Source: Verrucomicrobiia bacterium
Lineage (GTDB): Bacteria; Verrucomicrobiota; Verrucomicrobiia; Verrucomicrobiales; DEV007
Direction of reading: 5' to 3'
Assembly (NCBI GenBank): GCA_030425385.1
Contig: JAUIAH010000007.1
Coordinates: 1-64,000 of the forward strand
Length of the DNA stretch: 64,000 nt
Shown in pieces: positions 1 through 64,000 of the stretch (its first letter is position 1; the number at the start of each line of letters is the position of its first letter). Under the pieces are notes generated by a model, which saw nothing but the letters and a program-made list of their open reading frames with translations, had not been told where the DNA came from and did no database searches. Position numbers and translations under genes: made by a program.

Positions 1-390
1 ACAACGACAAGAGCGCGCAGTAGAGGGCCACGTCTGTAGTCGCAAAGAGGTTGTCACTGGCTGAGCGTGGGTGAGGGTACGGTGGAAGAGTGCGTTCAGC
101 AGATGGAGACGCGCATAGGAAACGATATAATCGTAATGAAGGGACAGGGCCTTAATCGTAATGGCCTTGACGACCTCGCGCGCCCAACGGGCTTCCATAA
201 GATAAAGGACAGGGCCTCAGTCGTAGTCGCCGCGTGACCAAGACCTTGAACACCGGAAGCCGCTCCCTACAGGAGTCAGAGCCGGACAGCGGAACAGCAT
301 GGACGAAGCGTACACAGGGAAGTGAGGAGTTTAAAGGGACAGGAGAAATAATGAGAAAGCAGTTGTCAAGATCGAGAGGTGAGCGTATAG
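1..390. other. Left-edge stretch without a supportable gene
   Basis: No open frame here looks like a protein. From about 139 the sequence matches the 4.57-4.75 kb region: first the AAAGGGACAGGG-type repeat, then a stretch (about 197-330) shared with the intron remnant near 4.68 kb. It ends in a further AAAGGGACAGG motif at 333-343 just ahead of the RAYT gene. Positions 1-130 match nothing else I can see in the window. A GTGCG at 91-95 could be a group II intron 5' end, but this is a guess. Confidence 0.4.
139..196 (+). repeat. Dispersed repeat, copy A (GGGACAGGG family)
   Basis: About 58 bp, nearly identical to 4572-4630 and 4464-4522. It begins with AAGGGACAGGGC, continues with a TCGTAATGGCCTTGACGACC core and ends in CGCCCAACGGGCTTCC, which holds a small inverted repeat (CCCAACGGG). 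A shorter copy lies at 6044-6078. The GGGACAGG core recurs alone at 333-343, directly before the RAYT gene. RAYT transposases are known to act on REP-type repeats, so this family may be the substrate of the neighbouring transposase (inference). Confidence 0.7.
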
Positions 391-1437
391 GTGCTCAACA
401 TGAGAAAGCCTCGTCGCATGCTGTTAGTCGAAGGGTCGCAGTGTTTTCACGTCGTATTACGTGTCAATGGGCGGCATTCCCTGTTGGGTGAGGAGGCGAA
501 GGAGCGGTTTGCGAAGCTGCTGCGGAAGGTGGAGCGCTTTGCGAACGTGACTGTGGTGACGTGGACGATGCTGGACAACCACCTGCATTTGGTGCTGCAG
601 GTGCCGGAGACGATTGGGGTGGATGAGCTGCCGGAGGAGGAGTTCTGGGCGCGGTTGAGTGCGTTGTATTCGCGGGAGGAGATGGATGCGATTCGGGCGC
701 GGATCGCGTCGTTTTATAAGCTGAATGGGGGCGCGACGGCGGTGGTGCAGGAGAAGGCGTATCGGCAGGATTTCGTGAACCGGATGCATGATCTTTCGGA
801 GTTTATGAAGACTCTGTTGCAGCGGTTCACGGTGTGGTTCAACAAGCGTCATGAGCGGGTGGGGCGGCTTTGGGAACAGCGGTTTAAGAGCGTGGTGATT
901 GAGGGCGGTTGGGACGCCTTGATGACGGTGGCGGGGTATGTGGATCTGAACGCGGTGCGGGCGGGGATGGTGGAGGATCCGAAGGATTATCGGTGGTGCG
1001 GCTATGCGGAGGCAGTGGCGGGGAAACAGGCGGCGCGTCGTGGGTTGGGGTATTTGATGCAGGAGGAAGCGTTACGTGAGGGGCGGGCGATTCCGAATTG
1101 GCGCGTGGTGGGTCGGGAGTATCGGCGGGTGTTGTTTGGGATGGGGGAGGCGCAGGTGACGGCTAGTGGAGAGGTGGTGCGGAAGGGGGCGTCTGCGGAA
1201 GCGGTGGCGGCGGTGCGTGAGGCTGGAGGGGCGTTGTCGTTGGCGGCGCTGTTGCGGTGTCGGGTGCGTTATTTTACGGACGGGGTGGTGATAGGATCGA
1301 AGGGGTTTGTGGATGGGTTCTTTGAGGCGAAACGGGAGTACTTTGGGCCGAAGCGGAAGGATGGAGGACGGAAGATGCGTGGCGGGGATTGGGGGGAGCT
1401 GCGGTCGCTGCGCGACCTGCGGGAACGGTTGGAGTGA
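391..1437 (+). CDS. REP-associated tyrosine transposase (RAYT, Y1/IS200-like), copy 1
   Basis: HUH-type single-strand transposase of the Y1_Tnp family, about 348 residues, which is longer than classic IS200 TnpA and typical of the RAYT branch. The metal-binding HUH motif is seen as LDNHLHLVLQVP near residues 72-83. The catalytic Tyr is probably in the region around ARIASFYKLNG or the later RFTVWFNKRHERVGRLW block. The C-terminal half (VEDPKDYRW, GYAEAVAGK, the VRYF(T/S) segment) closely parallels the second RAYT at 42.7 kb, so the two are paralogues of one family. The frame opens at a GTG at 391, with an ATG at 400 that may be the true start. GGGACAGG motifs lie just upstream. The gene sits between pieces that look like the 5' and 3' parts of a group II intron remnant. 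RAYTs are usually domesticated and mobilise or maintain REP elements; this role is inferred. Confidence 0.88.
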   Translation: MLNMRKPRRMLLVEGSQCFHVVLRVNGRHSLLGEEAKERFAKLLRKVERFANVTVVTWTMLDNHLHLVLQVPETIGVDELPEEEFWARLSALYSREEMDAIRARIASFYKLNGGATAVVQEKAYRQDFVNRMHDLSEFMKTLLQRFTVWFNKRHERVGRLWEQRFKSVVIEGGWDALMTVAGYVDLNAVRAGMVEDPKDYRWCGYAEAVAGKQAARRGLGYLMQEEALREGRAIPNWRVVGREYRRVLFGMGEAQVTASGEVVRKGASAEAVAAVREAGGALSLAALLRCRVRYFTDGVVIGSKGFVDGFFEAKREYFGPKRKDGGRKMRGGDWGELRSLRDLRERLE

Positions 1438-1521
1438 TAGGGTCGGCTTTGCCGGAGAGGTCAGAAAGAGATAGGCGTTTGGACCACAGAAGACTCAGAT
1501 GGTCACAGATTGACGCGATCG

Positions 1522-1663
1522 GCTTGCATTAGGGCAAGGAGCTGCGAAGCTCTTGGCGGCAACCGAGCCGAGTGCGCGTTTCTCTGAGGAGCCTTGTGCG
1601 GGAAAACCGCACGCAGGGATCTGCGAGGTGGGCGCCCGGTGGCCGGTGTCCCTACCTCACTCG
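1522..1663 (+). ncRNA. Group II intron 3' end remnant (domains V-VI), copy 1
   Basis: Nearly identical to 5108-5250. Positions 1589-1622 form a 34-nt hairpin with the hallmarks of group II intron domain V: it opens with GAGCC containing the AGC triad, has an upper stem TGCGG/CCGCA capped by a GAAA tetraloop, and closes with a lower-stem strand ending ATCT. A domain VI-like hairpin follows, ending in CTACCTCAC. A complete intron would carry a reverse transcriptase upstream; here the RAYT gene occupies that place and no RT is seen. The element ends only 11 bp before the ATG of the next gene. It may be a fragment or a trimmed ribozyme. An Rfam group II D5 model would settle it. Confidence 0.55.
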
Positions 1664-1674
1664 CTTAGAGAATA

Positions 1675-2184
1675 ATGCTGGGAAACGCGACACGAATATC
1701 CAGTGCTGTTGCGGTTGTTTGTCTTATATTTCTGACGTTGTTCAATGGGCGAGGATTTGGAGCGCCGATCAGTCTCGATCTACATGATCGGAATCCCTTT
1801 GCATGGATTCTGCTAACTTCATTAGCCATCGTCATCGTGCTTCTAAGTGTTCACCTTTGGAAACGAGGGCATTCGATCCGCCCGGCATTATTGATTCTGG
1901 CGTTCCCCGCACTCCTGGTCTTAGCACTTACAAGTCCGTTCTCTCGGATTCATGGGGTCGTATTTCAATTTTTATATATAGGTTCCCTACTGTGGTTTGT
2001 GTTCTTTACTGCTGATGTGTTAGAAAACTTCGTTGCCGGTGCGCTCTTCATCGTGGTAAGCTTAATTGGATTAGTCATAATTGCTCCTGTCTTCGATCTA
2101 GGAGGAATGCAGAAGATTCTGATAGGATATGCCTTGATGTGCACGTGCCTTATCCAGAGAAGAGCTGGTTCCGCGTTGAAGTAG
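1675..2184 (+). CDS. Small multi-pass membrane protein, unknown
   Basis: 169 residues with about five hydrophobic stretches (SSAVAVVCLIFLTLF, ILLTSLAIVIVLLSV, ALLILAFPALLVLAL, FLYIGSLLWFVFF, GALFIVVSLIGLVIIAPVF), separated by short charged loops such as LWKRGHSIRP. I recognise no family. The ATG follows the end of the intron remnant by 11 bp, so the original promoter and 5' region have probably been displaced and expression may depend on the element. It is a single gene with no same-strand partner nearby. The next kilobase has no convincing gene. It could be a cargo-like gene of the accessory patch. Confidence 0.55.
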   Translation: MLGNATRISSAVAVVCLIFLTLFNGRGFGAPISLDLHDRNPFAWILLTSLAIVIVLLSVHLWKRGHSIRPALLILAFPALLVLALTSPFSRIHGVVFQFLYIGSLLWFVFFTADVLENFVAGALFIVVSLIGLVIIAPVFDLGGMQKILIGYALMCTCLIQRRAGSALK

Positions 2185-3132
2185 ACAGCTTCATCCTGGA
2201 CCGGCTATAGTTCAACAAGGCGAGGCTCCGAATCCTGGCTTCGGTCCGTTGTTAAAAAGCTACATTTTAACGCTAACGTACCCCAAGCAGGCGAAGTTCT
2301 CCAGCTGGGATTTGCTTCGCTTGGATGTTCTGGCTACGACGCCATGCGCACAGTGTTAGTTAGGCAAGGTAGAGCTGGAGTTTCTGCCGATTCCAGGAAG
2401 ACAATCTGCGATAAGGGCGCATTGACATTCTCGCTGTAGTCCTTGAGATTGCCGCCAATGAGAACACAAATCGCTGACGACTTGGCAGACCTCGTTCTCA
2501 CCGACTCAAATATGCAGACGGTGGATCACATCGACTGTGATTCACCTTTCTGCAAGCCATCCATCCTCCGCGCGCTCCGTGCCTCTGTGAGAGTTCTAGC
2601 TTTAACAGCATGGCGCTTATTGTCGGATCGCACCATTGCTGGCGCCGATTCACAACGCATGGACATCACGAAAGCCTTGCCTGCGAGGCAGGTGCCTTGT
2701 AAGATGTTGGCATAGAAAGTGTGCGGCCGGAACAAGGCGACCACCAGAGCCCGGCTACGGCCTGATGTTAGGATGACCTCGCTGGAATTCAAACACCAAC
2801 TCCGCGATCAACCCGCCCCACTTTACACACTCTCGTGGAGGCGATCTCGCACTCATACTATCTAAGTGGACCAAGAGAGACACTTGGTTGCTACATCGAC
2901 CTATGCGAAGGTCATCGCTTACCAGTTAGCTCCTGACTACTCCGGAAGCTAGAAGCCATGACATTGGCTTTAGCAGCAAATCAGCCAGCGAACTAAACGA
3001 CGCGCGGAACTCCGGCTCCGGTTTGTTCTTAGAATGCCTTTCGTTGACTCCGGCATAACCTCGGCGATTGCCGTCAGCCGGGGTTCAGTGGCCTTGATCG
3101 TTCTCCAATGAAAGCAGGCGCGAAGATCTAGC
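2185..3132. other. Gene-poor accessory stretch with imperfect hairpins
   Basis: About 950 bp in which I can support no gene. Short frames exist on both strands around 2443-2792 but overlap one another and show no domain, signal peptide or ribosome-binding site. Two imperfect inverted structures are visible. One at about 2208-2252 has arms AACAA..CCGAA and TTCGG..TTGTT. One at about 2267-2366 ends in GTTAGGC with an inner GCGAAG/CTTCGC stem. They faintly recall integron attC sites, but no integrase is present. Confidence 0.35.
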
Positions 3133-3161
3133 TTGCAATCAGTGCGTCATTGACGTATAGT
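3133..3161 (+). promoter_or_regulatory. Sigma70-type promoter of the toxin-antitoxin pair
   Basis: TTGCAA (3133-3138) and TATAGT (3156-3161) are separated by exactly 17 bp, a good housekeeping promoter match. The toxin ATG is at 3173, so transcription would start about 5 nt before the start codon, giving an almost leaderless mRNA. I see no Shine-Dalgarno sequence in that gap. Confidence 0.45.
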
Positions 3162-3172
3162 GGAATCGCTAG

Positions 3173-3490
3173 ATGACCTTCTATGAGACCGACATCTTCA
3201 CGGCACGCATTGTCGACCTTATCTCGGATGACTCCTACGCTGAGTTGCAGTCGGTTCTCATCACAGATCCAGAAGCTGGTGACCTCCTGCCTAGGTCACG
3301 AGGGCTTCGAAAGATTCGATGGCGTTCAGGAGGTAAGGGAAAGCGTGGCGGGATCCGGGTCATCTATTATTTGGTCCATCGCGAAGAGATCTTCATGCTC
3401 TATGCCTACCCGAAGAATGAACGGGAGAACATTTCCCAAAGTCAGGCGGCGAAGCTGAGAGACCTTGTAGAACACCATTTGAACTCATGA
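3173..3490 (+). CDS. RelE/HigB-type toxin of a type II toxin-antitoxin system
   Basis: 105 residues. The RelE/HigB fold is suggested by the central LRKIRWRSGGKGKRGGIRVIYYL block, in which basic residues precede a beta strand, then EEIFMLYAYPKNERENISQSQ and a C-terminal helix. Family members are ribosome-dependent mRNA interferases; the Arg/Lys-rich strand and the YPKNE segment are the expected active-site region. The stop codon overlaps the antitoxin start (ATGA at 3487-3490), so the two are translationally coupled. Toxin-first order fits HigBA-like modules. It has its own promoter just upstream. The antitoxin probably represses that promoter, as is known for HigA-type Xre proteins. Confidence 0.85.
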   Translation: MTFYETDIFTARIVDLISDDSYAELQSVLITDPEAGDLLPRSRGLRKIRWRSGGKGKRGGIRVIYYLVHREEIFMLYAYPKNERENISQSQAAKLRDLVEHHLNS

Positions 3491-3777
3491 ACGAACAAGA
3501 CTTCAACCAACTGTGTGAGAGCATCCGGCAGGCTGGAGAGATCAAGCAAGGCAAGCGGAAGCCATCACGAGAATTCAAGTATTCAAATCCAGACGTGAAA
3601 GCCATACGGGAGCGCCTTGAGCTTTCACAATCCCGGTTTGCTGCGATTATTGGAGTAAGCGTGCGGACATTACAAGGCTGGGAGCAAGGCCGCCGTGAGC
3701 CTGATGGGCCAGCGAAAGCTCTGCTGAGGGTTGTGGATAGAGATCCTGAAGCTGTTCTTCGGGCGCTCCACGCATAA
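3487..3777 (+). CDS. HigA-like Xre-family antitoxin
   Basis: 96 residues with a C-terminal helix-turn-helix: VKAIRERLELSQSRFAAIIGVSVRTLQGWEQGRREP (about residues 38-73) is a textbook Xre/Cro HTH. It is followed by PDGPAKALLRVVDRDPEAVLRAL, common in HigA/NadS-type antitoxins encoded after their toxins. The N-terminal 35 residues, charged and with no clear fold, probably wrap the toxin. The ATG overlaps the toxin stop by 4 nt. It should neutralise the toxin and autoregulate the promoter at 3133-3161. Confidence 0.87.
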   Translation: MNEQDFNQLCESIRQAGEIKQGKRKPSREFKYSNPDVKAIRERLELSQSRFAAIIGVSVRTLQGWEQGRREPDGPAKALLRVVDRDPEAVLRALHA

Positions 3778-3911
3778 CGAAGTGGAGAACAGATCGGCGC
3801 TGGCCGACCGCTCTCCCGGCCGGTGCTAAAACGACCACTTTGGCCAGAACACAAATCCAGAAGTCAGCCTCTATCGCCAGAGCGTCGGCAAGCCTTTAAC
3901 GCTGTTCTGTC

Positions 3912-4415
3912 ATGAATTTCTATCTCTATGAGCTACCGCTAGCGGCGTCGCCTAAAGTAGGGACAAGTGTGGAACTCGATGGCTGTGACGGATTCTTTGA
4001 TCAATCATTGAGTGCTGGCCTTGTAGGCACATCTCGGTGGGTTCTTGAAGAGGCAGAAGATGCACTTTGGGAATGCCACAGTCTCGAGGACATTCGAACG
4101 AATCTGGACATCCCTGCTTACCGAATTCAGATTCACGAATGTAACGACTTCTGGGGATCCGGGGAGATCGTCGAAGTATCGAGGTTCCTCGATTTGGCGT
4201 TTGCTGAAACCCGGTATCCACTTCCAGAGGAGCGTCTAGTCGAGAATTACATGAAAGCCCTTTCCCGCTCAGAGCCGTTTGTTGCGAGAGAGTATTTCTT
4301 TGAGCGAGCCATTTGTCCGAATGTGACTTGTGGGTTCCAGTTTCAGACGTGGTATCGCGTACTCGCTCTCAGGGGAAATGACAACGAATCGCGCATCATA
4401 GACTTCCCCGTCTGA
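3912..4415 (+). CDS. Hypothetical protein of the accessory region
   Basis: 167 residues, soluble and acidic, with no signal peptide or membrane segment. I recognise no family. The C-terminal part has a Cys pair in ICPNVTCGFQFQTWYRV that could be structural. It starts 135 bp after the antitoxin with no overlap, so it is likely a separate unit. Confidence rests only on the length of the frame and its ordinary amino-acid composition. Confidence 0.45.
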   Translation: MNFYLYELPLAASPKVGTSVELDGCDGFFDQSLSAGLVGTSRWVLEEAEDALWECHSLEDIRTNLDIPAYRIQIHECNDFWGSGEIVEVSRFLDLAFAETRYPLPEERLVENYMKALSRSEPFVAREYFFERAICPNVTCGFQFQTWYRVLALRGNDNESRIIDFPV

Positions 4416-4463
4416 TTAGGCGAGCTGCACCATTAAATCAAACAAGACAGCGAATAATAAAAT

Positions 4464-4522
4464 AAAGGGACAGGGCGTTAGTCGCAATAGCTTTGACGAC
4501 TTCGCGCGCCCAACGGGCTTCC
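4464..4522 (+). repeat. Dispersed repeat, copy B
   Basis: Second copy of the GGGACAGGGC repeat, about 90% identical to copy C, which follows 108 bp later in the same orientation. Between them is an extra lone AAAGGGACAGG (4551-4561), so the motif is present three times in 110 bp. Confidence 0.7.
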
Positions 4523-4571
4523 AAATCGGGAGTTAGTCGGAAAAGGTAATAAAGGGACAGGAAAAGATAAT

Positions 4572-4630
4572 AAAGGGACAGGGCGTTAGTCGTAATGGCC
4601 TTGACGACCTCGCGCGCCCAACGGGCTTCC
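4572..4630 (+). repeat. Dispersed repeat, copy C
   Basis: Third copy, nearly identical to copy A (139-196). The identity with the left-edge region continues past it through ATAAGATAA and on to GACCAAGACCTTGAACACC (about 4672-4690 versus 226-254), so the repeat is embedded in a longer duplicated segment with the intron remnant. Confidence 0.7.
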
Positions 4631-4676
4631 ATAAGATAAGGGGCATGGCCTCAGTCGTAGTCGCCGCGTGACCAAG

Positions 4677-5250
4677 ACCTTGAACACCATTGACGAGATG
4701 GATGGCGGAATAGCATCGGTGAAGCTAGACAGGGAAGTGAGCAGGCCGCAGGGAGGTTCGCACTCTCCTTAAGATTGAGACAGCCCCGTGAATGCGAAAT
4801 GTGTGAAGCCGACTTTGTAACGTCAAGGGGAAGGCAGCATCCTGACGACCGCAATGGCAAGGACGTGAGGGTTCCACCGGGTTCGAGCAAGATCGTGGCA
4901 TGTGCACAAAGAAGCGAATCAGATGAACCTCATACTGAGCGTGTGGCCGGTAGTGAGGCAGGCGGGAGCGAGAAGGAGTCAGACCCACCCATAGTAGTCA
5001 GAGACGGTAGGACCGATCACAAGGCGAAGGGGGAGGGCAGAGAGGCAACGCAAGCAAAGCACGCACTGCGGGAGACGAATGCTCACGATACCAGTGTCAA
5101 GCACCCTGCTTGCATTAGGGCAAGGAGCTGCGAAGCTATTGGCGGCAACCGAGCCGAGTGCGCGTCTCTCTGAGGAGCCTTGTGCGGGAAAACCGCACGC
5201 AGGGATCTGCGAGGGGAGCACCCGGAAACGGGTGTCTCTACCTCACTCGA
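4677..5250 (+). ncRNA. Group II intron remnant lacking its reverse transcriptase, copy 2
   Basis: The 3' end carries a domain V hairpin at 5175-5208 (GAGCC with AGC triad, GAAA tetraloop, closing ATCT). A domain VI hairpin follows at 5219-5234 (CACCCG-GAAA-CGGGTG), and the end is CTACCTCAC at about 5238-5247. The upstream 400 bp can be read as a protein fragment (SDPPIVVRDGRTDHKAKG) that resembles, from memory, the sequence ahead of intron reverse transcriptases. No RT domain is present, so the intron has lost it. The first part (4677-4750) also matches 230-330. It lies 10 bp upstream of the start codon of the next gene, the same geometry as copy 1. Loss of the RT means it could move only with help in trans. 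Confidence 0.5.
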
Positions 5251-5259
5251 TATAGAGAT

Positions 5260-5763
5260 ATGGAAGCAGACCTAGACGCTATTGATTGGAACGAGTTAAC
5301 TAAGTTCGGAGACACTGAGGGCTTCGCTGAATGGAGAATGGAACAGGAGGAAGAGCCAAATTGGATTCTGAGCGGAGAGAAGGTTGGCTGGATGAATGAT
5401 TCTGGCAGCACTTTCTTTGGGATTGCGGAGGCCCTTAACGAAATGGCAGGTGAGCTTCCTGAAGCGCAGCGCGAACTACTCGAAAACAGCTACCTCATAC
5501 TTTTTGCCGCCGGAGACGAATTCACGATAGAGGATATTCCCTGCATTCCCGACTCTTGCTATATCTTTGCACTCTCGCCTGAAAGAGTTGCCTCAATACA
5601 CGAAAGCATCAGCCAGCTAGACCGACAAGTCATCGTTAGGAAGGTCACAGAGTCGATGGAGGGCTTTGAGGCCGATTGGATATCTGATTTTTTCAATCAA
5701 ACCGACGCTGTGGTTAAAGCAGCCCTATCTAGAAACTGGGGTATTCTTGGATTCGCGGGTTAG
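5260..5763 (+). CDS. Acidic hypothetical protein
   Basis: 167 residues from the ATG at 5260. A longer in-frame opening reaches back into the intron remnant, but the intron's domain V-VI is there, so I chose the downstream ATG. The protein is acidic (EADLDAIDWNELTKFGDTEGF at the start, EQEEEPNW later), soluble, and has no recognisable domain. The start lies immediately after the intron-like 3' end, as for the gene at 1675. Confidence 0.5.
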   Translation: MEADLDAIDWNELTKFGDTEGFAEWRMEQEEEPNWILSGEKVGWMNDSGSTFFGIAEALNEMAGELPEAQRELLENSYLILFAAGDEFTIEDIPCIPDSCYIFALSPERVASIHESISQLDRQVIVRKVTESMEGFEADWISDFFNQTDAVVKAALSRNWGILGFAG

Positions 5764-5788
5764 ATATCGAACAAACACCTGAGGGGTT

Positions 5789-6031
5789 CTAGCAAGTGAT
5801 TTCGGTGGAATTGTTGGCAGAGTTATTTGCAGAATTCAGGAGATCATCGATGGGGCTACCGGCCTTCCGCAAGGCGGCAATGTAGGTCGTTTCATCGTAG
5901 GGCACACGATCTTTCCAGCACCGAAAGAGGATCCGGATCCACTTAAACGCCAAGGTCCGCAAAGCCGGGTATTGGCGCATCCCTTTCTCCTTTAGGTGAT
6001 CGTAACAAGCCCTCGCCCAAGTGCTCTTCAT
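5789..6031 (-). pseudogene. C-terminal fragment of an IS110-family transposase
   Basis: About 80 residues matching the end of IS110/IS116/IS902 transposases (Transposase_20 domain): WARACYDHLKEKG followed by LRTLAFKWIRILFRCWKDRVPYDE, the typical terminal block. The N-terminal DEDD catalytic domain and most of the C-terminal domain are missing. The 5' end runs straight into the GGGACAGGGC repeat copy D at 6044-6078. The tail NSANNSANNSTEITC is low-complexity. It is a dead remnant. Confidence 0.75.
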
Positions 6032-6043
6032 TAAGCCCAAAAG

Positions 6044-6078
6044 AAAGGGACAGGGCCATAAACGCAATGGCCTTGACT
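6044..6078 (+). repeat. Dispersed repeat, copy D (partial)
   Basis: About 35 bp beginning AAAGGGACAGGGC and continuing with an ACGCAATGGCCTTGAC core like copies A-C, then diverging. It lies at the broken edge of the IS110 fragment, which suggests that rearrangement occurred at the repeat. Confidence 0.6.
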
Positions 6079-6381
6079 TGCGTGCGATGGGCGGGCTCAG
6101 GGCTCGGCGGGTCTGCTTTTGTCCCGCGTCGCTTGAAGGAGGATGGCGCTGAGATCATGGTGCCCGTGCCAGCGGAGGGCGCGTTCGCAGTCTTTTGCGG
6201 AGACCGTGAAGCAGGCGATGGACGAGCGCTTTCCTCCGGCATGCCCTCCTTGGGGAAGGAAAGAAACGTGTCGCCTCGAAACAGCCGCTGCCCGTTCTCT
6301 GGGCGCTGGTGTGAGTGGGAGAGGGAGAGGGATCTGGTGGTTCTTCGGCTGTGGCGCGCTGAAGAATCCTATCGGACGAGT
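6079..6381. other. Intergenic stretch, no supportable gene
   Basis: About 300 bp downstream of the DUF1552 gene. Open frames exist on both strands but have unusual, arginine- and glutamate-rich composition and continue as antisense of the DUF1552 gene, so I do not call them. No clear terminator hairpin with a T-run is visible. Confidence 0.35.
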
Positions 6382-7701
6382 CTACGCCAGGTCGAGTGCG
6401 CCCCCCTGACAAAGCTTCGGATTGCCGAAGCTTTCCACATGGTGTTGGGCTCCGTGGGCAAAGGCCATCCAGAGGCGGTTGTGTGCCTCGTCGTCAAACT
6501 TGAGGCTGCGTCCCATCTCAAACCCGAAGCCGTCTCCGACGAGGACGAAGGGGATATTGCGCAAGGTGTGAGAGTTGCCTTTCCCGAGTTCGTTCGTCCA
6601 CACGATGGTGGTGTGATCGAGCATGGAGCCATCCGCTCCGGGCTCCGGGGTGTTGGAAAGCTTGGTCACGAGGTAGGCGAGTTGTTCAGCGAACCAGGTG
6701 TTGATCTTCACCAGCTTCTTCTGAGCATCTTCGTTGTCATCCGGTTCATGGGAAAGGCCGTGATGGCCTTCATTGATGCCTAGCCAACGCATCCGCGCCT
6801 GGCCCACGGAGTTTGTGTATTGCAGGGTAGACACGCGTGCCATGTCATTGGCGAAGGCATTGACCATGAGATCGATCTGCATGCGGGAGATCTCAGGGAT
6901 GTTGTCATTGGTATCCGACACGCCGGGCTCTAGTTCGGGAGCGGCGTGGTGCAGCTTCTGCTCTTCGGCCGCTTGGAGATCCGTTTCCATGGCACGGACG
7001 AAATCAGCGTGGTCTTCTAACAATTGGCGATCCTCCGCACTCACCATGCCCTTGAGGCGTTTCAAATCCGTCTGCAGATCATCAAGGATGCTGCCGAGGT
7101 GTTCGCGATCCTGCACCTGGCCATAGAGCTTGTTGAACATTTGATAGGGATCATCGATGGCGCCCACGGGTTTGTTAGGCCCCGAATAAACCATCCGCGT
7201 CCACGGATCCGCGCGATCAGGCACGCCGACGCCAAACTCGAGCGAACCGAAACGAGTGCGCGATTCTTCGCGGCTTTGATAGTGATTCTTGATCTCCTGG
7301 TCGATGGAGATGCCGCTGCACCAGCCCGCCGGGGTGTGGGATCCGCCTTGAATGTTGCCTGGGAAGAGTTCTTTCCCGGTGAGGAGACAGCTCATCCCTC
7401 TCATGTGACTATCACCATCACCGCGCACTTTGTTAGAGAGGCCGTGGAGCACGAGCATTCTGTCCCGATAGCTTTCGAGGGGCTTGAGGATTTCCTTGAA
7501 ATCGAAGTCTGTGCCGGTTGCGTCTGGCCAGAAGGCTTTCGGCACCGTGCCATTGGGACTGATCATGATGACAAGGCGCTGCTTCTTGCCGGAAGCCTGA
7601 GCTGCTCGGAGACTGGGAAGTCCCGAGAAGAAGGGGAGGGCGGCGGTCGACAGACCGATGTCGCGCAGGAATTGACGGCGGTTAGAGGTTCTTAGGTTCA
7701 T
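6382..7701 (-). CDS. DUF1552 secreted protein (Tat signal)
   Basis: About 439 residues from the ATG at 7701, chosen because [22 protein letters not shown] is a Tat signal (RRQFLRD) with a following hydrophobic stretch; a longer in-frame start adds 19 unlikely residues. The mature part has the DUF1552 hallmarks: [44 protein letters not shown], and near the C-terminus [15 protein letters not shown] and [10 protein letters not shown]. It overlaps the end of the upstream DUF1588/DUF1592 gene by 20 bp. These two families are almost always paired in Planctomycetes and Verrucomicrobia. Their function is not established; links to polymer degradation at the cell surface have been suggested. Confidence 0.9.
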
Positions 7702-9982
7702 GATCGGTTGAGGTGGCTTGGTTGGAGGGACTATCGTGCATGGCAGCGAGGGTCGCAATCTCGACTATGAGCGCACGGATATTGAATTGGGATGCGACAA
7801 AGTCCTGGTGGAGCGTGTCCAGGGTATTCATCCCGTAGGCATTCACGGGCTGTTTTACGAGGTGTTCAAAGAGGTGCTGGATGAACCCGCGGTGCGCCGT
7901 GGGGCTGTGTGCGGCATGCACGGCGACGTCGCGCGGTCCCCGGATGGTCAGCGAACGCCCATCCTGCGTCCCAAATTCACTCACTGGATCGATGGGGGCG
8001 TGGCGATCACGAAAGCGGTAGCGTCCTGTCGCGTCAAAGTGCTCTAGACTAAACCCTAACGGATTAATAATTGAATGACAGTTCATGCAGGCGCGGGACT
8101 TCGTGAGATCAGTGACTTTCTGCCGCATGGTTAGAGAGGGATCGAAGTGGGCGTCGTCAAATTCGATCGCTTCCGGTGGCGGCTTGAGGGAGCGCCCGAG
8201 CACCTGCCGCGCCATGAAGACGCCTCGGTGAATCGGAGACGTCGATTGATGATAGGCGAATCGTGCAAGGAGATAAGGATGGGTGAGGACGCCAGAACGG
8301 GCTTTCGGGTCGAAGGACACTTTCCGAAAGGTGTCACCTGTCATGGTCCCGTGACCGAGGAAATTGGCCAGGTCCGCATTGAGAAAGAGGTCGTTCCCTA
8401 ACAGAAGTTCTTGGTAATCCGAACGCTCACTCCAAACGACATCGTCAATGAAGAGAGTGAGCGATTGGCGGAAATCGGCGATGGTGGATGCGTCAAAACC
8501 TGGGAACAATTGATGATCCTTTGTGAGGTCGTGCTCGTCGTCCAGATGCAACCAGTGAAGGAAGAAGGTGCGCACCTTCGCACGAGCGGTGGGGTGGTCT
8601 AGCAGACGTGCAGCCTCTTTCCGGACGGCGTCCGCACTTCCAAGCCAGCCCTTCTTTCCAGCGTCGCGCAACTGGGCATCGGGCAAGCCGTCGTAGAGGT
8701 AAGTGCTCAGACGGGAAACGAGTTTCCAAGAATCTGCTGCGGGGCTCAGTTCCGGGAAAAGGAATTGGGGCGATTGCAACGCGAGCAGGACGACTCGCTT
8801 CACAGCGACATCATGGGGGGTGTCCTCACAGAAATGCTGCCTCACGAAATGTTCGCGGTCTTCCTCTGTGAGGGGGCGGCGAAAGGCGCGGCTCACCAGC
8901 GTCTCACAGAATGCCTGAATCTTCTCGGTCTCGTTCTCAGGAGCTTCTGATCGCCGCCTCGGCAGATCCGCGAGATCACGGAGATGACGCGCGACATGAT
9001 CGGCGGTTTCCAACGCGGCCGAGGTCACTGCCCTGCCCCATGCTTTTGAAACGGCAGACCCGCGCACATATCCCAAACTGCGGTCATCCGGTGGAAAGGG
9101 CGTTTGCAAGACCATTACGGGTGGTGCCGCCGTAGGACGGAGAGTGGTTGTCGGAATGATCTCGTTCACTCCATGAGGTGGCTTCCAGCGAAGTTCGACG
9201 GAGGCGGACTTGTCTTTGAATTTGAAATACTCCAAGCGCACGGGATACGCCCATCCGCCTAACAATTTCACGGTGGCTTTGGGTTCGACCATTTCCCCTG
9301 AACTCACCCAGCCATCGATTAGCGGGGTGTCCGTATCGCTGTTGAGATAGAGCTTGAATCCATTCTCTGTGCGGACGCTAAACTGATAGTCGCCTGTCTC
9401 TTCCACCATCAACGAGCCTGTCCATTCGATCGCGAACGCTTCCTCGCCGATCTCGCCCGGTAGGGGGCTCGCTTCCCCGAAGTCGAAATCGATCGTGGGA
9501 TCCACCCGTTCCAACTTCATCTTGTCTCGGCGAGTGCGTCGGTCGTCGTAGTAGCGAGCCTGCAGGCCGCGTGCCGCCTCAGCTTTCGGTTGCCAGCGGA
9601 AACTCGCCACCAGATCGGCCACCGATTGCGCGTGCTGAGCCGCCGTCAGCCGCACGAGGTCAATGCGAACAGGCCGATTCCGAGCCCGTGCCTCAGCCGA
9701 ATAGAAGGCCTCATGAATGTAGGCTGCCACCGCTTGTGCATCCTCATCAGCGCACTCTTCCGGCGCGTAATCGGGCATCGTATCGTGAATCACCTTGGCC
9801 AGATCCACCACCGTGCGGTCCCCATAGAGCGGCTCATCGTATTCATCCTCCACGCCTTCTCCCTTGTCTCCGTGGCACTCGGCGCACTGTTTCATGTAGA
9901 GAGCTTTCCCGCGCTGGGCCACTGGATTGGCCCAGGAATGCATCGGGATGAGGAGGAGAATGAGGAAGACTCGTAAAAGCAT
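7682..9982 (-). CDS. Cytochrome c / PA14 / DUF1592-DUF1588-DUF1585 protein
   Basis: 766 residues. A signal peptide ([18 protein letters not shown]) is followed by a c-type heme domain with CAECH at residues 33-37. A PA14-like domain follows at about 140-290 (LQARYYDD ... [32 protein letters not shown]). A DUF1592-type segment covers about 400-530 ([22 protein letters not shown]). DUF1588 lies around 600-680 with [25 protein letters not shown], and DUF1585 is at the C-terminus. The usual DUF1587 start is reduced to [15 protein letters not shown]. It is exported to the periplasm or surface. It is the first gene of a two-gene operon with the DUF1552 protein. The heme domain suggests a redox role, and PA14 suggests carbohydrate binding; the substrate is unknown. 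Confidence 0.9.
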
Positions 9983-10000
9983 CGCTCTAGGAAGACAGAA

Positions 10001-10020
10001 CCATCTGATCGGTCAGATGG
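10001..10020. promoter_or_regulatory. Perfect inverted repeat between divergent genes
   Basis: CCATCTGA and TCAGATGG form an 8-bp perfect stem with a TCGG loop. It lies 18 bp upstream of the DUF1588 gene (minus strand) and about 110 bp before the baeRF-Mrp operon (plus strand). Since both genes point away, it is not a terminator; an operator or a 5'-UTR hairpin is more likely. AT-rich sequence at 10090-10125 (TTGCAT, then TTTAAT) may hold the plus-strand promoter, but the match is weak. Confidence 0.4.
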
Positions 10021-10128
10021 CGCGAAGATTTCTCCGACAGGCGGTCGATTCCACTTTCCTCACGACCGATCGGAAATGTTCGATTCTGTTTGCATGAAAT
10101 TAAGAACATGTTTTAATGTGCCTTAATT

Positions 10129-11217
10129 ATGAACACCGCAATCTTAGAGAAATCGATACCCGCTTTGAACGTGAAGAGTCTTGAGAGCTTCGTTGCCAAG
10201 CTCGTGAATCTTGAAACCAGCGCGTCTCCCCTCATCAGTTGCTACGTCGATCTGACCAAGCCGCGCGAGGTGCAGATCGCCGAGATCCAGCACCGAGGCG
10301 CGATCGCCCGATCAGGTCTGCGTGGTCAGGCCCGCTATGACTTCGACGATGCCTTCCAAGAGATCATCGACTATCTTCGGCAGCGCCCCATGGGATCGCG
10401 GAAATCGTTAGCGATCTTTAGCCGTTGGGGAGACGAGCCTTTCTTGGCACCCATGGAATTTGAGATGCCCATGGAAGACCAAGTGAGTGTGGATAGCCTA
10501 CCAATGATCTATCCGCTGGTGGCGCTCAAGGATAAGCTCCATCGCTTCGTGGTGGTGCTCACCTCGGAAGCTGAAGCACGCATTCTTGAAGTGGTGATTG
10601 GGCAGGTGACCGAGTCCATTCTGGCGAAACGCCCTGAGCTTCGCAAGCGCGTGGGGCGTGAATGGACCAAGCAGCACTTTCAAAGTCACAAGCGGAATCG
10701 ACACACCCAATTCATCAAGGAGAAGGTGGCGACCATCGAATCGCTCATGGCGAAGAAAGGATACAATCACCTGATCATCATGGGATCGGCTCCCAATGTG
10801 ACGCGACTAACCAATGCCCTTCCCAAAGGCATTCAGGAGAAGGTGATCGAACCTAACGGAGGAGCGATTGGGCATGATGTCAGTGACGTCGTAGCCGAGG
10901 CCGTTAAGCTTTTTATTGACGCCGAGGAAGCGGAATCGCATTCGACTGTGGATCAGCTCCATGAAGGGATCATGACCAACGGTCTCGCGGTGGCCGGTCA
11001 CGACCAGGTGCTCCGGGCACTCCTGACGAGGCAAGCCGACACCCTGGTGATCCTCGATAGCTATCCGCTAGAACAACGTGAGGAACTTGTCCGCGCAGCG
11101 GTTCAGGCTAAGGTCAACATTGAAACCGTGGGCGAGAGTGAAATGCTCGACCACTATGGCGGAGCAGGTTGCTTGCTGCGCTATCGCACGCCTAGTCTTT
11201 TCGAGCATCATTCATGA
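10129..11217 (+). CDS. Bacterial archaeo-eukaryotic release factor-like (baeRF) protein
   Basis: 362 residues with the three-part layout of eRF1/Dom34-like proteins. The N-terminal domain (about 1-140) has SPLISCYVDLTKP. The central RNase H-like domain (about 140-270) has HRFVVVLTSEAEARILEV and NHLIIMGSAPNVTRLTNALP. The C-terminal L7Ae-like domain (about 275-362) has TLVILDSYP and ends GGAGCLLRY. The GGQ peptidyl-hydrolysis motif of true release factors is not visible, as in several baeRF families. Such proteins are proposed to act on stalled or hibernating ribosomes. The stop codon overlaps the MrpE start (ATGA at 11214-11217), so the gene is translationally coupled to the antiporter operon, which is unexpected. 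The exact baeRF subfamily is not assigned. Confidence 0.75.
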   Translation: MNTAILEKSIPALNVKSLESFVAKLVNLETSASPLISCYVDLTKPREVQIAEIQHRGAIARSGLRGQARYDFDDAFQEIIDYLRQRPMGSRKSLAIFSRWGDEPFLAPMEFEMPMEDQVSVDSLPMIYPLVALKDKLHRFVVVLTSEAEARILEVVIGQVTESILAKRPELRKRVGREWTKQHFQSHKRNRHTQFIKEKVATIESLMAKKGYNHLIIMGSAPNVTRLTNALPKGIQEKVIEPNGGAIGHDVSDVVAEAVKLFIDAEEAESHSTVDQLHEGIMTNGLAVAGHDQVLRALLTRQADTLVILDSYPLEQREELVRAAVQAKVNIETVGESEMLDHYGGAGCLLRYRTPSLFEHHS

Positions 11218-11705
11218 ATGTCGCGAAGCTGGCAGCCTTCATCACACGCGCCGCTGTTTTAGCGGCGCTGTGGTGGGCTTGGCTCGGAGGGGAACATTTG
11301 TCGTGGATCCTTGGCGGTCCCGCGGTTTTCGTTGGGGCCTTTGTTAGCCTGGAGCAATTGCCTCCTTTGCGCGAGCGTCTATCTATGATTCACCTCATCA
11401 TCCTCTTTCCCAAGCTTGCTCTCAGAGCGTTGTTAGGTGGGAGCGATGTCGCATCACGCGTGCTCTCCCCCCATCTGAACGTTTCGCCGACTCTCATGAT
11501 CTATCCGATCACGCTTGAGAGGAGTGTAGCTCGTTGGTTCTTCTTGCATTGTGTGAGTCTCTTGCCAGGCACGCTTAGCGCGTCGGTTGAAGGAGATGAG
11601 GCTGTGATTCATGTGTTAGCCGATGAGGAGCGCGCTATTCGTGAACTCCACAGTCTCGAAACAGATATCGCCCGCGTATTGAAAGATCCATCTTCTACTC
11701 TATGA
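11214..11705 (+). CDS. Mrp-type Na+/H+ antiporter subunit E
   Basis: 163 residues with two N-terminal membrane segments (ITRAAVLAALWWAWLGG, GGPAVFVGAFVSL) and a soluble C-terminal part containing NVSPTLMIYPITLERS, typical of MrpE/MnhE. The end (VLADEERAIRELHSLETDIARVL) is an amphipathic helix. MrpE is a small accessory membrane subunit of the multisubunit cation/proton antiporter. It overlaps the baeRF gene upstream and mrpF downstream by 4 bp each. Being first of the antiporter genes is the order E-F-G-B-C-D, unlike the classic A-B-C-D-E-F-G of Bacillus. Confidence 0.85.
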   Translation: MNVAKLAAFITRAAVLAALWWAWLGGEHLSWILGGPAVFVGAFVSLEQLPPLRERLSMIHLIILFPKLALRALLGGSDVASRVLSPHLNVSPTLMIYPITLERSVARWFFLHCVSLLPGTLSASVEGDEAVIHVLADEERAIRELHSLETDIARVLKDPSSTL

Positions 11706-11989
11706 TTGTTTCCGGTTATCAACTGCTCAGTGTTATCTTGTTAGCCACGATGATTGTCGGGTTCCTCCGCATTCTACAAGGCCCCACTGCGACTGATTGC
11801 ATCCTCGCTGTGTTCTTCTTTGGAACAACAGGGATTGGCATCCTCCTGTTGCTCTCGCTTGCCAGTGGGGACACGCGCATGATCGATGTGGGGCTCGTTC
11901 TAGCATTGCTCTCGGCGGTGGTCGGAGCCACCTACGTTCGGCTTGGGTGGCTTGCAAATCTCGGGGATCAGGGGGCGGATCATGAGTGA
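11702..11989 (+). CDS. Mrp-type antiporter subunit F
   Basis: 95 residues with three membrane helices: LLSVILLATMIVGFLRIL, CILAVFFFGTTGIGILLLLSL and MIDVGLVLALLSAVVGATYVRL. The RILQGPTATDCILA loop after helix 1 is the family signature (RxxxGPTxxDR in most MrpF). ATGA overlap with mrpE; the 3' end overlaps mrpG by 8 bp. Confidence 0.88.
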   Translation: MIVSGYQLLSVILLATMIVGFLRILQGPTATDCILAVFFFGTTGIGILLLLSLASGDTRMIDVGLVLALLSAVVGATYVRLGWLANLGDQGADHE

Positions 11990-12293
11990 AGTGACAGATT
12001 GGATTTCCTTCGTTCTTGCCTCGTTAGGATGTTTCTACTTTGCCGCTGGGGCTATTGGTCTCTTGCGTCTGCGAGATGTCTATACTCGGCTCCATGCGCT
12101 GACCAAGGCTGATCATCTTGGTCTTGGCTTGATCACAGCTGCAGCAATGGTGCAGCAGGATTCCTGGGGGAATGTGATAAAATTGGCGATGGTTTGGGTG
12201 CTTGTTCTCTTCACGAGCGCCTCCGTGGCGATGTTGACTGCAAGGGCCGCCTTGCAAGCGGGCATCGCCATGGTGAGAAAGGAGGACGCATGA
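11982..12293 (+). CDS. Mrp-type antiporter subunit G
   Basis: 103 residues from the ATG at 11982; an in-frame opening further upstream lies inside mrpF and is rejected. The family pattern is clear: FVLASLGCFYFAAGAIGLLRLRDVYTRLHALTKADHLGLGLI, then WGNVIKLAMVWVLVLFTSASVAML. Three membrane helices. It overlaps the next gene by 4 bp (ATGA). MrpG is a small accessory subunit needed for assembly of the antiporter. Confidence 0.9.
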   Translation: MSEVTDWISFVLASLGCFYFAAGAIGLLRLRDVYTRLHALTKADHLGLGLITAAAMVQQDSWGNVIKLAMVWVLVLFTSASVAMLTARAALQAGIAMVRKEDA

Positions 12294-12526
12294 TCGATGC
12301 TCTCTTGATAGGGCTCATGTTATGGGCGGCTGTACTCACGGCGGTGTTCACAGATCTCTTCCGTGCGACCGTATCGTTCATGGTCTTTGGATTCCTCATG
12401 GCTCTCATTTGGGCACGCTTGGGCTCGATCGATCTGGCCATTGCTGAGGCTGCGGTGGGATCTGGAGTCACCGGTGGGCTTTTCTTGGCTTCACTCAGAC
12501 GGTTGCATCACTATCGTGAAAACTAA
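12290..12526 (+). CDS. DUF4040 / MbhD-like small antiporter subunit
   Basis: 78 residues, about three helices: LIGLMLWAAVLTAVFT, ATVSFMVFGFLMALIWARLGS and AIAEAAVGSGVTGGLFLASL. The DLAIAEAAVGSGVTGGL pattern is the DUF4040 domain found inside the C-terminal region of MrpA in classic systems and as the separate MbhD subunit in archaeal-type membrane hydrogenases. Here it is a stand-alone gene, showing that MrpA is split. ATGA overlap with mrpG. Confidence 0.82.
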   Translation: MIDALLIGLMLWAAVLTAVFTDLFRATVSFMVFGFLMALIWARLGSIDLAIAEAAVGSGVTGGLFLASLRRLHHYREN

Positions 12527-13175
12527 CATAATCGCTTCTATCATTTCATTGGCTCTGTTTGGCACTCTCGCGCATGCGTTGATTGAGTTGCCAACAAATA
12601 CGTCGCGACTGACGTCGCTGGTCACGGCCAATCTCGATGAGAGCGGCGTGAGCAATCCAGTGACGGCAGTGCTGCTCAATTTCCGCAGTTATGATACGTT
12701 GTTGGAAATGGGGGTGCTTCTCTTGGCGTTGATCGGTGCGTGGGCCGTCGGGCCGCGGCAGACTCTTCCTGGTCACTCCGATGACACCGCGATGCTCATT
12801 GTTCTGCGCCTGTTTGTGCCACCGATCATTCTCGGTGCAGCGTACTTCCTTTGGGTTGGAGCCAAGGAGCCGGGAGGTGCCTTTCAGGCTGGTGCCATCC
12901 TTGCTGGAGCGCTGGTGCTCCTCCTGATCACGGGACGGGCCACTTGGTTTCACAGGGATGGATGGCATCGCTTCTTTCTATCTATTGGAATGTTAGTTTT
13001 TCTATCTCTCGCTGCCGCGCCTATGGCGATGGGAAGCAGCCTCTTGGACTATCCGAGATCGCAGGCCAAGCATTGGATTCTCATCATTGAGACGGCGGCG
13101 ATGCTCTCGATCGCCTTCACCCTCGTGGCTCTCCTTGTTGGTGGGCGCCCTCATTGCAAGGAAATTGCGGACTGA
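12516..13175 (+). CDS. MbhE-MrpB fusion antiporter subunit
   Basis: 219 residues from the GTG at 12516, which overlaps the preceding gene by 11 bp; a longer frame upstream is shadow. The N-terminal 75 residues (TSRLTSLVTANLDESGVSNPVTAVLLNFRSYDTLLEMGVLLLALIG) match the extreme C-terminus of MrpA or MbhE. The rest is MrpB/MnhB, recognised by GAKEPGGAFQAGAILAGALVL. About six membrane helices. Fusion of the MrpA tail to MrpB again indicates a rearranged Mrp complex. Ends in a 1-bp overlap with mrpC (TGATG). Confidence 0.85.
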   Translation: MKTNIIASIISLALFGTLAHALIELPTNTSRLTSLVTANLDESGVSNPVTAVLLNFRSYDTLLEMGVLLLALIGAWAVGPRQTLPGHSDDTAMLIVLRLFVPPIILGAAYFLWVGAKEPGGAFQAGAILAGALVLLLITGRATWFHRDGWHRFFLSIGMLVFLSLAAAPMAMGSSLLDYPRSQAKHWILIIETAAMLSIAFTLVALLVGGRPHCKEIAD

Positions 13176-13495
13176 TGGAACTGTCGAAGGTCTATATGTT
13201 AGCAGCAGCTGCGTTGGTTGCGATCGGGTTGTTTGCTATTCTGCGCACTAACCATGTGGTGCGCCAACTGCTAGGCATTAATTTGTTAGGCAATGGCATC
13301 TTTCTCTTGTTGATTGCCATCGCTCAGGCTCCCGCTGACGCGCCGGAAGAGGGGCTCGACCCTGTGCCACAGGCGATGGTGTTGACTGGGATAGTGGTCG
13401 CTGTGTGCGCCACGGGATTTGCCCTGACATTGATCGAGCGCTATCGGGCCGTCTCGGGATGTCTCACCGTGAAGGAGGGTGCCGATGCCGACTGA
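13175..13495 (+). CDS. Mrp-type antiporter subunit C (NuoK-like)
   Basis: 106 residues, three helices: VYMLAAAALVAIGLFAIL, QLLGINLLGNGIFLLLIAIAQ and PQAMVLTGIVVAVCATGFALTLIERYR. MrpC is homologous to NuoK of complex I; the second helix with GINLLGNGIFLLLI and the DPVPQAMVLTGIVV segment are diagnostic. The stop overlaps the mrpD start region by 11 bp. Confidence 0.9.
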   Translation: MELSKVYMLAAAALVAIGLFAILRTNHVVRQLLGINLLGNGIFLLLIAIAQAPADAPEEGLDPVPQAMVLTGIVVAVCATGFALTLIERYRAVSGCLTVKEGADAD

Positions 13496-14924
13496 TCCTG
13501 CGACCGCAGCATTGTGGTTGGTCTTGATTCCATTAGTGACCGCCGTAATCACCTTTCTGCTTCCTTCAGCGGGGCGTTGCCTCGTAACCGTGGCCCTAGC
13601 GATTGCGCTCCTCCCGCTGATGCAGTTGATCCAGTATCTCTGGGTGGTAGATGGTTCTGTCATTCATGCCCTGGGAGGATGGGCGGCACCATTGGGGATT
13701 GCCGTCTCTGTGCAGGGCGATAAGGCATTTCTCCTCGCATTGATCTGGCTGGTCTGTGTTGGCGTGGGGTTGTATTCCTTGCGCTACATGGGCGAGGGCT
13801 ACAAAGCCTTCTGGCCTTTGTGGATGTGTCTGTGGGCTGGATTGAATGGCTTGGTGATTGCTGATGATCTGTTCAATCTCTATGTCACGCTGGAGCTCAT
13901 CGGCCTCGCGGCCGTGGCCCTAACGGCACTGACAGGAGAAGCAGCGGCACTGAAGGCGGCCGTTCGCTATCTCATTCTGGGACTAACGGGATCGCTTCTC
14001 TATTTGTTGGGAGTCGCTCTAACGTATGCTGCTTACGGAGCCGTCGACATGCCCACGGTGGCCAAGGTGATGACAGCCACGCCAACGGGAAACGTGGCCA
14101 TTGCCCTGATGACGGTGGGACTGTGCCTCAAGGCTGCGATCTTCCCTGCGCATGTCTGGCTGCCTCCCGCGCATGCCAACGCGAAGGCGCCGGTGAGTGC
14201 GCTTCTCTCTGCATTGGTGGTGAAAGGTGCTTTTCTCATTCTTGTGCGTTTGTGGTGTGATGTCTATCGGAATGCTCAGACGTCCGGGGCGCAGGAGTGG
14301 TTGGGCTATCTGGGAGCTGCCGCTCTCCTGTGGGGGGCGAGCCAGGCGATCATTCAGCAACGTCTCAAGATGCTGATCGCTTACTCTACCGTGGCCCAGT
14401 TAGGGTATCTCTTCTTGTTGTTTCCGTTGATCCCGACGCATGCCAATGCGTGGCCAGGGGTTCTACTGATGTTGGCGGCTCATGCATTGGCTAAGACAGC
14501 CTTCTTCCTCGCTGCGGGAAATGTCATTTGGGCGGCTGGACATGATCGGCTCCGTGACTTGGACATTGTAATGCCTAGGCTTCCAGTGACGGCTTTCGCC
14601 ATCGCTCTGGCAGGCGTGAGTCTGATCGGCTTGCCTCCGAGCGGAGGATTCCTGGGGAAGTGGCTCTTGCTTGGCGTGGCCATGGAGAGCGAGCGTTGGT
14701 GGGCGGCCATTCTTCTGGTCATGGGAGGTTTGCTTGCCTCCGTCTACATTTTTCGTGTGTTGATGTTGGTGTTTAGCGGCAAAGCACCTTCTGATGCCGT
14801 TTCGTTTCAAGCACCGCCGCCAATCATGGAATGGGCTGCACTGGGCATGGCTCTTGCGGCCATTGCCTTGGGCCTTGCTTCTGAATTGCCCTTGGCCCTG
14901 ATCGAGAGAGGAGGGCGGCCATGA
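13485..14924 (+). CDS. Mrp-type antiporter subunit D (NuoL/M/N-like)
   Basis: 479 residues, about 14 membrane helices, proton-conducting antiporter family (Proton_antipo_M). The key charged residues are present: Glu in LYVTLELIGLAAVAL (helix 5), Lys in GLCLKAAIFPAHVWLPPAHA (helix 7) and Lys in ALVVKGAFLILVR (helix 8). I chose the ATG at 13485 because an AAGGAGG lies 7 bp ahead; a GTG two codons upstream is too close to that site. It overlaps the next antiporter gene by 4 bp (ATGA). Likely one of three large subunits of the antiporter. Confidence 0.9.
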   Translation: MPTDPATAALWLVLIPLVTAVITFLLPSAGRCLVTVALAIALLPLMQLIQYLWVVDGSVIHALGGWAAPLGIAVSVQGDKAFLLALIWLVCVGVGLYSLRYMGEGYKAFWPLWMCLWAGLNGLVIADDLFNLYVTLELIGLAAVALTALTGEAAALKAAVRYLILGLTGSLLYLLGVALTYAAYGAVDMPTVAKVMTATPTGNVAIALMTVGLCLKAAIFPAHVWLPPAHANAKAPVSALLSALVVKGAFLILVRLWCDVYRNAQTSGAQEWLGYLGAAALLWGASQAIIQQRLKMLIAYSTVAQLGYLFLLFPLIPTHANAWPGVLLMLAAHALAKTAFFLAAGNVIWAAGHDRLRDLDIVMPRLPVTAFAIALAGVSLIGLPPSGGFLGKWLLLGVAMESERWWAAILLVMGGLLASVYIFRVLMLVFSGKAPSDAVSFQAPPPIMEWAALGMALAAIALGLASELPLALIERGGRP

Positions 14925-16411
14925 ATAGTGCTCTGCTGCTGCCGATGATCTTGTTCAGTTCGTTCTTCACGGGCTTGATCATCTTCTTCTTGGGCGAGTC
15001 CATGCACAAGGCACGGACGTTTCTGAATCTGCTAGGTGCAGTGCTCAAGGTTGTATTGGTCGTGCAACTCTTGGCAGGTGTGCACGCAGAGGAGCCTTAT
15101 CACTCGGTGCTGAAGTTGGCTCCGGGAGTTGAGATCGTCCTGACGGCGGATGCGCTTTCGGTGTTCTTTGTGACATTGTCAGCAGCCCTTTGGTTGCTGA
15201 CGACGATTTATGCCATTGGCTATTTGGAAAGATCGCCCAACCGCAGCCGATTCTTTGGGTTTTTTAGCATTTGCGTGAGTGCGACGACGGGGGTCGCGCT
15301 ATCAGGGAATTTGATCACGTTCTTGTTATTCTATGAGTTGCTTACGCTTTCGACTTATCCGCTGGTGATCCACAAAGGGGGCGATAAGGCATTGAGAGCA
15401 GGGCAACGCTACCTCGCCTACACGCTTATTGGAGGAGCGATCCTGCTCTTCGCCATTGCTTGGCTGCAGAGTCTCGCCGGGCCCGTGGCTTTCGTGCCGG
15501 GTGGCGCTTTGGCCCCGTTTGCTGATGAACACGCCTGGGAATTGAAGGTCATCTTTGCCCTGCTCATTCTCGGCCTTGGAGTGAAGGCTGCCATCGTGCC
15601 TCTGCATGGATGGTTGCCCAATGCAATGGTAGCACCGGCCCCCGTGAGTTCTCTTCTCCACGCGGTGGCCGTGGTCAAGGCGGGTGCCTTTGGTATCGTG
15701 CGGATGGTTTACGAAGTGTATGGAATCGAGCTTAGTCGTGATCTTGGTTTACTCCATCCGCTTGCCATCGTGGCTAGCATAACGATTCTCTATGGTTCTT
15801 TCTGCGCGCTGGCTCAGGATGAGTTGAAGAAGCGTTTGGCTTACTCCACCGTGAGCCAGGTTTCCTACATAGTGCTAGGCGCAGCGATCTTTGGCCCTGT
15901 CGCAACCATTGGGGGTATCGTTCATTTGTTCCATCAGGGGATCATGAAGATCACGCTCTTCTTCGCGGCGGGAAACTACGCGCAAGCGTTAGGTATTCAT
16001 CGCATCAGCCAGATGAATGGCGTTGGTCGTAAGATGCCATGGACGACCGTGGCTTTCTCGGTTGGTGCATTAGGAATGATCGGTGTGCCCCCTTTGGCTG
16101 GGTACGTGAGCAAATGGTACCTTCAGAAGGGGGGGGTAGAAGGCGGCGAGCCTTGGATCAGCGCGGTGTTGAGTATGAGCAGCTTGCTCAATGCAGCCTA
16201 TTTCCTCCCTATCCTCTATCGCGCCTGGTTTCTATCGGGAAGCCCAGAGCAAGAGGCGGCCTCGCCAGCCAAGCGCACAGACTGGTGGATGCTCGTGCTA
16301 CCGCCTGTACTCACCGCTCTCTTTGTGGTTTACGCAGGTGCCTTTGCGGAAACACCTTACAGTCCGTTGGAATGGGCGAAGATGATTGCCCAACGCGAGT
16401 ATGAGCCATGA
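14921..16411 (+). CDS. Second NuoL/M/N-like antiporter subunit
   Basis: 496 residues, the same family as the preceding MrpD but distinct in sequence. Functional residues are kept: Glu in LLFYELLTLSTYPLV, Lys in GVKAAIVPLHGWLPNAM and Lys in HAVAVVKAGAFGIVR. In a classic Mrp complex the second large subunit is MrpA, a roughly 800-residue protein; here a normal-length subunit plus the separate DUF4040 and MbhE pieces probably does the same job. ATGA overlap on both sides. Confidence 0.85.
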   Translation: MNSALLLPMILFSSFFTGLIIFFLGESMHKARTFLNLLGAVLKVVLVVQLLAGVHAEEPYHSVLKLAPGVEIVLTADALSVFFVTLSAALWLLTTIYAIGYLERSPNRSRFFGFFSICVSATTGVALSGNLITFLLFYELLTLSTYPLVIHKGGDKALRAGQRYLAYTLIGGAILLFAIAWLQSLAGPVAFVPGGALAPFADEHAWELKVIFALLILGLGVKAAIVPLHGWLPNAMVAPAPVSSLLHAVAVVKAGAFGIVRMVYEVYGIELSRDLGLLHPLAIVASITILYGSFCALAQDELKKRLAYSTVSQVSYIVLGAAIFGPVATIGGIVHLFHQGIMKITLFFAAGNYAQALGIHRISQMNGVGRKMPWTTVAFSVGALGMIGVPPLAGYVSKWYLQKGGVEGGEPWISAVLSMSSLLNAAYFLPILYRAWFLSGSPEQEAASPAKRTDWWMLVLPPVLTALFVVYAGAFAETPYSPLEWAKMIAQREYEP

Positions 16412-18093
16412 ACGATTCGCTGATTAGGATACTTCTGTTTGCGGCGGTTGCCTTACCGCTGTTCAACGCGCTGGCTTTTGCCATTCCCGGCGTGCGCCTC
16501 GCGGCTTGGAATGGCTCTGCCCTCGCGGCGCTTCCGGCGCTTGTCTTGGCATTGATTGCGCAGCCGGGTACAGAGGCCTTCGGCCTCGTCGTGGATGAGA
16601 CAGGGCGCATCTTTCTTGGGTTTACCGCAGCGTTGTGGTTTCTGTCAGGATGGTTCACAGTGAACTGTATGCGACGAGAGAGGCATCGTGTGCGGTTCGA
16701 TGTCTTCTTCCTTCTCTCAATGGCAGGTAATTTCCTACTTATCCTGGCCCGCGATATTCCCACATTCTACGCGGGCTTTGCCCTCATGGGCTTTGCTTCC
16801 GCTGGCTTAGTGTTGCATCGTGGCGATTCAGAAGCCTTGCGTGCGGGGAGGCTCTACATTGCGCTCGCTGTGTTTGGGGAGGTTATGCTCTTTGTTGGAT
16901 TCGGGCATTTGGCGGCCGGAAGCGCATCGCTGCGCATCGATGAGGTGGTGTCGTCGTCCACTTCAAAGGCAGCTATCATGATGCTGTTGATCGGGTTTGG
17001 ATGTAAAGCTGGTGCGCTCAGTCTGCATTTCTGGTTGCCCCTTGCGCACCCAACGGCACCCGTTCCAGCGAGTGCGGTGCTCAGTGGTGCCATGATCAAA
17101 GCAGGTATCTTTGGATGGATTCGCTTCTTACCATTGGGCCTAGTCGAATGGCCGGATCTCGGAATCACGCTGATTGTTCTTGGGTTGCTAGGTGCTTTGT
17201 TAGGAGTGGCTGCTGGGGTAACCCAAGGGAATCCCAAGACGGTGCTGGCTTATTCGAGTTTGAGCCAGATTGGAATCATGATGGTTGCATTTGGTGTGGC
17301 GTTTCTAGATCCTGCGAGTTGGCCGGCTCTTCTGAGTGCTCTCATCATTTACGCGGCTCACCATGGACTCGCCAAGGGGGCCCTCTTTCTCGCCGTTCTT
17401 CCTGTCAAGAATTGTCGGACGCGATGGCATGTTTGCTTGGGGTGCCTTGGACTGCTTCTCCCTGCACTAGCTTTGGCTGGTGCTCCCTTCTCGAGTGGTG
17501 CGGTGGCTAAGCTTGCTCTGAAGGAACCCATTCGCTATTTGCCGGGTTTTTCGGCAGTCTTGGTAGGCGTGTTATTGCCATTGGCGGCTACGGGAACAAC
17601 CTTGTTGATGATTCGCTATCTGAGCCTTGCCTGGCCTAAGCAAGCCCCTAGCAATGTACGCACGAGCGACGACAGTCTCTGGATTCCGTGGGGGCTTGCT
17701 GTGCTAAGCACGCTCCTTGGCGTTTGGTTTGTTCCCGGAGGGATTGTGGACCTTGATAAGGTGACCACGCCTGCCAAAGTCTGGGCCAGTGCCTGGCCGG
17801 TGCTAGCAGGAATCGGTCTAGCGCTTAGTTGGCATCGCCTTAAGAAGAGCTTTCATTGGAAGACACCGGTAGGCCTCCCAGCAGGTGATGTGGTTGTATT
17901 GTTAGAAAGGTTGGTCCCGAAGCGAATCAGGAAGGCGATTGCTTTCGTCCCCAATAAAGACCCTGCGAGCCTTGCTCCTCGCGTGCGGGTGGATTGGCTG
18001 CGGATGGCTTCCTTGGCTGAGCAGAGAGTGCGGGAAGGGATTTGGGTTCTCCTGGCGGTGCTCTTGCTTGCCTTACTTCTGTCGATGCGATAG
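16408..18093 (+). CDS. Third NuoL/M/N-like antiporter subunit, altered helix 5
   Basis: 561 residues, another proton-antiporter homologue with a longer C-terminal tail. The helix-7/8 lysines are present (GFGCKAGALSLHFWLP, GAMIKAGIFGWIRF). The segment that should carry the helix-5 glutamate reads FYAGFALMGFASAGLVLH; where its neighbour has FYELLTLSTY, the Glu is replaced by Gly/Ala. Loss of this residue abolishes ion transport in studied MrpA/MrpD proteins, so this subunit may be structural, or use another path. It ends the operon; the gap of 30 bp to cls has no terminator I can see. Confidence 0.82.
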   Translation: MNDSLIRILLFAAVALPLFNALAFAIPGVRLAAWNGSALAALPALVLALIAQPGTEAFGLVVDETGRIFLGFTAALWFLSGWFTVNCMRRERHRVRFDVFFLLSMAGNFLLILARDIPTFYAGFALMGFASAGLVLHRGDSEALRAGRLYIALAVFGEVMLFVGFGHLAAGSASLRIDEVVSSSTSKAAIMMLLIGFGCKAGALSLHFWLPLAHPTAPVPASAVLSGAMIKAGIFGWIRFLPLGLVEWPDLGITLIVLGLLGALLGVAAGVTQGNPKTVLAYSSLSQIGIMMVAFGVAFLDPASWPALLSALIIYAAHHGLAKGALFLAVLPVKNCRTRWHVCLGCLGLLLPALALAGAPFSSGAVAKLALKEPIRYLPGFSAVLVGVLLPLAATGTTLLMIRYLSLAWPKQAPSNVRTSDDSLWIPWGLAVLSTLLGVWFVPGGIVDLDKVTTPAKVWASAWPVLAGIGLALSWHRLKKSFHWKTPVGLPAGDVVVLLERLVPKRIRKAIAFVPNKDPASLAPRVRVDWLRMASLAEQRVREGIWVLLAVLLLALLLSMR

Positions 18094-18123
18094 CGCATAG
18101 ACGAAATCTAGTCACCTATCTTG

Positions 18124-19560
18124 ATGCTTGATTCCCTCCAGTTTTGGGGCCTCCTCGTTGTTGGCGTGGAGCTTCTTGGCATTGCTGCTGCCGCGCATGC
18201 GGTGATGCATGTGCGCAGCGATCAAGGTACGATCGCTTGGTGTCTGGGCTTGATCGCCATGCCTTTGATTGCTCTGCCTTTGTATGTGGTCTTTGGGCGG
18301 GCGAAGTTTGCCCGTTACCGTGAAACCATTTCTAAAGCTTTTGATCAGAACCGTTTGAATGATCATGCGCTTGCCGATGCTATACGTCCGTTTGTGTTTC
18401 AGTCGGATGAAGCACCGAACCGAATCGAAAGCGTTCTAAGCAGGCTTTCTCCATTCTCATTTACCCAAGACAATGAGATGATTCTTTTGATTGATGGAGA
18501 AATAACATTTGAAGCGATCTTCGAAGCGATCCGAAAGGCGGAGTCTTATATCTTCATTGAATTCTATATCATTCGTTCAGACGCGTTGGGAAATCAGTTG
18601 CGTGACTTGCTTGTGGAGCGGGCGGCTGATGGGGTGAAGGTTTATCTTCTTTATGATGAGATAGGGAGTAAGGATCTATCAAAAGATTACCTGCGCATTC
18701 TTGAGACAGCCAATGTCGAAACGGCATCTTTCGGACCGCCTTTGCGCCGCTGTGATTTCTTTCACTTGAACTTTCGGAACCATCGCAAGATCGTGGTGAT
18801 CGATGGACATACCGCGTTTGTCGGGGGCCACAACGTGGGTGAGGAGTATTTGGGGAAATCGCGACGCTTCGGCCACTGGCGTGACACTCATGTGCGTCTG
18901 CGAGGGCCGGCTGCCTTGGATTGCCAGCGCGTTTTTCTGGAGAGCTGGTACTGGGCGACGAGGCGGCGCCCCAACATCCCTCTCATCAAGCCGCTACCGC
19001 AGAATCATACCGATGGCATGACCTTGATCCTTCCCACGGGCCCGATTCGTGGAGAAGATGTGTGCACACTCGCATACAAGACGTTGATGAACCATGCGAA
19101 GAGGCGGTGTTGGATCACAAGTCCTTACTTTGTGCCAAACGAGTCCACACTGAATGCACTCCGTTATGCTGCTTTGAGGGGTGTCGACGTGCGATTGCTA
19201 TTGCCTGCCAAGCCTGATCACTTGATTGTCCACTTGGCTGGCTACAGCTACTTGGAAGCCTTGGAGGAGTGGAAAGTCCAGGTCTACCGATACGAAGCCG
19301 GATTTCTTCATCAGAAAGTCATTCTCATTGATGATATGATCGCTGGCGTCACGACGATCAATCTTGATCAACGTTCTTTCCATCTGAATTTCGAGATTGG
19401 TGTCTTTGCCACGGGGCAAGCATTCGTGAGTCAGGTTGCTGAGATGTTAGAATTGGATTTCGAGAAAAGTCGCCTGATCACAGCGGCAGATTTCCGACAT
19501 CGCAACTTGCCGTTTCGTGTTGGAGTGAATGTTGCACGGTTGTTCTCTCCAGTGCTCTGA
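18124..19560 (+). CDS. Cardiolipin synthase (phospholipase D superfamily)
   Basis: 478 residues. Two N-terminal membrane segments (LLVVGVELLGIAAAAHAVMHV, GLIAMPLIALPLYVVFG) are followed by two HKD catalytic motifs: HRKIVVIDG near residue 220 and HQKVILIDD near 395. Both His, Lys and Asp are intact. Also present are EFYIIRSDALG and NLDQRSFHLNFE, usual in bacterial ClsA. The enzyme joins two phosphatidylglycerol molecules to cardiolipin at the inner membrane. It follows the antiporter operon on the same strand and may be co-transcribed; cardiolipin supports respiratory complexes. Confidence 0.93.
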   Translation: MLDSLQFWGLLVVGVELLGIAAAAHAVMHVRSDQGTIAWCLGLIAMPLIALPLYVVFGRAKFARYRETISKAFDQNRLNDHALADAIRPFVFQSDEAPNRIESVLSRLSPFSFTQDNEMILLIDGEITFEAIFEAIRKAESYIFIEFYIIRSDALGNQLRDLLVERAADGVKVYLLYDEIGSKDLSKDYLRILETANVETASFGPPLRRCDFFHLNFRNHRKIVVIDGHTAFVGGHNVGEEYLGKSRRFGHWRDTHVRLRGPAALDCQRVFLESWYWATRRRPNIPLIKPLPQNHTDGMTLILPTGPIRGEDVCTLAYKTLMNHAKRRCWITSPYFVPNESTLNALRYAALRGVDVRLLLPAKPDHLIVHLAGYSYLEALEEWKVQVYRYEAGFLHQKVILIDDMIAGVTTINLDQRSFHLNFEIGVFATGQAFVSQVAEMLELDFEKSRLITAADFRHRNLPFRVGVNVARLFSPVL

Positions 19561-19573
19561 TAGAGGTAGGGCG

Positions 19574-20245
19574 TTAGGATGCTTGATAACTCGGTTTATC
19601 GATGGGATCGAAAGCGATCTGGTCGGGTGCAATGGTGCCACCTGAGATGACGAATGTCATGGCTTCATCCATCGTCCAGTTCGTAGAGATGACCTTTTCT
19701 GCGGGGACAATCTCTAGATAGCCGGATGTCGGATTAGGCGTAGTGGGCACGTATACGGCGACCAGTTTACGACCGGTATTGGTGTCATTGAAGCTGCGCG
19801 TGACTAGGCCGACTGTTTTCATCTCGCGCTGAGGGAAGTCGATGAGCACGACTCGTTGGACCTCATGTCCAGGAGGCTCGCTGAGTACTGCCACCAACTT
19901 CTTCACCGATCCATAAACGGATTTCACCAATGGAATCTGCTCAAGTAGTTGCTCAAGGAGACGAATCGCTCTGCGTCCGATCATCAGAGAGGTAGCTAAA
20001 CCCACGCCGTAGATGACGGCGCCAACGAGGATAACTTCGAGAAAGGCTTGTAGGGTCTTGTTCTCCAGTACCGTGGAGAGAGTTGGCATTAGCGGTTCGA
20101 TCAGCCGGGCAAACCAATCGATTGGTGGGCCGCCGATCTCGCGCATGAGCCCGAAGAGGAAGCGGAAGACAAGCCAGGTGACCCAGAGAGGGATGAGAGC
20201 AGTGACGCCCGCGATCAAGTAACGAGAGAGATGGGGTTTCCGCAT
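19574..20245 (-). CDS. DUF502 membrane protein
   Basis: 223 residues from the ATG at 20245, giving MRKPHLSRYLIAGVTALIPLWVTWLVF, a typical DUF502 start; a longer in-frame version adds a basic, non-homologous 47 residues. Two membrane segments (about 8-28 and 75-95, with VGAVIYGVGLATSLMIGRR), then the soluble part with LLEQIPLVKSVYGSVKKL, VVLIDFPQREMKTVGLVT and VYVPTTPNPTSGYLEIVP, all hallmark segments. Function in the family is unknown, possibly membrane integrity. Convergent with cls (13 bp apart). Confidence 0.9.
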   Translation of the reverse strand: MRKPHLSRYLIAGVTALIPLWVTWLVFRFLFGLMREIGGPPIDWFARLIEPLMPTLSTVLENKTLQAFLEVILVGAVIYGVGLATSLMIGRRAIRLLEQLLEQIPLVKSVYGSVKKLVAVLSEPPGHEVQRVVLIDFPQREMKTVGLVTRSFNDTNTGRKLVAVYVPTTPNPTSGYLEIVPAEKVISTNWTMDEAMTFVISGGTIAPDQIAFDPIDKPSYQAS

Positions 20246-20472
20246 AGGGATAATCTTTTGGGTGGGAATGGGGCGACGACCCCTTCGCCTCAGCCGAGGC
20301 CTAGATTCAGCCGTCTTGTAGTGCCGATCGGCGCTGGTTTGGAGGATGAGAGCATGATTGATGCATGCAGGTGCTAATTGATACATGAAAATAAGTGCAT
20401 GTCAACAAGCTCTTAAGAAAACAGAAGAGAAGGCGCGCGCGTGCCTTTGTGGGGCAAATTCGAATCAAGTAT

Positions 20473-20500
20473 TTGACAGGATTTAAATAACATGTAACAG
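20473..20500 (+). promoter_or_regulatory. Possible promoter ahead of the 20.5-kb membrane gene
   Basis: TTGACA at 20473-20478 is a perfect -35 box; TAACAG at 20495-20500, 16 bp later, is a moderate -10. The region is AT-rich relative to its surroundings and contains a direct repeat CATGTAA (20491-20497 and 20505-20511) that could bind a regulator. The gene's ATG is 36 bp downstream. Confidence 0.3.
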
Positions 20501-20536
20501 ATATCATGTAAAAATTGACGTAATCAGCTTATCCTT

Positions 20537-21289
20537 ATGAACAGATCCTTCCTTTCCTCGACTCTTTCCTTCGTGCGCTCCGTGAAGCTACACTGGACAG
20601 CAGCTTTCGCTTTAGGTGTGATCCTTGGAGCCTGGCCGCTCTTGGGAGGCGCATGGATTCCCCTTGGGGCGGCAGTCGGCATGGTTTTGTTGTTCGCTCT
20701 CTTGACTGCTGCTGGTGTCCTAGCGTTTCGAATGGCGCTCAGGCGTTCCGGTGTGGATTATGAGGTCTGTGAGATGGGTCCGGTTGGGCTCTTTCTGCCG
20801 CGTGCCTTGGAACGCCTGGCTCCAGCGAGGAGAATAGCGCTCGCGATGGTAGTTCCTCTTGTATATCTTGCGGCTGGTCTGCTGACACTGCCATTTCTTC
20901 TACGAGCTGGTGGGTTGGAGGGCGTCTTGGCCGCGTGGGATTGGTGGAGTTTCTCCATGGTGGCAGCAAGGTTCTCCCTCATGAGCCTTATATTGGCCGC
21001 CGCGTATCTACTCCCCGTGTATCCCTTGGCGGGTGTTCATGTAATAGAGTCCATCCTTGAACATTTCTTCAAAGCCGAACTGAGCCACCTAGTTAGCTGT
21101 CGAATAGCACAATTGACCGCTTTAGGGATTATCCTTTGGTTCGGAATCACTCCGGTGGTCTTGGTGCTTGGGTTTTACCTCATAGTGGCTGCAGAACAAG
21201 CGCGTCGCACGCATTCCGCGAAGAAGTGTCTTGGTCACGAGAGGAGGGCAGGGAATGTGGAGACCGATAGAGAACCAGCCCTTGCGTGA
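20537..21289 (+). CDS. Multi-pass membrane protein, unknown
   Basis: 250 residues with about six hydrophobic stretches (WTAAFALGVILGAWPLL, LGAAVGMVLLFALLTAAGVLAF, IALAMVVPLVYLAAGLLTLPFLL, FSLMSLILAAAYLLPVYPLAG, LTALGIILWFGITPVVLVLGFYLIV) and a basic, hydrophilic C-terminal tail. I recognise no family with confidence. It is followed by the DUF2333 and VTT genes on the same strand with gaps of about 30 bp, so the three may form an operon concerned with the envelope. Confidence 0.7.
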   Translation: MNRSFLSSTLSFVRSVKLHWTAAFALGVILGAWPLLGGAWIPLGAAVGMVLLFALLTAAGVLAFRMALRRSGVDYEVCEMGPVGLFLPRALERLAPARRIALAMVVPLVYLAAGLLTLPFLLRAGGLEGVLAAWDWWSFSMVAARFSLMSLILAAAYLLPVYPLAGVHVIESILEHFFKAELSHLVSCRIAQLTALGIILWFGITPVVLVLGFYLIVAAEQARRTHSAKKCLGHERRAGNVETDREPALA

Positions 21290-21325
21290 ACGAACCAGTT
21301 TTCATCCTTTACGAATACCATCTTT

Positions 21326-22357
21326 ATGAATGCATTGTCAGATTCTTCAGAGAACATGGAGACGACCCTTGTGCCTTCCTCCAAGCCTCTCCCACGGTGG
21401 AGGCGCTTCCTATTGCCATCATCACTCTTAGGTTGTGTCGTCGTACTCTTCCTTGTCGCTTTGAGCATTTATGTGAGCAGGGGTCCCGCGCTTTTCGATG
21501 TTATGGAAAAGGCGAGAGCCAAGGTGGGGGGGGATTCTGGGGCCTTGAAACGGGGCTATTTGACCACTTCAGCGATCTATCATGTTGGCGAAACACTTTT
21601 GAATAAGCCGGGTGGCTATCAGACGAATGATGTATTGCCTCCGACGGCTCTCCTTGATAACATGTCAAGTTGGGAATTCGGAGTGGTGGTAGAATTAAGA
21701 GACGCGGTGCGTTCATTGAGGAATGATTTTAGTAGGGCGCAGACGCAGTCGATCGAAGACCGGGATTTGATGACTGCGGACTCACAATTTCACTTCGATC
21801 ATACCCGTCTAATGCTCCCGTCGACTGAGGAGGAGTTCAGTAAAGGTCTGGAGGCACTGCAGCGTTATCTTGATCGCCTGCAGAAGGGTGATGCTCACTT
21901 TTACAATCGTGCGGATAATCTAAACTTTTATCTAGCCACGGTAGAGAAGCGTTTGGGGAGCCTATCGCAGCGCTTGAGTAATAGCGTGCGGGAGTCCTAC
22001 TTGAGAGAACTCATTCATGACAATGAAGACGCCTTGGTGGAAGTGGCAGAACCCACTCCGTGGACAGAGATCGACAACGTGTTCTTTGAAGCGCGTGGTT
22101 ATGTGTGGGCGCTTATTCACACGCTTCGTGGGATTCAGGTCGACTTTGATACTGTCTTGGAGAACAAGAATGCAACCGAAATGTTAGAGCGCATCATCGA
22201 GAAGCTTGAGAACACTCAGCGATCCATCATGAGCCCGGTGATCCTCAATAGTAGTGGTTTCGGCATGCTTACAAACCACTCACTCGTCATGGCCTCCTAC
22301 ATCTCCCGCGCCAATGCTGCGCTGATTGACCTGAGGAGATTGCTCCAGGAGGGATAG
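21326..22357 (+). CDS. DUF2333 family protein
   Basis: 343 residues with one N-terminal membrane anchor (LLPSSLLGCVVVLFLVALSIYV), the rest periplasmic. Family blocks are clear: KRGYLTTSAIYHVGETLLNKPGGYQTNDVLPP, LLDNMSSWEFGVVVELRDAVRSLRNDFSRAQTQS, and FYNRADNLNFYLATVEKRLGSLSQRLS. DUF2333 is mostly known from Gammaproteobacteria and has no assigned function. Its presence here may reflect transfer or a wider distribution. The ATG at 21326 lies 36 bp after the previous stop. Confidence 0.85.
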   Translation: MNALSDSSENMETTLVPSSKPLPRWRRFLLPSSLLGCVVVLFLVALSIYVSRGPALFDVMEKARAKVGGDSGALKRGYLTTSAIYHVGETLLNKPGGYQTNDVLPPTALLDNMSSWEFGVVVELRDAVRSLRNDFSRAQTQSIEDRDLMTADSQFHFDHTRLMLPSTEEEFSKGLEALQRYLDRLQKGDAHFYNRADNLNFYLATVEKRLGSLSQRLSNSVRESYLRELIHDNEDALVEVAEPTPWTEIDNVFFEARGYVWALIHTLRGIQVDFDTVLENKNATEMLERIIEKLENTQRSIMSPVILNSSGFGMLTNHSLVMASYISRANAALIDLRRLLQEG

Positions 22358-22386
22358 CGTTTGGCCACGTTCATCATTTTGTGTTC

Positions 22387-23070
22387 ATGCCAAGATACTC
22401 ATCCTTGTCTACCCTCTCCTTTCCGAGGAAGCTGGACGCCCGTCGCCTGGTGCGAGGTGGCGGTGTGTTTGTGCTTGCCGTCCTTGCTGGAGCCCTTGTA
22501 TGGGATGCCGTCGAACTCTGGAGTTGGCAGGTCTTCTTCGAATGGAAACGCCAAGTAGGCTATGTGCCGTTTTTTGTTGGCCTAGCACTGCTTCCCTTGG
22601 TTGGAGTGCCTACTACGCCTCTCTTTGTCATTGCTGGAGCTACCTTCACCCCCGTTGCCGCCATTGCGGGATGTGCTATTAGCATTCTTGTCAATCTCGC
22701 CATCAGCTACTGGTTGGCCAATCGTTGGTTGCGGCGTCCCATCCGTCGCCAGATGCGTCGGTGGAGCATCCAGTGGCCCGAGCACGATGCCACCCAAGCG
22801 CTGCAGTTTCTTCTCGTGCTGAGATTGACCCCTGGTATTCCTACCTTCTTCAAGAACTACGTGGCCGCGATGAGCGAGATCTCGCTGGGTCTCTATCTAG
22901 GGGTCTCATGGGTCGTGACTTTCCTTTACGCCCTCGGTTTCGTAATCATGGGAGACTCCTTGGTGAATCACAGTCCCATCGAAGCTCTTGTAGGGATCCT
23001 CATTCTTGCTGCAGGCTTCTTCTTCGTCCGCCGCATGCACCGGAGGCGCCGGATTGAGGGAGCTGTTTGA
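22387..23070 (+). CDS. TVP38/TMEM64 (VTT-domain) membrane protein
   Basis: About 227 residues. The VTT/SNARE-associated domain is seen in FVGLALLPLVGVPTTPLFVIAGATF, then LVLRLTPGIPTFFKNYVAAMSEISLGLYL and a terminal FVIMGDSLVN segment. Members are DedA-like and linked to polyprenyl-phosphate or lipid handling across the membrane. Five to six helices. A GTG two codons upstream (22381) is an alternative start. Confidence 0.85.
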   Translation: MPRYSSLSTLSFPRKLDARRLVRGGGVFVLAVLAGALVWDAVELWSWQVFFEWKRQVGYVPFFVGLALLPLVGVPTTPLFVIAGATFTPVAAIAGCAISILVNLAISYWLANRWLRRPIRRQMRRWSIQWPEHDATQALQFLLVLRLTPGIPTFFKNYVAAMSEISLGLYLGVSWVVTFLYALGFVIMGDSLVNHSPIEALVGILILAAGFFFVRRMHRRRRIEGAV

Positions 23071-23143
23071 TCTCGTGTCCGACGCAAAGGGTTTGCACAT
23101 TGGTCGTCTTGTGGTATCTCCCCGCTCCCTTTGAAACACGGGC

Positions 23144-24109
23144 ATGAGTGCGAGCCAAACGTTGGAATTTGAGACGGCCCATTTCTTGCACGGTTTGTTT
23201 GGTGACGACCTGGCTAATCTGAAGACCCTGGAACGCCGTCTGGGGGTCGCCGCGACGACGCGGGATGGATGGCTGAAGTTTGAGGGGTCACCGCAAGCCG
23301 TGGAGGATGCGTGTGCCGTCATGCGGCAATTGGAAGAAAGCCAGCGTGGAGGTACGGCGGTGACGAAAGAGCTCATTGGCTTCGCTCTGGATAGCATCAA
23401 CGATGGAAAGCAATCAGAAGCTGGCGTGCAAGCGGTCCACCAGGCGCGCCTGGTGATTTCCTCCGGAAAAGCACCGGTCGTGCCCAAGACGCAGGGCCAA
23501 TTGGAGTATCTACGCGCCATGGACACGCACGATGTGGTCTTCGGCGTCGGACCGGCGGGCACGGGCAAGACGTATTTGGCCATGGCCAAGGCCCTTTGGT
23601 TGTTGAAGGAAGGTCAGGTAGAACGCGTCATCCTCACGCGCCCAGCGGTGGAAGCAGGCGAGGCGCTGGGCTTCCTTCCGGGGGATCTGAAGGAGAAGAT
23701 CTTTCCCTACCTGCGCCCGCTCTACGATGCGCTCTACGATATGCTTAAGCCCGAGGAGGTCGAGCGCCTGATCGAGAAAGGGGCGATTGAAATCGCGCCT
23801 TTGGCGTATATGCGAGGGCGCACATTGAGCAAGGCTTGCGTGATCCTTGATGAGGCTCAGAATACCACGTGTGAGCAAATGTTTATGTTTCTCACTCGGA
23901 TCGGTCTCGGCTCCAAGTGCATCGTCACGGGAGATCACTCGCAGGTGGATCTCAAGCCGAACGTCCGCTCGGGTCTTGGCGAGGCGATTGAGACCTTGAA
24001 GAAGGTGCCTACCATCGCGTTCCATTTCTTTGAGAATCGCGATGTGATCCGGCACAGTGTGGTCCAACAAATCATCGATGCCTATCGCAGGCAGCGCGGG
24101 GAGGCTTAA
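23144..24109 (+). CDS. PhoH family ATPase
   Basis: 321 residues. N-terminal KH-like region (FGDDLANLKTLERRLGV, about 20-65), then the PhoH P-loop domain: Walker A GPAGTGKT at 136-143, RPAVEAGEALGFLPGDLKEKI.PYLRPLYDAL, MRGRTLS, Walker B VILDEAQN and CIVTGDHSQVDL. Cytoplasmic ATPase related to RNA metabolism, close to YbeZ. In many bacteria it sits beside ybeY; here it is followed 16 bp later by an LptF/G permease instead. Confidence 0.93.
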   Translation: MSASQTLEFETAHFLHGLFGDDLANLKTLERRLGVAATTRDGWLKFEGSPQAVEDACAVMRQLEESQRGGTAVTKELIGFALDSINDGKQSEAGVQAVHQARLVISSGKAPVVPKTQGQLEYLRAMDTHDVVFGVGPAGTGKTYLAMAKALWLLKEGQVERVILTRPAVEAGEALGFLPGDLKEKIFPYLRPLYDALYDMLKPEEVERLIEKGAIEIAPLAYMRGRTLSKACVILDEAQNTTCEQMFMFLTRIGLGSKCIVTGDHSQVDLKPNVRSGLGEAIETLKKVPTIAFHFFENRDVIRHSVVQQIIDAYRRQRGEA

Positions 24110-24125
24110 ACCCTAACGGAAGCTC

Positions 24126-25265
24126 ATGAACCGCTTGCTGGATCGTTATCTCGCGCGTCAGATCCTGACAGCGACGGTGATCGCAGTGGTTGTCCTGACA
24201 CTTGTCTTCGGCTTAGGGAATATCTTTAAACGGGCGCTTCCCCAACTGGTGGATGATACCTTGTCCATCGAACGCTTCGGGCAGTTCATCCTCTACATTC
24301 TTCCATTCGCCATCGCCTATACGGTTCCATGGGGATTCCTCAGCGCGGTTCTCCTAACATTCGGTCGGCTCTCTGCGGATAACGAACTCATCGCCATGCG
24401 CATGTCTGGCCGGAGTATGTGGCGCATCTGCCTCCCGGTCTTTCTCATCGCGGCCCTCCTCAGTGGGCTCTGTTTCTGGCTCAATTTGAGTGTCTCTCCA
24501 AGTGCCAAGTGGAAGATGAAGAGCATCGTCAAGGACGTCTTAAGTGACGATCCCTCTATCATCTTTCGGCAGAAAGGCGTGATTGATGGCATGCTCTTCG
24601 AGGTTGAGGCGGGGCCTGACAACCAAAGTGCGACGAATGTACGCATTGTGAAGGTGGATGAGTTCAATCGACCGGAGCTCTGGGCGTTTGCCAAGCGGGT
24701 TGATCTCCAGACCCAGGAGGATCGTCTTACCGCGGAGTTCCTCGACGTGGAGGCCGAGTGGCGGGATTTGGAGATGCCCGACGTGGAGGCGGGCCAAGAT
24801 CCCTTGGAAACCTACCCCTTCGATGCCGCTCGTGCGGATCGTCCCAATCAGCCCATGCGCCCCCAAATGCGCAACTATCCCCTCGACATGGAAGTTCGGG
24901 CGAGCCAACCGAAGCCTAACGAAATGACCATGCGCGAGATCAAGAGCGCACTCAAGGATGACACCTTGGAGCGCGAAGATGCCGCCGAGTATCGCACGGA
25001 ATTGACCAAACGGTATTCCGTCTCGCTCGCCTGTCTCGCCTTCTGCTTTGTAGGGATACCGTTAGGGGTCACCGCCCAGCGCCGCGAAACATCCATTGGC
25101 TTTGCGCTTAGTCTTGGAGTGGCCATTGCCTATTTCCTCTTCATCTTTCTAGGTGAAACCTTTGGAGAAGAAGAGTCCTACTTGCCCCACCTGCTCATGT
25201 GGACCCCGAGTGTCCTCTTTATCCTACTGGGTGGGTTCTTATTCCATCGGCTGAATAGCCGTTAG
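24126..25265 (+). CDS. LptF/LptG family lipopolysaccharide export permease
   Basis: 379 residues. N-terminal helices (ILTATVIAVVVLTLVFGLGNIF, FILYILPFAIAYTVPWGFLSAVLLTFGRLSADNELIAMRMSG), a periplasmic beta-jellyroll region of about 160 residues, and C-terminal helices (LACLAFCFVGIPLGV, FALSLGVAIAYFLFIFLGETFG, WTPSVLFILLGGFLFHRL). The SADNELIAMRMSG loop contacts the LptB ATPase in known systems. Works with a partner permease and LptB to extract LPS from the inner membrane; its partner is not in the window. I cannot distinguish LptF from LptG. Confidence 0.9.
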   Translation: MNRLLDRYLARQILTATVIAVVVLTLVFGLGNIFKRALPQLVDDTLSIERFGQFILYILPFAIAYTVPWGFLSAVLLTFGRLSADNELIAMRMSGRSMWRICLPVFLIAALLSGLCFWLNLSVSPSAKWKMKSIVKDVLSDDPSIIFRQKGVIDGMLFEVEAGPDNQSATNVRIVKVDEFNRPELWAFAKRVDLQTQEDRLTAEFLDVEAEWRDLEMPDVEAGQDPLETYPFDAARADRPNQPMRPQMRNYPLDMEVRASQPKPNEMTMREIKSALKDDTLEREDAAEYRTELTKRYSVSLACLAFCFVGIPLGVTAQRRETSIGFALSLGVAIAYFLFIFLGETFGEEESYLPHLLMWTPSVLFILLGGFLFHRLNSR

Positions 25266-25401
25266 GGATTGAGGATTAACGAACTCCGAGTTTCCGAGTT
25301 TGGTAGCATTAGGAGATGATGCCTCGTTGATTCGCTGTCGAAAGTCCCATTAAGGTGTCACACGAGCGGAACCAGCGGCCATTACAAGGGGAAATGCTCT
25401 T

Positions 25402-26988
25402 GTGAACGCTCCTCAATCAGATCCAGACAGCGCCACCATGGAGGCGTGGCTGCGCGCATACGCCTCCAAGAGGTGTGAACGCGCCTTCGCGAAGCTTGTC
25501 ACTGCCTATGGAGGCATGGTCTACGCGAGTGCGTGGCGGCGCACGGGAGATCCACAGATGGCTGAAGAGGTTTGTCAGGATGTGTTTGCCCTCCTTGCTC
25601 AGAAAGCGACGCAACTTATGCATCACCCGTCGCTCGCTGGGTGGCTCTACACGACGACGCGGCGGAAATGCCAGGAAGCTCTTCGCTCGGAGCGCCGGAA
25701 GCAAGCTAGACTGAAGCATCTTGAGGCCATGAATGCCCTAGACGATACCCAACGTGCGCTCGATCCCTTGAAGCCCGATTTGGATGAGGCCTTGGATACA
25801 CTCAAGCCGATCGATCGGGACATCCTTCTCTGGCATTACGTCGACGAGTATCCGTATGAAGAGATCGCCAAGCGGCTCCACCGATCACCTGCTGCTTGTC
25901 GTAAACGGGCTTCGCGAGCTATCGAGAAACTCAGCTGTCTGCTCCGCAAGCGTGGGGTGGTGGCCTCCGCTGCGGCACTTCATGGCGTGTTCACGGCAGA
26001 GTTAGGCAAAGCGGCTCCGGCGGGGCTTTCTTCAAATTTGGTGTCATTGGCAGGGGTGAAAGCCGGCTCAACACTCACACTTTCCGCATCGCAAACCTTC
26101 ACCCATCTTTCCCTCATGAAACTGAAAGCACTCACCATTGCCACTGCCTCCGCCCTGGTGCCGTTTGTCCTTCCATGGACGCTTGGCGTGGGTTTGAGTT
26201 TGGGCGGGTTATACCTGTCAGGGCCTGCCGTGCATCGCGGGCCAGAATCGATCGTGGTGGAGCTCGCTGAATCCAGAGAGACCCGTTCGGATCGGGACCA
26301 CCAGGCAGCGGTCGATGCGGCCTACGCGAAGCTCTTTGCCCAAGCGCTCTCCGCGAAGGGACCTGAGGCGACCAAGCGCGTCATGGAGGCTGGTCTAGCA
26401 CTCTACGAGGCCGAGCCGGAGGGGCTGTGGAGGATATATGCTCGTGCGCCCCTCACAGACCGGCAGAAACTCTATGGATTGAGAAACTTCGGCCATCATG
26501 GCGCGGTCGTTGCCATGGAGGCGTTGCCACGCGGGTATTTGATTGAGGATCTTGAAGCGCAAACGTCAGGCTTCTCGTTGATCGAGATGGCATCGCGTGA
26601 GGATCCCGAGGGCTTCATGCGTTGGTTTGAGAAATTGGCAGAAGTATCAGACCATGCCAGCCCTTACATTCTTCCATCGTTCTTGCCATCTTTGCTCGAG
26701 AGGCTTCCAGCTGCGAAACAGGAGCGCTATTTCCAGATCATGGAGCGCGCTTATGTGTCGAAACGCGAGCGCGAAGAGCCCGTTACCATTGGCGATCTGA
26801 ACTCCGTCATCGCTTCAATCCATTATTTAGACGATGACACAGCGGAGCGCATGATGCGGGCAGTGCTTCCAACCTTGCCCGTGATGACTGAGGAAGCCTT
26901 TGCGTTTTTTCCTGGGATTTCTCAAATCTTATACGCCTCAAAGCGATGCTATCGTGGAGGTGTTAGACAGGGGCGCGTCAAGAGGTGA
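25402..26988 (+). CDS. ECF-type sigma factor with membrane-anchored extension (C-terminus frameshifted)
   Basis: Starts at a GTG (25402). Sigma-2 lies at about 28-75 (AFAKLVTAYGGMVYASAW.RTGDPQMAEEVCQDVFALLA). Sigma-4 lies at about 130-185 (LDTLKPIDRDILLWHYVDEYPYEEIAKRLHRSPAACRKRASRAIEKL). Then a linker with ASAAALHGVFTAEL, a membrane segment (about 248-275, ASALVPFVLPWTLGVGLSLGGLYL) and a helical domain of at least 250 residues, presumably extracytoplasmic. Such sigma factors with C-terminal membrane extensions are known in Planctomycetes and Verrucomicrobia and may sense without a separate anti-sigma factor. At 26905-26910 a run of six T marks a frame change: the in-frame continuation ends at 26988, while the homologous-looking continuation is in the +1 frame (next feature). 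The end YASKRCYRGGVRQGRVKR is probably not native. Confidence 0.8.
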   Translation: MNAPQSDPDSATMEAWLRAYASKRCERAFAKLVTAYGGMVYASAWRRTGDPQMAEEVCQDVFALLAQKATQLMHHPSLAGWLYTTTRRKCQEALRSERRKQARLKHLEAMNALDDTQRALDPLKPDLDEALDTLKPIDRDILLWHYVDEYPYEEIAKRLHRSPAACRKRASRAIEKLSCLLRKRGVVASAAALHGVFTAELGKAAPAGLSSNLVSLAGVKAGSTLTLSASQTFTHLSLMKLKALTIATASALVPFVLPWTLGVGLSLGGLYLSGPAVHRGPESIVVELAESRETRSDRDHQAAVDAAYAKLFAQALSAKGPEATKRVMEAGLALYEAEPEGLWRIYARAPLTDRQKLYGLRNFGHHGAVVAMEALPRGYLIEDLEAQTSGFSLIEMASREDPEGFMRWFEKLAEVSDHASPYILPSFLPSLLERLPAAKQERYFQIMERAYVSKREREEPVTIGDLNSVIASIHYLDDDTAERMMRAVLPTLPVMTEEAFAFFPGISQILYASKRCYRGGVRQGRVKR

Positions 26989-27433
26989 GGCGCTTCATCA
27001 CACACTTACCAAGGAAGCGACGCCGCCCTACAGCGTGTTTCGACAGGTGGCGCAGGCCGAGGATCTGCCCTCTGCTGTCAATGATCTCTTGCGGGATCGC
27101 CCTCTTAATGAGCCTAACAGGACAACGCGATTCGATTACCACTTGGCCTCTGCGATTCTTGAGGAGAATTCGGATCCTGCCAGGGTGTTCTCGCAGCTCC
27201 ACGAGATCGATCCCGCATGGCGTGATGACTTGGCGCACCTTCTCGTGTCCACGTGGGCTCGTCATGATGTGGTGGCCGCCTCCGCTGCCCTGGCGCAGGC
27301 CACTTCGGTGCCAGATAGCGCCATCGCGGCCCTGGTCGACGAGATCGTTCAAGATCCCGAGGGGGCCCGCGCCTGGGCCTCGCAGATTCACGATGCAGCG
27401 CTCCGCGCTGAAACCCTCGCAAAGCTCCCATGA
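26900..27433 (+). pseudogene. Displaced C-terminal part of the sigma-factor extension
   Basis: About 177 residues in the +1 frame relative to the preceding gene, reading on from FFLGFLKSYTPQSDAIVEVLDRG. It has the same helical, repeat-like composition as the extracytoplasmic part upstream (VFRQVAQAEDLPSAVNDLLRDRP, VFSQLHEIDPAWRDDLAHLLVSTWARHDVVAASAAL). It ends exactly at the start of the following gene (ATGA at 27430). No convincing start codon or Shine-Dalgarno exists for independent expression. One T fewer in the T6 run would fuse both into a protein of about 676 residues. Frameshift mutation, assembly error or programmed slippage are all possible. Confidence 0.7.
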
Positions 27434-28611
27434 ACAGGAAACGTCTCTATTGGAAAGTCGGTCTATCGCTTATGTTAGGCCTAGGTTTTGGATGGTGGTG
27501 TGCGCATCAATTGCCTCTTCTAAGGGGCGGAGTGCGGTTTGAGCCAGCCACATCGCTTCGCGAACAAATGGCGCAGCGGCATTCTGTTCTACCCACACGG
27601 AAGCAAGCGAGTGAGAAACCCACGGTGAAATCGATGAAGAATGCCTACCTGGCCCTGCGTTCATGGGAAGCGAGGGAGGCCATGGTCCAACAACGGATCG
27701 AGGAGCTTCTACCGGATGAATGGGAGGAAGCGCTCCGTATCCTCACAACCTATCGAAACGCGACTGTTGATCCTGATCTCTTGGCTCAGATCTTGAAAGC
27801 CGGTGGAGACGAAGCCTTCCGCGCCGCGGTGGCGACGGGCGCCATTGGAAGTGCCGCCCTCGGGAGTGCGTTGCGAATCAGCGCCTTGACTAACAAAGCA
27901 ATGCTTGTCGAGAGCTATGTACGTACTGCTCGTGTTTCGCCGAAGGATCTTGCCTTGTTCATTGCGAGAGCGGCCAGCGGTGAGGAGGCGGATTTGGCGT
28001 CCACGGTTGCTGCGGCCGCGATCTTAGTCGAACGCTACGGGGCGTCGGGGCTTCTCAGTCTTGCAGGGGACTTTGTCAATGCCAGCTACTTGGACTTGGA
28101 CGAAGTGGACCCGGACGCCCGTCGCCAAGCCATACGCTCGCTCGAACCCTTGGCCGTGACGCCCTACACCCAAAGCGTGCTCGCCGCCCGACAGCGGATG
28201 GCGGGACGAGGGGCTTATCCCACCACGGCGGACAACCCTGAATTGGTCAGCCGATCCGAAATGCGTCGTCACTTGAGCGTGGAGACGCACGGCCGCTTGC
28301 GAGCAGATGGACATGAAGCGACCCTGAAATGGGCCCTAACCGAAGTGCCTGAAGTGTTTCGGGAAGAGATCATTGGCAGTGTCTTTCACGATGCAACCTT
28401 CGATGGTGATCATCTCACGCCGGTCGTTCTCGCCCTCAATGCGAATGATGCTCCGTCCTCGCTGGATCTTGTGAGCCGAGCGGTTGCTTTGGCGAGGAAA
28501 GCGCAGAAGAAGCGCGCGTCACCGGAAAACTATGAAGCCGTCCAGCGTTTGGCCGGTGATCGCGAGGATGTGGCTGCCTTGCTTAGAGAGATCAGGCGCT
28601 CTGGTTTCTGA
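27430..28611 (+). CDS. Membrane-anchored helical-repeat protein, partner of the sigma factor
   Basis: 393 residues with an N-terminal signal anchor (VGLSLMLGLGFGWWCAHQL) and a large alpha-helical remainder rich in Ala, Leu and Arg (LLAQILKAGGDEAFRAAVATGAIGSAALGSALRISAL...). No family recognised. It overlaps the frameshifted sigma-factor extension by 4 bp (ATGA), which argues that the upstream reading frame was translated to its end in the ancestor. The composition resembles the sigma factor's C-terminal extension, so the two may interact on the outer face of the membrane. Confidence 0.7.
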   Translation: MNRKRLYWKVGLSLMLGLGFGWWCAHQLPLLRGGVRFEPATSLREQMAQRHSVLPTRKQASEKPTVKSMKNAYLALRSWEAREAMVQQRIEELLPDEWEEALRILTTYRNATVDPDLLAQILKAGGDEAFRAAVATGAIGSAALGSALRISALTNKAMLVESYVRTARVSPKDLALFIARAASGEEADLASTVAAAAILVERYGASGLLSLAGDFVNASYLDLDEVDPDARRQAIRSLEPLAVTPYTQSVLAARQRMAGRGAYPTTADNPELVSRSEMRRHLSVETHGRLRADGHEATLKWALTEVPEVFREEIIGSVFHDATFDGDHLTPVVLALNANDAPSSLDLVSRAVALARKAQKKRASPENYEAVQRLAGDREDVAALLREIRRSGF

Positions 28612-28670
28612 ATGAGTGATTGAGGACGACGTTGCCAGAGTGAATTCGTGAGCCTCAGGAACAAAGATTC

Positions 28671-29150
28671 TCGCGACCTTTCAGGCCGCCGTACTACGTT
28701 GGCCTGAACCCCAAGGCTGAAGCCTTGGGCTGTGCTCTTGCGACCTTTCAGGCCGCCGAACTATGGTTGGGTTGTGAATCCCAAGGCTGAAGCCTTGGGC
28801 TGTGCTCTTGCGACCTTTCAGGCCGCCGAACTACGGTTGGGTTGTGAACCCCAAGGCTGAAGCCTTGGGCTGTGCTCTTGCGACCTTTCAGGTCGCCGAA
28901 CTACGGTTGGATTGTGAATCCCAAGGCTGAAGCCTTGGGCTGTGCTCTTGCGACCTTTCAGGCCGCCGAACTACGGTTGGGTTGTGAATCCCAAGGCTGA
29001 AGCCTTGGGCTGTGCTCTTGCGACCTTTCAGGCCGCCGAACTACGGTTGGGTTGTGAATTCCAAGGCTGAAGCCTTGGGCTGTGCTCTTGCGACCTTTCA
29101 GGTCGCCGAACTACGGTTGGGGTGCGCTCTTGCGACCTTTCACTTCAGGC
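28671..29150 (+). repeat. 70-bp tandem repeat containing a 20-bp palindrome
   Basis: About six and a half copies of a 70-bp unit. Units start with CTTGCGACCTTTCAGG at 28737, 28807, 28877, 28947, 29017 and 29087; a diverged first copy is at 28671 and a truncated last one at 29130. Each unit carries the palindrome CCCAAGGCT-GA-AGCCTTGGG (28710-28729, then every 70 bp), except that the copy near 29060 has one mismatch. Unit-to-unit identity is above 90%. REP-like elements of this sort are common next to Verrucomicrobia/Planctomycetes genes. The array is not coding. Confidence 0.92.
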
Positions 29151-29280
29151 CGCTTTCTTGCGACTGGGTCGGACGGATTGAGCCTGTAGGCATTTGGGCG
29201 TGCTTTATCTTTGTGCGTCTTGTCGCTCTGATAGGATTGATGAGTGAAAGTGATGGGGCTGAAGGCCCCGGAGAGCAAAG

Positions 29281-29300
29281 CCCAAGGCTTCAGCCTTGGG
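29281..29300 (-). repeat. Inverted copy of the REP-like palindrome
   Basis: CCCAAGGCT-TC-AGCCTTGGG, the same palindrome as in the 70-bp array but with its central dinucleotide reversed, hence opposite orientation. It is flanked by a second copy of the CTTTCTTGCGACTGG sequence (29151-29166 and 29310-29325), so the intervening segment is bounded by direct repeats. Confidence 0.8.
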
Positions 29301-29351
29301 AATGCGGTGCTTTCTTGCGACTGGTGCCGGACGAATTTCAGCCAGTGAATC

Positions 29352-29663
29352 TTATTTCAAGTCCAGCAGGGGCTTGTCTTGGAAGAATTCCATTCCACCC
29401 GAGATGGGTGGCGAGTCGGAGGCGAGGTCTTTGAGATCGAAGTCGCAGCCGGCGCAGTCTCTTTGGCGGCAAACGAGGCCTTGAGTGAGGCTGGGCGTGG
29501 TGGGGAAGGGGGAGGTCGCGAAACTTGGGACGAATGCCTTCGGAGACACCCGCTGTTTGGATGCCCTCTTATCAATGAGACCAGTGGCGTCCTGCTCGGA
29601 TCGGCCCATGATCAGCGCGATGCTGAGGAGGACGAGGGGTAGGAGCGTCGCCAGCAATCGCAT
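29352..29663 (-). CDS. Small secreted protein, possible
   Basis: 103 residues beginning with a good signal peptide (MRLLATLLPLVLLSIALIMG). The remainder is hydrophilic with a CRQRDCAGCDFDLKDL segment holding three Cys. No known family. It lies between the palindrome repeats and the giant CotH gene on the same strand as the latter, about 45 bp downstream of it. The signal peptide is the main support. Confidence 0.45.
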   Translation of the reverse strand: MRLLATLLPLVLLSIALIMGRSEQDATGLIDKRASKQRVSPKAFVPSFATSPFPTTPSLTQGLVCRQRDCAGCDFDLKDLASDSPPISGGMEFFQDKPLLDLK

Positions 29664-29709
29664 AACGAGACGATAGCTGGCGACGCCGGATTCTCAAATA
29701 GGATCCCGA

Positions 29710-32700
29710 TCAGGGGAGTGCGGCACGGACGCGGTAGAAGCGCACGCCGACGGTGGCCGCGGTGGTGTCCTCGCTCGTGACGTCGCTGCTGGCACCTGCG
29801 GCGATGGTCTCGAGTGCTTGCCATTGGTCACTTGCTAGGTCGTCCGTGTATTCGACGGTGTATTGACGCTCCACTTGTTGGGTGAAGTGGATCGTGGCGA
29901 CACCGCCTTCGCGCATGACGCGCAGGGTGAAGAGACTGGCAGGATTGTTAGGGTCGGTATTGGCCCAATACTCTTCGAGGTTTCCTTGGCCATCACCGTC
30001 GAGGTCCCTTTCGGCATCGCTGGCGTCATTGGCATTGAGGCCATTGGCTGTCTCCCAGGCGTCTGGGAGGCCATCGCCATCGGCATCACCGGGCTGCGGA
30101 TCAATGGGGTCGCCGCTACCAGTGCCGGGCGTGCCATTGGCACTTCCGCTAGCCTGCCAATTGCCAGCGTCGTTGGCGCTTGCCGCGGTATCAATCAGTT
30201 CGAGCGAATACCCTTGGCCGTCAGCTTCCGCAGGCCAGGGATCGGTATCGCCATAAGTGAAGGTGAAGATGAGGCGATCACTGGCATCTACCAATTCGAT
30301 GGTTTCGCCTCCATTGGCCAATTGCCCGCCGTAGCCGCCGACGACTTGGCTGTCGGTGACGTTGTAGGTGGCACCGAGTGCGGTGGGGTCTTTGGCCACG
30401 ACGATAAACTCGCCGGCATTGAGGGAAATGGCTGGGAAGGTGAAATCGATGCCATCGGTGAATCGCGCTCCGGTCAGGTCGAGGGTGCTGCTCCCGATGT
30501 TCTGCATTTCCAAATACTCCAAATCCTCGCCATCGGCGGGGTTATACATGATCTCCGTGAGGCGAAGGTCACGCTGCAAATCCGAGATCAGACCGGTATC
30601 CACGAGCATGGCGTAATCAAAGAGCACGCGGGCGCGGAGGCTTTCTTCGGAAGCGACGAAGAGACCACCTCGAGTGGCGGAAACATCAGCGCTGAGCGGC
30701 ATGGCGTGGACCGCAAACCAGGCGTTGTCTGCGCGCGCCTCGAAGTGCCATTGGCCACTGCCACGACGCACCCGTAAAGTGGCACGTCCGTCAGGATGCT
30801 CGACTGCAGCCAATTCAGTCACGGTAGATCCATCGATCTCACTCACAACCAATTGACGGCCATCTTTGAGGCCAAAGGCATAACGCTTTCCACCGTCGAT
30901 CTCTGCTAGGAGGCCAGTCTGGAAAGGCCCAAACTGAAGATTGGTCAGCACGACCTTTGTTTGAAACGAGAAATCGGCAGTTTCTGGCAATGGGCGCCAT
31001 ACGACTGGAAAGGTGTCGCCCGCGAGGGATTTGGCACTGTCCGGCATGACTTCAATCGCGAGCATGCCTTCTGGATCACCAACCGAGTGGAAAGATGACT
31101 GAAACGTGGTGGTTTGCAGTGGAGCACGCTCGGTTTGCCAATAGGATTCAACACGTCGTCCAGAGAAGTTATCGAATCCGGGGCCGCCACCATAAACACT
31201 CACTTCGCGCATCACTTCTGTGGCATGCCCATTGGCATCTGTGATGGTGACGGTGATGGGATAAATGCCAGGCTGATCAAAGACCGCCACCGCGGCGGAG
31301 CCGTCCACGGCCAGAGAGGACCCGGATGGGCCGCCAAAGGCAAAGGACAAGGCGTCCCCTTCGGGATCCCAACTTGCAGAAGCATCAATCTCAAGTTGCT
31401 GTCCTAGACTGACATTGAGCGATGCTGGTTGGAAATCAATATCGGCGATAGGCTGGCTGGGAGTCGTCTTGGTGACCGTGATGGTGTCTTTGAGCGGATT
31501 GAACAGGCTTCCGAGCTCATTGCCGTCACGATCACGAGCGCGCACGTTCAACACATTCTCGCCTTCCTTGAGGATAATGCCGCGCATTTCATAGGCGACA
31601 GTATCCGTCCAATGGATCTCAGCTTCGGGGTGGCCTTCGATAAAGACTTCATAGACGTCGACCGCGGCGGTGCCTTCGAGAGTGATGCGATTCTCCTGGG
31701 AGGAGAAATCATTGCCACCATTGGTGGTGACGGCAAAGGACGCGCTGGCATCGCTGCCCAATTCGCGTCGCACAGCAGAGCGACGACGTTCGCCCCACGT
31801 GAGATAACGGTTCTCATCGACACCTTGGCCGGTTGTCGAATTGTCCTCCAAGTCTAACCAGGTTTGGAAGCGTGCGGATTTGTCGGCGTAGTTCTCGGAG
31901 AGGTCGTTCAAGTAGAACTTAAACCAGCGTTCGAACCAGGGCTGATTGAGAAAGCGATTGAGCGTGGTGCCTCGTCCGGTGGCGAAGGCGGCGTTCAGAT
32001 CGCCCGTGCGGAAAGCCAGGTCGCTATCCCAATGGACGTATTGGAATAGACCATCGAGTCGACGATAGAAGAAGGTGTTCTTGCCTCGATTGAGCGTTTG
32101 GAAATCCCAATCATGGATGTATCCACGGGCAGCGGCATTGAGAGCAATCATTTGGATGTCGAAATAACGCCCGGCTTCTTCCTGAGTGTAGTCGCCATCA
32201 GTCAGCAGGCGAAAGCCATCAATCAAACTGGTGTAGTCGTAGGCCGTTTCTTGCGAGCGCAGCATGTATTCGCTGTGATAGCGGCCTGGGCGATGACCGT
32301 TGGGTGATTTGTAATTCCAATCGGCGTCTCGGTTGTTACGTTGATTGTCTAAGCTGTCACCGAAATCCCATTCATCATCGATCCGGAACATCTGGCCTTT
32401 GTGGCCATTCTCTCCCCACACGCGACGCATGAAATCATTCGTATTAGGGGCTTCGACTTCCTCGCGGACATTGAAGCTGCCCGCATTCACCGCGAACTCG
32501 ATGAATTCGTTATCATTGATCTTGTGACCCAATAGGTACAACCAGTAGCGAATCACGCGGTCGTTATGAGCGCGGCCCGAAGTGGGATCTTGATCATAGG
32601 TGGTCTTGATCCGTCCCCGCCAGGCGCGAGATTTGGGCATCTTCCATTTGCCTTTGAGTCCGAGGTTGGCGCGATCCCCGGTGTGCCATGGGCTGCCGGC

Positions 32701-35178
32701 GGAGCGGATGACGGCATTGTAGAAGATCTCCGACTCGTTGTAGATGATGGTGCCATTCCAATAATGATTGGAGGACCTTGGAAACTTACCGTCGTGCCCG
32801 GAACCCAGGCCATTGCGGATGCGGTCCAAATCTTGTTGTGCCACGACAGCTCGTACGGTGCGCAATTGGTCGGTGGGTTCGGGAGTATCCACCACATACA
32901 TGGCGGGATTCTCCCAGCCACCCGTGGGATATTGAAAGCCCAAGCCATCGTTGGTCTCTGCCTCTACGTAGAAGACCACGATTCGCCCATTCACTTTCAT
33001 GTCTGTGATCACTCCCGTGTAGATGCCATCACCGGCAACGGCGTCGCCATTGGTGCCATCATCCACCATGGGATTGCGTTTCCATCGGCGGAAGAGGGAT
33101 TCCTGATTGCCGCCTTCGGCGTCGTCGATATAGGCCACTTGCACATTCGCCAAGCCTCCTGGCGCGCTGACGTGTGCGGTGATCGTCACGTCTTGATTAT
33201 CGGTGGGTACAGCAGGCGAGTGCCGTAAGCCATCGATCTGAGGAGGTGCCGTCGCCATGCTCATGGAATTGGCGGATCCTGGCGTGCCAAGGTTGGTCGG
33301 TACATCCAGGAGGAATTCATGGGACCACGCGTGGTCTGATGTTTGGGCAATCAAGCGGGGCTTGCCATAAACCCACCGCCCTTGAAAGGTAAGTTCATAA
33401 GTGCCCGAGGTGCCGAGGTTCTGCGTGTCAATCTCCACACGGTTGGCGCGATTGTCGCCACGTCCGGTCGCTTTGATATGCACTTCCCCGTCTTGATAGA
33501 ATCCAAACGCGTGCGTGCCTTGGAAAACCCAGCCGGTATTGCTTCGGGAATTGACGGACTGTTGATCAGCATTCTCCAGCACGCTTTCGCCGTTAGGATT
33601 GAAGAGGCTCGTCTCCCGCCCGAAGTGGACGTCCTTCAACACGAGATAGCCTTCGCCCACGAGGTGGAAATGAAGCTCGTCGTCATTGGAGGGATGCCAT
33701 ACGCCTTGGCTATTGTAGGGCATGGAAATCGTATATTCGCGCATGGCTCCTTTCTCGGACTCATCGCTATCGCGCCAGGCGGAACCACGGTTGTTATCGA
33801 GATCGGGATGCGCCAGCTCTAGACTCGAACCAAGTTCGTCTGCCAATTCGGGCCATTCACCGCCAGCGCTGTAGGAAACTTGATCAGCAAGATTTCCATC
33901 AGCATCGACCAAACGCAGCGTTTCTCCATGATTGCTCAAGCCATTCTCAAAACTCCCAACGGCCGTGATGCCTTCGTAGTTCTCTTCAATGTATTGTGCA
34001 TCAGCGGCGACCACGACATAGCCGCGAGGGGCAATCATGGTGCCTTGAGGAAAGTCAAAGGAAACGCCTTCCGTGAATTCCCAGCCAGAGAGGTCGACGG
34101 CGGTGTCACTGTTATTGTGTAATTCGAGGTATTCACCAATTTGCCCGACCATGGGTGAGAACATGATTTCGTTGATCACAATGTGATCGTTCCGCTCAGG
34201 ATCATTGGCGGCTCCTTTCGAGGCCGTGGCGGTGCGATACCATTCCACCGAATGCGCTGGATAACGTTGGTAGGCGGTTTCAGTATCGGCGTTCTCGATG
34301 GCATAGGCGGACAAGACATTCTGAGATCCATCGACCAGGATTAATTGGAGGTCGTTCTCACCCGCGAGGTCAAAGGCGACGTCCACGGCAAGGTAGGCGT
34401 CTGGAGCGATGGTCCCACTGAGAGCCGAGGTGAGGGGTTCGGCAAATCCAGGCACCTGGATGTGGTGATCGGCAAGACTGACAGAAGCGTTGCTACCATT
34501 GTGCAATTCCACCCAAGCCAGATTGCCATCTGCATCGAAGAAGGCTTCGCTCAGGCGTATAGTCGCTAATGGGGCCTCGGCATCGGCGCTTCCTGGGCTC
34601 CCTCCATGGGCGGCACTGGCGCGCCAATTGCGCCAGTCGTCGATCTTCAAATTGGGGTTCGCGACTTGCAAGGAATGCCCATTGCCATCCGCCGCGACGG
34701 GCCAGAAGGCGGGGTCATCGTCGTAGGCCATCGAGCAGATCAAGGAATCATTCTTATTCTTCAGCGTGAGCCGCTCACCGGCATTGTTGAGATTGCCGGA
34801 AACACGGGTCCCGTCAGCATCGATGCCGTCCCAAGGGCCGTAGATGCGCGTGGCCGCCGGGATATCGGGATAGGCTTCACGCAAGGCGTCTTCAGGCACG
34901 GAGGAGAGGAGGATGCGCTCAAAGGCTTTGAGGAAACTACGCTCCGGATCACTGCTGTCGAAGTTGGGGAAAGTGTAATTCACCCCGCCGGAAAGTTCCC
35001 AAAGGGCAATATCATAGGGCGTGGCCGTGTTGTTCTGTACCTCGATGTATTCGGGCAATTCCGCTGGGGGATTATACATGATCTCTGAGAAGATCACTTG
35101 CTGAGCCTCGCCGCTGCGAAGGAGCAGAAGTGAGACGATCAGCGCGAGAAGGATAGGTGGGTAGTGTCGACGAATCAT
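29710..35178 (-). CDS. Giant secreted lamin-tail / CotH-kinase-like protein with PKD domain
   Basis: 1822 residues from the ATG at 35178, giving MIRRHYPPILLALIVSLLLLRSGEAQQ, a clear signal peptide; a longer in-frame start runs into the divergent gene. Order of domains: lamin-tail (FSEIMYNPP...), a second LTD-like region, a third LTD (IVINEIMFSPMVGQIGEYLELHN), a beta region, a CotH-like domain around residues 960-1330 (with HDWDFQTLNRGKNTFFYRRLDG and VHWDSDLAF), a PKD-like domain (ASASWDPEGDALSFAFGG), a laminin-G-like region, a fourth LTD (LRLTEIMYNPADGEDLEYLEMQN), calcium-binding repeats (DADGDGLPDAWE, DLDGDGQGNLEEYW) and a terminal beta domain ending YRVRAALP. Probably on the cell surface. 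CotH-type proteins in other bacteria are atypical protein kinases; activity here is unproven. Confidence 0.88.
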   Translation of the reverse strand: MIRRHYPPILLALIVSLLLLRSGEAQQVIFSEIMYNPPAELPEYIEVQNNTATPYDIALWELSGGVNYTFPNFDSSDPERSFLKAFERILLSSVPEDALREAYPDIPAATRIYGPWDGIDADGTRVSGNLNNAGERLTLKNKNDSLICSMAYDDDPAFWPVAADGNGHSLQVANPNLKIDDWRNWRASAAHGGSPGSADAEAPLATIRLSEAFFDADGNLAWVELHNGSNASVSLADHHIQVPGFAEPLTSALSGTIAPDAYLAVDVAFDLAGENDLQLILVDGSQNVLSAYAIENADTETAYQRYPAHSVEWYRTATASKGAANDPERNDHIVINEIMFSPMVGQIGEYLELHNNSDTAVDLSGWEFTEGVSFDFPQGTMIAPRGYVVVAADAQYIEENYEGITAVGSFENGLSNHGETLRLVDADGNLADQVSYSAGGEWPELADELGSSLELAHPDLDNNRGSAWRDSDESEKGAMREYTISMPYNSQGVWHPSNDDELHFHLVGEGYLVLKDVHFGRETSLFNPNGESVLENADQQSVNSRSNTGWVFQGTHAFGFYQDGEVHIKATGRGDNRANRVEIDTQNLGTSGTYELTFQGRWVYGKPRLIAQTSDHAWSHEFLLDVPTNLGTPGSANSMSMATAPPQIDGLRHSPAVPTDNQDVTITAHVSAPGGLANVQVAYIDDAEGGNQESLFRRWKRNPMVDDGTNGDAVAGDGIYTGVITDMKVNGRIVVFYVEAETNDGLGFQYPTGGWENPAMYVVDTPEPTDQLRTVRAVVAQQDLDRIRNGLGSGHDGKFPRSSNHYWNGTIIYNESEIFYNAVIRSAGSPWHTGDRANLGLKGKWKMPKSRAWRGRIKTTYDQDPTSGRAHNDRVIRYWLYLLGHKINDNEFIEFAVNAGSFNVREEVEAPNTNDFMRRVWGENGHKGQMFRIDDEWDFGDSLDNQRNNRDADWNYKSPNGHRPGRYHSEYMLRSQETAYDYTSLIDGFRLLTDGDYTQEEAGRYFDIQMIALNAAARGYIHDWDFQTLNRGKNTFFYRRLDGLFQYVHWDSDLAFRTGDLNAAFATGRGTTLNRFLNQPWFERWFKFYLNDLSENYADKSARFQTWLDLEDNSTTGQGVDENRYLTWGERRRSAVRRELGSDASASFAVTTNGGNDFSSQENRITLEGTAAVDVYEVFIEGHPEAEIHWTDTVAYEMRGIILKEGENVLNVRARDRDGNELGSLFNPLKDTITVTKTTPSQPIADIDFQPASLNVSLGQQLEIDASASWDPEGDALSFAFGGPSGSSLAVDGSAAVAVFDQPGIYPITVTITDANGHATEVMREVSVYGGGPGFDNFSGRRVESYWQTERAPLQTTTFQSSFHSVGDPEGMLAIEVMPDSAKSLAGDTFPVVWRPLPETADFSFQTKVVLTNLQFGPFQTGLLAEIDGGKRYAFGLKDGRQLVVSEIDGSTVTELAAVEHPDGRATLRVRRGSGQWHFEARADNAWFAVHAMPLSADVSATRGGLFVASEESLRARVLFDYAMLVDTGLISDLQRDLRLTEIMYNPADGEDLEYLEMQNIGSSTLDLTGARFTDGIDFTFPAISLNAGEFIVVAKDPTALGATYNVTDSQVVGGYGGQLANGGETIELVDASDRLIFTFTYGDTDPWPAEADGQGYSLELIDTAASANDAGNWQASGSANGTPGTGSGDPIDPQPGDADGDGLPDAWETANGLNANDASDAERDLDGDGQGNLEEYWANTDPNNPASLFTLRVMREGGVATIHFTQQVERQYTVEYTDDLASDQWQALETIAAGASSDVTSEDTTAATVGVRFYRVRAALP

Positions 35179-35325
35179 GGGTTGGGGTATCGTGTGGGGT
35201 ATCGGTAAGTTACGCCGGGATAGCCTATTCAGGCAAGTGGGCCGCTGTGAACCCTTTTCCGGTGATTTGTTTCGAAGTACGAATGCCTCCTTGCAGCGGG
35301 CGAGCCGTCCTGGCAGGGTCCGTCC

Positions 35326-36681
35326 ATGAGCGCTCATCTCTCTCGTCGTCAGTTCACGCGTGCCGCCGCTGCAAGTGCCGTCTTTAGCCTTCTTCCCGGG
35401 CGGGTGGTGGGGGCCAATGAGAAGGTGAATGTCGCCTTCATCGGCTGCGGAGGCATGGGCGCAGGCGATGCGAAGAGCATTGCCAAGACAGGCTTGGTCA
35501 ATGTGGTGGCGCTGTGCGATGTCGCCTTGGGGTCTCGACACACGGCGGACATTGAAGAGCGTTTCCCTGGCATCCCCAAATACCGCGATTTCCGACAGCT
35601 CTTCGATAAGCACGGTAAGGAGATCGATGCGTGCACGGTGGCGGTTCCCGATCACGCGCATTTCCCCATCGCAATGCGGGCGATGGCGGAAGGCATCCAT
35701 TGCTACGTGGAGAAGCCGCTCGCGCACACCTTTGAGGAGATCGAGCTCATGATCGCGGCAGAGAAGAAGTACAAGGTGTCTTGTCAGATGGGGAACCAGG
35801 GGCATTCGGGCCCCAACTATCATCAGTTCAAAGCGTGGAAAGAAGCGGGCGTGATTCAAGGCGTGACGAAGATCACGGCTCACATGAATAGCGGACGACG
35901 CTGGCATGGGTGGAAGATCGATGGGTATGAGGAAGATCCCATGCCAGAGGGTTTGGATTGGGACGTTTGGTTAGGGACGGCCCCGGCCCATCCCTATTCC
36001 AAGAAATTGCATCCAGGGAATTGGCGCAGTTGGTATGACTATGGCAACGGGGCCTTTGGCGACTGGGGCCCGCACATTCTCGATACCTGCCATCGCTTCC
36101 TCAATCTCGGTCTCCCTCACCGCATCACGGGGGTGAAACGGGACGGTCCTAACGAATACATCTTTCCTCAGGCTACCACGGTGCGGTTCGACTTCCCGGC
36201 TCGTGAGGGGGAACCGCCGTGTGAAGTGACTTGGTATGACGGCGTGGCCAATTTCCCCGAACCTCCGGCGGAACTCGATGACGCGCGTAAGGCTAAGTGG
36301 GGCAAACCGAAGCTGAGCCCCGGAAAAGAGATTCATGGCAAGGATCTCACCTTCATGGGAGGCTCGCACGGCAGCCCCTTGCGCATCATTCCCGAATCAA
36401 CGATGCGCGACATCGCCAAGGACCTGCCCAAGATCGCCTCGGGGTCCAGTCACCACAAGAATTTCATCCTCGCAGCGAAAGGAGAGGAGAAGACGCGTTC
36501 GCCCTTTCATGTCTCGGGTCCCTTGAGTCAGGTCTTCTGCTTGGGCGTTCTCGCCCAGCGATTAGGGGGTGTGTTAGAATTTGATCGTGAAACGAAGCGC
36601 ATCACCAATCGCTCCGTGGCGGATGCACTCCTCGCCGGTCCCCCGCCGCGCAAGGGCTGGGAGGAATACTACCGCCTCTAG
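35326..36681 (+). CDS. Gfo/Idh/MocA family oxidoreductase, Tat-exported
   Basis: 451 residues. Tat signal LSRRQFTRAAAASAVFSLLPG, then the NAD(P)-binding Rossmann fold (VNVAFIGCGGMGAGDAKSI), VPDHAHFPIAMRAMAEGIHCYVEKPLAHT with the family EKP motif (Lys needed for catalysis), and the C-terminal domain with GNGAFGDWGPHILDTCHRF. Exported enzymes of this family are common in Planctomycetes and Verrucomicrobia and act on sugars or glycans, probably with tightly bound cofactor. The substrate is not known. Divergent from the giant CotH gene with 147 bp between them. Confidence 0.92.
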   Translation: MSAHLSRRQFTRAAAASAVFSLLPGRVVGANEKVNVAFIGCGGMGAGDAKSIAKTGLVNVVALCDVALGSRHTADIEERFPGIPKYRDFRQLFDKHGKEIDACTVAVPDHAHFPIAMRAMAEGIHCYVEKPLAHTFEEIELMIAAEKKYKVSCQMGNQGHSGPNYHQFKAWKEAGVIQGVTKITAHMNSGRRWHGWKIDGYEEDPMPEGLDWDVWLGTAPAHPYSKKLHPGNWRSWYDYGNGAFGDWGPHILDTCHRFLNLGLPHRITGVKRDGPNEYIFPQATTVRFDFPAREGEPPCEVTWYDGVANFPEPPAELDDARKAKWGKPKLSPGKEIHGKDLTFMGGSHGSPLRIIPESTMRDIAKDLPKIASGSSHHKNFILAAKGEEKTRSPFHVSGPLSQVFCLGVLAQRLGGVLEFDRETKRITNRSVADALLAGPPPRKGWEEYYRL

Positions 36682-36690
36682 CATCACGAC

Positions 36691-37563
36691 ATGCGTTCTT
36701 GGCTTCTCGCCACACGTCCCAAGACCCTGCCGGCCGCGGTCGCCCCGGTAGCTGCGGGCACGGTGCTTGGAGGGAAATTGCAAGGGGCGTGGCGTTGGGA
36801 CTTCGCGTGGTGGGCGCTCGCCTCGTGCTTGGCCCTCCAGATCGCGACGAATCTCTTCAACGACGCCATTGATCACGCCAAAGGCGCGGACACGGAGAAG
36901 CGTCTCGGGCCCCGACGGGTCACGGCCTCGGGCGACTTGCGAGCTGGTCAGGTCTTGGTGGGTGCGTTCCTCTTTCTCCTGGTAGCGGGCCTCGCCGCAT
37001 TACCCCTATGGCTGGCTCATGGCTGGCCCATCCTCGTCATCGGCATTCCCTCCCTCCTGCTCTGCTACGCCTACACAGGTGGGCCGTTCCCTCTCGCCTA
37101 CCTGGGCCTGGGCGATCTCTTTGTGCTCATCTTCTTCGGATGGGTAGCAGTGGTGGGCAGCTGCTTCTTACAAACGGGGCAGGCCGATGTTGAAGCGCTC
37201 TTGTTAGGGACGCAGATTGGCCTCTTATCCACCGCACTCATCGCCATCAACAATCTCCGTGATGTGGAGGAAGATCGCGGCACCGGAAAACGCACCCTAG
37301 CCGTGCGGTTGGGAGTCCGTTGGGCGAAGGCGGAGATCGTGCTTTGCCTTCTGGGGCCCAGCTTTCTGGGGATCTTGTGGTGGGTCTGGGGGTGGTCTCT
37401 CACGGCGCTTTGGCCACTTGTGGCGTCTCCATTCGCTGTCTGGATTGCTTGGCAAGTCTTGCATGCCCCCCCGAGCCGACGGTATAATCAGTATCTCGCA
37501 CTCGGAGGCGTCCATTTGCTCATCTTCGCAGGCGCGATCATTGCTGGTCTTCTTCAGGATTGA
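36691..37563 (+). CDS. 1,4-dihydroxy-2-naphthoate polyprenyltransferase
   Basis: 290 residues, UbiA superfamily with eight to nine helices. First Asp-rich motif NLFNDAIDHAKG (about 55-66) and the second NNLRDVEEDRGTGKRTLAVRLG (about 190-211) fit MenA, not UbiA. It attaches the isoprenoid tail to 1,4-dihydroxy-2-naphthoate in menaquinone synthesis at the inner membrane. The gene lies 9 bp after the MocA gene and may be co-transcribed. Menaquinone would be the quinol for the membrane module of the nitrate reductase downstream. Confidence 0.93.
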   Translation: MRSWLLATRPKTLPAAVAPVAAGTVLGGKLQGAWRWDFAWWALASCLALQIATNLFNDAIDHAKGADTEKRLGPRRVTASGDLRAGQVLVGAFLFLLVAGLAALPLWLAHGWPILVIGIPSLLLCYAYTGGPFPLAYLGLGDLFVLIFFGWVAVVGSCFLQTGQADVEALLLGTQIGLLSTALIAINNLRDVEEDRGTGKRTLAVRLGVRWAKAEIVLCLLGPSFLGILWWVWGWSLTALWPLVASPFAVWIAWQVLHAPPSRRYNQYLALGGVHLLIFAGAIIAGLLQD

Positions 37564-37631
37564 CCTCTGTGAAGATTTCGACACCCTCGGGCCGTTCGAT
37601 TCTCCGGCAACAACCCACACCGCCCAGACCC

Positions 37632-40600
37632 ATGCTCAAATCCCTCACCCTCGTCACCAGCTTCCTCCTCGGGAGCACTCTCGCCCTCTCCGCATCTCCG
37701 ATCATCAACGAAATCGTCGCTTCCAATCGCGCCAGTTTAGCAGATGAAGACGGTGCCTTTCCCGATTGGATCGAACTCTACAATCCCGATAGTGAAGCCT
37801 ATGATCTCGATGGGCATTTCCTCACCGATGATGTCGAGAATCTTGAACGTTGGCAGTTTCCGGAAGTCTCGATCCCAGCTAATGGCTATCTTATCATCTT
37901 CGCTTCAAGCAAGGATCGCCGCGATGAAGAAAGTGAGCTTCATACGAACTTTGGAGTGTCTGCCGATGGTGAATACGTGGCATTGATCGAGCCAGATGGG
38001 CAAACGGAAGTCAGCAGCGTGCAAACGCCTCCCTTGGACAATGATCAAAGTTACGCTGCTATCGGCGCGAATGGATCGCTTTCCTATGAAGTGACGGATG
38101 AACCCACGCCAAATGGGGAGAATGTGACCAATGTCGTACAATTCTCGATTCCTGGGCAGGCTTTCACGGGAACCCTTACCTTGGAGCTAAGCACCCCCGG
38201 CGATACCACCATCCGATACACAGAGGATGGCCGCAAACCCACTCTCTTCAATGGAAAGTCCTACGATGGCCCAATCACCATCGATAGAACAATGATGATC
38301 AATGCTCTTACCGATGGCGGTGCGAGCAAGACAGAAACATTTATCAAGATTGCGCCTGAGTTGGCTGAGCGCGACTCGGGTATTCCTTTAGTGATCGTTG
38401 ATACCTTTGGAAACACGGTGGCGCCGAAGGAATCGAGCATGACGGACATGGCTATTGGCTTTCAAGACGTGGATGCGTCAGGGAAGTCGCAGATGGTTGG
38501 GCTTTTAGAGACAAACAGCCGCGGGGGCATCCGTAAACGCGGTCAAAGCTCTGGCGGTTTCGCCAAGTTTCCCATGCGCCTGGAATTGTGGAATGATGAG
38601 AATGACGATGAAGACGCGAAAGAAGGGCGCGACAGGGACTTGGCCCCGTTGGGCTTCCCCACTAATTCAGACTTCATTCTCAACGCACGCTATACCTTTG
38701 ATAGAGCGCTCATTCGCAATACCTGGATCATGGAATTGAGCAATCAAATTGGTCGGTATGCGGTTCGCACGCGTCACGTTGAGCTCTATCTTAATGATGA
38801 TGGTGATGATGTGGGGGAGGAAGATTATTTCGGTGTCTATACGTTTATGGAGACGGTGAAACGTGATGACGATCGCGTGGATGTTCCCGCCATGGCCGCT
38901 ACCGCCACCGAAGCCCCTGAGATCACGGGAGGGTATGTGTTCAAGAAAGATAAGAATGACCCCGGTATCTGGCAATTCACCGCAGGCGGGGTGCCCGTGC
39001 AAATGGTCTACCCCACAGAAGAAGGCCGTTCCGAGCGTGGCCACCAACAAGATTTCCTTCAAGGCTATCTCAATGACTTTGCGAGTGTGATTAATAATCC
39101 CGATCCAGTGGAAGGCTATCCAGCCTTCATCGATGTGGGCTCGTGGATTGATCACCATTGGCTGAATGTGATCCCGCTGAATGTGGACGCGATGCGAATC
39201 AGTGGCTATTTCCACAAAGAGCGTGATTCGGAAGAGGGCACGGGCAAAGTCCATGCTGGGCCCATTTGGGATTATGATCGGTCAGCAGGGTCAACGGATG
39301 GGCGCACCACGGATCCTGAACTTTGGCGCGGGCGCGGTGGCGACAATGGGACGCATTTCTTCCGGGCGGCTCTCGGCGAGCCTCGCTGGTGGCAAGATCT
39401 GTTCGAAGAACAGGAATTTCTTCAGCAGTGGGTCGACCGCTACCATGCTTTGCGGCACGAAGAGCTTGTCAGCACGGACTACGATCCCACCCCATTGCCT
39501 CCCTTTAGCAATGCTAACATTGCTCGCATCATTGAGCATCAAGGAGCTGTCCTCGGCGAGGCGGGTGATCGGAACTTTGAGCGCTGGGGACCCGTGCCTC
39601 CCCGCGGACACGCAGGAGAAATCGACCATTTGCGTGACTGGATGGAGACTCGCATGGATTGGATCGATAGCGAACTTGTCACCACGCCGACGTATACGCC
39701 TACCGAGGACGTGCACAATGGGCCTATCAGTATCACCCTCAAGGCGCCACCCTCGAGTTTATTCAATCCACTGGTTGTCTATTATACCACGGATGGAAGC
39801 GATCCCCGTGCAGTGGGAGGCGCCCCGGCTGTCACGGCCACGAAGTACGGGAACAAGATCGAACTCACGGAATCGGCCACCATCTTCGCGCGAAAGTTTG
39901 ATGAAGGGCATAGCACAGCGGCGAATGGACCAGAAGGCATGCAGTGGTCTGCAATTGGCCGGAAACGCTATTTCATTGGGGAAGAACCTGCCAGCGCCAA
40001 CAATGTCATTGTAACCGAGGTTATGTACAATCCGGCAGATCCGACAGCCGCAGAAGAGGCCGCCGGTTTCGACAATAACGATGACTTTGAATTCATTGAA
40101 CTTCTCAACATTGGCGATCAGCCCGTGAGCTTCTACGAAGCGCGTCTCCGCGGCGGGGCCGACTATGATTTCCCTGAAGCTCTTCAATTGGCACCTGGGC
40201 AACGCGTTGTCCTCGCCTCCAATGTCGAGGCCTTCAAGCAGCGATACGGCACAGATGTTCCTGTATATGGTCAATACGCCGATGGGCTGACCAACAGCGG
40301 CGACCGCATCACGCTCCGCGCTTACGATGGCAGCACGATTCTAGAATTCACCTACAGTGATGACGAACCCTGGCCGGCGGACGCCGATGGAGAGGGCAAA
40401 TCGCTGGTTCTCAAAGACACCAGTGGGGCTGCAGATCCAACTTTAGCAAGCAGTTGGGCAGCGGGAGCCAAAGACAACGGCACGCCGGGCACGGATGAAA
40501 GCGGTCAGAGCGGCGGTGAAGGTCCGGGTCCAGGGGATCCAGGCCTAGACTGGCTCGCCGACACGCATCGGACACTGACCGCGGACATCGTCGATGGCGC

Positions 40601-40817
40601 CCTCACCGTTACCTACCATCGGCCAGTGGAGCTCGCAGGCATCGACATCGCCGTGGAAGTCTCCAATGATCTCCAAACGTGGGAAGCCAGTGCCGCCGTA
40701 GAAGAGGTCAGCATCACTCCCAACGGTGACGGCACCGAGGCAGTCCTTCTACGAGACGCTCAAGCGCTGACCACTCAAGGGGCCCAATTCCTGCGTCTAC
40801 ACGTGACCCAGCAATAG
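37632..40817 (+). CDS. Secreted lamin-tail / CotH-kinase-like protein
   Basis: 1061 residues from the ATG at 37632 (signal peptide MLKSLTLVTSFLLGSTLALSA); upstream in-frame codons overlap menA and look artefactual. An N-terminal LTD (IINEIVASNRASLADEDGAFPDWIELYNP) is followed by an Fn3-associated domain (TIRYTEDGRKPT). Then comes a CotH domain at about 270-640 with NSRGGIRKRGQSSGGF, PFSLFNA-like GFPTNSDFILNARYTFDRALIRN, GVYTFMETVKRD and GPIWDYDRSAG (metal-binding Asp pair). A second chitobiase-like Fn3 segment (VVYYTTDGSDPR), a C-terminal LTD (VIVTEVMYNPADP, FEFIELLNIGDQPV) and a final beta domain complete it. Exported, likely surface-attached. The same broad family as the gene at 29.7 kb but with a different domain order. 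Confidence 0.9.
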   Translation: MLKSLTLVTSFLLGSTLALSASPIINEIVASNRASLADEDGAFPDWIELYNPDSEAYDLDGHFLTDDVENLERWQFPEVSIPANGYLIIFASSKDRRDEESELHTNFGVSADGEYVALIEPDGQTEVSSVQTPPLDNDQSYAAIGANGSLSYEVTDEPTPNGENVTNVVQFSIPGQAFTGTLTLELSTPGDTTIRYTEDGRKPTLFNGKSYDGPITIDRTMMINALTDGGASKTETFIKIAPELAERDSGIPLVIVDTFGNTVAPKESSMTDMAIGFQDVDASGKSQMVGLLETNSRGGIRKRGQSSGGFAKFPMRLELWNDENDDEDAKEGRDRDLAPLGFPTNSDFILNARYTFDRALIRNTWIMELSNQIGRYAVRTRHVELYLNDDGDDVGEEDYFGVYTFMETVKRDDDRVDVPAMAATATEAPEITGGYVFKKDKNDPGIWQFTAGGVPVQMVYPTEEGRSERGHQQDFLQGYLNDFASVINNPDPVEGYPAFIDVGSWIDHHWLNVIPLNVDAMRISGYFHKERDSEEGTGKVHAGPIWDYDRSAGSTDGRTTDPELWRGRGGDNGTHFFRAALGEPRWWQDLFEEQEFLQQWVDRYHALRHEELVSTDYDPTPLPPFSNANIARIIEHQGAVLGEAGDRNFERWGPVPPRGHAGEIDHLRDWMETRMDWIDSELVTTPTYTPTEDVHNGPISITLKAPPSSLFNPLVVYYTTDGSDPRAVGGAPAVTATKYGNKIELTESATIFARKFDEGHSTAANGPEGMQWSAIGRKRYFIGEEPASANNVIVTEVMYNPADPTAAEEAAGFDNNDDFEFIELLNIGDQPVSFYEARLRGGADYDFPEALQLAPGQRVVLASNVEAFKQRYGTDVPVYGQYADGLTNSGDRITLRAYDGSTILEFTYSDDEPWPADADGEGKSLVLKDTSGAADPTLASSWAAGAKDNGTPGTDESGQSGGEGPGPGDPGLDWLADTHRTLTADIVDGALTVTYHRPVELAGIDIAVEVSNDLQTWEASAAVEEVSITPNGDGTEAVLLRDAQALTTQGAQFLRLHVTQQ

Positions 40818-40910
40818 AGCAATCTGACCAACCGCAACGAATCACGCAACCGCATTCTGCAATGTAAGGGTCAGGCCCTTAAAACGTTGACCAACGGTGT
40901 CCATGTTAGG

Positions 40911-42042
40911 TCACAAATAGGCCTCCATAGCGCGGTGTAGAGCGGGCAGGCTTGCCTCGTATGAAGCCCCCATCTCCAGGTGGTTGCGTGGCCAACGGAT
41001 GAATTGAAAGCTGATCTGCGTCGCCCTACGGCGGAGCAGACGAATCATCTTCGGGAGCCGTTTGCCCTCTTGCCGTGCGAGACGCGCCCGACGCCGCAGC
41101 GCCTCGTCATATTTCTTAGCCACTTTCTCATCGCGGATGCCGTGCTCCCGCTGCGCCTTGGCTTCAAGCAGCAACATCAGGTTGTAGACCAAGGCCGTGA
41201 AGGTGCCCTGCATGCGCTTGGCCGTCTCACTCACGCCCCAGCCCTTGTTCTCATGGAGACGATTCTCGGTCACGTCGAAGACCTTCTCAATCGTCCAACG
41301 CACGCGATAGAGATGGGCAATCCTGGTCGCCACATTTCTGTGGCTTCATGTTCTCCTTGAGCCGACTCACGAAATAGACGCCACGGGTCTGTTTCTGCTT
41401 CTGCCAGAACGCGGTATCAATTCCCGCTTTATCCCACACCCAGATGGCACCTTTCTTGTCGCCAACCCGGAGTTGATCCGAAACCCTCCGCATCACCGTC
41501 ATATCGTGCTGCTTCTTGGTCCCATCCAATGCGAGATCCAGGTATTGGAGCCAATGCGTGCGCAGATTGATGGCAAAGAACTGGCCAATCGCGACATAAG
41601 GCTTGCCCTTATAAAAGGGATCCCTCGGATCATGACACGCATGCTCAAGGTAATGGCCGTCGCCCGCATGGATCTCTCGCCCCTCCAACTCCGGGATATC
41701 GGCAAACGCGTCGTGGACGTTGAGCAAATACTGATGTCGATCCTGAAGGCGCTTGCTGATTTCCAGGGCCAAGGTCAATCGGCGCTCGCTACGGAGCGAT
41801 TGAAAGAACTGGGAACGCTCAACGTTCTCAACCTGATGGATATCTCGAAGCTTCTGGAGGAAATCACGGCCACTTTCCTGGGGAGCCAAGGTGCGCAGGA
41901 GACAAATGGTGAGGAACTGTTGATCGGAAAGATCCGGGCAATCCCGTGTATTGGCACAATCAGAAACGAGATCGAGCAAAGGGGAAAGAAAGGCGTCTTG
42001 GAGGGAATCGGGAGGCATGTTGAACACGCATGAGATAAACAT
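40911..42042 (-). pseudogene. IS4-type DDE transposase with internal deletion
   Basis: Two overlapping frames. The 5' part (up to 42042, or an ATG at 42018) holds the N-terminal helices and the first two catalytic Asp regions (IHAGDGHYLEHA, WVWDKAGIDTAFW) and reads to VSRLKENMKP. The 3' part (from about 41333 to 40911) resumes in another frame with TRIAHLYRVRWTIEKVF, which has the third catalytic residue (Glu). Between KENMKP and the ARIAHLYRVRW block, about 70 codons normally present in IS4-type proteins are missing, so this is an internal deletion and not a simple frameshift. Non-functional. I cannot find clear terminal inverted repeats. An AAGGGTCAGG-CCCTT motif at 40866-40880 lies just outside the 3' end. 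Confidence 0.8.
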
Positions 42043-42409
42043 AATAAGAGAGTTATGAGAAGAACGGAGTGAGGAAATTAGCGCTCCCAGACGCCTAATT
42101 CCAAGCCAAGATTGCCCCTGTGAGAGAGGGAAACTCTGGGGGTTCAGAACACCCTAACGTCCTCATCAAAGGCCGTCAGAGATAGGAGAAGAGCCCGAGA
42201 AGGCTGTGAGAGGGCCAGGGAGCTTTCGCCGTCATTGTTATCATGTTAGTATGTGCTATTCATGTGTTGTTGCTCTCTCCCATTCGGCGGGGAAGGGGGA
42301 AGTAGCGTCAGATAAGCATCGCCCCCCACGAAGCCCAAAGACCCTCGCAGGGCGGTTCGGAAGCCAAGCTCCGATCAGAGATACGGCTGCCAAATCCCGA
42401 CCTGCGCAA
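42043..42409. other. Non-coding stretch ahead of the minisatellite
   Basis: About 370 bp with no supportable gene. It has a few short frames without signal peptide or domain. It connects the transposase remnant and the repeat array. No promoter or terminator stands out. Confidence 0.4.
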
Positions 42410-42530
42410 AGCCACCGTGAAGCCACCGTGAAGCCACCGTGAAGCCACCGTGAAGCCACCGTGAAGCCACCGTGAAGCCACCGTGAAGCCACCGTGAAGC
42501 CACCGTGAAGCCACCGTGAAGCCACCGTGA
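42410..42530 (+). repeat. Minisatellite, 11 tandem copies of an 11-bp unit
   Basis: AGCCACCGTGA repeated 11 times without a mismatch (starts every 11 bp from 42410 to 42520). It joins directly to the 10-bp array. All three frames give low-complexity proteins on the minus strand (WLHGGFTVAS), which I consider spurious. Confidence 0.95.
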
Positions 42531-42640
42531 AGCCACCGCAAGCCACCGCAAGCCACCGCAAGCCACCGCAAGCCACCGCAAGCCACCGCAAGCCACCGCA
42601 AGCCACCGCAAGCCACCGCAAGCCACCGCAAGCCACCGCA
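42531..42640 (+). repeat. Minisatellite, 11 tandem copies of a 10-bp unit
   Basis: AGCCACCGCA repeated 11 times without a mismatch, continuous with the preceding array and sharing its first eight bases (AGCCACCG). A degenerate unit AGCCGCTGCG closes it. The two arrays lie about 110 bp upstream of the second RAYT gene. Confidence 0.95.
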
Positions 42641-42751
42641 AGCCGCTGCGGCCCCAAATCCAGCACACAACATAGACACCGAACACATAACTAATAAGGG
42701 TACGACCACAAATATATTGACGGGGTGGCGATGTGGAGGTAGGGATGGGTG

Positions 42752-43813
42752 ATGAGAGCGATTCGAATCAAAGGGGAGCCTGGAGCGGCCTCGAACTGCT
42801 ACCACGTGATGTCTCGGATCATTGAGGGGCGCTTTGTGCTGGAGGGGCCGGTGAAGGAGAAATTTCGGGAACTCTTGGAGATTCAGTGCGGGTTTGCCGG
42901 GGTGGAGTTGATCACGTTCTGCTTGATGGCGAATCACATCCATTTGCTGATCGAGGTGCCGAATGCGGAGGAGCATCGCGCGGCGATTGATGATGCGGAG
43001 TTGCTGCGACGGTTGGCGTTGGTGACGACCTCCGAGGAACAGTTGATTGAGGTGCGGCAGATGTTGGCGCGGATGAAGGAGCAGTGTCCTGAGAAGGGGT
43101 ATCCCGAGTATCGGCAACGCTTTCTGAATCGGATGGCGGATGTGTCGATGTTCATGAAAGAGCTGAAGCAGCGCTTCACGCAGTGGTATAACAAACAGGT
43201 TCAGCGCAAGGGGCCGCTTTGGGAGGATCGGTTTAAAAGTGTGTTGTTAGAGAATGACGAGACGGTGTTGCTGACGATGGCGGCTTACATCGACCTGAAT
43301 CCGGTGCGGGCGGGGATCGTGGAGGATCCGAAGGATTATCGGTGGAGTGGGTATGGGGAGGCGGTGGCGGGGAATAAGGCGCGGCGTCGAGGGTTGATGC
43401 GGGTGTTAGGGGTGGAGAATGGGAGTCCGCAGCAATGGCGAACGTGTCAGTCGCAGTACCGGCTTTATCTGTATGGGTTTGGGGAAGCGGAGGCAGGAGC
43501 GCCTGAAGAGGGGGATCAAAGGCGCACGGGTATTCAGGGGAAATCGGTGGAGAAGGTGGTGCGACAGGGAGGGCAGTTGAGCTTGGCGCAGGTGGTGCGT
43601 GTGCGGGTGCGTTATTTCAGTGAGGGCTTGGCCTTGGGGAGTGAGGCCTTCATTGAGGAGGTGTTTGCGCGGCATCGGGAGGGGATGCGGGTGAAGCGTG
43701 CGCGTGGAGCGCGCCCGGTGAAGGCGGCGGGGATGGAGAAATGGCGAGGCTTGGTGGATTTGCGAGGGACTCGGCCTTTGGGGCATCACGTGGAGAGAGA
43801 AACCCGTAAGTAA
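42752..43813 (+). CDS. REP-associated tyrosine transposase (RAYT), copy 2
   Basis: About 353 residues. The HUH motif is MANHIHLLIEVP (about 70-81). The RFTQWYNKQVQRKGPLWEDRFKSVLL block carries a Tyr that may be catalytic, followed by YIDLNPVRAGIVEDPKDYRWSGYGEAVAG, diagnostic of this Y1_Tnp branch. The C-terminal third (VRVRVRYFSEGLALGSEAFIEEVFARHRE) matches the copy at 391-1437. The ATG at 42752 follows a GTG one codon earlier. Sits 110 bp after a perfect minisatellite and 1.1 kb from the IS4 remnant. Presumed single-strand DNA endonuclease acting on REP-like hairpins. Confidence 0.9.
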   Translation: MRAIRIKGEPGAASNCYHVMSRIIEGRFVLEGPVKEKFRELLEIQCGFAGVELITFCLMANHIHLLIEVPNAEEHRAAIDDAELLRRLALVTTSEEQLIEVRQMLARMKEQCPEKGYPEYRQRFLNRMADVSMFMKELKQRFTQWYNKQVQRKGPLWEDRFKSVLLENDETVLLTMAAYIDLNPVRAGIVEDPKDYRWSGYGEAVAGNKARRRGLMRVLGVENGSPQQWRTCQSQYRLYLYGFGEAEAGAPEEGDQRRTGIQGKSVEKVVRQGGQLSLAQVVRVRVRYFSEGLALGSEAFIEEVFARHREGMRVKRARGARPVKAAGMEKWRGLVDLRGTRPLGHHVERETRK

Positions 43814-43866
43814 GTTGCGCTGACTTCGGTGATCGCGATGATAGGGACTCTGGAGAGCTTTCCTTG

Positions 43867-44853
43867 CTATGAGGTTTCTTGGCGTGGTTGGAGTGTGATG
43901 GGAGCCCGATCTTCAACCTCAAGACGCCAGGTGACTTCGCGAAGGATGCCACAGAAGACTTGCTCGGCCAGGCTCCGCTCGGATCGTTTCAGAGCATAGG
44001 TGCCCCAATGACGCTCTAACCCTTCCCATGGGAGGGAACGGGCGACCAATGTTCCTGCGTCCAATTCATCCTGCGCCACCCAGGGTGCGAGGAGCCCGAT
44101 GCCTAGACCCATCCGCGCCATTTCTTTGATGGCAGCCATGCTGCCGACTTGGAGGTGACGACGATGGCCGTTCAAGGTGGCAAATCCCTGAGCGAGCTGG
44201 TGAAAGGTTTCGCTGTCGCGACTGTAGACAACGAAATCTTCGTGGAGCAGGTGCTCGACCGTGATCGTTGGGAGATCTGCTAGGGGATGCGCGGGAGCCA
44301 TCGCCATGACGATGCGGTCCGTGAAGAGTGGGTCAAAGTGATAGGCGCTCGCTCCTGTCATCTCCATGCCCACAGCCACATCGATCACGTTGGCGACAAG
44401 TTTCGCGAGCAACTCACGCGTGTTCTCCGTGGTGATGGTGATTTCGTAATGGGGAAAGGTCTCGCGGAACTCACGCAGGACGGATGGCAGCACGGCATGG
44501 CTGATCGATGCGGTAGCCCCAATAGACAATCGCCCATGACCGGGACGCCGCAGGGCTTCAACGGCATCGATTGCGCCTTGCATGCGCTGGAGGATTTCAT
44601 TGGCGTGGGTTTGAAACTGTGCTCCAGCGGGGGTCAATGCCACGGTCTTGCCCTGACGTTCAAACAAGGTGATGTCGAGCGTGGATTCTAAAGCTTTGAT
44701 CGAATGACTCACTGCCGACTGGGTGACATGGAGGGCTCGAGCCGCCGCGGTGAAGCTTTGGCAACGAGCCAACTCCTGAAAAGCGCACAATTGGCGAGTG
44801 TCGAGAAGGTCCACGCCGACGGTTGAAGCAGAATCTAGGCCAGAGCCGCTCAC
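43867..44853 (-). CDS. LysR-family regulator of the nitrate locus
   Basis: 328 residues. N-terminal HTH (LCAFQELARCQSFTAAARALHVTQSAVSHSIKALE, about 23-57) and a C-terminal LysR substrate domain (GRLSIGATASISHAVLPSVLREFRETFP...). It is divergent from the nitrate genes with almost no gap: the ATG at 44853 is 32 bp from the next start, while a GTG at 44814 would leave 71 bp. LysR proteins usually control the divergent neighbour and respond to a small molecule from its pathway, so nitrate or nitrite, or a nitrogen-status signal, is the likely effector (inference). Confidence 0.92.
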   Translation of the reverse strand: MSGSGLDSASTVGVDLLDTRQLCAFQELARCQSFTAAARALHVTQSAVSHSIKALESTLDITLFERQGKTVALTPAGAQFQTHANEILQRMQGAIDAVEALRRPGHGRLSIGATASISHAVLPSVLREFRETFPHYEITITTENTRELLAKLVANVIDVAVGMEMTGASAYHFDPLFTDRIVMAMAPAHPLADLPTITVEHLLHEDFVVYSRDSETFHQLAQGFATLNGHRRHLQVGSMAAIKEMARMGLGIGLLAPWVAQDELDAGTLVARSLPWEGLERHWGTYALKRSERSLAEQVFCGILREVTWRLEVEDRAPITLQPRQETS

Positions 44854-44885
44854 ATGGCACGAAATTCGCTTCCCAAGCTCGGTTC

Positions 44886-45899
44886 ATGGCAAGTTCTCGA
44901 CATCGCATCCGGCTCGGTTATGTGCCGTTGATCGATAGCGCACCGCTTCTGGTGGCGCAGGAGTGGGGATACTTTCGGGAAGCTGGGCTTAATGTCAGCC
45001 TCATCCGCGAACCAGGGTGGGCGACCATTCGGGATAAGATCGCGTACGGAGAATTAGAGGGGGCGCACGCGCTGGCGGGCTTGTGCTTCGCACTCTCGTG
45101 GGGCCTTGGGACCATCCAGCGGTTGTGCCTTACCGGCTTCCTCTTCAACTCTCACGGAGATGCAATCACGCTTTCGCGGAAATTGTTAGATGCAGGCGTG
45201 TCTTCTTCCCTCGATTTGGCAGATTACGTACGAGAGACTAAGGGTAAGAGGCCTGTCACATTTGGCATTCCACATCAGTTCAGTTCGCATCACTTTCTGT
45301 TGCGACTCTGGTTGCGAGCAGGAGGCATCGATCCCGCGCACGACGTGGAAGTCATCGCTTTGCCCCCTTCACAAATGAACGCTTGCCTGATGGCTGGCCA
45401 CCTGGATGGCTTCGCGGTGGGCGAGCCCTTTAATACAGTCGCGGCGCATGCGGGTCTGGGAGACGTAGTGGCTACCTCAGTGGATCTAGTGCCGCTCCAT
45501 CCCGAAAAAGCATTTCTGGTGCCAGCGAGCTTCATTGAAGAGAGGCCGGAGGAACATCAAGCGCTTCTGTTAGTCTTGGAAAAAGCCTGCGCGCGCTGTG
45601 AGACTCCAGAAGGCAAGCGCGAAGCAGCGGCGATCCTTGCGCGTTCTGAGTGTCTCAACCTCGACGAATCCGTTCTCTTGGCGAGCCTGGAGGCTGATCG
45701 GCCTGAGTTCCATCTCTTTCACGGTGAACAGATCAATCGCCCGTCCCTCGACAAAGCGAATTGGCTCGTTTCTCAAATGCGATCAGCGGGAATGTTAGGC
45801 ACATTGCTCGGAGAAGATCTCCCAGGCGTTGCGGACATCTTTCGGCCCGATCTCTATGAGGCGATCATCGATCCAGAGGAACCGGCAGCGATCGCATAG
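44886..45899 (+). CDS. Cytoplasmic NrtA-like protein, probable nitrate sensor
   Basis: About 337 residues from the ATG at 44886. It belongs to the NrtA/SsuA-like substrate-binding fold (RIRLGYVPLIDSAPLLVAQEWGYFREAGLNVSL, then GAHALAGLCFAL, IPHQFSSHHFLLRLWLRAGGIDP). It has neither a signal peptide nor a lipobox, so it should stay in the cytoplasm. This is the profile of NasS, the nitrate sensor that holds the antiterminator NasT, and of the regulatory C-terminal domain fused to cyanobacterial NrtC. No NasT-like ANTAR gene is in the window, and the NrtC here lacks that domain, so it may replace it and regulate the ATPase. A longer start at 44823 overlaps the LysR gene. Confidence 0.75.
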   Translation: MASSRHRIRLGYVPLIDSAPLLVAQEWGYFREAGLNVSLIREPGWATIRDKIAYGELEGAHALAGLCFALSWGLGTIQRLCLTGFLFNSHGDAITLSRKLLDAGVSSSLDLADYVRETKGKRPVTFGIPHQFSSHHFLLRLWLRAGGIDPAHDVEVIALPPSQMNACLMAGHLDGFAVGEPFNTVAAHAGLGDVVATSVDLVPLHPEKAFLVPASFIEERPEEHQALLLVLEKACARCETPEGKREAAAILARSECLNLDESVLLASLEADRPEFHLFHGEQINRPSLDKANWLVSQMRSAGMLGTLLGEDLPGVADIFRPDLYEAIIDPEEPAAIA

Positions 45900-45989
45900 T
45901 TCCATTCATGCTCACCATGATTGCTTTTGATCGTGCGCACGGATTCCCTCCTGGAGACAGGTGTGCTCGCTGCTCCACTTAGCACACCT

Positions 45990-47276
45990 ATGTTTCTTCA
46001 AAACGTCTCTACCCATTCTACCAAGGCGGGCCTGAGCGTCCTCGCGGCGTCTCTGCTCAGCCAAGGTCTTCATGCCGGGGAGCCGGCACTCATGGTCGAC
46101 GAACCGCCCCTGATCGAGGAGGCTCCCTTTGCCTTCAGTGATCTGCTCACGCCAATAGCCGACATTCGGCTGCGCTATGAGTACGGCGATCAAGATCCCT
46201 TGGAAGACTCTCATGCGGCGACGATGCGGGCCCGTGTGGGGGTGCAAATGCAAGAGTGGAATGGATTCACTGCCCTGGCAGAACTCGAGGGCACCATCGC
46301 TGCCGACAACGGTGCTTACCGAGCCGCCAGTGTGGATGGGCCCGCGGATCACACCATCATTGCTGATCCTGAGTCAGTGGAACTGAATCGATTGTGGTTA
46401 GGCTACACCATCGCGGACACCACCTTGAAGGTTGGGCGGCAACGCATCATCTATGATAATGCTCGCTTCATTGGAAATGTGGGTTGGAGGCAGAATGAGC
46501 AAACGTATGATGCCGTGAATCTGACGAGTAAAGCGATTCCTGACACAACGCTTTCTTACAGTTACATTAATAGAGTCAATCGAATCTTTGGTTCTCAGCG
46601 CAAGGCCGCAGCGGGACAGAACGATTTCGACAGTGATAGTCACCTCTTCAATGCCTCCTACACGGGCATTCCACACACCAAGATTTCCGGATATGCGTAC
46701 CTCTTAGATCTGGAGAATGAGGCCGGAAATGCCATGAGCAATAACACGTTCGGGCTCTCCCTCTCAGGCACTTATCCGTTCTCGGACACGTTCAAGCTCA
46801 AGATCCTGGCGGAATACGCCCACCAGACTGATGCGGCGGATAGCCCGCTCGATTACGAAGCGGATTACTATCACGTCTTTGTCGGGGGCGTGTTCGATCG
46901 CTTTGATCTCGGGATCGGCTTTGAGTCCCTTGGCACGGATGATGGCATTCCTTTCCGCACGCCCTTGGCGACGCTTCATGCGTTCAATGGGTTCGCGGAC
47001 AAGTTTCTCGGCACGCCTCCCGGTGGCCTGCAGGATCTCTATCTCTCCGCGGGGGTGAAGCTCCCTCAAGGCTTCAATCTCAAGCTGGCCTATCATCAGT
47101 TCTTCGCGGAAGACGATGGATTCGGAGCGGATGATTATGGGCAGGAGGTGGATGTCGCGCTCATCAAGAAGTTCAACGACCACGTCACCTTCATCACCAA
47201 GTTCGCCTATTACGACGCGGACGAGTTCGCCACGGACACGACGCGGTTCTCTACCGAACTCAATTTCAAATTCTAA
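45990..47276 (+). CDS. Outer-membrane beta-barrel porin (alginate-export-like)
   Basis: 428 residues from the ATG at 45990, giving MFLQNVSTHSTKAGLSVLAASLLSQGLHAGEP, a signal peptide. The mature part has alternating aromatic strands: IADIRLRYEYGDQDP, LWLGYTIADTTLKVGRQRIIYDNARFIGNVGWRQNEQTYDAVNL, then a terminal FSTELNFKF ending in Phe, as required for barrel assembly. The GRQ.I.YDN.RFIG.VGWRQ block fits the alginate-export/porin family. Placed between the sensor and the ABC transporter, it is probably the outer-membrane entry for nitrate. Confidence 0.85.
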   Translation: MFLQNVSTHSTKAGLSVLAASLLSQGLHAGEPALMVDEPPLIEEAPFAFSDLLTPIADIRLRYEYGDQDPLEDSHAATMRARVGVQMQEWNGFTALAELEGTIAADNGAYRAASVDGPADHTIIADPESVELNRLWLGYTIADTTLKVGRQRIIYDNARFIGNVGWRQNEQTYDAVNLTSKAIPDTTLSYSYINRVNRIFGSQRKAAAGQNDFDSDSHLFNASYTGIPHTKISGYAYLLDLENEAGNAMSNNTFGLSLSGTYPFSDTFKLKILAEYAHQTDAADSPLDYEADYYHVFVGGVFDRFDLGIGFESLGTDDGIPFRTPLATLHAFNGFADKFLGTPPGGLQDLYLSAGVKLPQGFNLKLAYHQFFAEDDGFGADDYGQEVDVALIKKFNDHVTFITKFAYYDADEFATDTTRFSTELNFKF

Positions 47277-47399
47277 CATCACCCGATGAACTCTGCTCAT
47301 GGACCTCATGAGTCCCATTCATCTTCTATTGCACCTTGCCTGGGCACTTGGCACGCCAGGCGCTACTTCACCAACCACACGTCAACCGTCCAACCAATC

Positions 47400-48839
47400 A
47401 TGAAAGTCTCCTCCTCACTCACTCTTGGCCTCTCCTTGCTGGCGGCCATCGCGCTGCCCAGTTGCAGCAAGACGGAAAGCTCCGTCTCGACCTCAACCCC
47501 TGCGGATCCGATCAGTGCGAGCACACCGGACGCGCCGCCAAATGCGGTCAGCGATGAACTCACCTTCCTTGATCTTGAGAAAGACACCCTCAAGTTTGGC
47601 TTCATCAAGCTGACCGATTGCGCGCCGATCGTCATTGCGAAAGAGAAAGGCTACTTTGATGACGAAGGTTTAAGTGTAGCTGTCGAAGCTCAGGCTAACT
47701 GGAAAGAACTTCTTAACCGCGTCATCAATGGCGACCTAGATGGTGCGCATATGCTCGCGGGTCAACCCATCGGGGCTACCGTGGGATTTGGGTCGCAGGC
47801 TGACATTGTCACCGCTTACAGCCTCGATTACAACGGCAATGGGATCACGGTTTCCAATGAGATCTGGGAAAAGATGAAGCCAGCTGTCCCGAAAGGAGCG
47901 GACGGTCGTCCCATTCATCCCATCAAGGCGGATGCCCTCAAGCCGATCGTCGATGAGGCGAAAGCGTCAGGAAACAAGCTCAAGATGGGAATGGTCTTTC
48001 CGGTGTCCACACATAACTACGAAATTCGTTACTGGCTAGCTGCTAGTGGCATCAATCCGGGTTTCTACTTTGATCCGACTACCAAACAAGTGGACGTACC
48101 GGGATTCCTCAATGGCGATGTCGAACTCTCCGTCACGCCACCTCCGCAAATGCCTGCGGTACTCGAGGCGGGCACCATCTGTGCCTACTGTGTGGGAGAA
48201 CCATGGAATCAGCAGGCTGTCTTCAAGAAGATCGGCGTGCCAGTCACGACTAACTACGACATTTGGAAGAACAACCCAGAGAAGGTCTTTGGGGTGTCCA
48301 AAGAGTGGGCGGATAAACATCCCAACACCTGGATCGCCATCACCAAAGCCCTCATCCGTGCAGGCAAATGGCTGGATGCGAGTCTCGAGAACCGGAAAGA
48401 AGCCGCCAAGATCCTGTCACAACCAAACTACGTCGGTGCCCCTTATGAAGTCATCGCCAATAGCATGACCGGGACCTTCGAGTTTGAGGCCGGGGACAAG
48501 CGGCCCATGCCCGATTTCAATGTGTTCTTCCGCCACAATGCGTCCTACCCTTTCTATAGCGATTGTATCTGGTTCCTCACGCAGATGGTTCGTTGGGGGC
48601 AGATCGCCGAGCAGAAAGACGACGCGTGGTTTCACGAAACGGCGAAGAAGATCTACCGGCCCGATGTCTACGAGAAGGCTGCTAAGATGCTCATCGCGGA
48701 AGGACTTGCGGCCGAAAGCGATTTCCCATTCGGCTCGGACGGTTATCGCGCTCCCACGAGCGATTTCATCGATGGGAAAGCTTATGATGGGAGAGAGCCT
48801 AACGCTTACATCAAAAGCTTTGAGATCGGTTTGAAATAG
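47400..48839 (+). CDS. Nitrate ABC transporter substrate-binding lipoprotein
   Basis: 479 residues from the ATG at 47400. Lipoprotein signal with lipobox ALPSC (Cys22). The CmpA/NrtA family is recognised by [69 protein letters not shown] and [20 protein letters not shown]. Anchored in the inner (periplasmic side) membrane, it captures nitrate, and perhaps nitrite, for NrtB and the ATPases. The next gene starts 31 bp downstream. Confidence 0.92.
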
Positions 48840-48870
48840 CCGATTCCTGACAAACCCACACCCACGATCA

Positions 48871-50025
48871 ATGGCCATGAACACGGCGACCACAGCCAAT
48901 CCTGCCACCTCTCTTGAGGGCGAGAAGCCCTCTGGAAAGAAGTGGCGCTACAATCCCCACAAGGTGGCCCATACCTTGGAAAAGCTGGGGCTCGGTTACT
49001 TCTCACCGATCGCACGACTGATCGGGCGTGACGAGCCGGCCAAGCAAGTGCGGGCGATCGCTCAGAATACCTTCCTTCCACTCTTGGCGTTTGCCGTGTT
49101 GCTCCTGGGGTGGCAGGTCTGTGCGAACACGGTCGCCACGGATAGTCAAAAGATCCCAAGCCCAGCGGAAACCTGGTCGGCATGGCAGGACATGTTAGCC
49201 TTCTCCGCAGCGGAGCGCGCCAAGGAGGCAGCCTACTATCAAAGTCAGGGAGAACGTGTGGCACGGTTTGAGGCAATGGCCCTGCAGGCTCATGAGGCTG
49301 GCAATACCCAGCGCGCTCAAGCGATCGAGAAGAGGATGGCAAGTGAGTCGACCAAAGTCTACCAAGGCACGACGACCTTCTTCGATCAAATTGGGATCTC
49401 CATTCTCACCGTCTTGGTCGGTTTCATCCTCGCGACGCTTGTCGCCATTCCGTTAGGGATTCTCTGCGGGCTCTCGCCAGCGGTGAACACGGCGCTCAAT
49501 CCGCTGATTCAATTGCTCAAGCCAGTGTCACCCTTGGCGTGGTTTCCCATTGTCTTTGTCTTCACGACGTGGGGGATCGACCAAGCGCCAGCCTCGAGCA
49601 TTTGGCAGCGGGCGCTCTTCACGTCTGCGGGTGTGGTGACGCTGTGTTCGCTCTGGCCGACATTGGCGAATACGGCAGTGGGCGTGGCTGCGATCGACAA
49701 GGATCATTTGAATGTCGCCAAGGCACTCAAGCTTGGTTGGTTCAAGCGTCTGTGGAAGATCGTCCTGCCGTCGTCATTGCCTCTCATCTTCACAGGGCTC
49801 CGGGTCTCGATTGGCGTGGGCTGGATGGTCTTGGTGGCTGCGGACATGATGTCTCAGAATCAGGGCCTCGGGAAATTTGTCTGGGACATGTATCAGAACG
49901 GCGACACTGCGAGCACGGCACAGATCATCATCGCGGTCTTCTTCATAGGCGGTATTGGCTTTCTCCTCGATCGGATCATGCTCGTCTGTCAGCGCCTCGT
50001 CACCTTCGAAGAACAAACGGTCTAA
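48871..50025 (+). CDS. Nitrate ABC transporter permease
   Basis: 384 residues, longer than the usual permease of about 280. N-terminal soluble segment with KWRYNPHKVAHTLEKLGLGY, first helix (LPLLAFAVLLLGWQVCANTV), then an insertion of about 60 residues that is charged and helical (AERAKEAAYYQSQGERVARFEAMALQAHEAG, about 110-165). The permease core follows: FFDQIGISILTVLVGFILATLVAIPLGILCGLSP, LIQLLKPVSPLAWFPIVFVFTTWG, and an EAA-like loop (DHLNVAKALKLGWFKRLWKIVLPSSLPLIFTGLR). The inserted helical stretch may face the periplasm and touch NrtA. Confidence 0.92.
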   Translation: MAMNTATTANPATSLEGEKPSGKKWRYNPHKVAHTLEKLGLGYFSPIARLIGRDEPAKQVRAIAQNTFLPLLAFAVLLLGWQVCANTVATDSQKIPSPAETWSAWQDMLAFSAAERAKEAAYYQSQGERVARFEAMALQAHEAGNTQRAQAIEKRMASESTKVYQGTTTFFDQIGISILTVLVGFILATLVAIPLGILCGLSPAVNTALNPLIQLLKPVSPLAWFPIVFVFTTWGIDQAPASSIWQRALFTSAGVVTLCSLWPTLANTAVGVAAIDKDHLNVAKALKLGWFKRLWKIVLPSSLPLIFTGLRVSIGVGWMVLVAADMMSQNQGLGKFVWDMYQNGDTASTAQIIIAVFFIGGIGFLLDRIMLVCQRLVTFEEQTV

Positions 50026-50037
50026 CAGAAAGGTTGC

Positions 50038-50943
50038 ATGAGCTACATCGATCTCAGCAAGGTAGACAAGGTTTACGGTTCCGGTGCGAGCACGACCCAT
50101 GTCCTTGAGGATGTGAATCTGCAAGTAGCCAAGGGTGAGTTTGTCGCCATCGTGGGCTACTCCGGGACTGGCAAGACCACACTCATCTCTCTCATCGCCG
50201 GTTTAGAAAAGCCTGATGCCGGTATTGTCCGTGTGGATGGTCAGGAAGTGGAGGGGCCGAGCCCTCAGCGGGGCGTGGTGTTTCAGAATTACTCCCTTCT
50301 CCCGTGGTTCACGGTGAAGGACAACGTAGCGCTTTCGGTTGGTGAAGTCTACAAAGATTCTCCCAAGGAAGAGCGCGAGCAACGCATCTTGGAGTCCATT
50401 GAGCAGGTCAATCTGTCGCCTGCCCTTGGCAAGCGTCCCGGTGAACTGTCTGGTGGGATGCGTCAGCGGACGTCCGTGGCACGCACGTTGGCGACCAATC
50501 CTGACATTCTTCTGCTTGATGAGCCCCTCAGTGCCCTCGATGCGCTCACGCGGAGTGTGATTCAGGATCAGATCTTGGATATCTGGCAGAAACGCAATCA
50601 GACGATCATCCTCATCACCAATGATGTGGATGAAGCCCTCTACATGGCAGACCGTGTGATTCCTCTCAGTGTTGGACCAAAGGCTTCGCTGGGACCTGAG
50701 GTGGTGGTCGATCTGCCGAGGCCACGGGATCGCCGAGCTCTCCATACGGATCCAGCTGCTCGTAAGATGCGTCACGAGATCATCAGCTATCTTCTGGCAG
50801 AGAAAGCCAAGGAGAAGGCCCATCAAGGAGGTGAACCGGTCGCTCTTCCTAACATCGCCCCCATTGATATTTCCATGCACCGCCCTTCCTGGTTCTTCGG
50901 GCTCCGACCCAAGAAACGCAAGCAACTCCAGCCTTCAGCCTAA
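50038..50943 (+). CDS. Nitrate ABC transporter ATPase 1 (NrtC-like, no regulatory domain)
   Basis: 301 residues. Walker A GYSGTGKTT, Q-loop FQNYSLLPWF, signature LSGGMRQR, Walker B ILLLDEPLSALD. The switch-histidine position reads ITNDVDEALYMADR, so His is replaced by Asn; the partner ATPase has the usual THDVDEA. The C-terminal 60 residues are a short tail, not the roughly 400-residue NrtA-like domain of cyanobacterial NrtC. The heterodimer with the following ATPase would therefore be asymmetric. The C-terminal region GPKASLGPEVVVDLPRPRDR is NrtC-like. Confidence 0.88.
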   Translation: MSYIDLSKVDKVYGSGASTTHVLEDVNLQVAKGEFVAIVGYSGTGKTTLISLIAGLEKPDAGIVRVDGQEVEGPSPQRGVVFQNYSLLPWFTVKDNVALSVGEVYKDSPKEEREQRILESIEQVNLSPALGKRPGELSGGMRQRTSVARTLATNPDILLLDEPLSALDALTRSVIQDQILDIWQKRNQTIILITNDVDEALYMADRVIPLSVGPKASLGPEVVVDLPRPRDRRALHTDPAARKMRHEIISYLLAEKAKEKAHQGGEPVALPNIAPIDISMHRPSWFFGLRPKKRKQLQPSA

Positions 50944-50958
50944 CCAAACCCACCACTT

Positions 50959-51753
50959 ATGGCCTACTTCGAATGCATCCATCTCGGCAAGACCTACAAG
51001 ACCCCCACGGGGAATGCCGTCATCGTTCAGGACTTCAATCTCACTATCGAGAAAGGCGAGTTTGTCTGCATCATTGGCCACTCGGGCTGCGGCAAGTCGA
51101 CGGTGCTTTCCATGGTCGCCGGGCTGAATGATATCTCGGATGGGACGGTTGTGTTAGGCGAGCGGGAGATCAACGGGGCTGGACCCGATCGGGGTGTGGT
51201 TTTCCAAGCGCCGTGTTTGCTCCCCTGGATGACGGCATTTGATAACGTGATGCTTGGGGTGGATCAGGTCTACTATCACGCCACTCGCGAAGAACGACGA
51301 CAGATTGCCAATTACTATCTCGCTATGGTGGGTTTGGCAGGGAGCATGCACAAACGCCCTGCCGAACTCTCGGGTGGCATGCGACAACGCGTGGGACTTG
51401 CGCGTGCATTCGCACTCTCTCCGAGGATGCTGTTGCTCGATGAGCCCTTTGGGATGCTCGATAAACTAACGAAATTTGAACTGCAGCAAGTGTTGCTCGA
51501 TCTTTGGAATCGGGAACGTCTCACGGCGATGATGGTCACCCACGATGTGGATGAAGCTATCTATCTAGCAGATCGCATCATCATGATGACAAATGGGCCG
51601 GCGGCGGGTATCGGCGACATCCTGTCGATCAAGTTCGAACGGCCTCGCGATCGGTCGGAGATCATGAATACCGAGCTCTACTACGAGTATCGCGATCATT
51701 TAATCCATTTCCTGGAAGAACGGGCCAGTGTGCGTCCCGCCCTAGCAGGGTAA
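50959..51753 (+). CDS. Nitrate ABC transporter ATPase 2 (NrtD-like)
   Basis: 264 residues. Walker [11 protein letters not shown]-loop [10 protein letters not shown], signature [14 protein letters not shown], Walker [14 protein letters not shown]-loop [15 protein letters not shown]: all complete. Typical of NrtD. The C-terminal [14 protein letters not shown] is family-like. It lies 15 bp downstream of the first ATPase, and both should sit under the permease in a 1:1 pair. Confidence 0.92.
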
Positions 51754-51767
51754 CGAATCCTTTTCGC

Positions 51768-53438
51768 ATGATTCCCCAACTTCCCAGTTCGGCTCCATTC
51801 AATGAGGCGCAACGTTGGTGGCTCAACGGTTACCTAGCCGCGCTCCTCGCAACCGAAGACAGTTCAGAGAGAGAGGTCGCGGCCGCTTCTGCGCCCAAGC
51901 AGCGCGTCCTCGTGCTGTATGCCTCGCAATCTGGTAATAGTGAGAGTCTCGCTGAGCAGTTTGGCGAGGCCATGCGAGGCAAGGGATTTGAGGCGCCCGT
52001 CCTGGGAATGGAGGACTTCGAAGCCGAGGCTCTCCAGCAAGAGAATTACATTCTGATTGTCTCAAGCACTTGGGGAGAGGGGGATCCCCCTGACAATGCG
52101 GTGGATTTCTGGGAGGCGCTCTCGGCGGAAGATTTTCCCAAGCTGGAGGAACTCCACTACGGTGTGCTCGGGCTGGGGGATTCCAATTACCTGGATTTCT
52201 GTGGGATGGGCAAGAAGTTCGACCAGCGTCTTGCCGATCTAGGGGCGACGCGACTCGTGCCACGCGGGGATTGTGATACCGATTACGAGGAGACCGCAAA
52301 CGCGTGGTTTGAGAGCGCGTTGACGGCGCTAGGAGCCACTCAAGAGTCTGAGAAGGAAGCGGGCTCGGAACAGACGGACGGGATCACCTATTCCAAGAAA
52401 CATCCGTTTCCGGCGAAACTCCTGACCAATCGGACCCTCAACGCAGCCGACTCGCCTCGCGACACGCGCCATTTCGAGTTCAGCTTAGCGGGGTCTGGGT
52501 TGTCTTATGAAGTTGGGGATGTGTTAGGAATTTATCCTAAGAATGATCCCGAGCTCGTGGATGAGATCGTCGCCCTGTTAGGCTTTGAGCCGGATGCTCC
52601 CTGTGGAGAGAGCACATTCAAGCAGGTCTTGATCCACGATTTCGATATTCGCACGGTGCCTGCCACGCTCCTTCAGAAATGGCCTACACCTGTCGAGGGC
52701 TCCTTTCACGAAGTGATTGACTTGCTCAAGGCTGCGCCGGTGACCTTTGAGAGTCCTGAGGCTTTTGTGTCGTTGTTAAGGAAACTGGGGCCACGGCTAT
52801 ACTCGATCTCATCGAGCCCTAAAGCGCATCCCGATGAGGTCCACCTCACCGTGGCGAAAGTCACCTACGACTTTGATGATCGGCCGCGCAAAGGTGTCTG
52901 TTCGACCTATCTCTCAGATCGCGTCAATGGCGATGGCACGGTGCGCGTCTTTCTGCAGACCGCCAAGCACTTCAAGCTGCCAGAAGACCCGAACATCCCC
53001 GTGATCATGATAGGTCCAGGGACTGGCATTGCCCCATTCCGAGCTTTCCTGGAGGAGCGGTCCGTGACAAAGGCTCCCGGTAAGAACTGGCTCTTCTTTG
53101 GCAACCCTCATGAGTCGACGGATTGGCTCTACCGCGAGGAGGTGCAAGAGTGGGAGCGCGAAGGGATCCTTAGCCAGTTGTCGACAGCCTGGTCCCGAGA
53201 TCAAGCCACGAAGGTCTACGTGCAAGATCGCATGCGTGAGGCAGGAGAAGAGTTTTGGAAATGGTTAGAAGAAGGCGCGGCCATCTACGTCTGTGGCGAT
53301 GCCAAGCGGATGGCGAAGGATGTCGATGCGGCTCTCCGTGACATCATCGAATCGCATGGAAAGGTTTCGGCAGAGGAAGCGGAAGTCTATGTAAGCAAGC
53401 TGAAGAAGGACAAACGCTACCAGCGCGATGTCTACTAA
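51768..53438 (+). CDS. CysJ-like diflavin reductase (FMN/FAD/NADPH)
   Basis: 556 residues, close in size and layout to CysJ. An N-terminal flavodoxin domain (about 47-190, VLVLYASQSGNSESLAEQFG, SSTWGEGDPPDNAVDFWE, VLGLGDSNYLDFC). FAD domain with GPRLYSISSSPKA and GVCSTYLSDR. NADP domain with MIGPGTGIAPFRAFLEER and the final RYQRDVY that marks this family. In this locus it probably passes electrons from NADPH to the nitrite reductase or the nitrate reductase, rather than sulfite reductase. It is followed after 36 bp by nirA. Confidence 0.9.
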   Translation: MIPQLPSSAPFNEAQRWWLNGYLAALLATEDSSEREVAAASAPKQRVLVLYASQSGNSESLAEQFGEAMRGKGFEAPVLGMEDFEAEALQQENYILIVSSTWGEGDPPDNAVDFWEALSAEDFPKLEELHYGVLGLGDSNYLDFCGMGKKFDQRLADLGATRLVPRGDCDTDYEETANAWFESALTALGATQESEKEAGSEQTDGITYSKKHPFPAKLLTNRTLNAADSPRDTRHFEFSLAGSGLSYEVGDVLGIYPKNDPELVDEIVALLGFEPDAPCGESTFKQVLIHDFDIRTVPATLLQKWPTPVEGSFHEVIDLLKAAPVTFESPEAFVSLLRKLGPRLYSISSSPKAHPDEVHLTVAKVTYDFDDRPRKGVCSTYLSDRVNGDGTVRVFLQTAKHFKLPEDPNIPVIMIGPGTGIAPFRAFLEERSVTKAPGKNWLFFGNPHESTDWLYREEVQEWEREGILSQLSTAWSRDQATKVYVQDRMREAGEEFWKWLEEGAAIYVCGDAKRMAKDVDAALRDIIESHGKVSAEEAEVYVSKLKKDKRYQRDVY

Positions 53439-53474
53439 CGTCCTATTGAATCAACTCTAACGCTAATTGAAACT

Positions 53475-55256
53475 GTGAACGTTCCCACGACCATTGCGGG
53501 TGAGCCCGTGACTCCTGACCAGAAGAGTTACTTGGATGGTTTCTTCTCTGGCTTGCGCAACCGCGGGGTGTCCTTTGCGGATGTTGAACCCGAAGCGGGT
53601 CCTGTTCCGCAGAAGAAAGCCAAGGTGATTCCAGAGGAGCGGATCAAGCAGGAGTTGCATCCCTTCGATGCTCTCCCCGTTCTCCGTCGCCGTGCTCGGG
53701 CGAATGAGGCTCCGGAGAAGGAAGATATCTTTCGTTTCAAATGGAATGGGCTCTTCTGGCTAGCGCCGGTTCATGAGGGCTACATGTGCCGTTTGCGAAT
53801 CCCTGGAGGTGCGGTCAAATCCTCACAGTTGCGCGAATTGGCATCAATCGCGGACGATATCGCATGGGGCTATCTCCAGGTGACCACGCGCAACAATATT
53901 CAAGTGCGGGTCATTGCTCCCAAAGACACCCCTGAATTACTACGGCGACTCCAGGATTGCGGGCTTCATTCACGAGGTGCGGGGGCAGATAACTTGCGTA
54001 ACTTCACTTCCAGTCCCACCGCTGGCTTTGATCCCTACGAACTGATCGATGTGTCTGAGCACGTGCACGATCTTGCGCATCGCGTGATGAATCAGTTAGA
54101 ATTCTATGATTTGCCGCGGAAGTTCAACGTGTCCTTTGATGGCGGGGGCTTGTGCAAGGTGGCAGAGGATACCAATGACATTGGGTTGCGGGCTCTGCGT
54201 GTGCAAGAACCGCCGGAAGGCCATCCTTTGCATGGCAAGGTGTCTGCGGGTGTTGTCTTTCAGGTGTTGTTAGGAGGCGTGACGGGTCATGAGCAGTTTG
54301 CGGAATCCAGCGGAGTCATCTGCACCCCCGAACAGTGTGTGGATGTGATCGAAGCGATGATCCGAGTCTACATTCGGAACGGGAATCGGAGCAATCGTGG
54401 GAAGGCGCGCCTGATCTACTTGTTGCAGGAGCGGGGGATGGAGTGGTTTCTCGAAGAGGCGGAGAAGGAGCTGGGCGAGACGTTGTGGCGCTTGGAACCG
54501 GACGATCCCATCGTCGAAATGTCAGAGAAGCCGTCGGTGCCGCATCCTCACGTGGGGGCTCATCCGCAGCGGCAAGAAGGGCTCAACTGGTTAGGGGTCT
54601 ATGTTCCGGTGGGCTTGTTGCAATCGGGCGAGGCGCGAGCCATTGCGGAGGTGGCCGATCGCTTTGGAAGTGGTGAGGTGCGTCTGACGATCTATCAGAA
54701 TGTCATCATTCCGAACATTCCAGATGAGGCATTAGACGCGGCTCGCGAGGCCCTGGAAGGGGCCGGATTGAGCACACAGGCGAGTCTGATTCGCGGTGGT
54801 GTGGCGGCGTGCACGGGCAATCGCTACTGCAAGTTTGCGAGTTCTGATACCAAGGGTAACGCCCTGGATGTGGTCGCTTATCTGGAGGAACGGATCACCC
54901 TCGATCAGCCACTGAATATCCACGTGACCGGGTGTCCCCATTCGTGCGCGCAGCATTACATCGGCGATATTGGCTTGCTAGCCTGCAAGGTGAAAGACCC
55001 TGAACAGGAGAAGCCAGTAGAGGGCTATCATGTCTTCGTCGGTGGTGGCTTTGGGCCTGGACAGAAGCGCTTGGGACGGCAGCTCCTTAAGGGTGTGGCG
55101 GCTGGTCCGACCTTGAATGCCAAGCTACACGCGTTGTTAGTGAGCTACCTCAAGCAGCGTGATCCTGGTGAGTCGTTTCTGGATTTCACCACACGACACG
55201 ATATTGAATCATTGCAAGGGATGGTTCAGCGTGAACCAGAAGTGTTGGAGGCATGA
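53475..55256 (+). CDS. Nitrite reductase, siroheme / 4Fe-4S (NirA type)
   Basis: 593 residues starting at GTG (53475). Two ferredoxin-like half domains and two siroheme-binding domains. The cluster ligands are CTGNRYC (Cys446 and Cys452) and CPHSC (Cys487, Cys491), the Cys-X5-Cys and Cys-X3-Cys pattern required for siroheme-4Fe-4S enzymes. Also TTRNNIQVRVI and SGGG-like FNVSFDGGG. The enzyme reduces nitrite to ammonium by six electrons in the cytoplasm. Sulfite reductase is an alternative, but the context and the length favour nitrite. It overlaps the next gene by 4 bp (ATGA). Confidence 0.88.
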   Translation: MNVPTTIAGEPVTPDQKSYLDGFFSGLRNRGVSFADVEPEAGPVPQKKAKVIPEERIKQELHPFDALPVLRRRARANEAPEKEDIFRFKWNGLFWLAPVHEGYMCRLRIPGGAVKSSQLRELASIADDIAWGYLQVTTRNNIQVRVIAPKDTPELLRRLQDCGLHSRGAGADNLRNFTSSPTAGFDPYELIDVSEHVHDLAHRVMNQLEFYDLPRKFNVSFDGGGLCKVAEDTNDIGLRALRVQEPPEGHPLHGKVSAGVVFQVLLGGVTGHEQFAESSGVICTPEQCVDVIEAMIRVYIRNGNRSNRGKARLIYLLQERGMEWFLEEAEKELGETLWRLEPDDPIVEMSEKPSVPHPHVGAHPQRQEGLNWLGVYVPVGLLQSGEARAIAEVADRFGSGEVRLTIYQNVIIPNIPDEALDAAREALEGAGLSTQASLIRGGVAACTGNRYCKFASSDTKGNALDVVAYLEERITLDQPLNIHVTGCPHSCAQHYIGDIGLLACKVKDPEQEKPVEGYHVFVGGGFGPGQKRLGRQLLKGVAAGPTLNAKLHALLVSYLKQRDPGESFLDFTTRHDIESLQGMVQREPEVLEA

Positions 55257-56716
55257 ACGCCATGCCGTTCGTTGATGAGCTTCTGCTAGAACAGCAGTCG
55301 CTCACTGCTGTGGATCGTTTCTCGCAGCCGCATGCGGACGCGACGCGTCCCGTGCAGGAACGCTATTATCGTGATCTGATTCCCTTTCATCGACCGCAAG
55401 AAGGGCAGCAATACAGCTTCGAGGTGGACCTTGAGGCATGCAGTGGATGCAAGGCATGTGTGAGTGCCTGTCATCATCTCAACGGACTTGATGCCGGCGA
55501 GTCTTGGCGGGACATTGGACTGCTCGTGAGTGATCACGACGGAATGGTGAAACAGCAGGTGGTGACCACGGCTTGTCATCACTGTGAGGAGCCTGCCTGT
55601 GCCCATGGCTGTCCCACCTTGGCCTACGAAAAGGATGCCATCACGGGAATCGTGCGTCACCTTGACGATCAATGCATGGGGTGCCGCTATTGTGAACTGA
55701 AATGTCCCTATCAAGTTCCCAAGTATAATGCCGCCTTAGGCATCGTTCGGAAATGTGATATGTGTCAGTCACGACTGGCGAATGGAGAGGCGCCTGCCTG
55801 TGTGCAAGCGTGCCCCAATGAGGCGATTCGCATTCGATTGGTGGCACGTGAGGAGACGTCATCTGAAGTGCTGCTGCCTGGGACGGTGCCGTCGGACTAC
55901 ACCCAACCGACGACGCGCTTTCTGAATCTTGCTACCGCCGCGCGACCCAGTGAGCCTCAAGAACCGCATCCTGCCCATGGCCACATCCCGCTCGTGGCGA
56001 TGCTCGTGCTCGTGCCAATGAGCATCGGCATGACTGCCGCGCATGTGTTAGCGGATCAGGTCAATCTCTCCATCCTGATCGTCGCGACACTTTGTGGATT
56101 TCTCGGATTGGCGGGGAGTGTTCTCCATCTCGGAAGGCCCTCGCAGGCTTGGCGAGCGGTTCTCGGCTGGCGGCGGTCGTGGTTGAGCCGTGAGATCATC
56201 GCATTCAATCTTTGGGCGGGCTCGCAGGCGCTCTACACGGCCGCCGCCGTCTCCCAGTGGCTGCCGTCCGCGGTGCGACCATTGGGAGGGCTTGCCGTGT
56301 TTCTGGGGTGCCTGGGTCTGGCGACTTCTGTCATGGTCTATGCAGATACAAGGCGTCCTTTCTGGCAAGCGTCCCATACGGCTTGGCGATTCTACGGCAC
56401 CGCTCTCTGCGCTGCCCTCACCTGTTCACCATTCCCGTGGCTCGCGATCGTGCCGATGGTGTTTCTGATCGCATTTGAAGCGCATCTGCTCATATCGCCA
56501 GACGATCCGCGCTTGGCGGCGTCACGTCAGTTGCTGCGTGGAGCTTTGCGACCAACCACGGTCTTTCGTTTGATGACCGCCGTGGCCTTCGTGGGACTCG
56601 TTCTCGCAGAGATGCCGAGGATAGCCCTTCTCGTTCTGGTGATGTCAGAGTTGGCGGCCCGGTCGCTCTTCTTTCGAGCGGTCCACGAACCCAAGATGCC
56701 TGGAGTAGCCCTATGA
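55253..56716 (+). CDS. DmsB-DmsC fusion: four-cluster ferredoxin plus membrane quinol module
   Basis: 487 residues. The N-terminal part has four 4Fe-4S motifs: Cys63/66/69/73, Cys108/111/116/120, Cys141/144/147/151 and Cys168/171/183/187, as in DmsB/NrfC-like electron-transfer subunits. From about 238 there are eight membrane helices ([45 protein letters not shown]...) like DmsC, which takes electrons from quinol. No Tat signal on this protein or on the partner nitrate reductase, so the iron-sulfur part faces the cytoplasm. The gene is wedged between nirA and nasA with ATGA overlaps on both sides, so it is in the same complex or pathway as the nitrate reductase. Confidence 0.85.
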
Positions 56717-58911
56717 AACTCGCATCCTTGGAATGCCGGGCCTTCGATGGCCCTCTGACAGAACGCCTTCTTCGTGATCCGGGTGCCTTCGGTCTTGGCC
56801 AGGTGCCGCGCCATCTTTCGCCAGAGGCGACCACGAAAAGCGTCTGTGGTTACTGTGCCACGGGTTGCGCGCTTAACCTTCATCTCCGCGACGGTGAGGC
56901 GGTCAATCTCTCGCCAGAAACGGATTATCCTGTCAATCTGGGCATGGCGTGCCCCAAAGGCTGGGAAGCCCTTGCCGCACTCGATGCCGACGATCGGGCG
57001 ACGACGCCTCTTTATCGCCCATCTCGGGGCGAAGCGCTTGAGCCGATCTCGTGGACCCGCGCCGCCGAGATCTTTTGTGAGAGGATGCGACGGTGTCTCG
57101 ATGAGCACGGAAACGAATCCGCCGCCTTTCTGAGTACCGGACAGATCTGCACGGAGGAAATGGCTTTGTTAGGCTGTTTCGCCAAGTTTGGCATGGGCAT
57201 GGTTCACGGTGATGGCAATACGCGACAATGCATGGCCACCGCGGTGACGGCTTACAAGGAATCGTTCGGGTTCGACGCGCCCCCTTACACATATGCTGAT
57301 TTCGAGCAGTCCGACGTCATTGTCCTTGTTGGATCGAACTTGTGCATCACCCATCCCATTCTCTGGCAGCGCATTCTCAGGAATCAGCGCTCACCCGAGG
57401 TCATCGCGATTGATCCGCGGGCGACCGAAACGGCCTCGCACGCCAGCACTCATCTGGCGCTCCGCCCCAAGTCTGATCTGACACTCTTCTACGGCATCGC
57501 GCATCTTCTCATCCGCGAGGGCTGGGTAGATCCTGACTTTGTCGACCAGCATACGTCTGGCTACGAGGCTTTCGCCGAACACGTCTCTGCCTTTCCTCCG
57601 GATCAAGTAGCAGCGGTCACCGGCCTGTCAGAAGGACAGCTTCTTGGATTGGCGCGGTCTATCGGCACGAAAGAGCGTGTTTCCCTCTGGTGGACAATGG
57701 GGGTGAATCAAAGTCATGAAGCCACCCGAACGGCCCAGGCCATCATCAATCTTGCGCTCCTCACGGGCAATATCGGGCGTCCTGGCACTGGCGCGAACTC
57801 CATCACGGGTCAGTGCAACGCCATGGGTTCGCGCCTCTTTAGCAATACAACGAATCTGCTAGGCGGTCATGCCTTTGAGAATGCAGCACATCGTGCGAAA
57901 GTCGCGGGATTGTTAGGCATCCACGAGGAACGCCTTCCGCGGTGCAAGAGTCATGCCTATGATCAGATCATCGATGGCATCGAGGAGGGAAGCGTGCGCG
58001 CGCTCTGGACCATCGCTACCAACAGTTTGCATTCCTGGGGAAATCGCAAACGATTGCGTGGGCTGCTAGAGAAGCTTGAGTTCCTGGTAGTGCAAGACAT
58101 GTATGTGTCCACGGACACCGCTCGGTGTGCTGACCTAGTCTTGCCTGCAGCGGGTTGGGGCGAGAAGGACGGCACGTTTATCAATTCCGAACGCCGTATA
58201 GGGGTGACGAAGAAGGTGCGGCGAGCCCCTGGGCAGGCACTAGCAGACTTTCAAATCCTTCGGTTGCTTGCCAAGACTTGGGGTTGTGGTTCATGGATCG
58301 ATCGTTGGGATTCGCCCGAGAGCGCCTTTCAGATCTTGAAGGCGGTGACTCGAGATCAGCCATGTGAGATCACGGGTATCGACGGGTATCGGCACCTCGA
58401 TGACGCGGGCGGTATCCAATGGCCGTATCCTGACAAGGGAGGGCCATCCATGGATCAAGAACGCCGGTTGTTTGCGGATGGGCAGTTCCACACCGAGGAT
58501 CACAAGGCGCGATTCATTTATGATAGGGTCACCGCATCGCCCGAGATCGTGAATGATGCGTATCCCTTCATTCTCCTCACGGGACGTGGCTCTTCCGCCC
58601 AATGGCACACACAGACGCGCACGAGCAAGTCCGAGATTCTGCGCCAGTTGCATCCTCGTGAAGCCTATGTGGAGATGCACCCTGAGGACGCCGCGTCCTT
58701 GGGGCTTGATCCCTTTGAGCGCGTCCGCGTAAGCACCCGACACGGCCAGGTAGAGGTGATGGTCATCCAGACGCCCACTGTCGGTCGTGGCCAGGTCTTC
58801 ATGCCGATGCATTATCCTGAAACGAATCAGATCACGCATCCATCGGTCGATCCCCATTCCCGACAGCCAAGCTACAAAGCCACCGCCGTGGCGATTGCTC
58901 GGAACGGATGA
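56713..58911 (+). CDS. Assimilatory nitrate reductase (molybdopterin)
   Basis: 732 residues of the Mo-bisMGD family. A 4Fe-4S cluster site near the N-terminus (Cys45, Cys48, Cys52, Cys80; CGYCATGC and CPKG). The Mo ligand is probably Cys173 in [18 protein letters not shown], as in NarB/NasA. Further blocks: [64 protein letters not shown], and the C-terminal MoPterin-binding domain ([29 protein letters not shown]). No Tat signal, so cytoplasmic. It reduces nitrate to nitrite. It overlaps the DmsBC-like gene by 4 bp (ATGA). Confidence 0.92.
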
Positions 58912-58920
58912 TTGCGCCGT

Positions 58921-60078
58921 CTAACGTTCATCTGCGAGGATGGTCTCGGCTTGGATCTCGTTGTCCTCGAGAAGGACGTCCCCTGCCTGTTCACCGATGC
59001 GGATGGCGGTCTTCTGCACGCCTGCGCCTGAATCGACGATGGTGTTCCTGCGAATGATTGTGCCTTCCGTGGCCCCATCGATGAAGAGCCCCCAGTGCTG
59101 ATTGTCTCGCACGGTGTTCTCTTCGAAGGTGATGCGGTGCGCTGCCATGGGGTTGGTCTCGCGTCTCCAATAGACGCCGCCCTTCTGATTGCCGATGATG
59201 GTGTTGCGCCTCACAAAGTTGTCACTGTCTTTATGCCCAATGGACATCCCATAGCCGCCATTGCCTTCCAGGCGATTCTCTTCGGCCCGTCCTCCGCGCA
59301 CTCGCCAGCAGAAGAAGAACCCGTCATTGTCATTGTTCATCGCTTGGCATCGAGTGACCGTCGGCCGCTGTGACCCACTTCCGGGGTGCAAGCCGAACCC
59401 CGCACAGCGCTCGACCACACAGGCGTGGACGGTGACATCATTGGATTGCTGGAAACTGATGCCGTCTCCGTTGTAATCGCGGACGACGCACTTTGTGATA
59501 GTGGTATGATCGCCGCGATAGAGAAAGATACCCGCGGTGCGGCAGCCGTCGACCAAGGTGGGATTCTGGGAGCGATTGCCATCCACGGTGAGATTCTCCA
59601 CGCGTGCGTCTTCGAGGTGATAGCCGCTGATGACGGGGTACACACTGGCAGCGAAGCCATCGTCGCGCACCATGATGTCTGCGTTCATGGCGCGGGAGAG
59701 AGTGAAATACGCCTCTTTCTGATTGAGGATGGTAGCGCAGACACCGTGAAAGCCGCGCTGGGTCTTGGACCCGACGTATACGCCCGTCCCAATGGTGAAA
59801 CCGCTAGCATCGGCCACGGTGATCGCAGCCTCACCGAAATCGCCATCGGCAACCAAGGGTGCGCGTACCTCCGGAGCCTTCTTCAAGATTGTGTCTGCAC
59901 CTGCACCGCGGACAGTCACGCGGCTGCGCAAATGTAAGGAATCGCGCATGAGGTATTCCCCTGGACCTATCTCGACCACGCCTCCTCCGAGGTTGCCTAC
60001 GTAGTCGACTGCGGCTTGGAGGGCGCGATTGTCTGTGCCGACAATGGTGGCATGGTCATGTCCTACCGTGATCGTCAC
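58921..60078 (-). CDS. Right-handed beta-helix protein (signal peptide cut off by a stop)
   Basis: 385 residues from GTG (60078). Repeats of 22-25 residues with Asn/Val/Gly ladders (HTTITKCVVRDYNGDGISFQ, NDVTVHACVVERCAGFGLHPG, GYGMSIGHKDSDNFVRRNTI) give a pectate-lyase-like beta-helix, of the type found in glycan-binding or polysaccharide-lyase proteins. The frame starts without a signal peptide, but in the same frame a short stretch upstream (60192-60136) encodes one; a TGA at 60133-60135 separates them. Without it the protein would be a secreted polypeptide of about 423 residues. The gene as found may be translated from the GTG and stay in the cytoplasm, or be a pseudogene. Convergent with nasA. 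Confidence 0.75.
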   Translation of the reverse strand: MTITVGHDHATIVGTDNRALQAAVDYVGNLGGGVVEIGPGEYLMRDSLHLRSRVTVRGAGADTILKKAPEVRAPLVADGDFGEAAITVADASGFTIGTGVYVGSKTQRGFHGVCATILNQKEAYFTLSRAMNADIMVRDDGFAASVYPVISGYHLEDARVENLTVDGNRSQNPTLVDGCRTAGIFLYRGDHTTITKCVVRDYNGDGISFQQSNDVTVHACVVERCAGFGLHPGSGSQRPTVTRCQAMNNDNDGFFFCWRVRGGRAEENRLEGNGGYGMSIGHKDSDNFVRRNTIIGNQKGGVYWRRETNPMAAHRITFEENTVRDNQHWGLFIDGATEGTIIRRNTIVDSGAGVQKTAIRIGEQAGDVLLEDNEIQAETILADER

Positions 60079-60132
60079 AGCGGGGTAAGCATGGAGAGGA
60101 TTCTCGGCGTGTTTCCTCCCGGCTTGATCTGC

Positions 60133-60192
60133 TCAAAGGTTCCCGTGGAGGAGGGCAATGATCATGCTGGTGATGGGTAGCAATGCTTTCAT
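60133..60192 (-). pseudogene. Orphaned signal peptide of the beta-helix gene, ending in TGA
   Basis: 19 codons (MKALLPITSMIIALLHGNL) then TGA, in frame with the beta-helix gene 54 bp further on. After the stop the frame reads ADQAGRKHAENPLHAYPAVTITV, which fits a signal-peptidase cleavage followed by a mature N-terminus. A single G to A change of a TGG would explain the stop. No selenocysteine context is visible. Confidence 0.65.
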
Positions 60193-60354
60193 GCGGGTAT
60201 CATAACCTGATCCATGGCAGACGGCGAGCCCTGGTGGACGCCAATTCCATTGGTTAGGGGATCTGCTTGATGGATCTCTTCATCGTCTCTTGGGCATCAT
60301 CGTGGACTATTCTAGGCTTTCCATGGAATCCGCCAATCCTCTAACCTATACTCT

Positions 60355-61374
60355 ATGAATGCGATTCCTCTAAGGCGGAGATCCTGCTCTCGCCGTCAAC
60401 TGCTCACCCTGGGGGCCGGCGCTTTCCTCGGTATGATGCCCACGTTGTTCGCAAAGATCCACCCCACAGCCAGACGAATCCAGCGTCGGGGGCGGGCCTT
60501 GGGCACGAATGTCACCTTAACAGTGCTCCACGCTGACCAAGCCTTGGCGGAAAGAGCCCTCGCCTCCGCCTTTCGTTGTCTTGACGAGATCGAAGATGTT
60601 CTCAGCCTCTATCGTCCACACAGTCAACTGTCTCGACTGAATGCATGTGGATCCCTCAGTAATCCTCACATGCATCTTAAACGGGTCGTTCGAAGAGCGT
60701 TGCATTTCTCGCAGGTATCTGAAGGAGCCTTTGATCTTACGATCCAGCCCTTATGGGAGCTCTATCAGCGCAGCTTCGATGAACAGAGCGCTCCGCCTTC
60801 TCCATCTGCTCTAGCAAGGGCACGAGCCTGCGTTGATTGGCGGTGCGTGCATTTGTCAGAAGAGGCCATCTCGTTGGAGGGCAAAGGAAGAGCCATCACC
60901 TTGAATGGTATCGCTCAGGGATACGCGGCGGATTGCGTGCAAGCGGTTCTGGCCGAGCACGGAATCGTCCACGCGCTGATTGATTGCGGGGAGTTTGGAG
61001 CACCGGGCGGCAGGGCCGATGGGACTCCTTGGAAGCTCGGGATCCAGCATCCTCGCGAACCAGATGCCTACATCCAACTAGTGCCTTTGAAAGATCGCTG
61101 CTTGGCCACTTCTGGAGATTATGCTAGCCAATTTGGGGAGGATCGTACCGTACATCACCTTCTCAATCCGAGATCCGGTCGATCTGCGCGGGAAATGTCC
61201 AGTGTGAGCATTGCCGCCCCGACAGCCATGGATGCTGATGCCTTATCGACCGCGTTCTTTGTTGCTGGCGTCGACCAAGGGGTGCGCTTGTTGGCAAGGC
61301 ATCCTAACACCGATGCCTTTGTTGTGCTTCAGAATGGCCAAACCCTCGCAACGAAAGGATTCCCATGTTTCTAG
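60355..61374 (+). CDS. FAD:protein FMN transferase (ApbE)
   Basis: 339 residues, with a twin-arginine-like start (RRRSCSRRQLLTLGAGAFLG), so probably exported. ApbE signatures: GTNVTLTV, AFDLTIQPLWELY, ALIDCGEFGAPGG (equivalent of the DxGG motif), ATSGDYASQF and ADALSTAFFV with the metal-binding Asp. It attaches FMN covalently to a Thr of periplasmic flavoproteins. The next gene encodes a protein with an FMN-binding domain and overlaps by 10 bp, the probable substrate. Confidence 0.93.
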   Translation: MNAIPLRRRSCSRRQLLTLGAGAFLGMMPTLFAKIHPTARRIQRRGRALGTNVTLTVLHADQALAERALASAFRCLDEIEDVLSLYRPHSQLSRLNACGSLSNPHMHLKRVVRRALHFSQVSEGAFDLTIQPLWELYQRSFDEQSAPPSPSALARARACVDWRCVHLSEEAISLEGKGRAITLNGIAQGYAADCVQAVLAEHGIVHALIDCGEFGAPGGRADGTPWKLGIQHPREPDAYIQLVPLKDRCLATSGDYASQFGEDRTVHHLLNPRSGRSAREMSSVSIAAPTAMDADALSTAFFVAGVDQGVRLLARHPNTDAFVVLQNGQTLATKGFPCF

Positions 61375-62633
61375 TGCGCACATTTCTCTTATGGCTCCTT
61401 TCGCTCACGTTCGCTGTTGCTGCAGATGAGATCGAGTTCCTCAATGGTACGACGTTGCAAGGCCGCGTCGTCGCCATTCATAAGAAGGAACGCGAGGTCG
61501 AATTTGAAGCCACCATTGCGGGTGCCTCCCAAACCGCTCGTTACCCCTACACGAAGATTCATCGCGTGGTATGGAAAGAGAAAGAGTATATAGTCACCAA
61601 GAAAGCCAGTGGGACGGCGTCGGCGTCGGCTTCCAACAAGCGTGTGAGCCGCACAGTCGCGGAAGTGAAGGAAGTGATTGCTGAAGAAGGCGCCACTCCT
61701 CCTCCCTGGCTTGAAAGCACTCCCTTGGATTATCCCAAGACCCTCGATCTCGACTGGCCACAGCCTGCCCCGGAAGGATGGAACAATCAGAAGAATGTGG
61801 GACAATACATTTGGGATCGGATCAATCCGAATGAGAATCGCTGGCGCAGTGGGGTGCGGCTGATGATGCATTTGCTAGAAGTTCATCAGGGGAACAGCGA
61901 ATTGACACAGCGCGTTGAGCGTTCTCTGGGGGCCATGTACTTTCGCTTCTTTCAGGATTATGCGAGGGCTGCCTATTGGTGGGAGAAAGCGGGGCAGCCT
62001 TTGGATCCTCCCGCGTCTGTTGGGCTCGCCGAATGCTACTTTCGCCTGGGAAATAAAGCCAAGGCTACCCGAGCGCTGGACAAAGCACCGCTCTCCATTG
62101 CCAAGATCAAGTTGTTAGGCGACATGGGCGATGCGCGTGAAGCGCTCAAACTCGCGGGTAGTGTCCGCATGTCTCAACCTCACGAACTGTATCTCACTGC
62201 AGGAGATATCTGTCGTCTGGATGGGAAGTTCACCGATGCCATCCTCTGGTATGAGAAGGTGCTGACCGCACCGAAAGCTCGCAATGAGGATTACGAGAAG
62301 CGGTATCATGCGAGGGCGCGCCAGAGCATCGAGTCAGTGAAGCAGTTTGAACTTCTCGATATCTCCAAACTGGCTGACGGCACCTACCGCGGTACGGCCA
62401 TGGGATATGAAGGTCCTCTCGATGTGGAGGCCCGCGTGCGCGGGGGACGCATTCAAGCCGTCAATGTCACCCAGCACACGGAGAAGCAGTACTACTCTGC
62501 CCTCACCGACGTCCCGGCTCAGATCATTCAGAAGCAAAGCCTGAAAGACGTCGAAGGCACTAGCCACGCGACCATCACCGCGGTTGCGATCATCAATGCT
62601 ACTGCCAAGGCACTCTCTGGCGATCCAGAGTAG
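61365..62633 (+). CDS. Secreted TPR-like protein with C-terminal FMN-binding domain
   Basis: 422 residues. Signal peptide (MFLVRTFLLWLLSLTFAVAA), then a beta domain (EIEFLNGTTLQGRVVAI...), helical repeats from about 160 to 320 with TPR-like periodicity (GAMYFRFFQDYARAAYWWEKAGQ, ASVGLAECYFRLGNKAKATRALDKA). The end (about 330-422) is an FMN_bind domain: DGTYRGTAMGYEGPLDVEARVRGGRIQAVNVTQH, and the acceptor motif is SHAT, with Thr403 as the likely FMN attachment site (SGAT in most members, so the Gly is His here). It is the natural client of ApbE. It stops 2 bp before the next gene. Confidence 0.85.
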   Translation: MFLVRTFLLWLLSLTFAVAADEIEFLNGTTLQGRVVAIHKKEREVEFEATIAGASQTARYPYTKIHRVVWKEKEYIVTKKASGTASASASNKRVSRTVAEVKEVIAEEGATPPPWLESTPLDYPKTLDLDWPQPAPEGWNNQKNVGQYIWDRINPNENRWRSGVRLMMHLLEVHQGNSELTQRVERSLGAMYFRFFQDYARAAYWWEKAGQPLDPPASVGLAECYFRLGNKAKATRALDKAPLSIAKIKLLGDMGDAREALKLAGSVRMSQPHELYLTAGDICRLDGKFTDAILWYEKVLTAPKARNEDYEKRYHARARQSIESVKQFELLDISKLADGTYRGTAMGYEGPLDVEARVRGGRIQAVNVTQHTEKQYYSALTDVPAQIIQKQSLKDVEGTSHATITAVAIINATAKALSGDPE

Positions 62634-62635
62634 TC

Positions 62636-64000
62636 ATGCAACTAGCGTTTATCCAGCCTGGAACGAGCCCCAGCGTCCTCTTTCTAACAGTGCTCGCAGT
62701 GGCGGCGGCCTTTCTGATCGTTGCCATCCTCACCCGTCTGAGCAAGCGCACGCGGAGCCGCGCGATCGTCCGACTGGATCATTTCCTGCCATTTGTGCGC
62801 AAACGCCGATTTCCACCGGGCGATCCATCCCTTCTCGTCCGTTGCGCGCAGCGGCTCTTGCCGAAGCATTGGTTCTTCAATCCCGTGACTGGCTCAGAGG
62901 GAGCCCTCCGCCGCTGGTGTCGCCAATTGGGCCCCACCGTGTTGGCTGCGCCACTCCGCCGAGTCATCCAAGGGATCTGCTTTCTCACATTCTCTACGCT
63001 CTTCTTCTACGTGTGTTGGCCATACGATGCTCGCCCGGTTTCCGAAGGTGCCGCCAGTCCTGGATGGATCTTTCAGGGGTTGGACCAGGCGTCGGGAGAG
63101 ATTCGCTTTTCCAGGGACCCGGTGGCCACCGAGATCGCTAACATTGATCGGATCTACGCACAGTCTTCATCAGGCACCTCCTCCTGGCCCTTGGAGGTGA
63201 TCAGTCTTCAAGAAGGTGAGGCCACCTTCAGCGTTCCCCAAAGCGAGACCGCCGAGATTCTTCAAGTGTTGATGTTAGGAACGTCTCCCTGGACATTCTT
63301 TGAATCGGAGCCTGACAAATGGCCTTCCCACTACGCGGACAATCTCCGCGCGAAGGAACGTCTTCCTGCTGATCTCTTTCTGGTCCTTGATCCACTCGTC
63401 AGCATTTCCACGGCGATCGCCTCTCGGAGTTGGGTCTGGTCCCTTTCCGCTGCCGGCATCATCTTGGTCGTTTGTGTGCTCATCCCGCGCGGGTTTTGCG
63501 GCTATTTGTGTCCGTTAGGCACGTTGATCGATCTCTTTGATGGGACTATTGGCAAGCATGTCACACGTTTCCGAGTTGGGATCGATGGGTGGTGGGTTCA
63601 TCTCAAATACTACCTCCTTGCAGGGGTGCTCATCTCGGCAGTCATGGGAGTCCTCATCTCAGGATTCGTCGCTGCCATTCCCGTCATCACCCGAGGATTC
63701 CTCTTTCTCATCGAACCTCTGCAAACAGGATCGCTTCGGAGTTGGCACCTCATCCCTGGCATCAATGCTGGGCACTTCCTTTCTCTCTTTCTCTTTGTCA
63801 GTGTCCTAGCGCTTGGATTCTTGCGACCACGATTCTGGTGCAAGTATGTCTGTCCCAGCGGTGCTGTGTTCTCGTTAGGCAATCTGTTTCGAGCGACGGA
63901 AAGGAAAGTTGAGTCGTCATGCATCCATTGTGACAAATGTGTGAGGATCTGCCCATTTGACGCCATTAAACCTGATTTCACGACCCGCGGAACGGATTGT
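62636..64000 (+). CDS. NosR/NapH-like polyferredoxin membrane protein (partial at right edge)
   Basis: At least 455 residues, open to the window end. N-terminal helix (about 15-35), a helix at about 115-130, a periplasmic part, then helices with GFCGYLCPLGTLIDLFDG (CX3CP motif) and, after further helices, FWCKYVCPSGAVFSLGN (second CX3CP), then a cytoplasmic ferredoxin domain starting CIHCDKCVRICPFDAIK. This is the membrane half of NosR or NapH; the FMN-binding half of NosR is encoded separately just upstream. Electrons are presumably passed between the cytoplasm and the periplasm. The ATG is 2 bp after the previous stop. Confidence 0.85.
   Translation, partial: MQLAFIQPGTSPSVLFLTVLAVAAAFLIVAILTRLSKRTRSRAIVRLDHFLPFVRKRRFPPGDPSLLVRCAQRLLPKHWFFNPVTGSEGALRRWCRQLGPTVLAAPLRRVIQGICFLTFSTLFFYVCWPYDARPVSEGAASPGWIFQGLDQASGEIRFSRDPVATEIANIDRIYAQSSSGTSSWPLEVISLQEGEATFSVPQSETAEILQVLMLGTSPWTFFESEPDKWPSHYADNLRAKERLPADLFLVLDPLVSISTAIASRSWVWSLSAAGIILVVCVLIPRGFCGYLCPLGTLIDLFDGTIGKHVTRFRVGIDGWWVHLKYYLLAGVLISAVMGVLISGFVAAIPVITRGFLFLIEPLQTGSLRSWHLIPGINAGHFLSLFLFVSVLALGFLRPRFWCKYVCPSGAVFSLGNLFRATERKVESSCIHCDKCVRICPFDAIKPDFTTRGTDC

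Follow-up and report, generated by a model that had tools for sequence, protein, structure and literature searches.

Antiporter operon of the window

Why a gene for a putative ribosome factor should stand at the head of an antiporter operon is the question raised by the 64-kb stretch of DNA analysed here (the window), which belongs to a Verrucomicrobiia bacterium of the order Verrucomicrobiales (GCA_030425385.1, contig JAUIAH010000007.1, positions 1-64,000). The features of the locus are collected in Table 1. By Pfam and NCBIfam models, the Mrp subunits B, C, D, E, F, and G are all present together. A single fused MrpA is absent, its MbhD and MbhE/MnhB parts being separate genes, and the operon encodes three MrpD/NuoN-like subunits, the third of which has hydrogenase 4 subunit B as its top NCBIfam model, below the cut-off. 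A first-pass annotation had reported that baeRF overlaps mrpE by ATGA and that each following gene overlaps its neighbour; both observations, coordinates included, were confirmed on the sequence. From baeRF to D3 the nine junctions overlap by 1-11 nt: baeRF/mrpE 4 nt, mrpE/F 4, F/G 8, G/mbhD 4, mbhD/mrpB 11, mrpB/C 1, C/D1 11, D1/D2 4, and D2/D3 4. Considering that short overlaps are commonplace within operons, the ATGA overlap alone carries little information; the part that exceeds chance is the association across genomes.

Table 1: Features of the baeRF-Mrp locus and its surroundings, in window positions.
Feature	Positions	Strand	Remarks
18-bp palindrome CATGAAATTAAGAACATG, candidate operator	10093-10110	.	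18 nt before baeRF start
baeRF_family10 protein, 362 aa	10129-11217	+	Pfam, NCBIfam, PDB relatives
mrpE (MNHE)	11214-11705	+	Pfam
mrpF (MrpF_PhaF)	11702-11989	+	Pfam
mrpG (PhaG_MnhG_YufB)	11982-12293	+	Pfam
mbhD/DUF4040, MrpA C-terminal piece as separate gene	12290-12526	+	Pfam, NCBIfam
mrpB (MnhB; MbhE match sub-threshold)	12516-13175	+	Pfam; GTG start
mrpC (Oxidored_q2)	13175-13495	+	Pfam
D1, first MrpD/NuoN-like subunit (Proton_antipo_M)	13485-14924	+	Pfam, NCBIfam
D2, second MrpD-like subunit (Proton_antipo_M)	14921-16411	+	Pfam, NCBIfam
D3, third MrpD-like subunit (Proton_antipo_M)	16408-18093	+	Pfam, NCBIfam
PLD-family gene	18124-19560	+	after 30-nt gap past D3, the end of the operon; kept as neighbour in G003
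DUF502 protein, likely start MRKPHL	19574-20245	-	start inferred by comparison with L011
Second palindrome, upstream of DUF502	20384-20401	.	19.1 bits
Array of CATG-type half-sites, 14-bp steps	20477-20522	.	14.2, 16.6, 14.7 bits; ends 14 nt before next gene
Protein with weak M50 match (below cut-off)	20537-21289	+
DUF2333 gene	21326-22357		after the preceding gene
VTT-domain protein	22381-23070		after DUF2333

It had also been claimed that translation of the antiporter depends on baeRF, and this claim is not supported. In genome G003 a 22-nt gap separates baeRF from an mrpE whose start is homologous to that of the window (an earlier in-frame ATG would give a 44-nt overlap), and all three genomes searched by profile have Mrp of this type but no detectable baeRF, a count limited by the quality of those assemblies. 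Among 95 genomes, 64 of 66 MnhE matches do not adjoin baeRF. The observation named beforehand as fatal to the dependence, mrpEFG standing alone in close relatives, holds for Mrp as a whole. The orthologous operon is an exception: both same-genus genomes in which it was seen (G000 and G003) have baeRF ahead of it, although the ATGA overlap is not kept in G003. G003 moreover has a second baeRF, placed between the Mrp genes and the PLD-family gene.

Translational coupling, in which translation of baeRF would set the synthesis of the Mrp subunits and the gene would be retained in the operon for this effect in cis, has to be weighed against the G003 gap. The ATGA overlap speaks for it, and by eye no obvious Shine-Dalgarno sequence precedes mrpE; in G013 and G016, too, nhaA begins before the baeRF stop is complete, with overlaps of 4 nt and 1 nt, respectively (ATGA or TGATG). 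The gaps ahead of nhaA, sbtA, or mrpA are nevertheless at least 19 nt in the 8 other same-strand loci measured, and in G354, G683, G582, and G589 baeRF is convergent with SbtB-SbtA or lies after Mrp. We regard this coupling as unlikely.

Genomic contexts of baeRF

The clade of the window's baeRF is almost confined to Verrucomicrobiales within the phylum-wide sample, where its profile matched 4 of 387 genomes and the sole one outside the order (G208) was a 56-position match; in another sample the same profile matched 40 of 386 genomes. A search with the single protein gave weak matches outside the order in G109 (E 2.6e-5) and G264 (E 1.8e-4), which were not repeated by the profile. In a genome contig collection the single-protein scan gave no match, and a scan with D2 gave 4 loci, including the contig of G003 itself. 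No relative was found in the viral contigs and plasmids searched, and nothing therefore points to a role in phages or plasmids.

Within the clade, NhaA, SbtA, or Mrp lies at most 5 kb from baeRF in 16 of 25 loci (15/24 without the window), and the count rises to 19/25 if carbonic anhydrase or DabAB is included. For the sister clade the corresponding figure is 0/16, partly limited by contig ends (L108, L112, L118, L120, L126, and L130 are short contigs); in its member G509, sbtA is 5.5 kb from baeRF. NhaA, which is single-copy, occurs within 5 kb of baeRF in 8 of the 10 NhaA-bearing genomes (as the adjoining gene in 7), where 0.024 would be expected, and SbtA in 7 of the 11 SbtA-bearing clade genomes, with an expectation of 0.033. 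The clade loci are kin and these counts are not independent; the safer measure is the number of changes on the tree, at least 5 for the NhaA context, 4 for SbtA, and 4 for Mrp, and the partners have therefore been swapped repeatedly. The arrangements include NhaA, SbtA/SbtB, and three forms of Mrp, sometimes with PEP carboxylase. A winged-helix gene is present in 19/25 of the clade stretches, within 5 kb in 17/25. Universal stress genes, HprK, and others share these neighbourhoods, and in two genomes baeRF is preceded by a small gene and the one encoding Obg, a ribosome-binding GTPase. Any such ion or carbon partner within 5 kb is absent from 6/25 loci (G025, G030, G565, G566, G609, and G679), of which G030 sits on a contig that stops inside the baeRF gene. 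The fragments G570:C2 and G597 were left out of the counts and the second baeRF of G003, a very long branch on the tree, was counted apart; the frameshifted G523 is in the context count and absent from the tree and palindrome sets, the partial G712:C31 and G622 are in the context count only, and G003 and G030 entered the tree as partial proteins.

Judged from these neighbourhoods, baeRF is indeed linked to ion transport, and more widely than had been stated. It could also be that baeRF is no longer a ribosome factor and has kept the old fold as a cytosolic regulator or adaptor of transporters, comparable to what the PII-like SbtB is for SbtA. The recurrent proximity to transporters from three unrelated families would fit this, as would a similarity to the hibernation factor Balon that is only remote. 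A single adaptor serving NhaA, SbtA, and Mrp is, however, hard to imagine, and the conserved basic loop and domain plan (see below) and the two loci after Obg also argue against it, making such a role improbable.

Palindrome upstream of baeRF

An 18-bp palindrome (CATG-N10-CATG) was found upstream of baeRF in 19 of 24 loci, window included. The motif search by expectation maximization (EM) reached a total of 371, with 218-232 in 5 shuffled sets, and in leave-one-out scoring, for each of 19/24 sites, no more than 15 in 1000 shuffles scored as high. The window's palindrome scores 19.0 bits with the position weight matrix, or 16.7 bits when left out, with 0/1000 shuffles as high, and it was also matched by a pattern search with 3 mismatches. 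The 5/24 loci without a palindrome inside 250 bp are G013 (which has one 472 bp upstream), G516, G680, G025, and G030. None of 14 sister-clade upstream regions reached 12.9 bits, and a motif search on these 14 returned a different, weaker motif.

Hits of at least 13 bits numbered 47, against 4.2 in shuffles. Those inside the training regions are 24/47, a circularity softened by the leave-one-out scores and by the 23/47 hits elsewhere, which include sbtA/winged-helix intergenic regions and the starts of carbonic anhydrase genes; one of the 47 is in a sister-clade context (L111). Besides baeRF, the palindrome precedes sbtA, carbonic anhydrase, a universal-stress gene, and a winged-helix regulator, and the winged-helix protein is proposed, purely from this co-occurrence, as its putative binder. 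By eye, a -35/-10 pair surrounds the window's palindrome (TTGCAT at 10090, TTTAAT at 10112); a promoter scan gave no site around it, and the scan's counts did not exceed those in shuffles.

In the window's own genome, a 22.9-bit palindrome lies 80 nt upstream of a Pro_CA (carbonic anhydrase) gene, and two sites lie at the likely start of the winged-helix gene, which is on a different contig from baeRF; NhaA and SbtA had no match anywhere in this genome. A whole-genome search allowing 2 mismatches, which misses the window's own palindromes with their 3, gave 9 palindromic places and 0 with the reversed-pattern control. By a crude ORF check, 8/9 lie within open reading frames and may be chance matches, and the remaining one is intergenic, before carbonic anhydrase. 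No site of at least 11 bits was seen in the 19 kb around each of the second MnhE loci (C74 in the window's genome, C377 in G003), and the proposed regulon therefore omits some Mrp.

These sites bear on a reading in which baeRF merely hitch-hikes in an island of stress genes whose members share a regulator, with no specific tie to ions. The universal stress genes and HprK of the same neighbourhoods are what it would predict; yet the partners, repeatedly swapped, remain sodium or inorganic-carbon genes, and in G565 and G609 baeRF keeps its own palindrome though no such partner lies within 5 kb. Hitch-hiking seems to us rather improbable.

The baeRF protein

The window's baeRF matches baeRF_family10 (PF18854) with 67.9 bits (gathering score 27.1). 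Its layout comprises an N-terminal part, the middle domain (PF18854) at 125-258, and an eRF1_3/pelota-like C-domain at 270-353, where the eRF1_3 match of 22.4 bits is below the cut-off of 25.8. In the PDB, the best match of the profile was the Balon MSMEG_1130 (E 1.8e-13, aligned positions 18 to 297); the profile also matched Rv2629 (E 5.2e-6), and Pelota/aRF1 were other relatives. The NCBIfam Balon equivalogs gave 58.6 bits for NF052289 (cut-off 320) and 58.4 bits for NF052288 (cut-off 480), far short of either threshold, and the protein is consequently not filed in either. By homology, then, baeRF is a predicted member of the aeRF1 superfamily and a distant relative of the ribosome hibernation factor Balon. 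An AlphaFold2 prediction with the window's protein and one relative (pLDDT 38.6, pTM 0.24) is not a trustworthy model.

A GGQ-like loop, suggested earlier as a point to check, was looked for in 36 full-length sequences: GGQ occurs in the loop of 0/36 and NIKS anywhere in 0/36, the single GGQ string (G016) being near the N-terminus, outside the loop. This basic loop is conserved for the most part (GREWTREHY..HRRER), without an invariant glutamine among the 36; it varies from HTQF in the window to, for example, NRRF or TRKF elsewhere. An active release or rescue factor hydrolysing peptidyl-tRNA on ribosomes stalled in salt stress, as might be supposed from the Pfam assignment and from sections of a 2019 survey of release factors that single out family 10 for keeping a conserved glutamine (PMC6514570), is very improbable with such a loop.

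Proposed model

Our preferred reading is that baeRF is probably a Balon-like ribosome factor within a sodium/inorganic-carbon regulon. It builds on gene order, homology, the shared palindrome, and the distribution of this palindrome, all read directly from the sequences. From these we infer the identity and sign of the regulator, the inducing signal, co-transcription, ribosome binding, and the physiological coupling. The protein would be a catalytically inert aeRF1-type factor that acts like Balon, occupying the ribosomal A site and parking ribosomes. The regulon would comprise Mrp, NhaA, the Na+/bicarbonate importer SbtA with SbtB, a beta-type carbonic anhydrase, and universal stress proteins, sometimes with DabAB or PEP carboxylase, and the small winged-helix regulator would bind CATG half-sites 14 bp apart at the promoters, its own included. 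Under a bad ion or carbon state, transporters and ribosome factor would be made together; the former would restore the gradient while baeRF idles ribosomes in the meantime. The window would be the compressed case, a single overlapping unit running from the palindrome through baeRF and mrpEFG to D3.

The first-pass annotation guessed at a factor for ribosome rescue or hibernation with a tie to pH or sodium, and this guess gains support from the NhaA, SbtA, and Mrp contexts and the shared palindrome, its ribosome step being presumed. This suggests that Verrucomicrobiales may park ribosomes when under salt, pH, or carbon stress. More tentatively, hibernation could be ion-gated, an A-site factor being switched together with antiporters, bicarbonate import, and carbonic anhydrase by a winged-helix protein at CATG-N10-CATG, so that an imbalance of Na+, pH, or carbon directly idles ribosomes. 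Parts of a report on Synechocystis describe a decrease of SbtA and SbtB at pH 9.2 (PMC12382314), and high pH is therefore not the obvious signal. Balon-type factors were discovered recently and the triggers of their many relatives are largely open; this clade offers a specific, testable one (sodium, pH, or bicarbonate) and predicts a regulator and an operator. If true, ion-gated hibernation would be a ribosome-silencing stress channel distinct from starvation and cold.

Comparison with known systems

The operon resembles Mrp (CPA3) Na+/H+ antiporter operons in B, C, D, E, F, G, and the MbhD-type pieces, and differs in the split MrpA, the three D-type subunits, and baeRF at its head. With Balon, Rv2629, and MSMEG_1130, as presented in portions of PMC10901736, baeRF shares a predicted aeRF1-like character, the lack of GGQ and NIKS, and an encoding among stress genes, although it scores below the curated NCBIfam equivalog cut-offs. 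The Balon-family neighbours given there include RaiA, Hsp20, OsmC/OsmY, HdeD, MarC, EmrB, and RtcB, and among terms of the main text as retrieved no antiporter, NhaA, sodium, or bicarbonate was found (PMC10901736). Like Pfam baeRF_family10 (PF18854), the protein has the middle domain above the curated cut-off; unlike family 10 as described in those survey sections (PMC6514570), the window's clade is without an invariant loop glutamine. Among the papers listed by searches of the open-licence PubMed Central library, no title or abstract opening joined hibernation or baeRF to transporters. The neighbourhoods share with the cyanobacterial SbtA/SbtB carbon-concentrating genes the SbtA-SbtB pair, carbonic anhydrase, and DabAB-type genes. 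They differ in belonging to another bacterial order, in having a winged-helix regulator (cyanobacterial NdhR/CcmR is LysR-type), and in holding a ribosome-type protein within the set.

Organization of the Operon and Its Counterparts

The overlapping baeRF-Mrp operon described in the first-pass annotation is real: baeRF and mrpE share an ATGA, and each junction from baeRF as far as the third MrpD-like gene is an overlap. This is a variant form of Mrp: the MbhD and MnhB parts of MrpA are separate genes, and three Proton_antipo_M subunits are present; three D-type subunits is an unusual count for Mrp.

The conservation of the baeRF-mrpE adjacency, a point left for checking, was only partial. In G003, of the same genus, the orthologous Mrp operon has baeRF at its front, but when the homologous start is taken a 22-nt gap replaces the overlap. 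Upstream of this baeRF, in the same direction, lie NhaA, PEP carboxylase, SbtA, and SbtB. The G003 locus is spread over several contigs; the junction inside baeRF, from the SbtB side to the Mrp side, was backed by a 32-bp exact overlap, and that between Mrp and a second baeRF was based on a break of the third subunit that falls between residues 260 and 269, no overlap being found between the contig ends compared. This second baeRF is strongly diverged (24% identical; PF18854 28.1 bits versus a cut-off of 27.1). Mrp genes without baeRF beside them were common: 66 MnhE matches occurred in 54 of 95 genomes, 2 beside baeRF and 64 not, and baeRF of this profile was found in none of the three genomes with the same Mrp type (Kiritimatiellales, Pontiellaceae, and Xylanimonas), although the orthologous G003 operon keeps it. 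In two genomes (G013 and G016) it is nhaA that overlaps baeRF. The overlaps with mrpE and nhaA would tie the dosage of the ribosome factor to an antiporter, not as a general rule.

Relationship of baeRF to Ribosome Factors

The window baeRF scored above the Pfam cut-off for baeRF_family10, and its C-terminus is eRF1_3-like, slightly below the cut-off. A nine-sequence profile matched in the PDB Balon MSMEG_1130 (E 1.8e-13), archaeal Pelota (3.7e-12), aRF1 (1.4e-9), and Rv2629 (5.2e-6). Considering that its score was far below the cut-offs of the NCBIfam hibernation-factor equivalogs, we regard baeRF as a Balon relative and not as a filed member. The GGQ-like loop that the annotation had proposed to look for did not appear: 36 full-length sequences, counting that of the window, showed no loop GGQ, no NIKS motif, and no invariant loop glutamine, and the loop is basic and mostly conserved (GREWTREHY..HRRER). 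Taken together, these sequence features favour a non-catalytic, Balon-like ribosome binder.

Sodium and Inorganic-Carbon Neighbourhoods

Of 386 genomes of the order searched with a profile, 40 contained baeRF. The context set comprised 41 genes (window's clade, 25; sister clade, 16), leaving outside two short fragments and the second G003 baeRF, counted separately. NhaA, SbtA, or Mrp lay within 5 kb at 16 of the 25 window-clade loci and at none of the 16 in the sister clade; the other window-clade loci were three beside carbonic anhydrase or DabA-DabB and six with none of these partners. Representatives of every partner family were confirmed with Pfam. A small winged-helix gene was in the same stretch at 19/25 loci (within 5 kb in 17; 5.4 kb away in G505, 6.6 kb in G003) and at 0/16 sister-clade loci, both genes tested being HTH_24. 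Single-copy NhaA, present in 10 of the 40 baeRF genomes, was within 5 kb in 8 (expected 0.024), and SbtA in 7 of the 11 clade genomes having it (expected 0.033), relatedness of the genomes inflating both contrasts. On a maximum-likelihood tree of 39 rows, in which the sister clade is a single fully supported branch, NhaA required at least 5 context changes, SbtA 4, and Mrp 4; thus partners were exchanged while the sodium and inorganic-carbon theme was kept.

Individual loci showed other arrangements. In L132 (G523) frame changes break baeRF, next to carbonic anhydrase and winged-helix genes. In L013 and L017 (G025 and G030, one genus) baeRF is preceded by obg plus a small gene (no Pfam match for that of G025), and the palindrome is absent; it is also absent from L024 and L108 (G294 and G708), a different context where a bactofilin gene directly follows sister-clade baeRF.

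A Shared Palindrome

An AT-rich inverted repeat is conserved upstream of baeRF. Expectation maximisation on 24 upstream regions gave the motif CATGAAATTAATTTCATG with a total score of 371, versus 218-232 in five shuffled sets. On leave-one-out, no more than 15 of 1000 shuffles scored as high as the real region in 19 of the 24 cases; G013, G516, G680, G025, and G030 failed. None of 14 sister-clade upstream regions reached 12.9 bits. In 591 kb of contexts there were 47 hits of at least 13 bits versus 4.2 in shuffles, 24 within training regions and 23 outside; half-site repeats at 14-bp steps were frequent. The window's genome also has a 22.9-bit site outside the window, 80 nt ahead of a carbonic anhydrase gene, and the single winged-helix relative detected in it carries two sites at its likely start. 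No palindrome was found at the other MnhE loci of this genome and G003.

Features and contexts of baeRF loci (G, genomes, G000 being the window's; L, fetched loci; C, contig)
Feature	Source	Position	Remark
baeRF	Window	10129-11217	362 aa; operon head, ahead of mrpE
Palindrome of baeRF	Window	10093-10110	
Third MrpD-like subunit	Window	16408-18093	Closest models hydrogenase-4 subunit B; two other D-type subunits adjoin
Further palindrome sites	Window	20384; 20477-20522	Cluster 20384-20522, between DUF502 (-) and 20537-DUF2333-VTT genes (+)
Second baeRF	G003, L011	12114-13223 (-)	Between Mrp genes and PLD gene, downstream of operon
Palindromes of second baeRF	G003, L011	13255; 13269	
Palindrome, 19.6 bits	G000:C2, L134	7039-7056	13 nt before 156-aa open reading frame, near winged-helix gene
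Ion_trans family channel	G683, L103	9823-10677	Between winged-helix gene and carbonic anhydrase; resembles bacterial voltage-gated sodium channels
Short baeRF-like match	G208, L025	~6980-8075	Different family of phylum; directly before universal-stress-like gene; possibly fragment
Mrp within 5 kb	G000, G680		
NhaA, SbtA, and Mrp within 5 kb	G003		
SbtA-SbtB within 5 kb	G011, G521, G354		
NhaA within 5 kb	G013, G016, G516, G545, G580, G673, G685		G516 plus PEP carboxylase
Mrp upstream	G683, G582, G589		SbtB-SbtA convergent with baeRF; counted among the 16 loci with partners within 5 kb
Carbonic anhydrase or DabA-DabB beside baeRF	G498, G523, G505		Three further loci
None of these partners	G025, G030, G565, G566, G609, G679		Six loci
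Outside palindrome hits	L023, L103, L104		Between sbtA and winged-helix gene
Outside palindrome hits	L023, L103		At carbonic anhydrase start
Outside palindrome hit	L104		Ahead of gene heading Mrp genes, resembling by eye L124 universal-stress gene
Outside palindrome hits	G003		Ahead of second baeRF and universal-stress gene (family by Pfam)
Outside palindrome hits	G003		Around winged-helix gene
Outside palindrome hit	G003		Between PEP carboxylase and sbtA
Outside palindrome hit	L111		One, sister-clade context

Proposed Mechanism and Comparison with Known Systems

Homology, gene order, overlaps, and the common palindrome are shown at the sequence level. The winged-helix protein would bind the palindrome, perhaps as a repressor, a role suggested because the palindrome is located where a promoter would be; the inducing signal may be sodium, pH, or bicarbonate, and the baeRF protein would bind the ribosome and idle it.

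Balon genes neighbour stress genes (RaiA, Hsp20, OsmC/OsmY, HdeD, MarC, EmrB, and RtcB) according to the main text of PMC10901736, in which the terms antiporter, NhaA, sodium, and bicarbonate were not found, and the 2019 release-factor survey (PMC6514570) reports that HPF, a hibernation factor, is associated with baeRF families. The stress-gene association of such factors in general is therefore already known. Among titles and abstract beginnings no report linking hibernation or baeRF factors with transporters was found, and a sodium and inorganic-carbon regulon including baeRF has, as far as our searches show, not been described before. The baeRF protein resembles Balon in its aeRF1-type homology without GGQ or NIKS, but differs in falling far under the NCBIfam equivalogs; the neighbours at 16 of the 25 loci of its clade include NhaA, SbtA, or Mrp, whereas those of Balon, in the main text of that paper, are stress genes.
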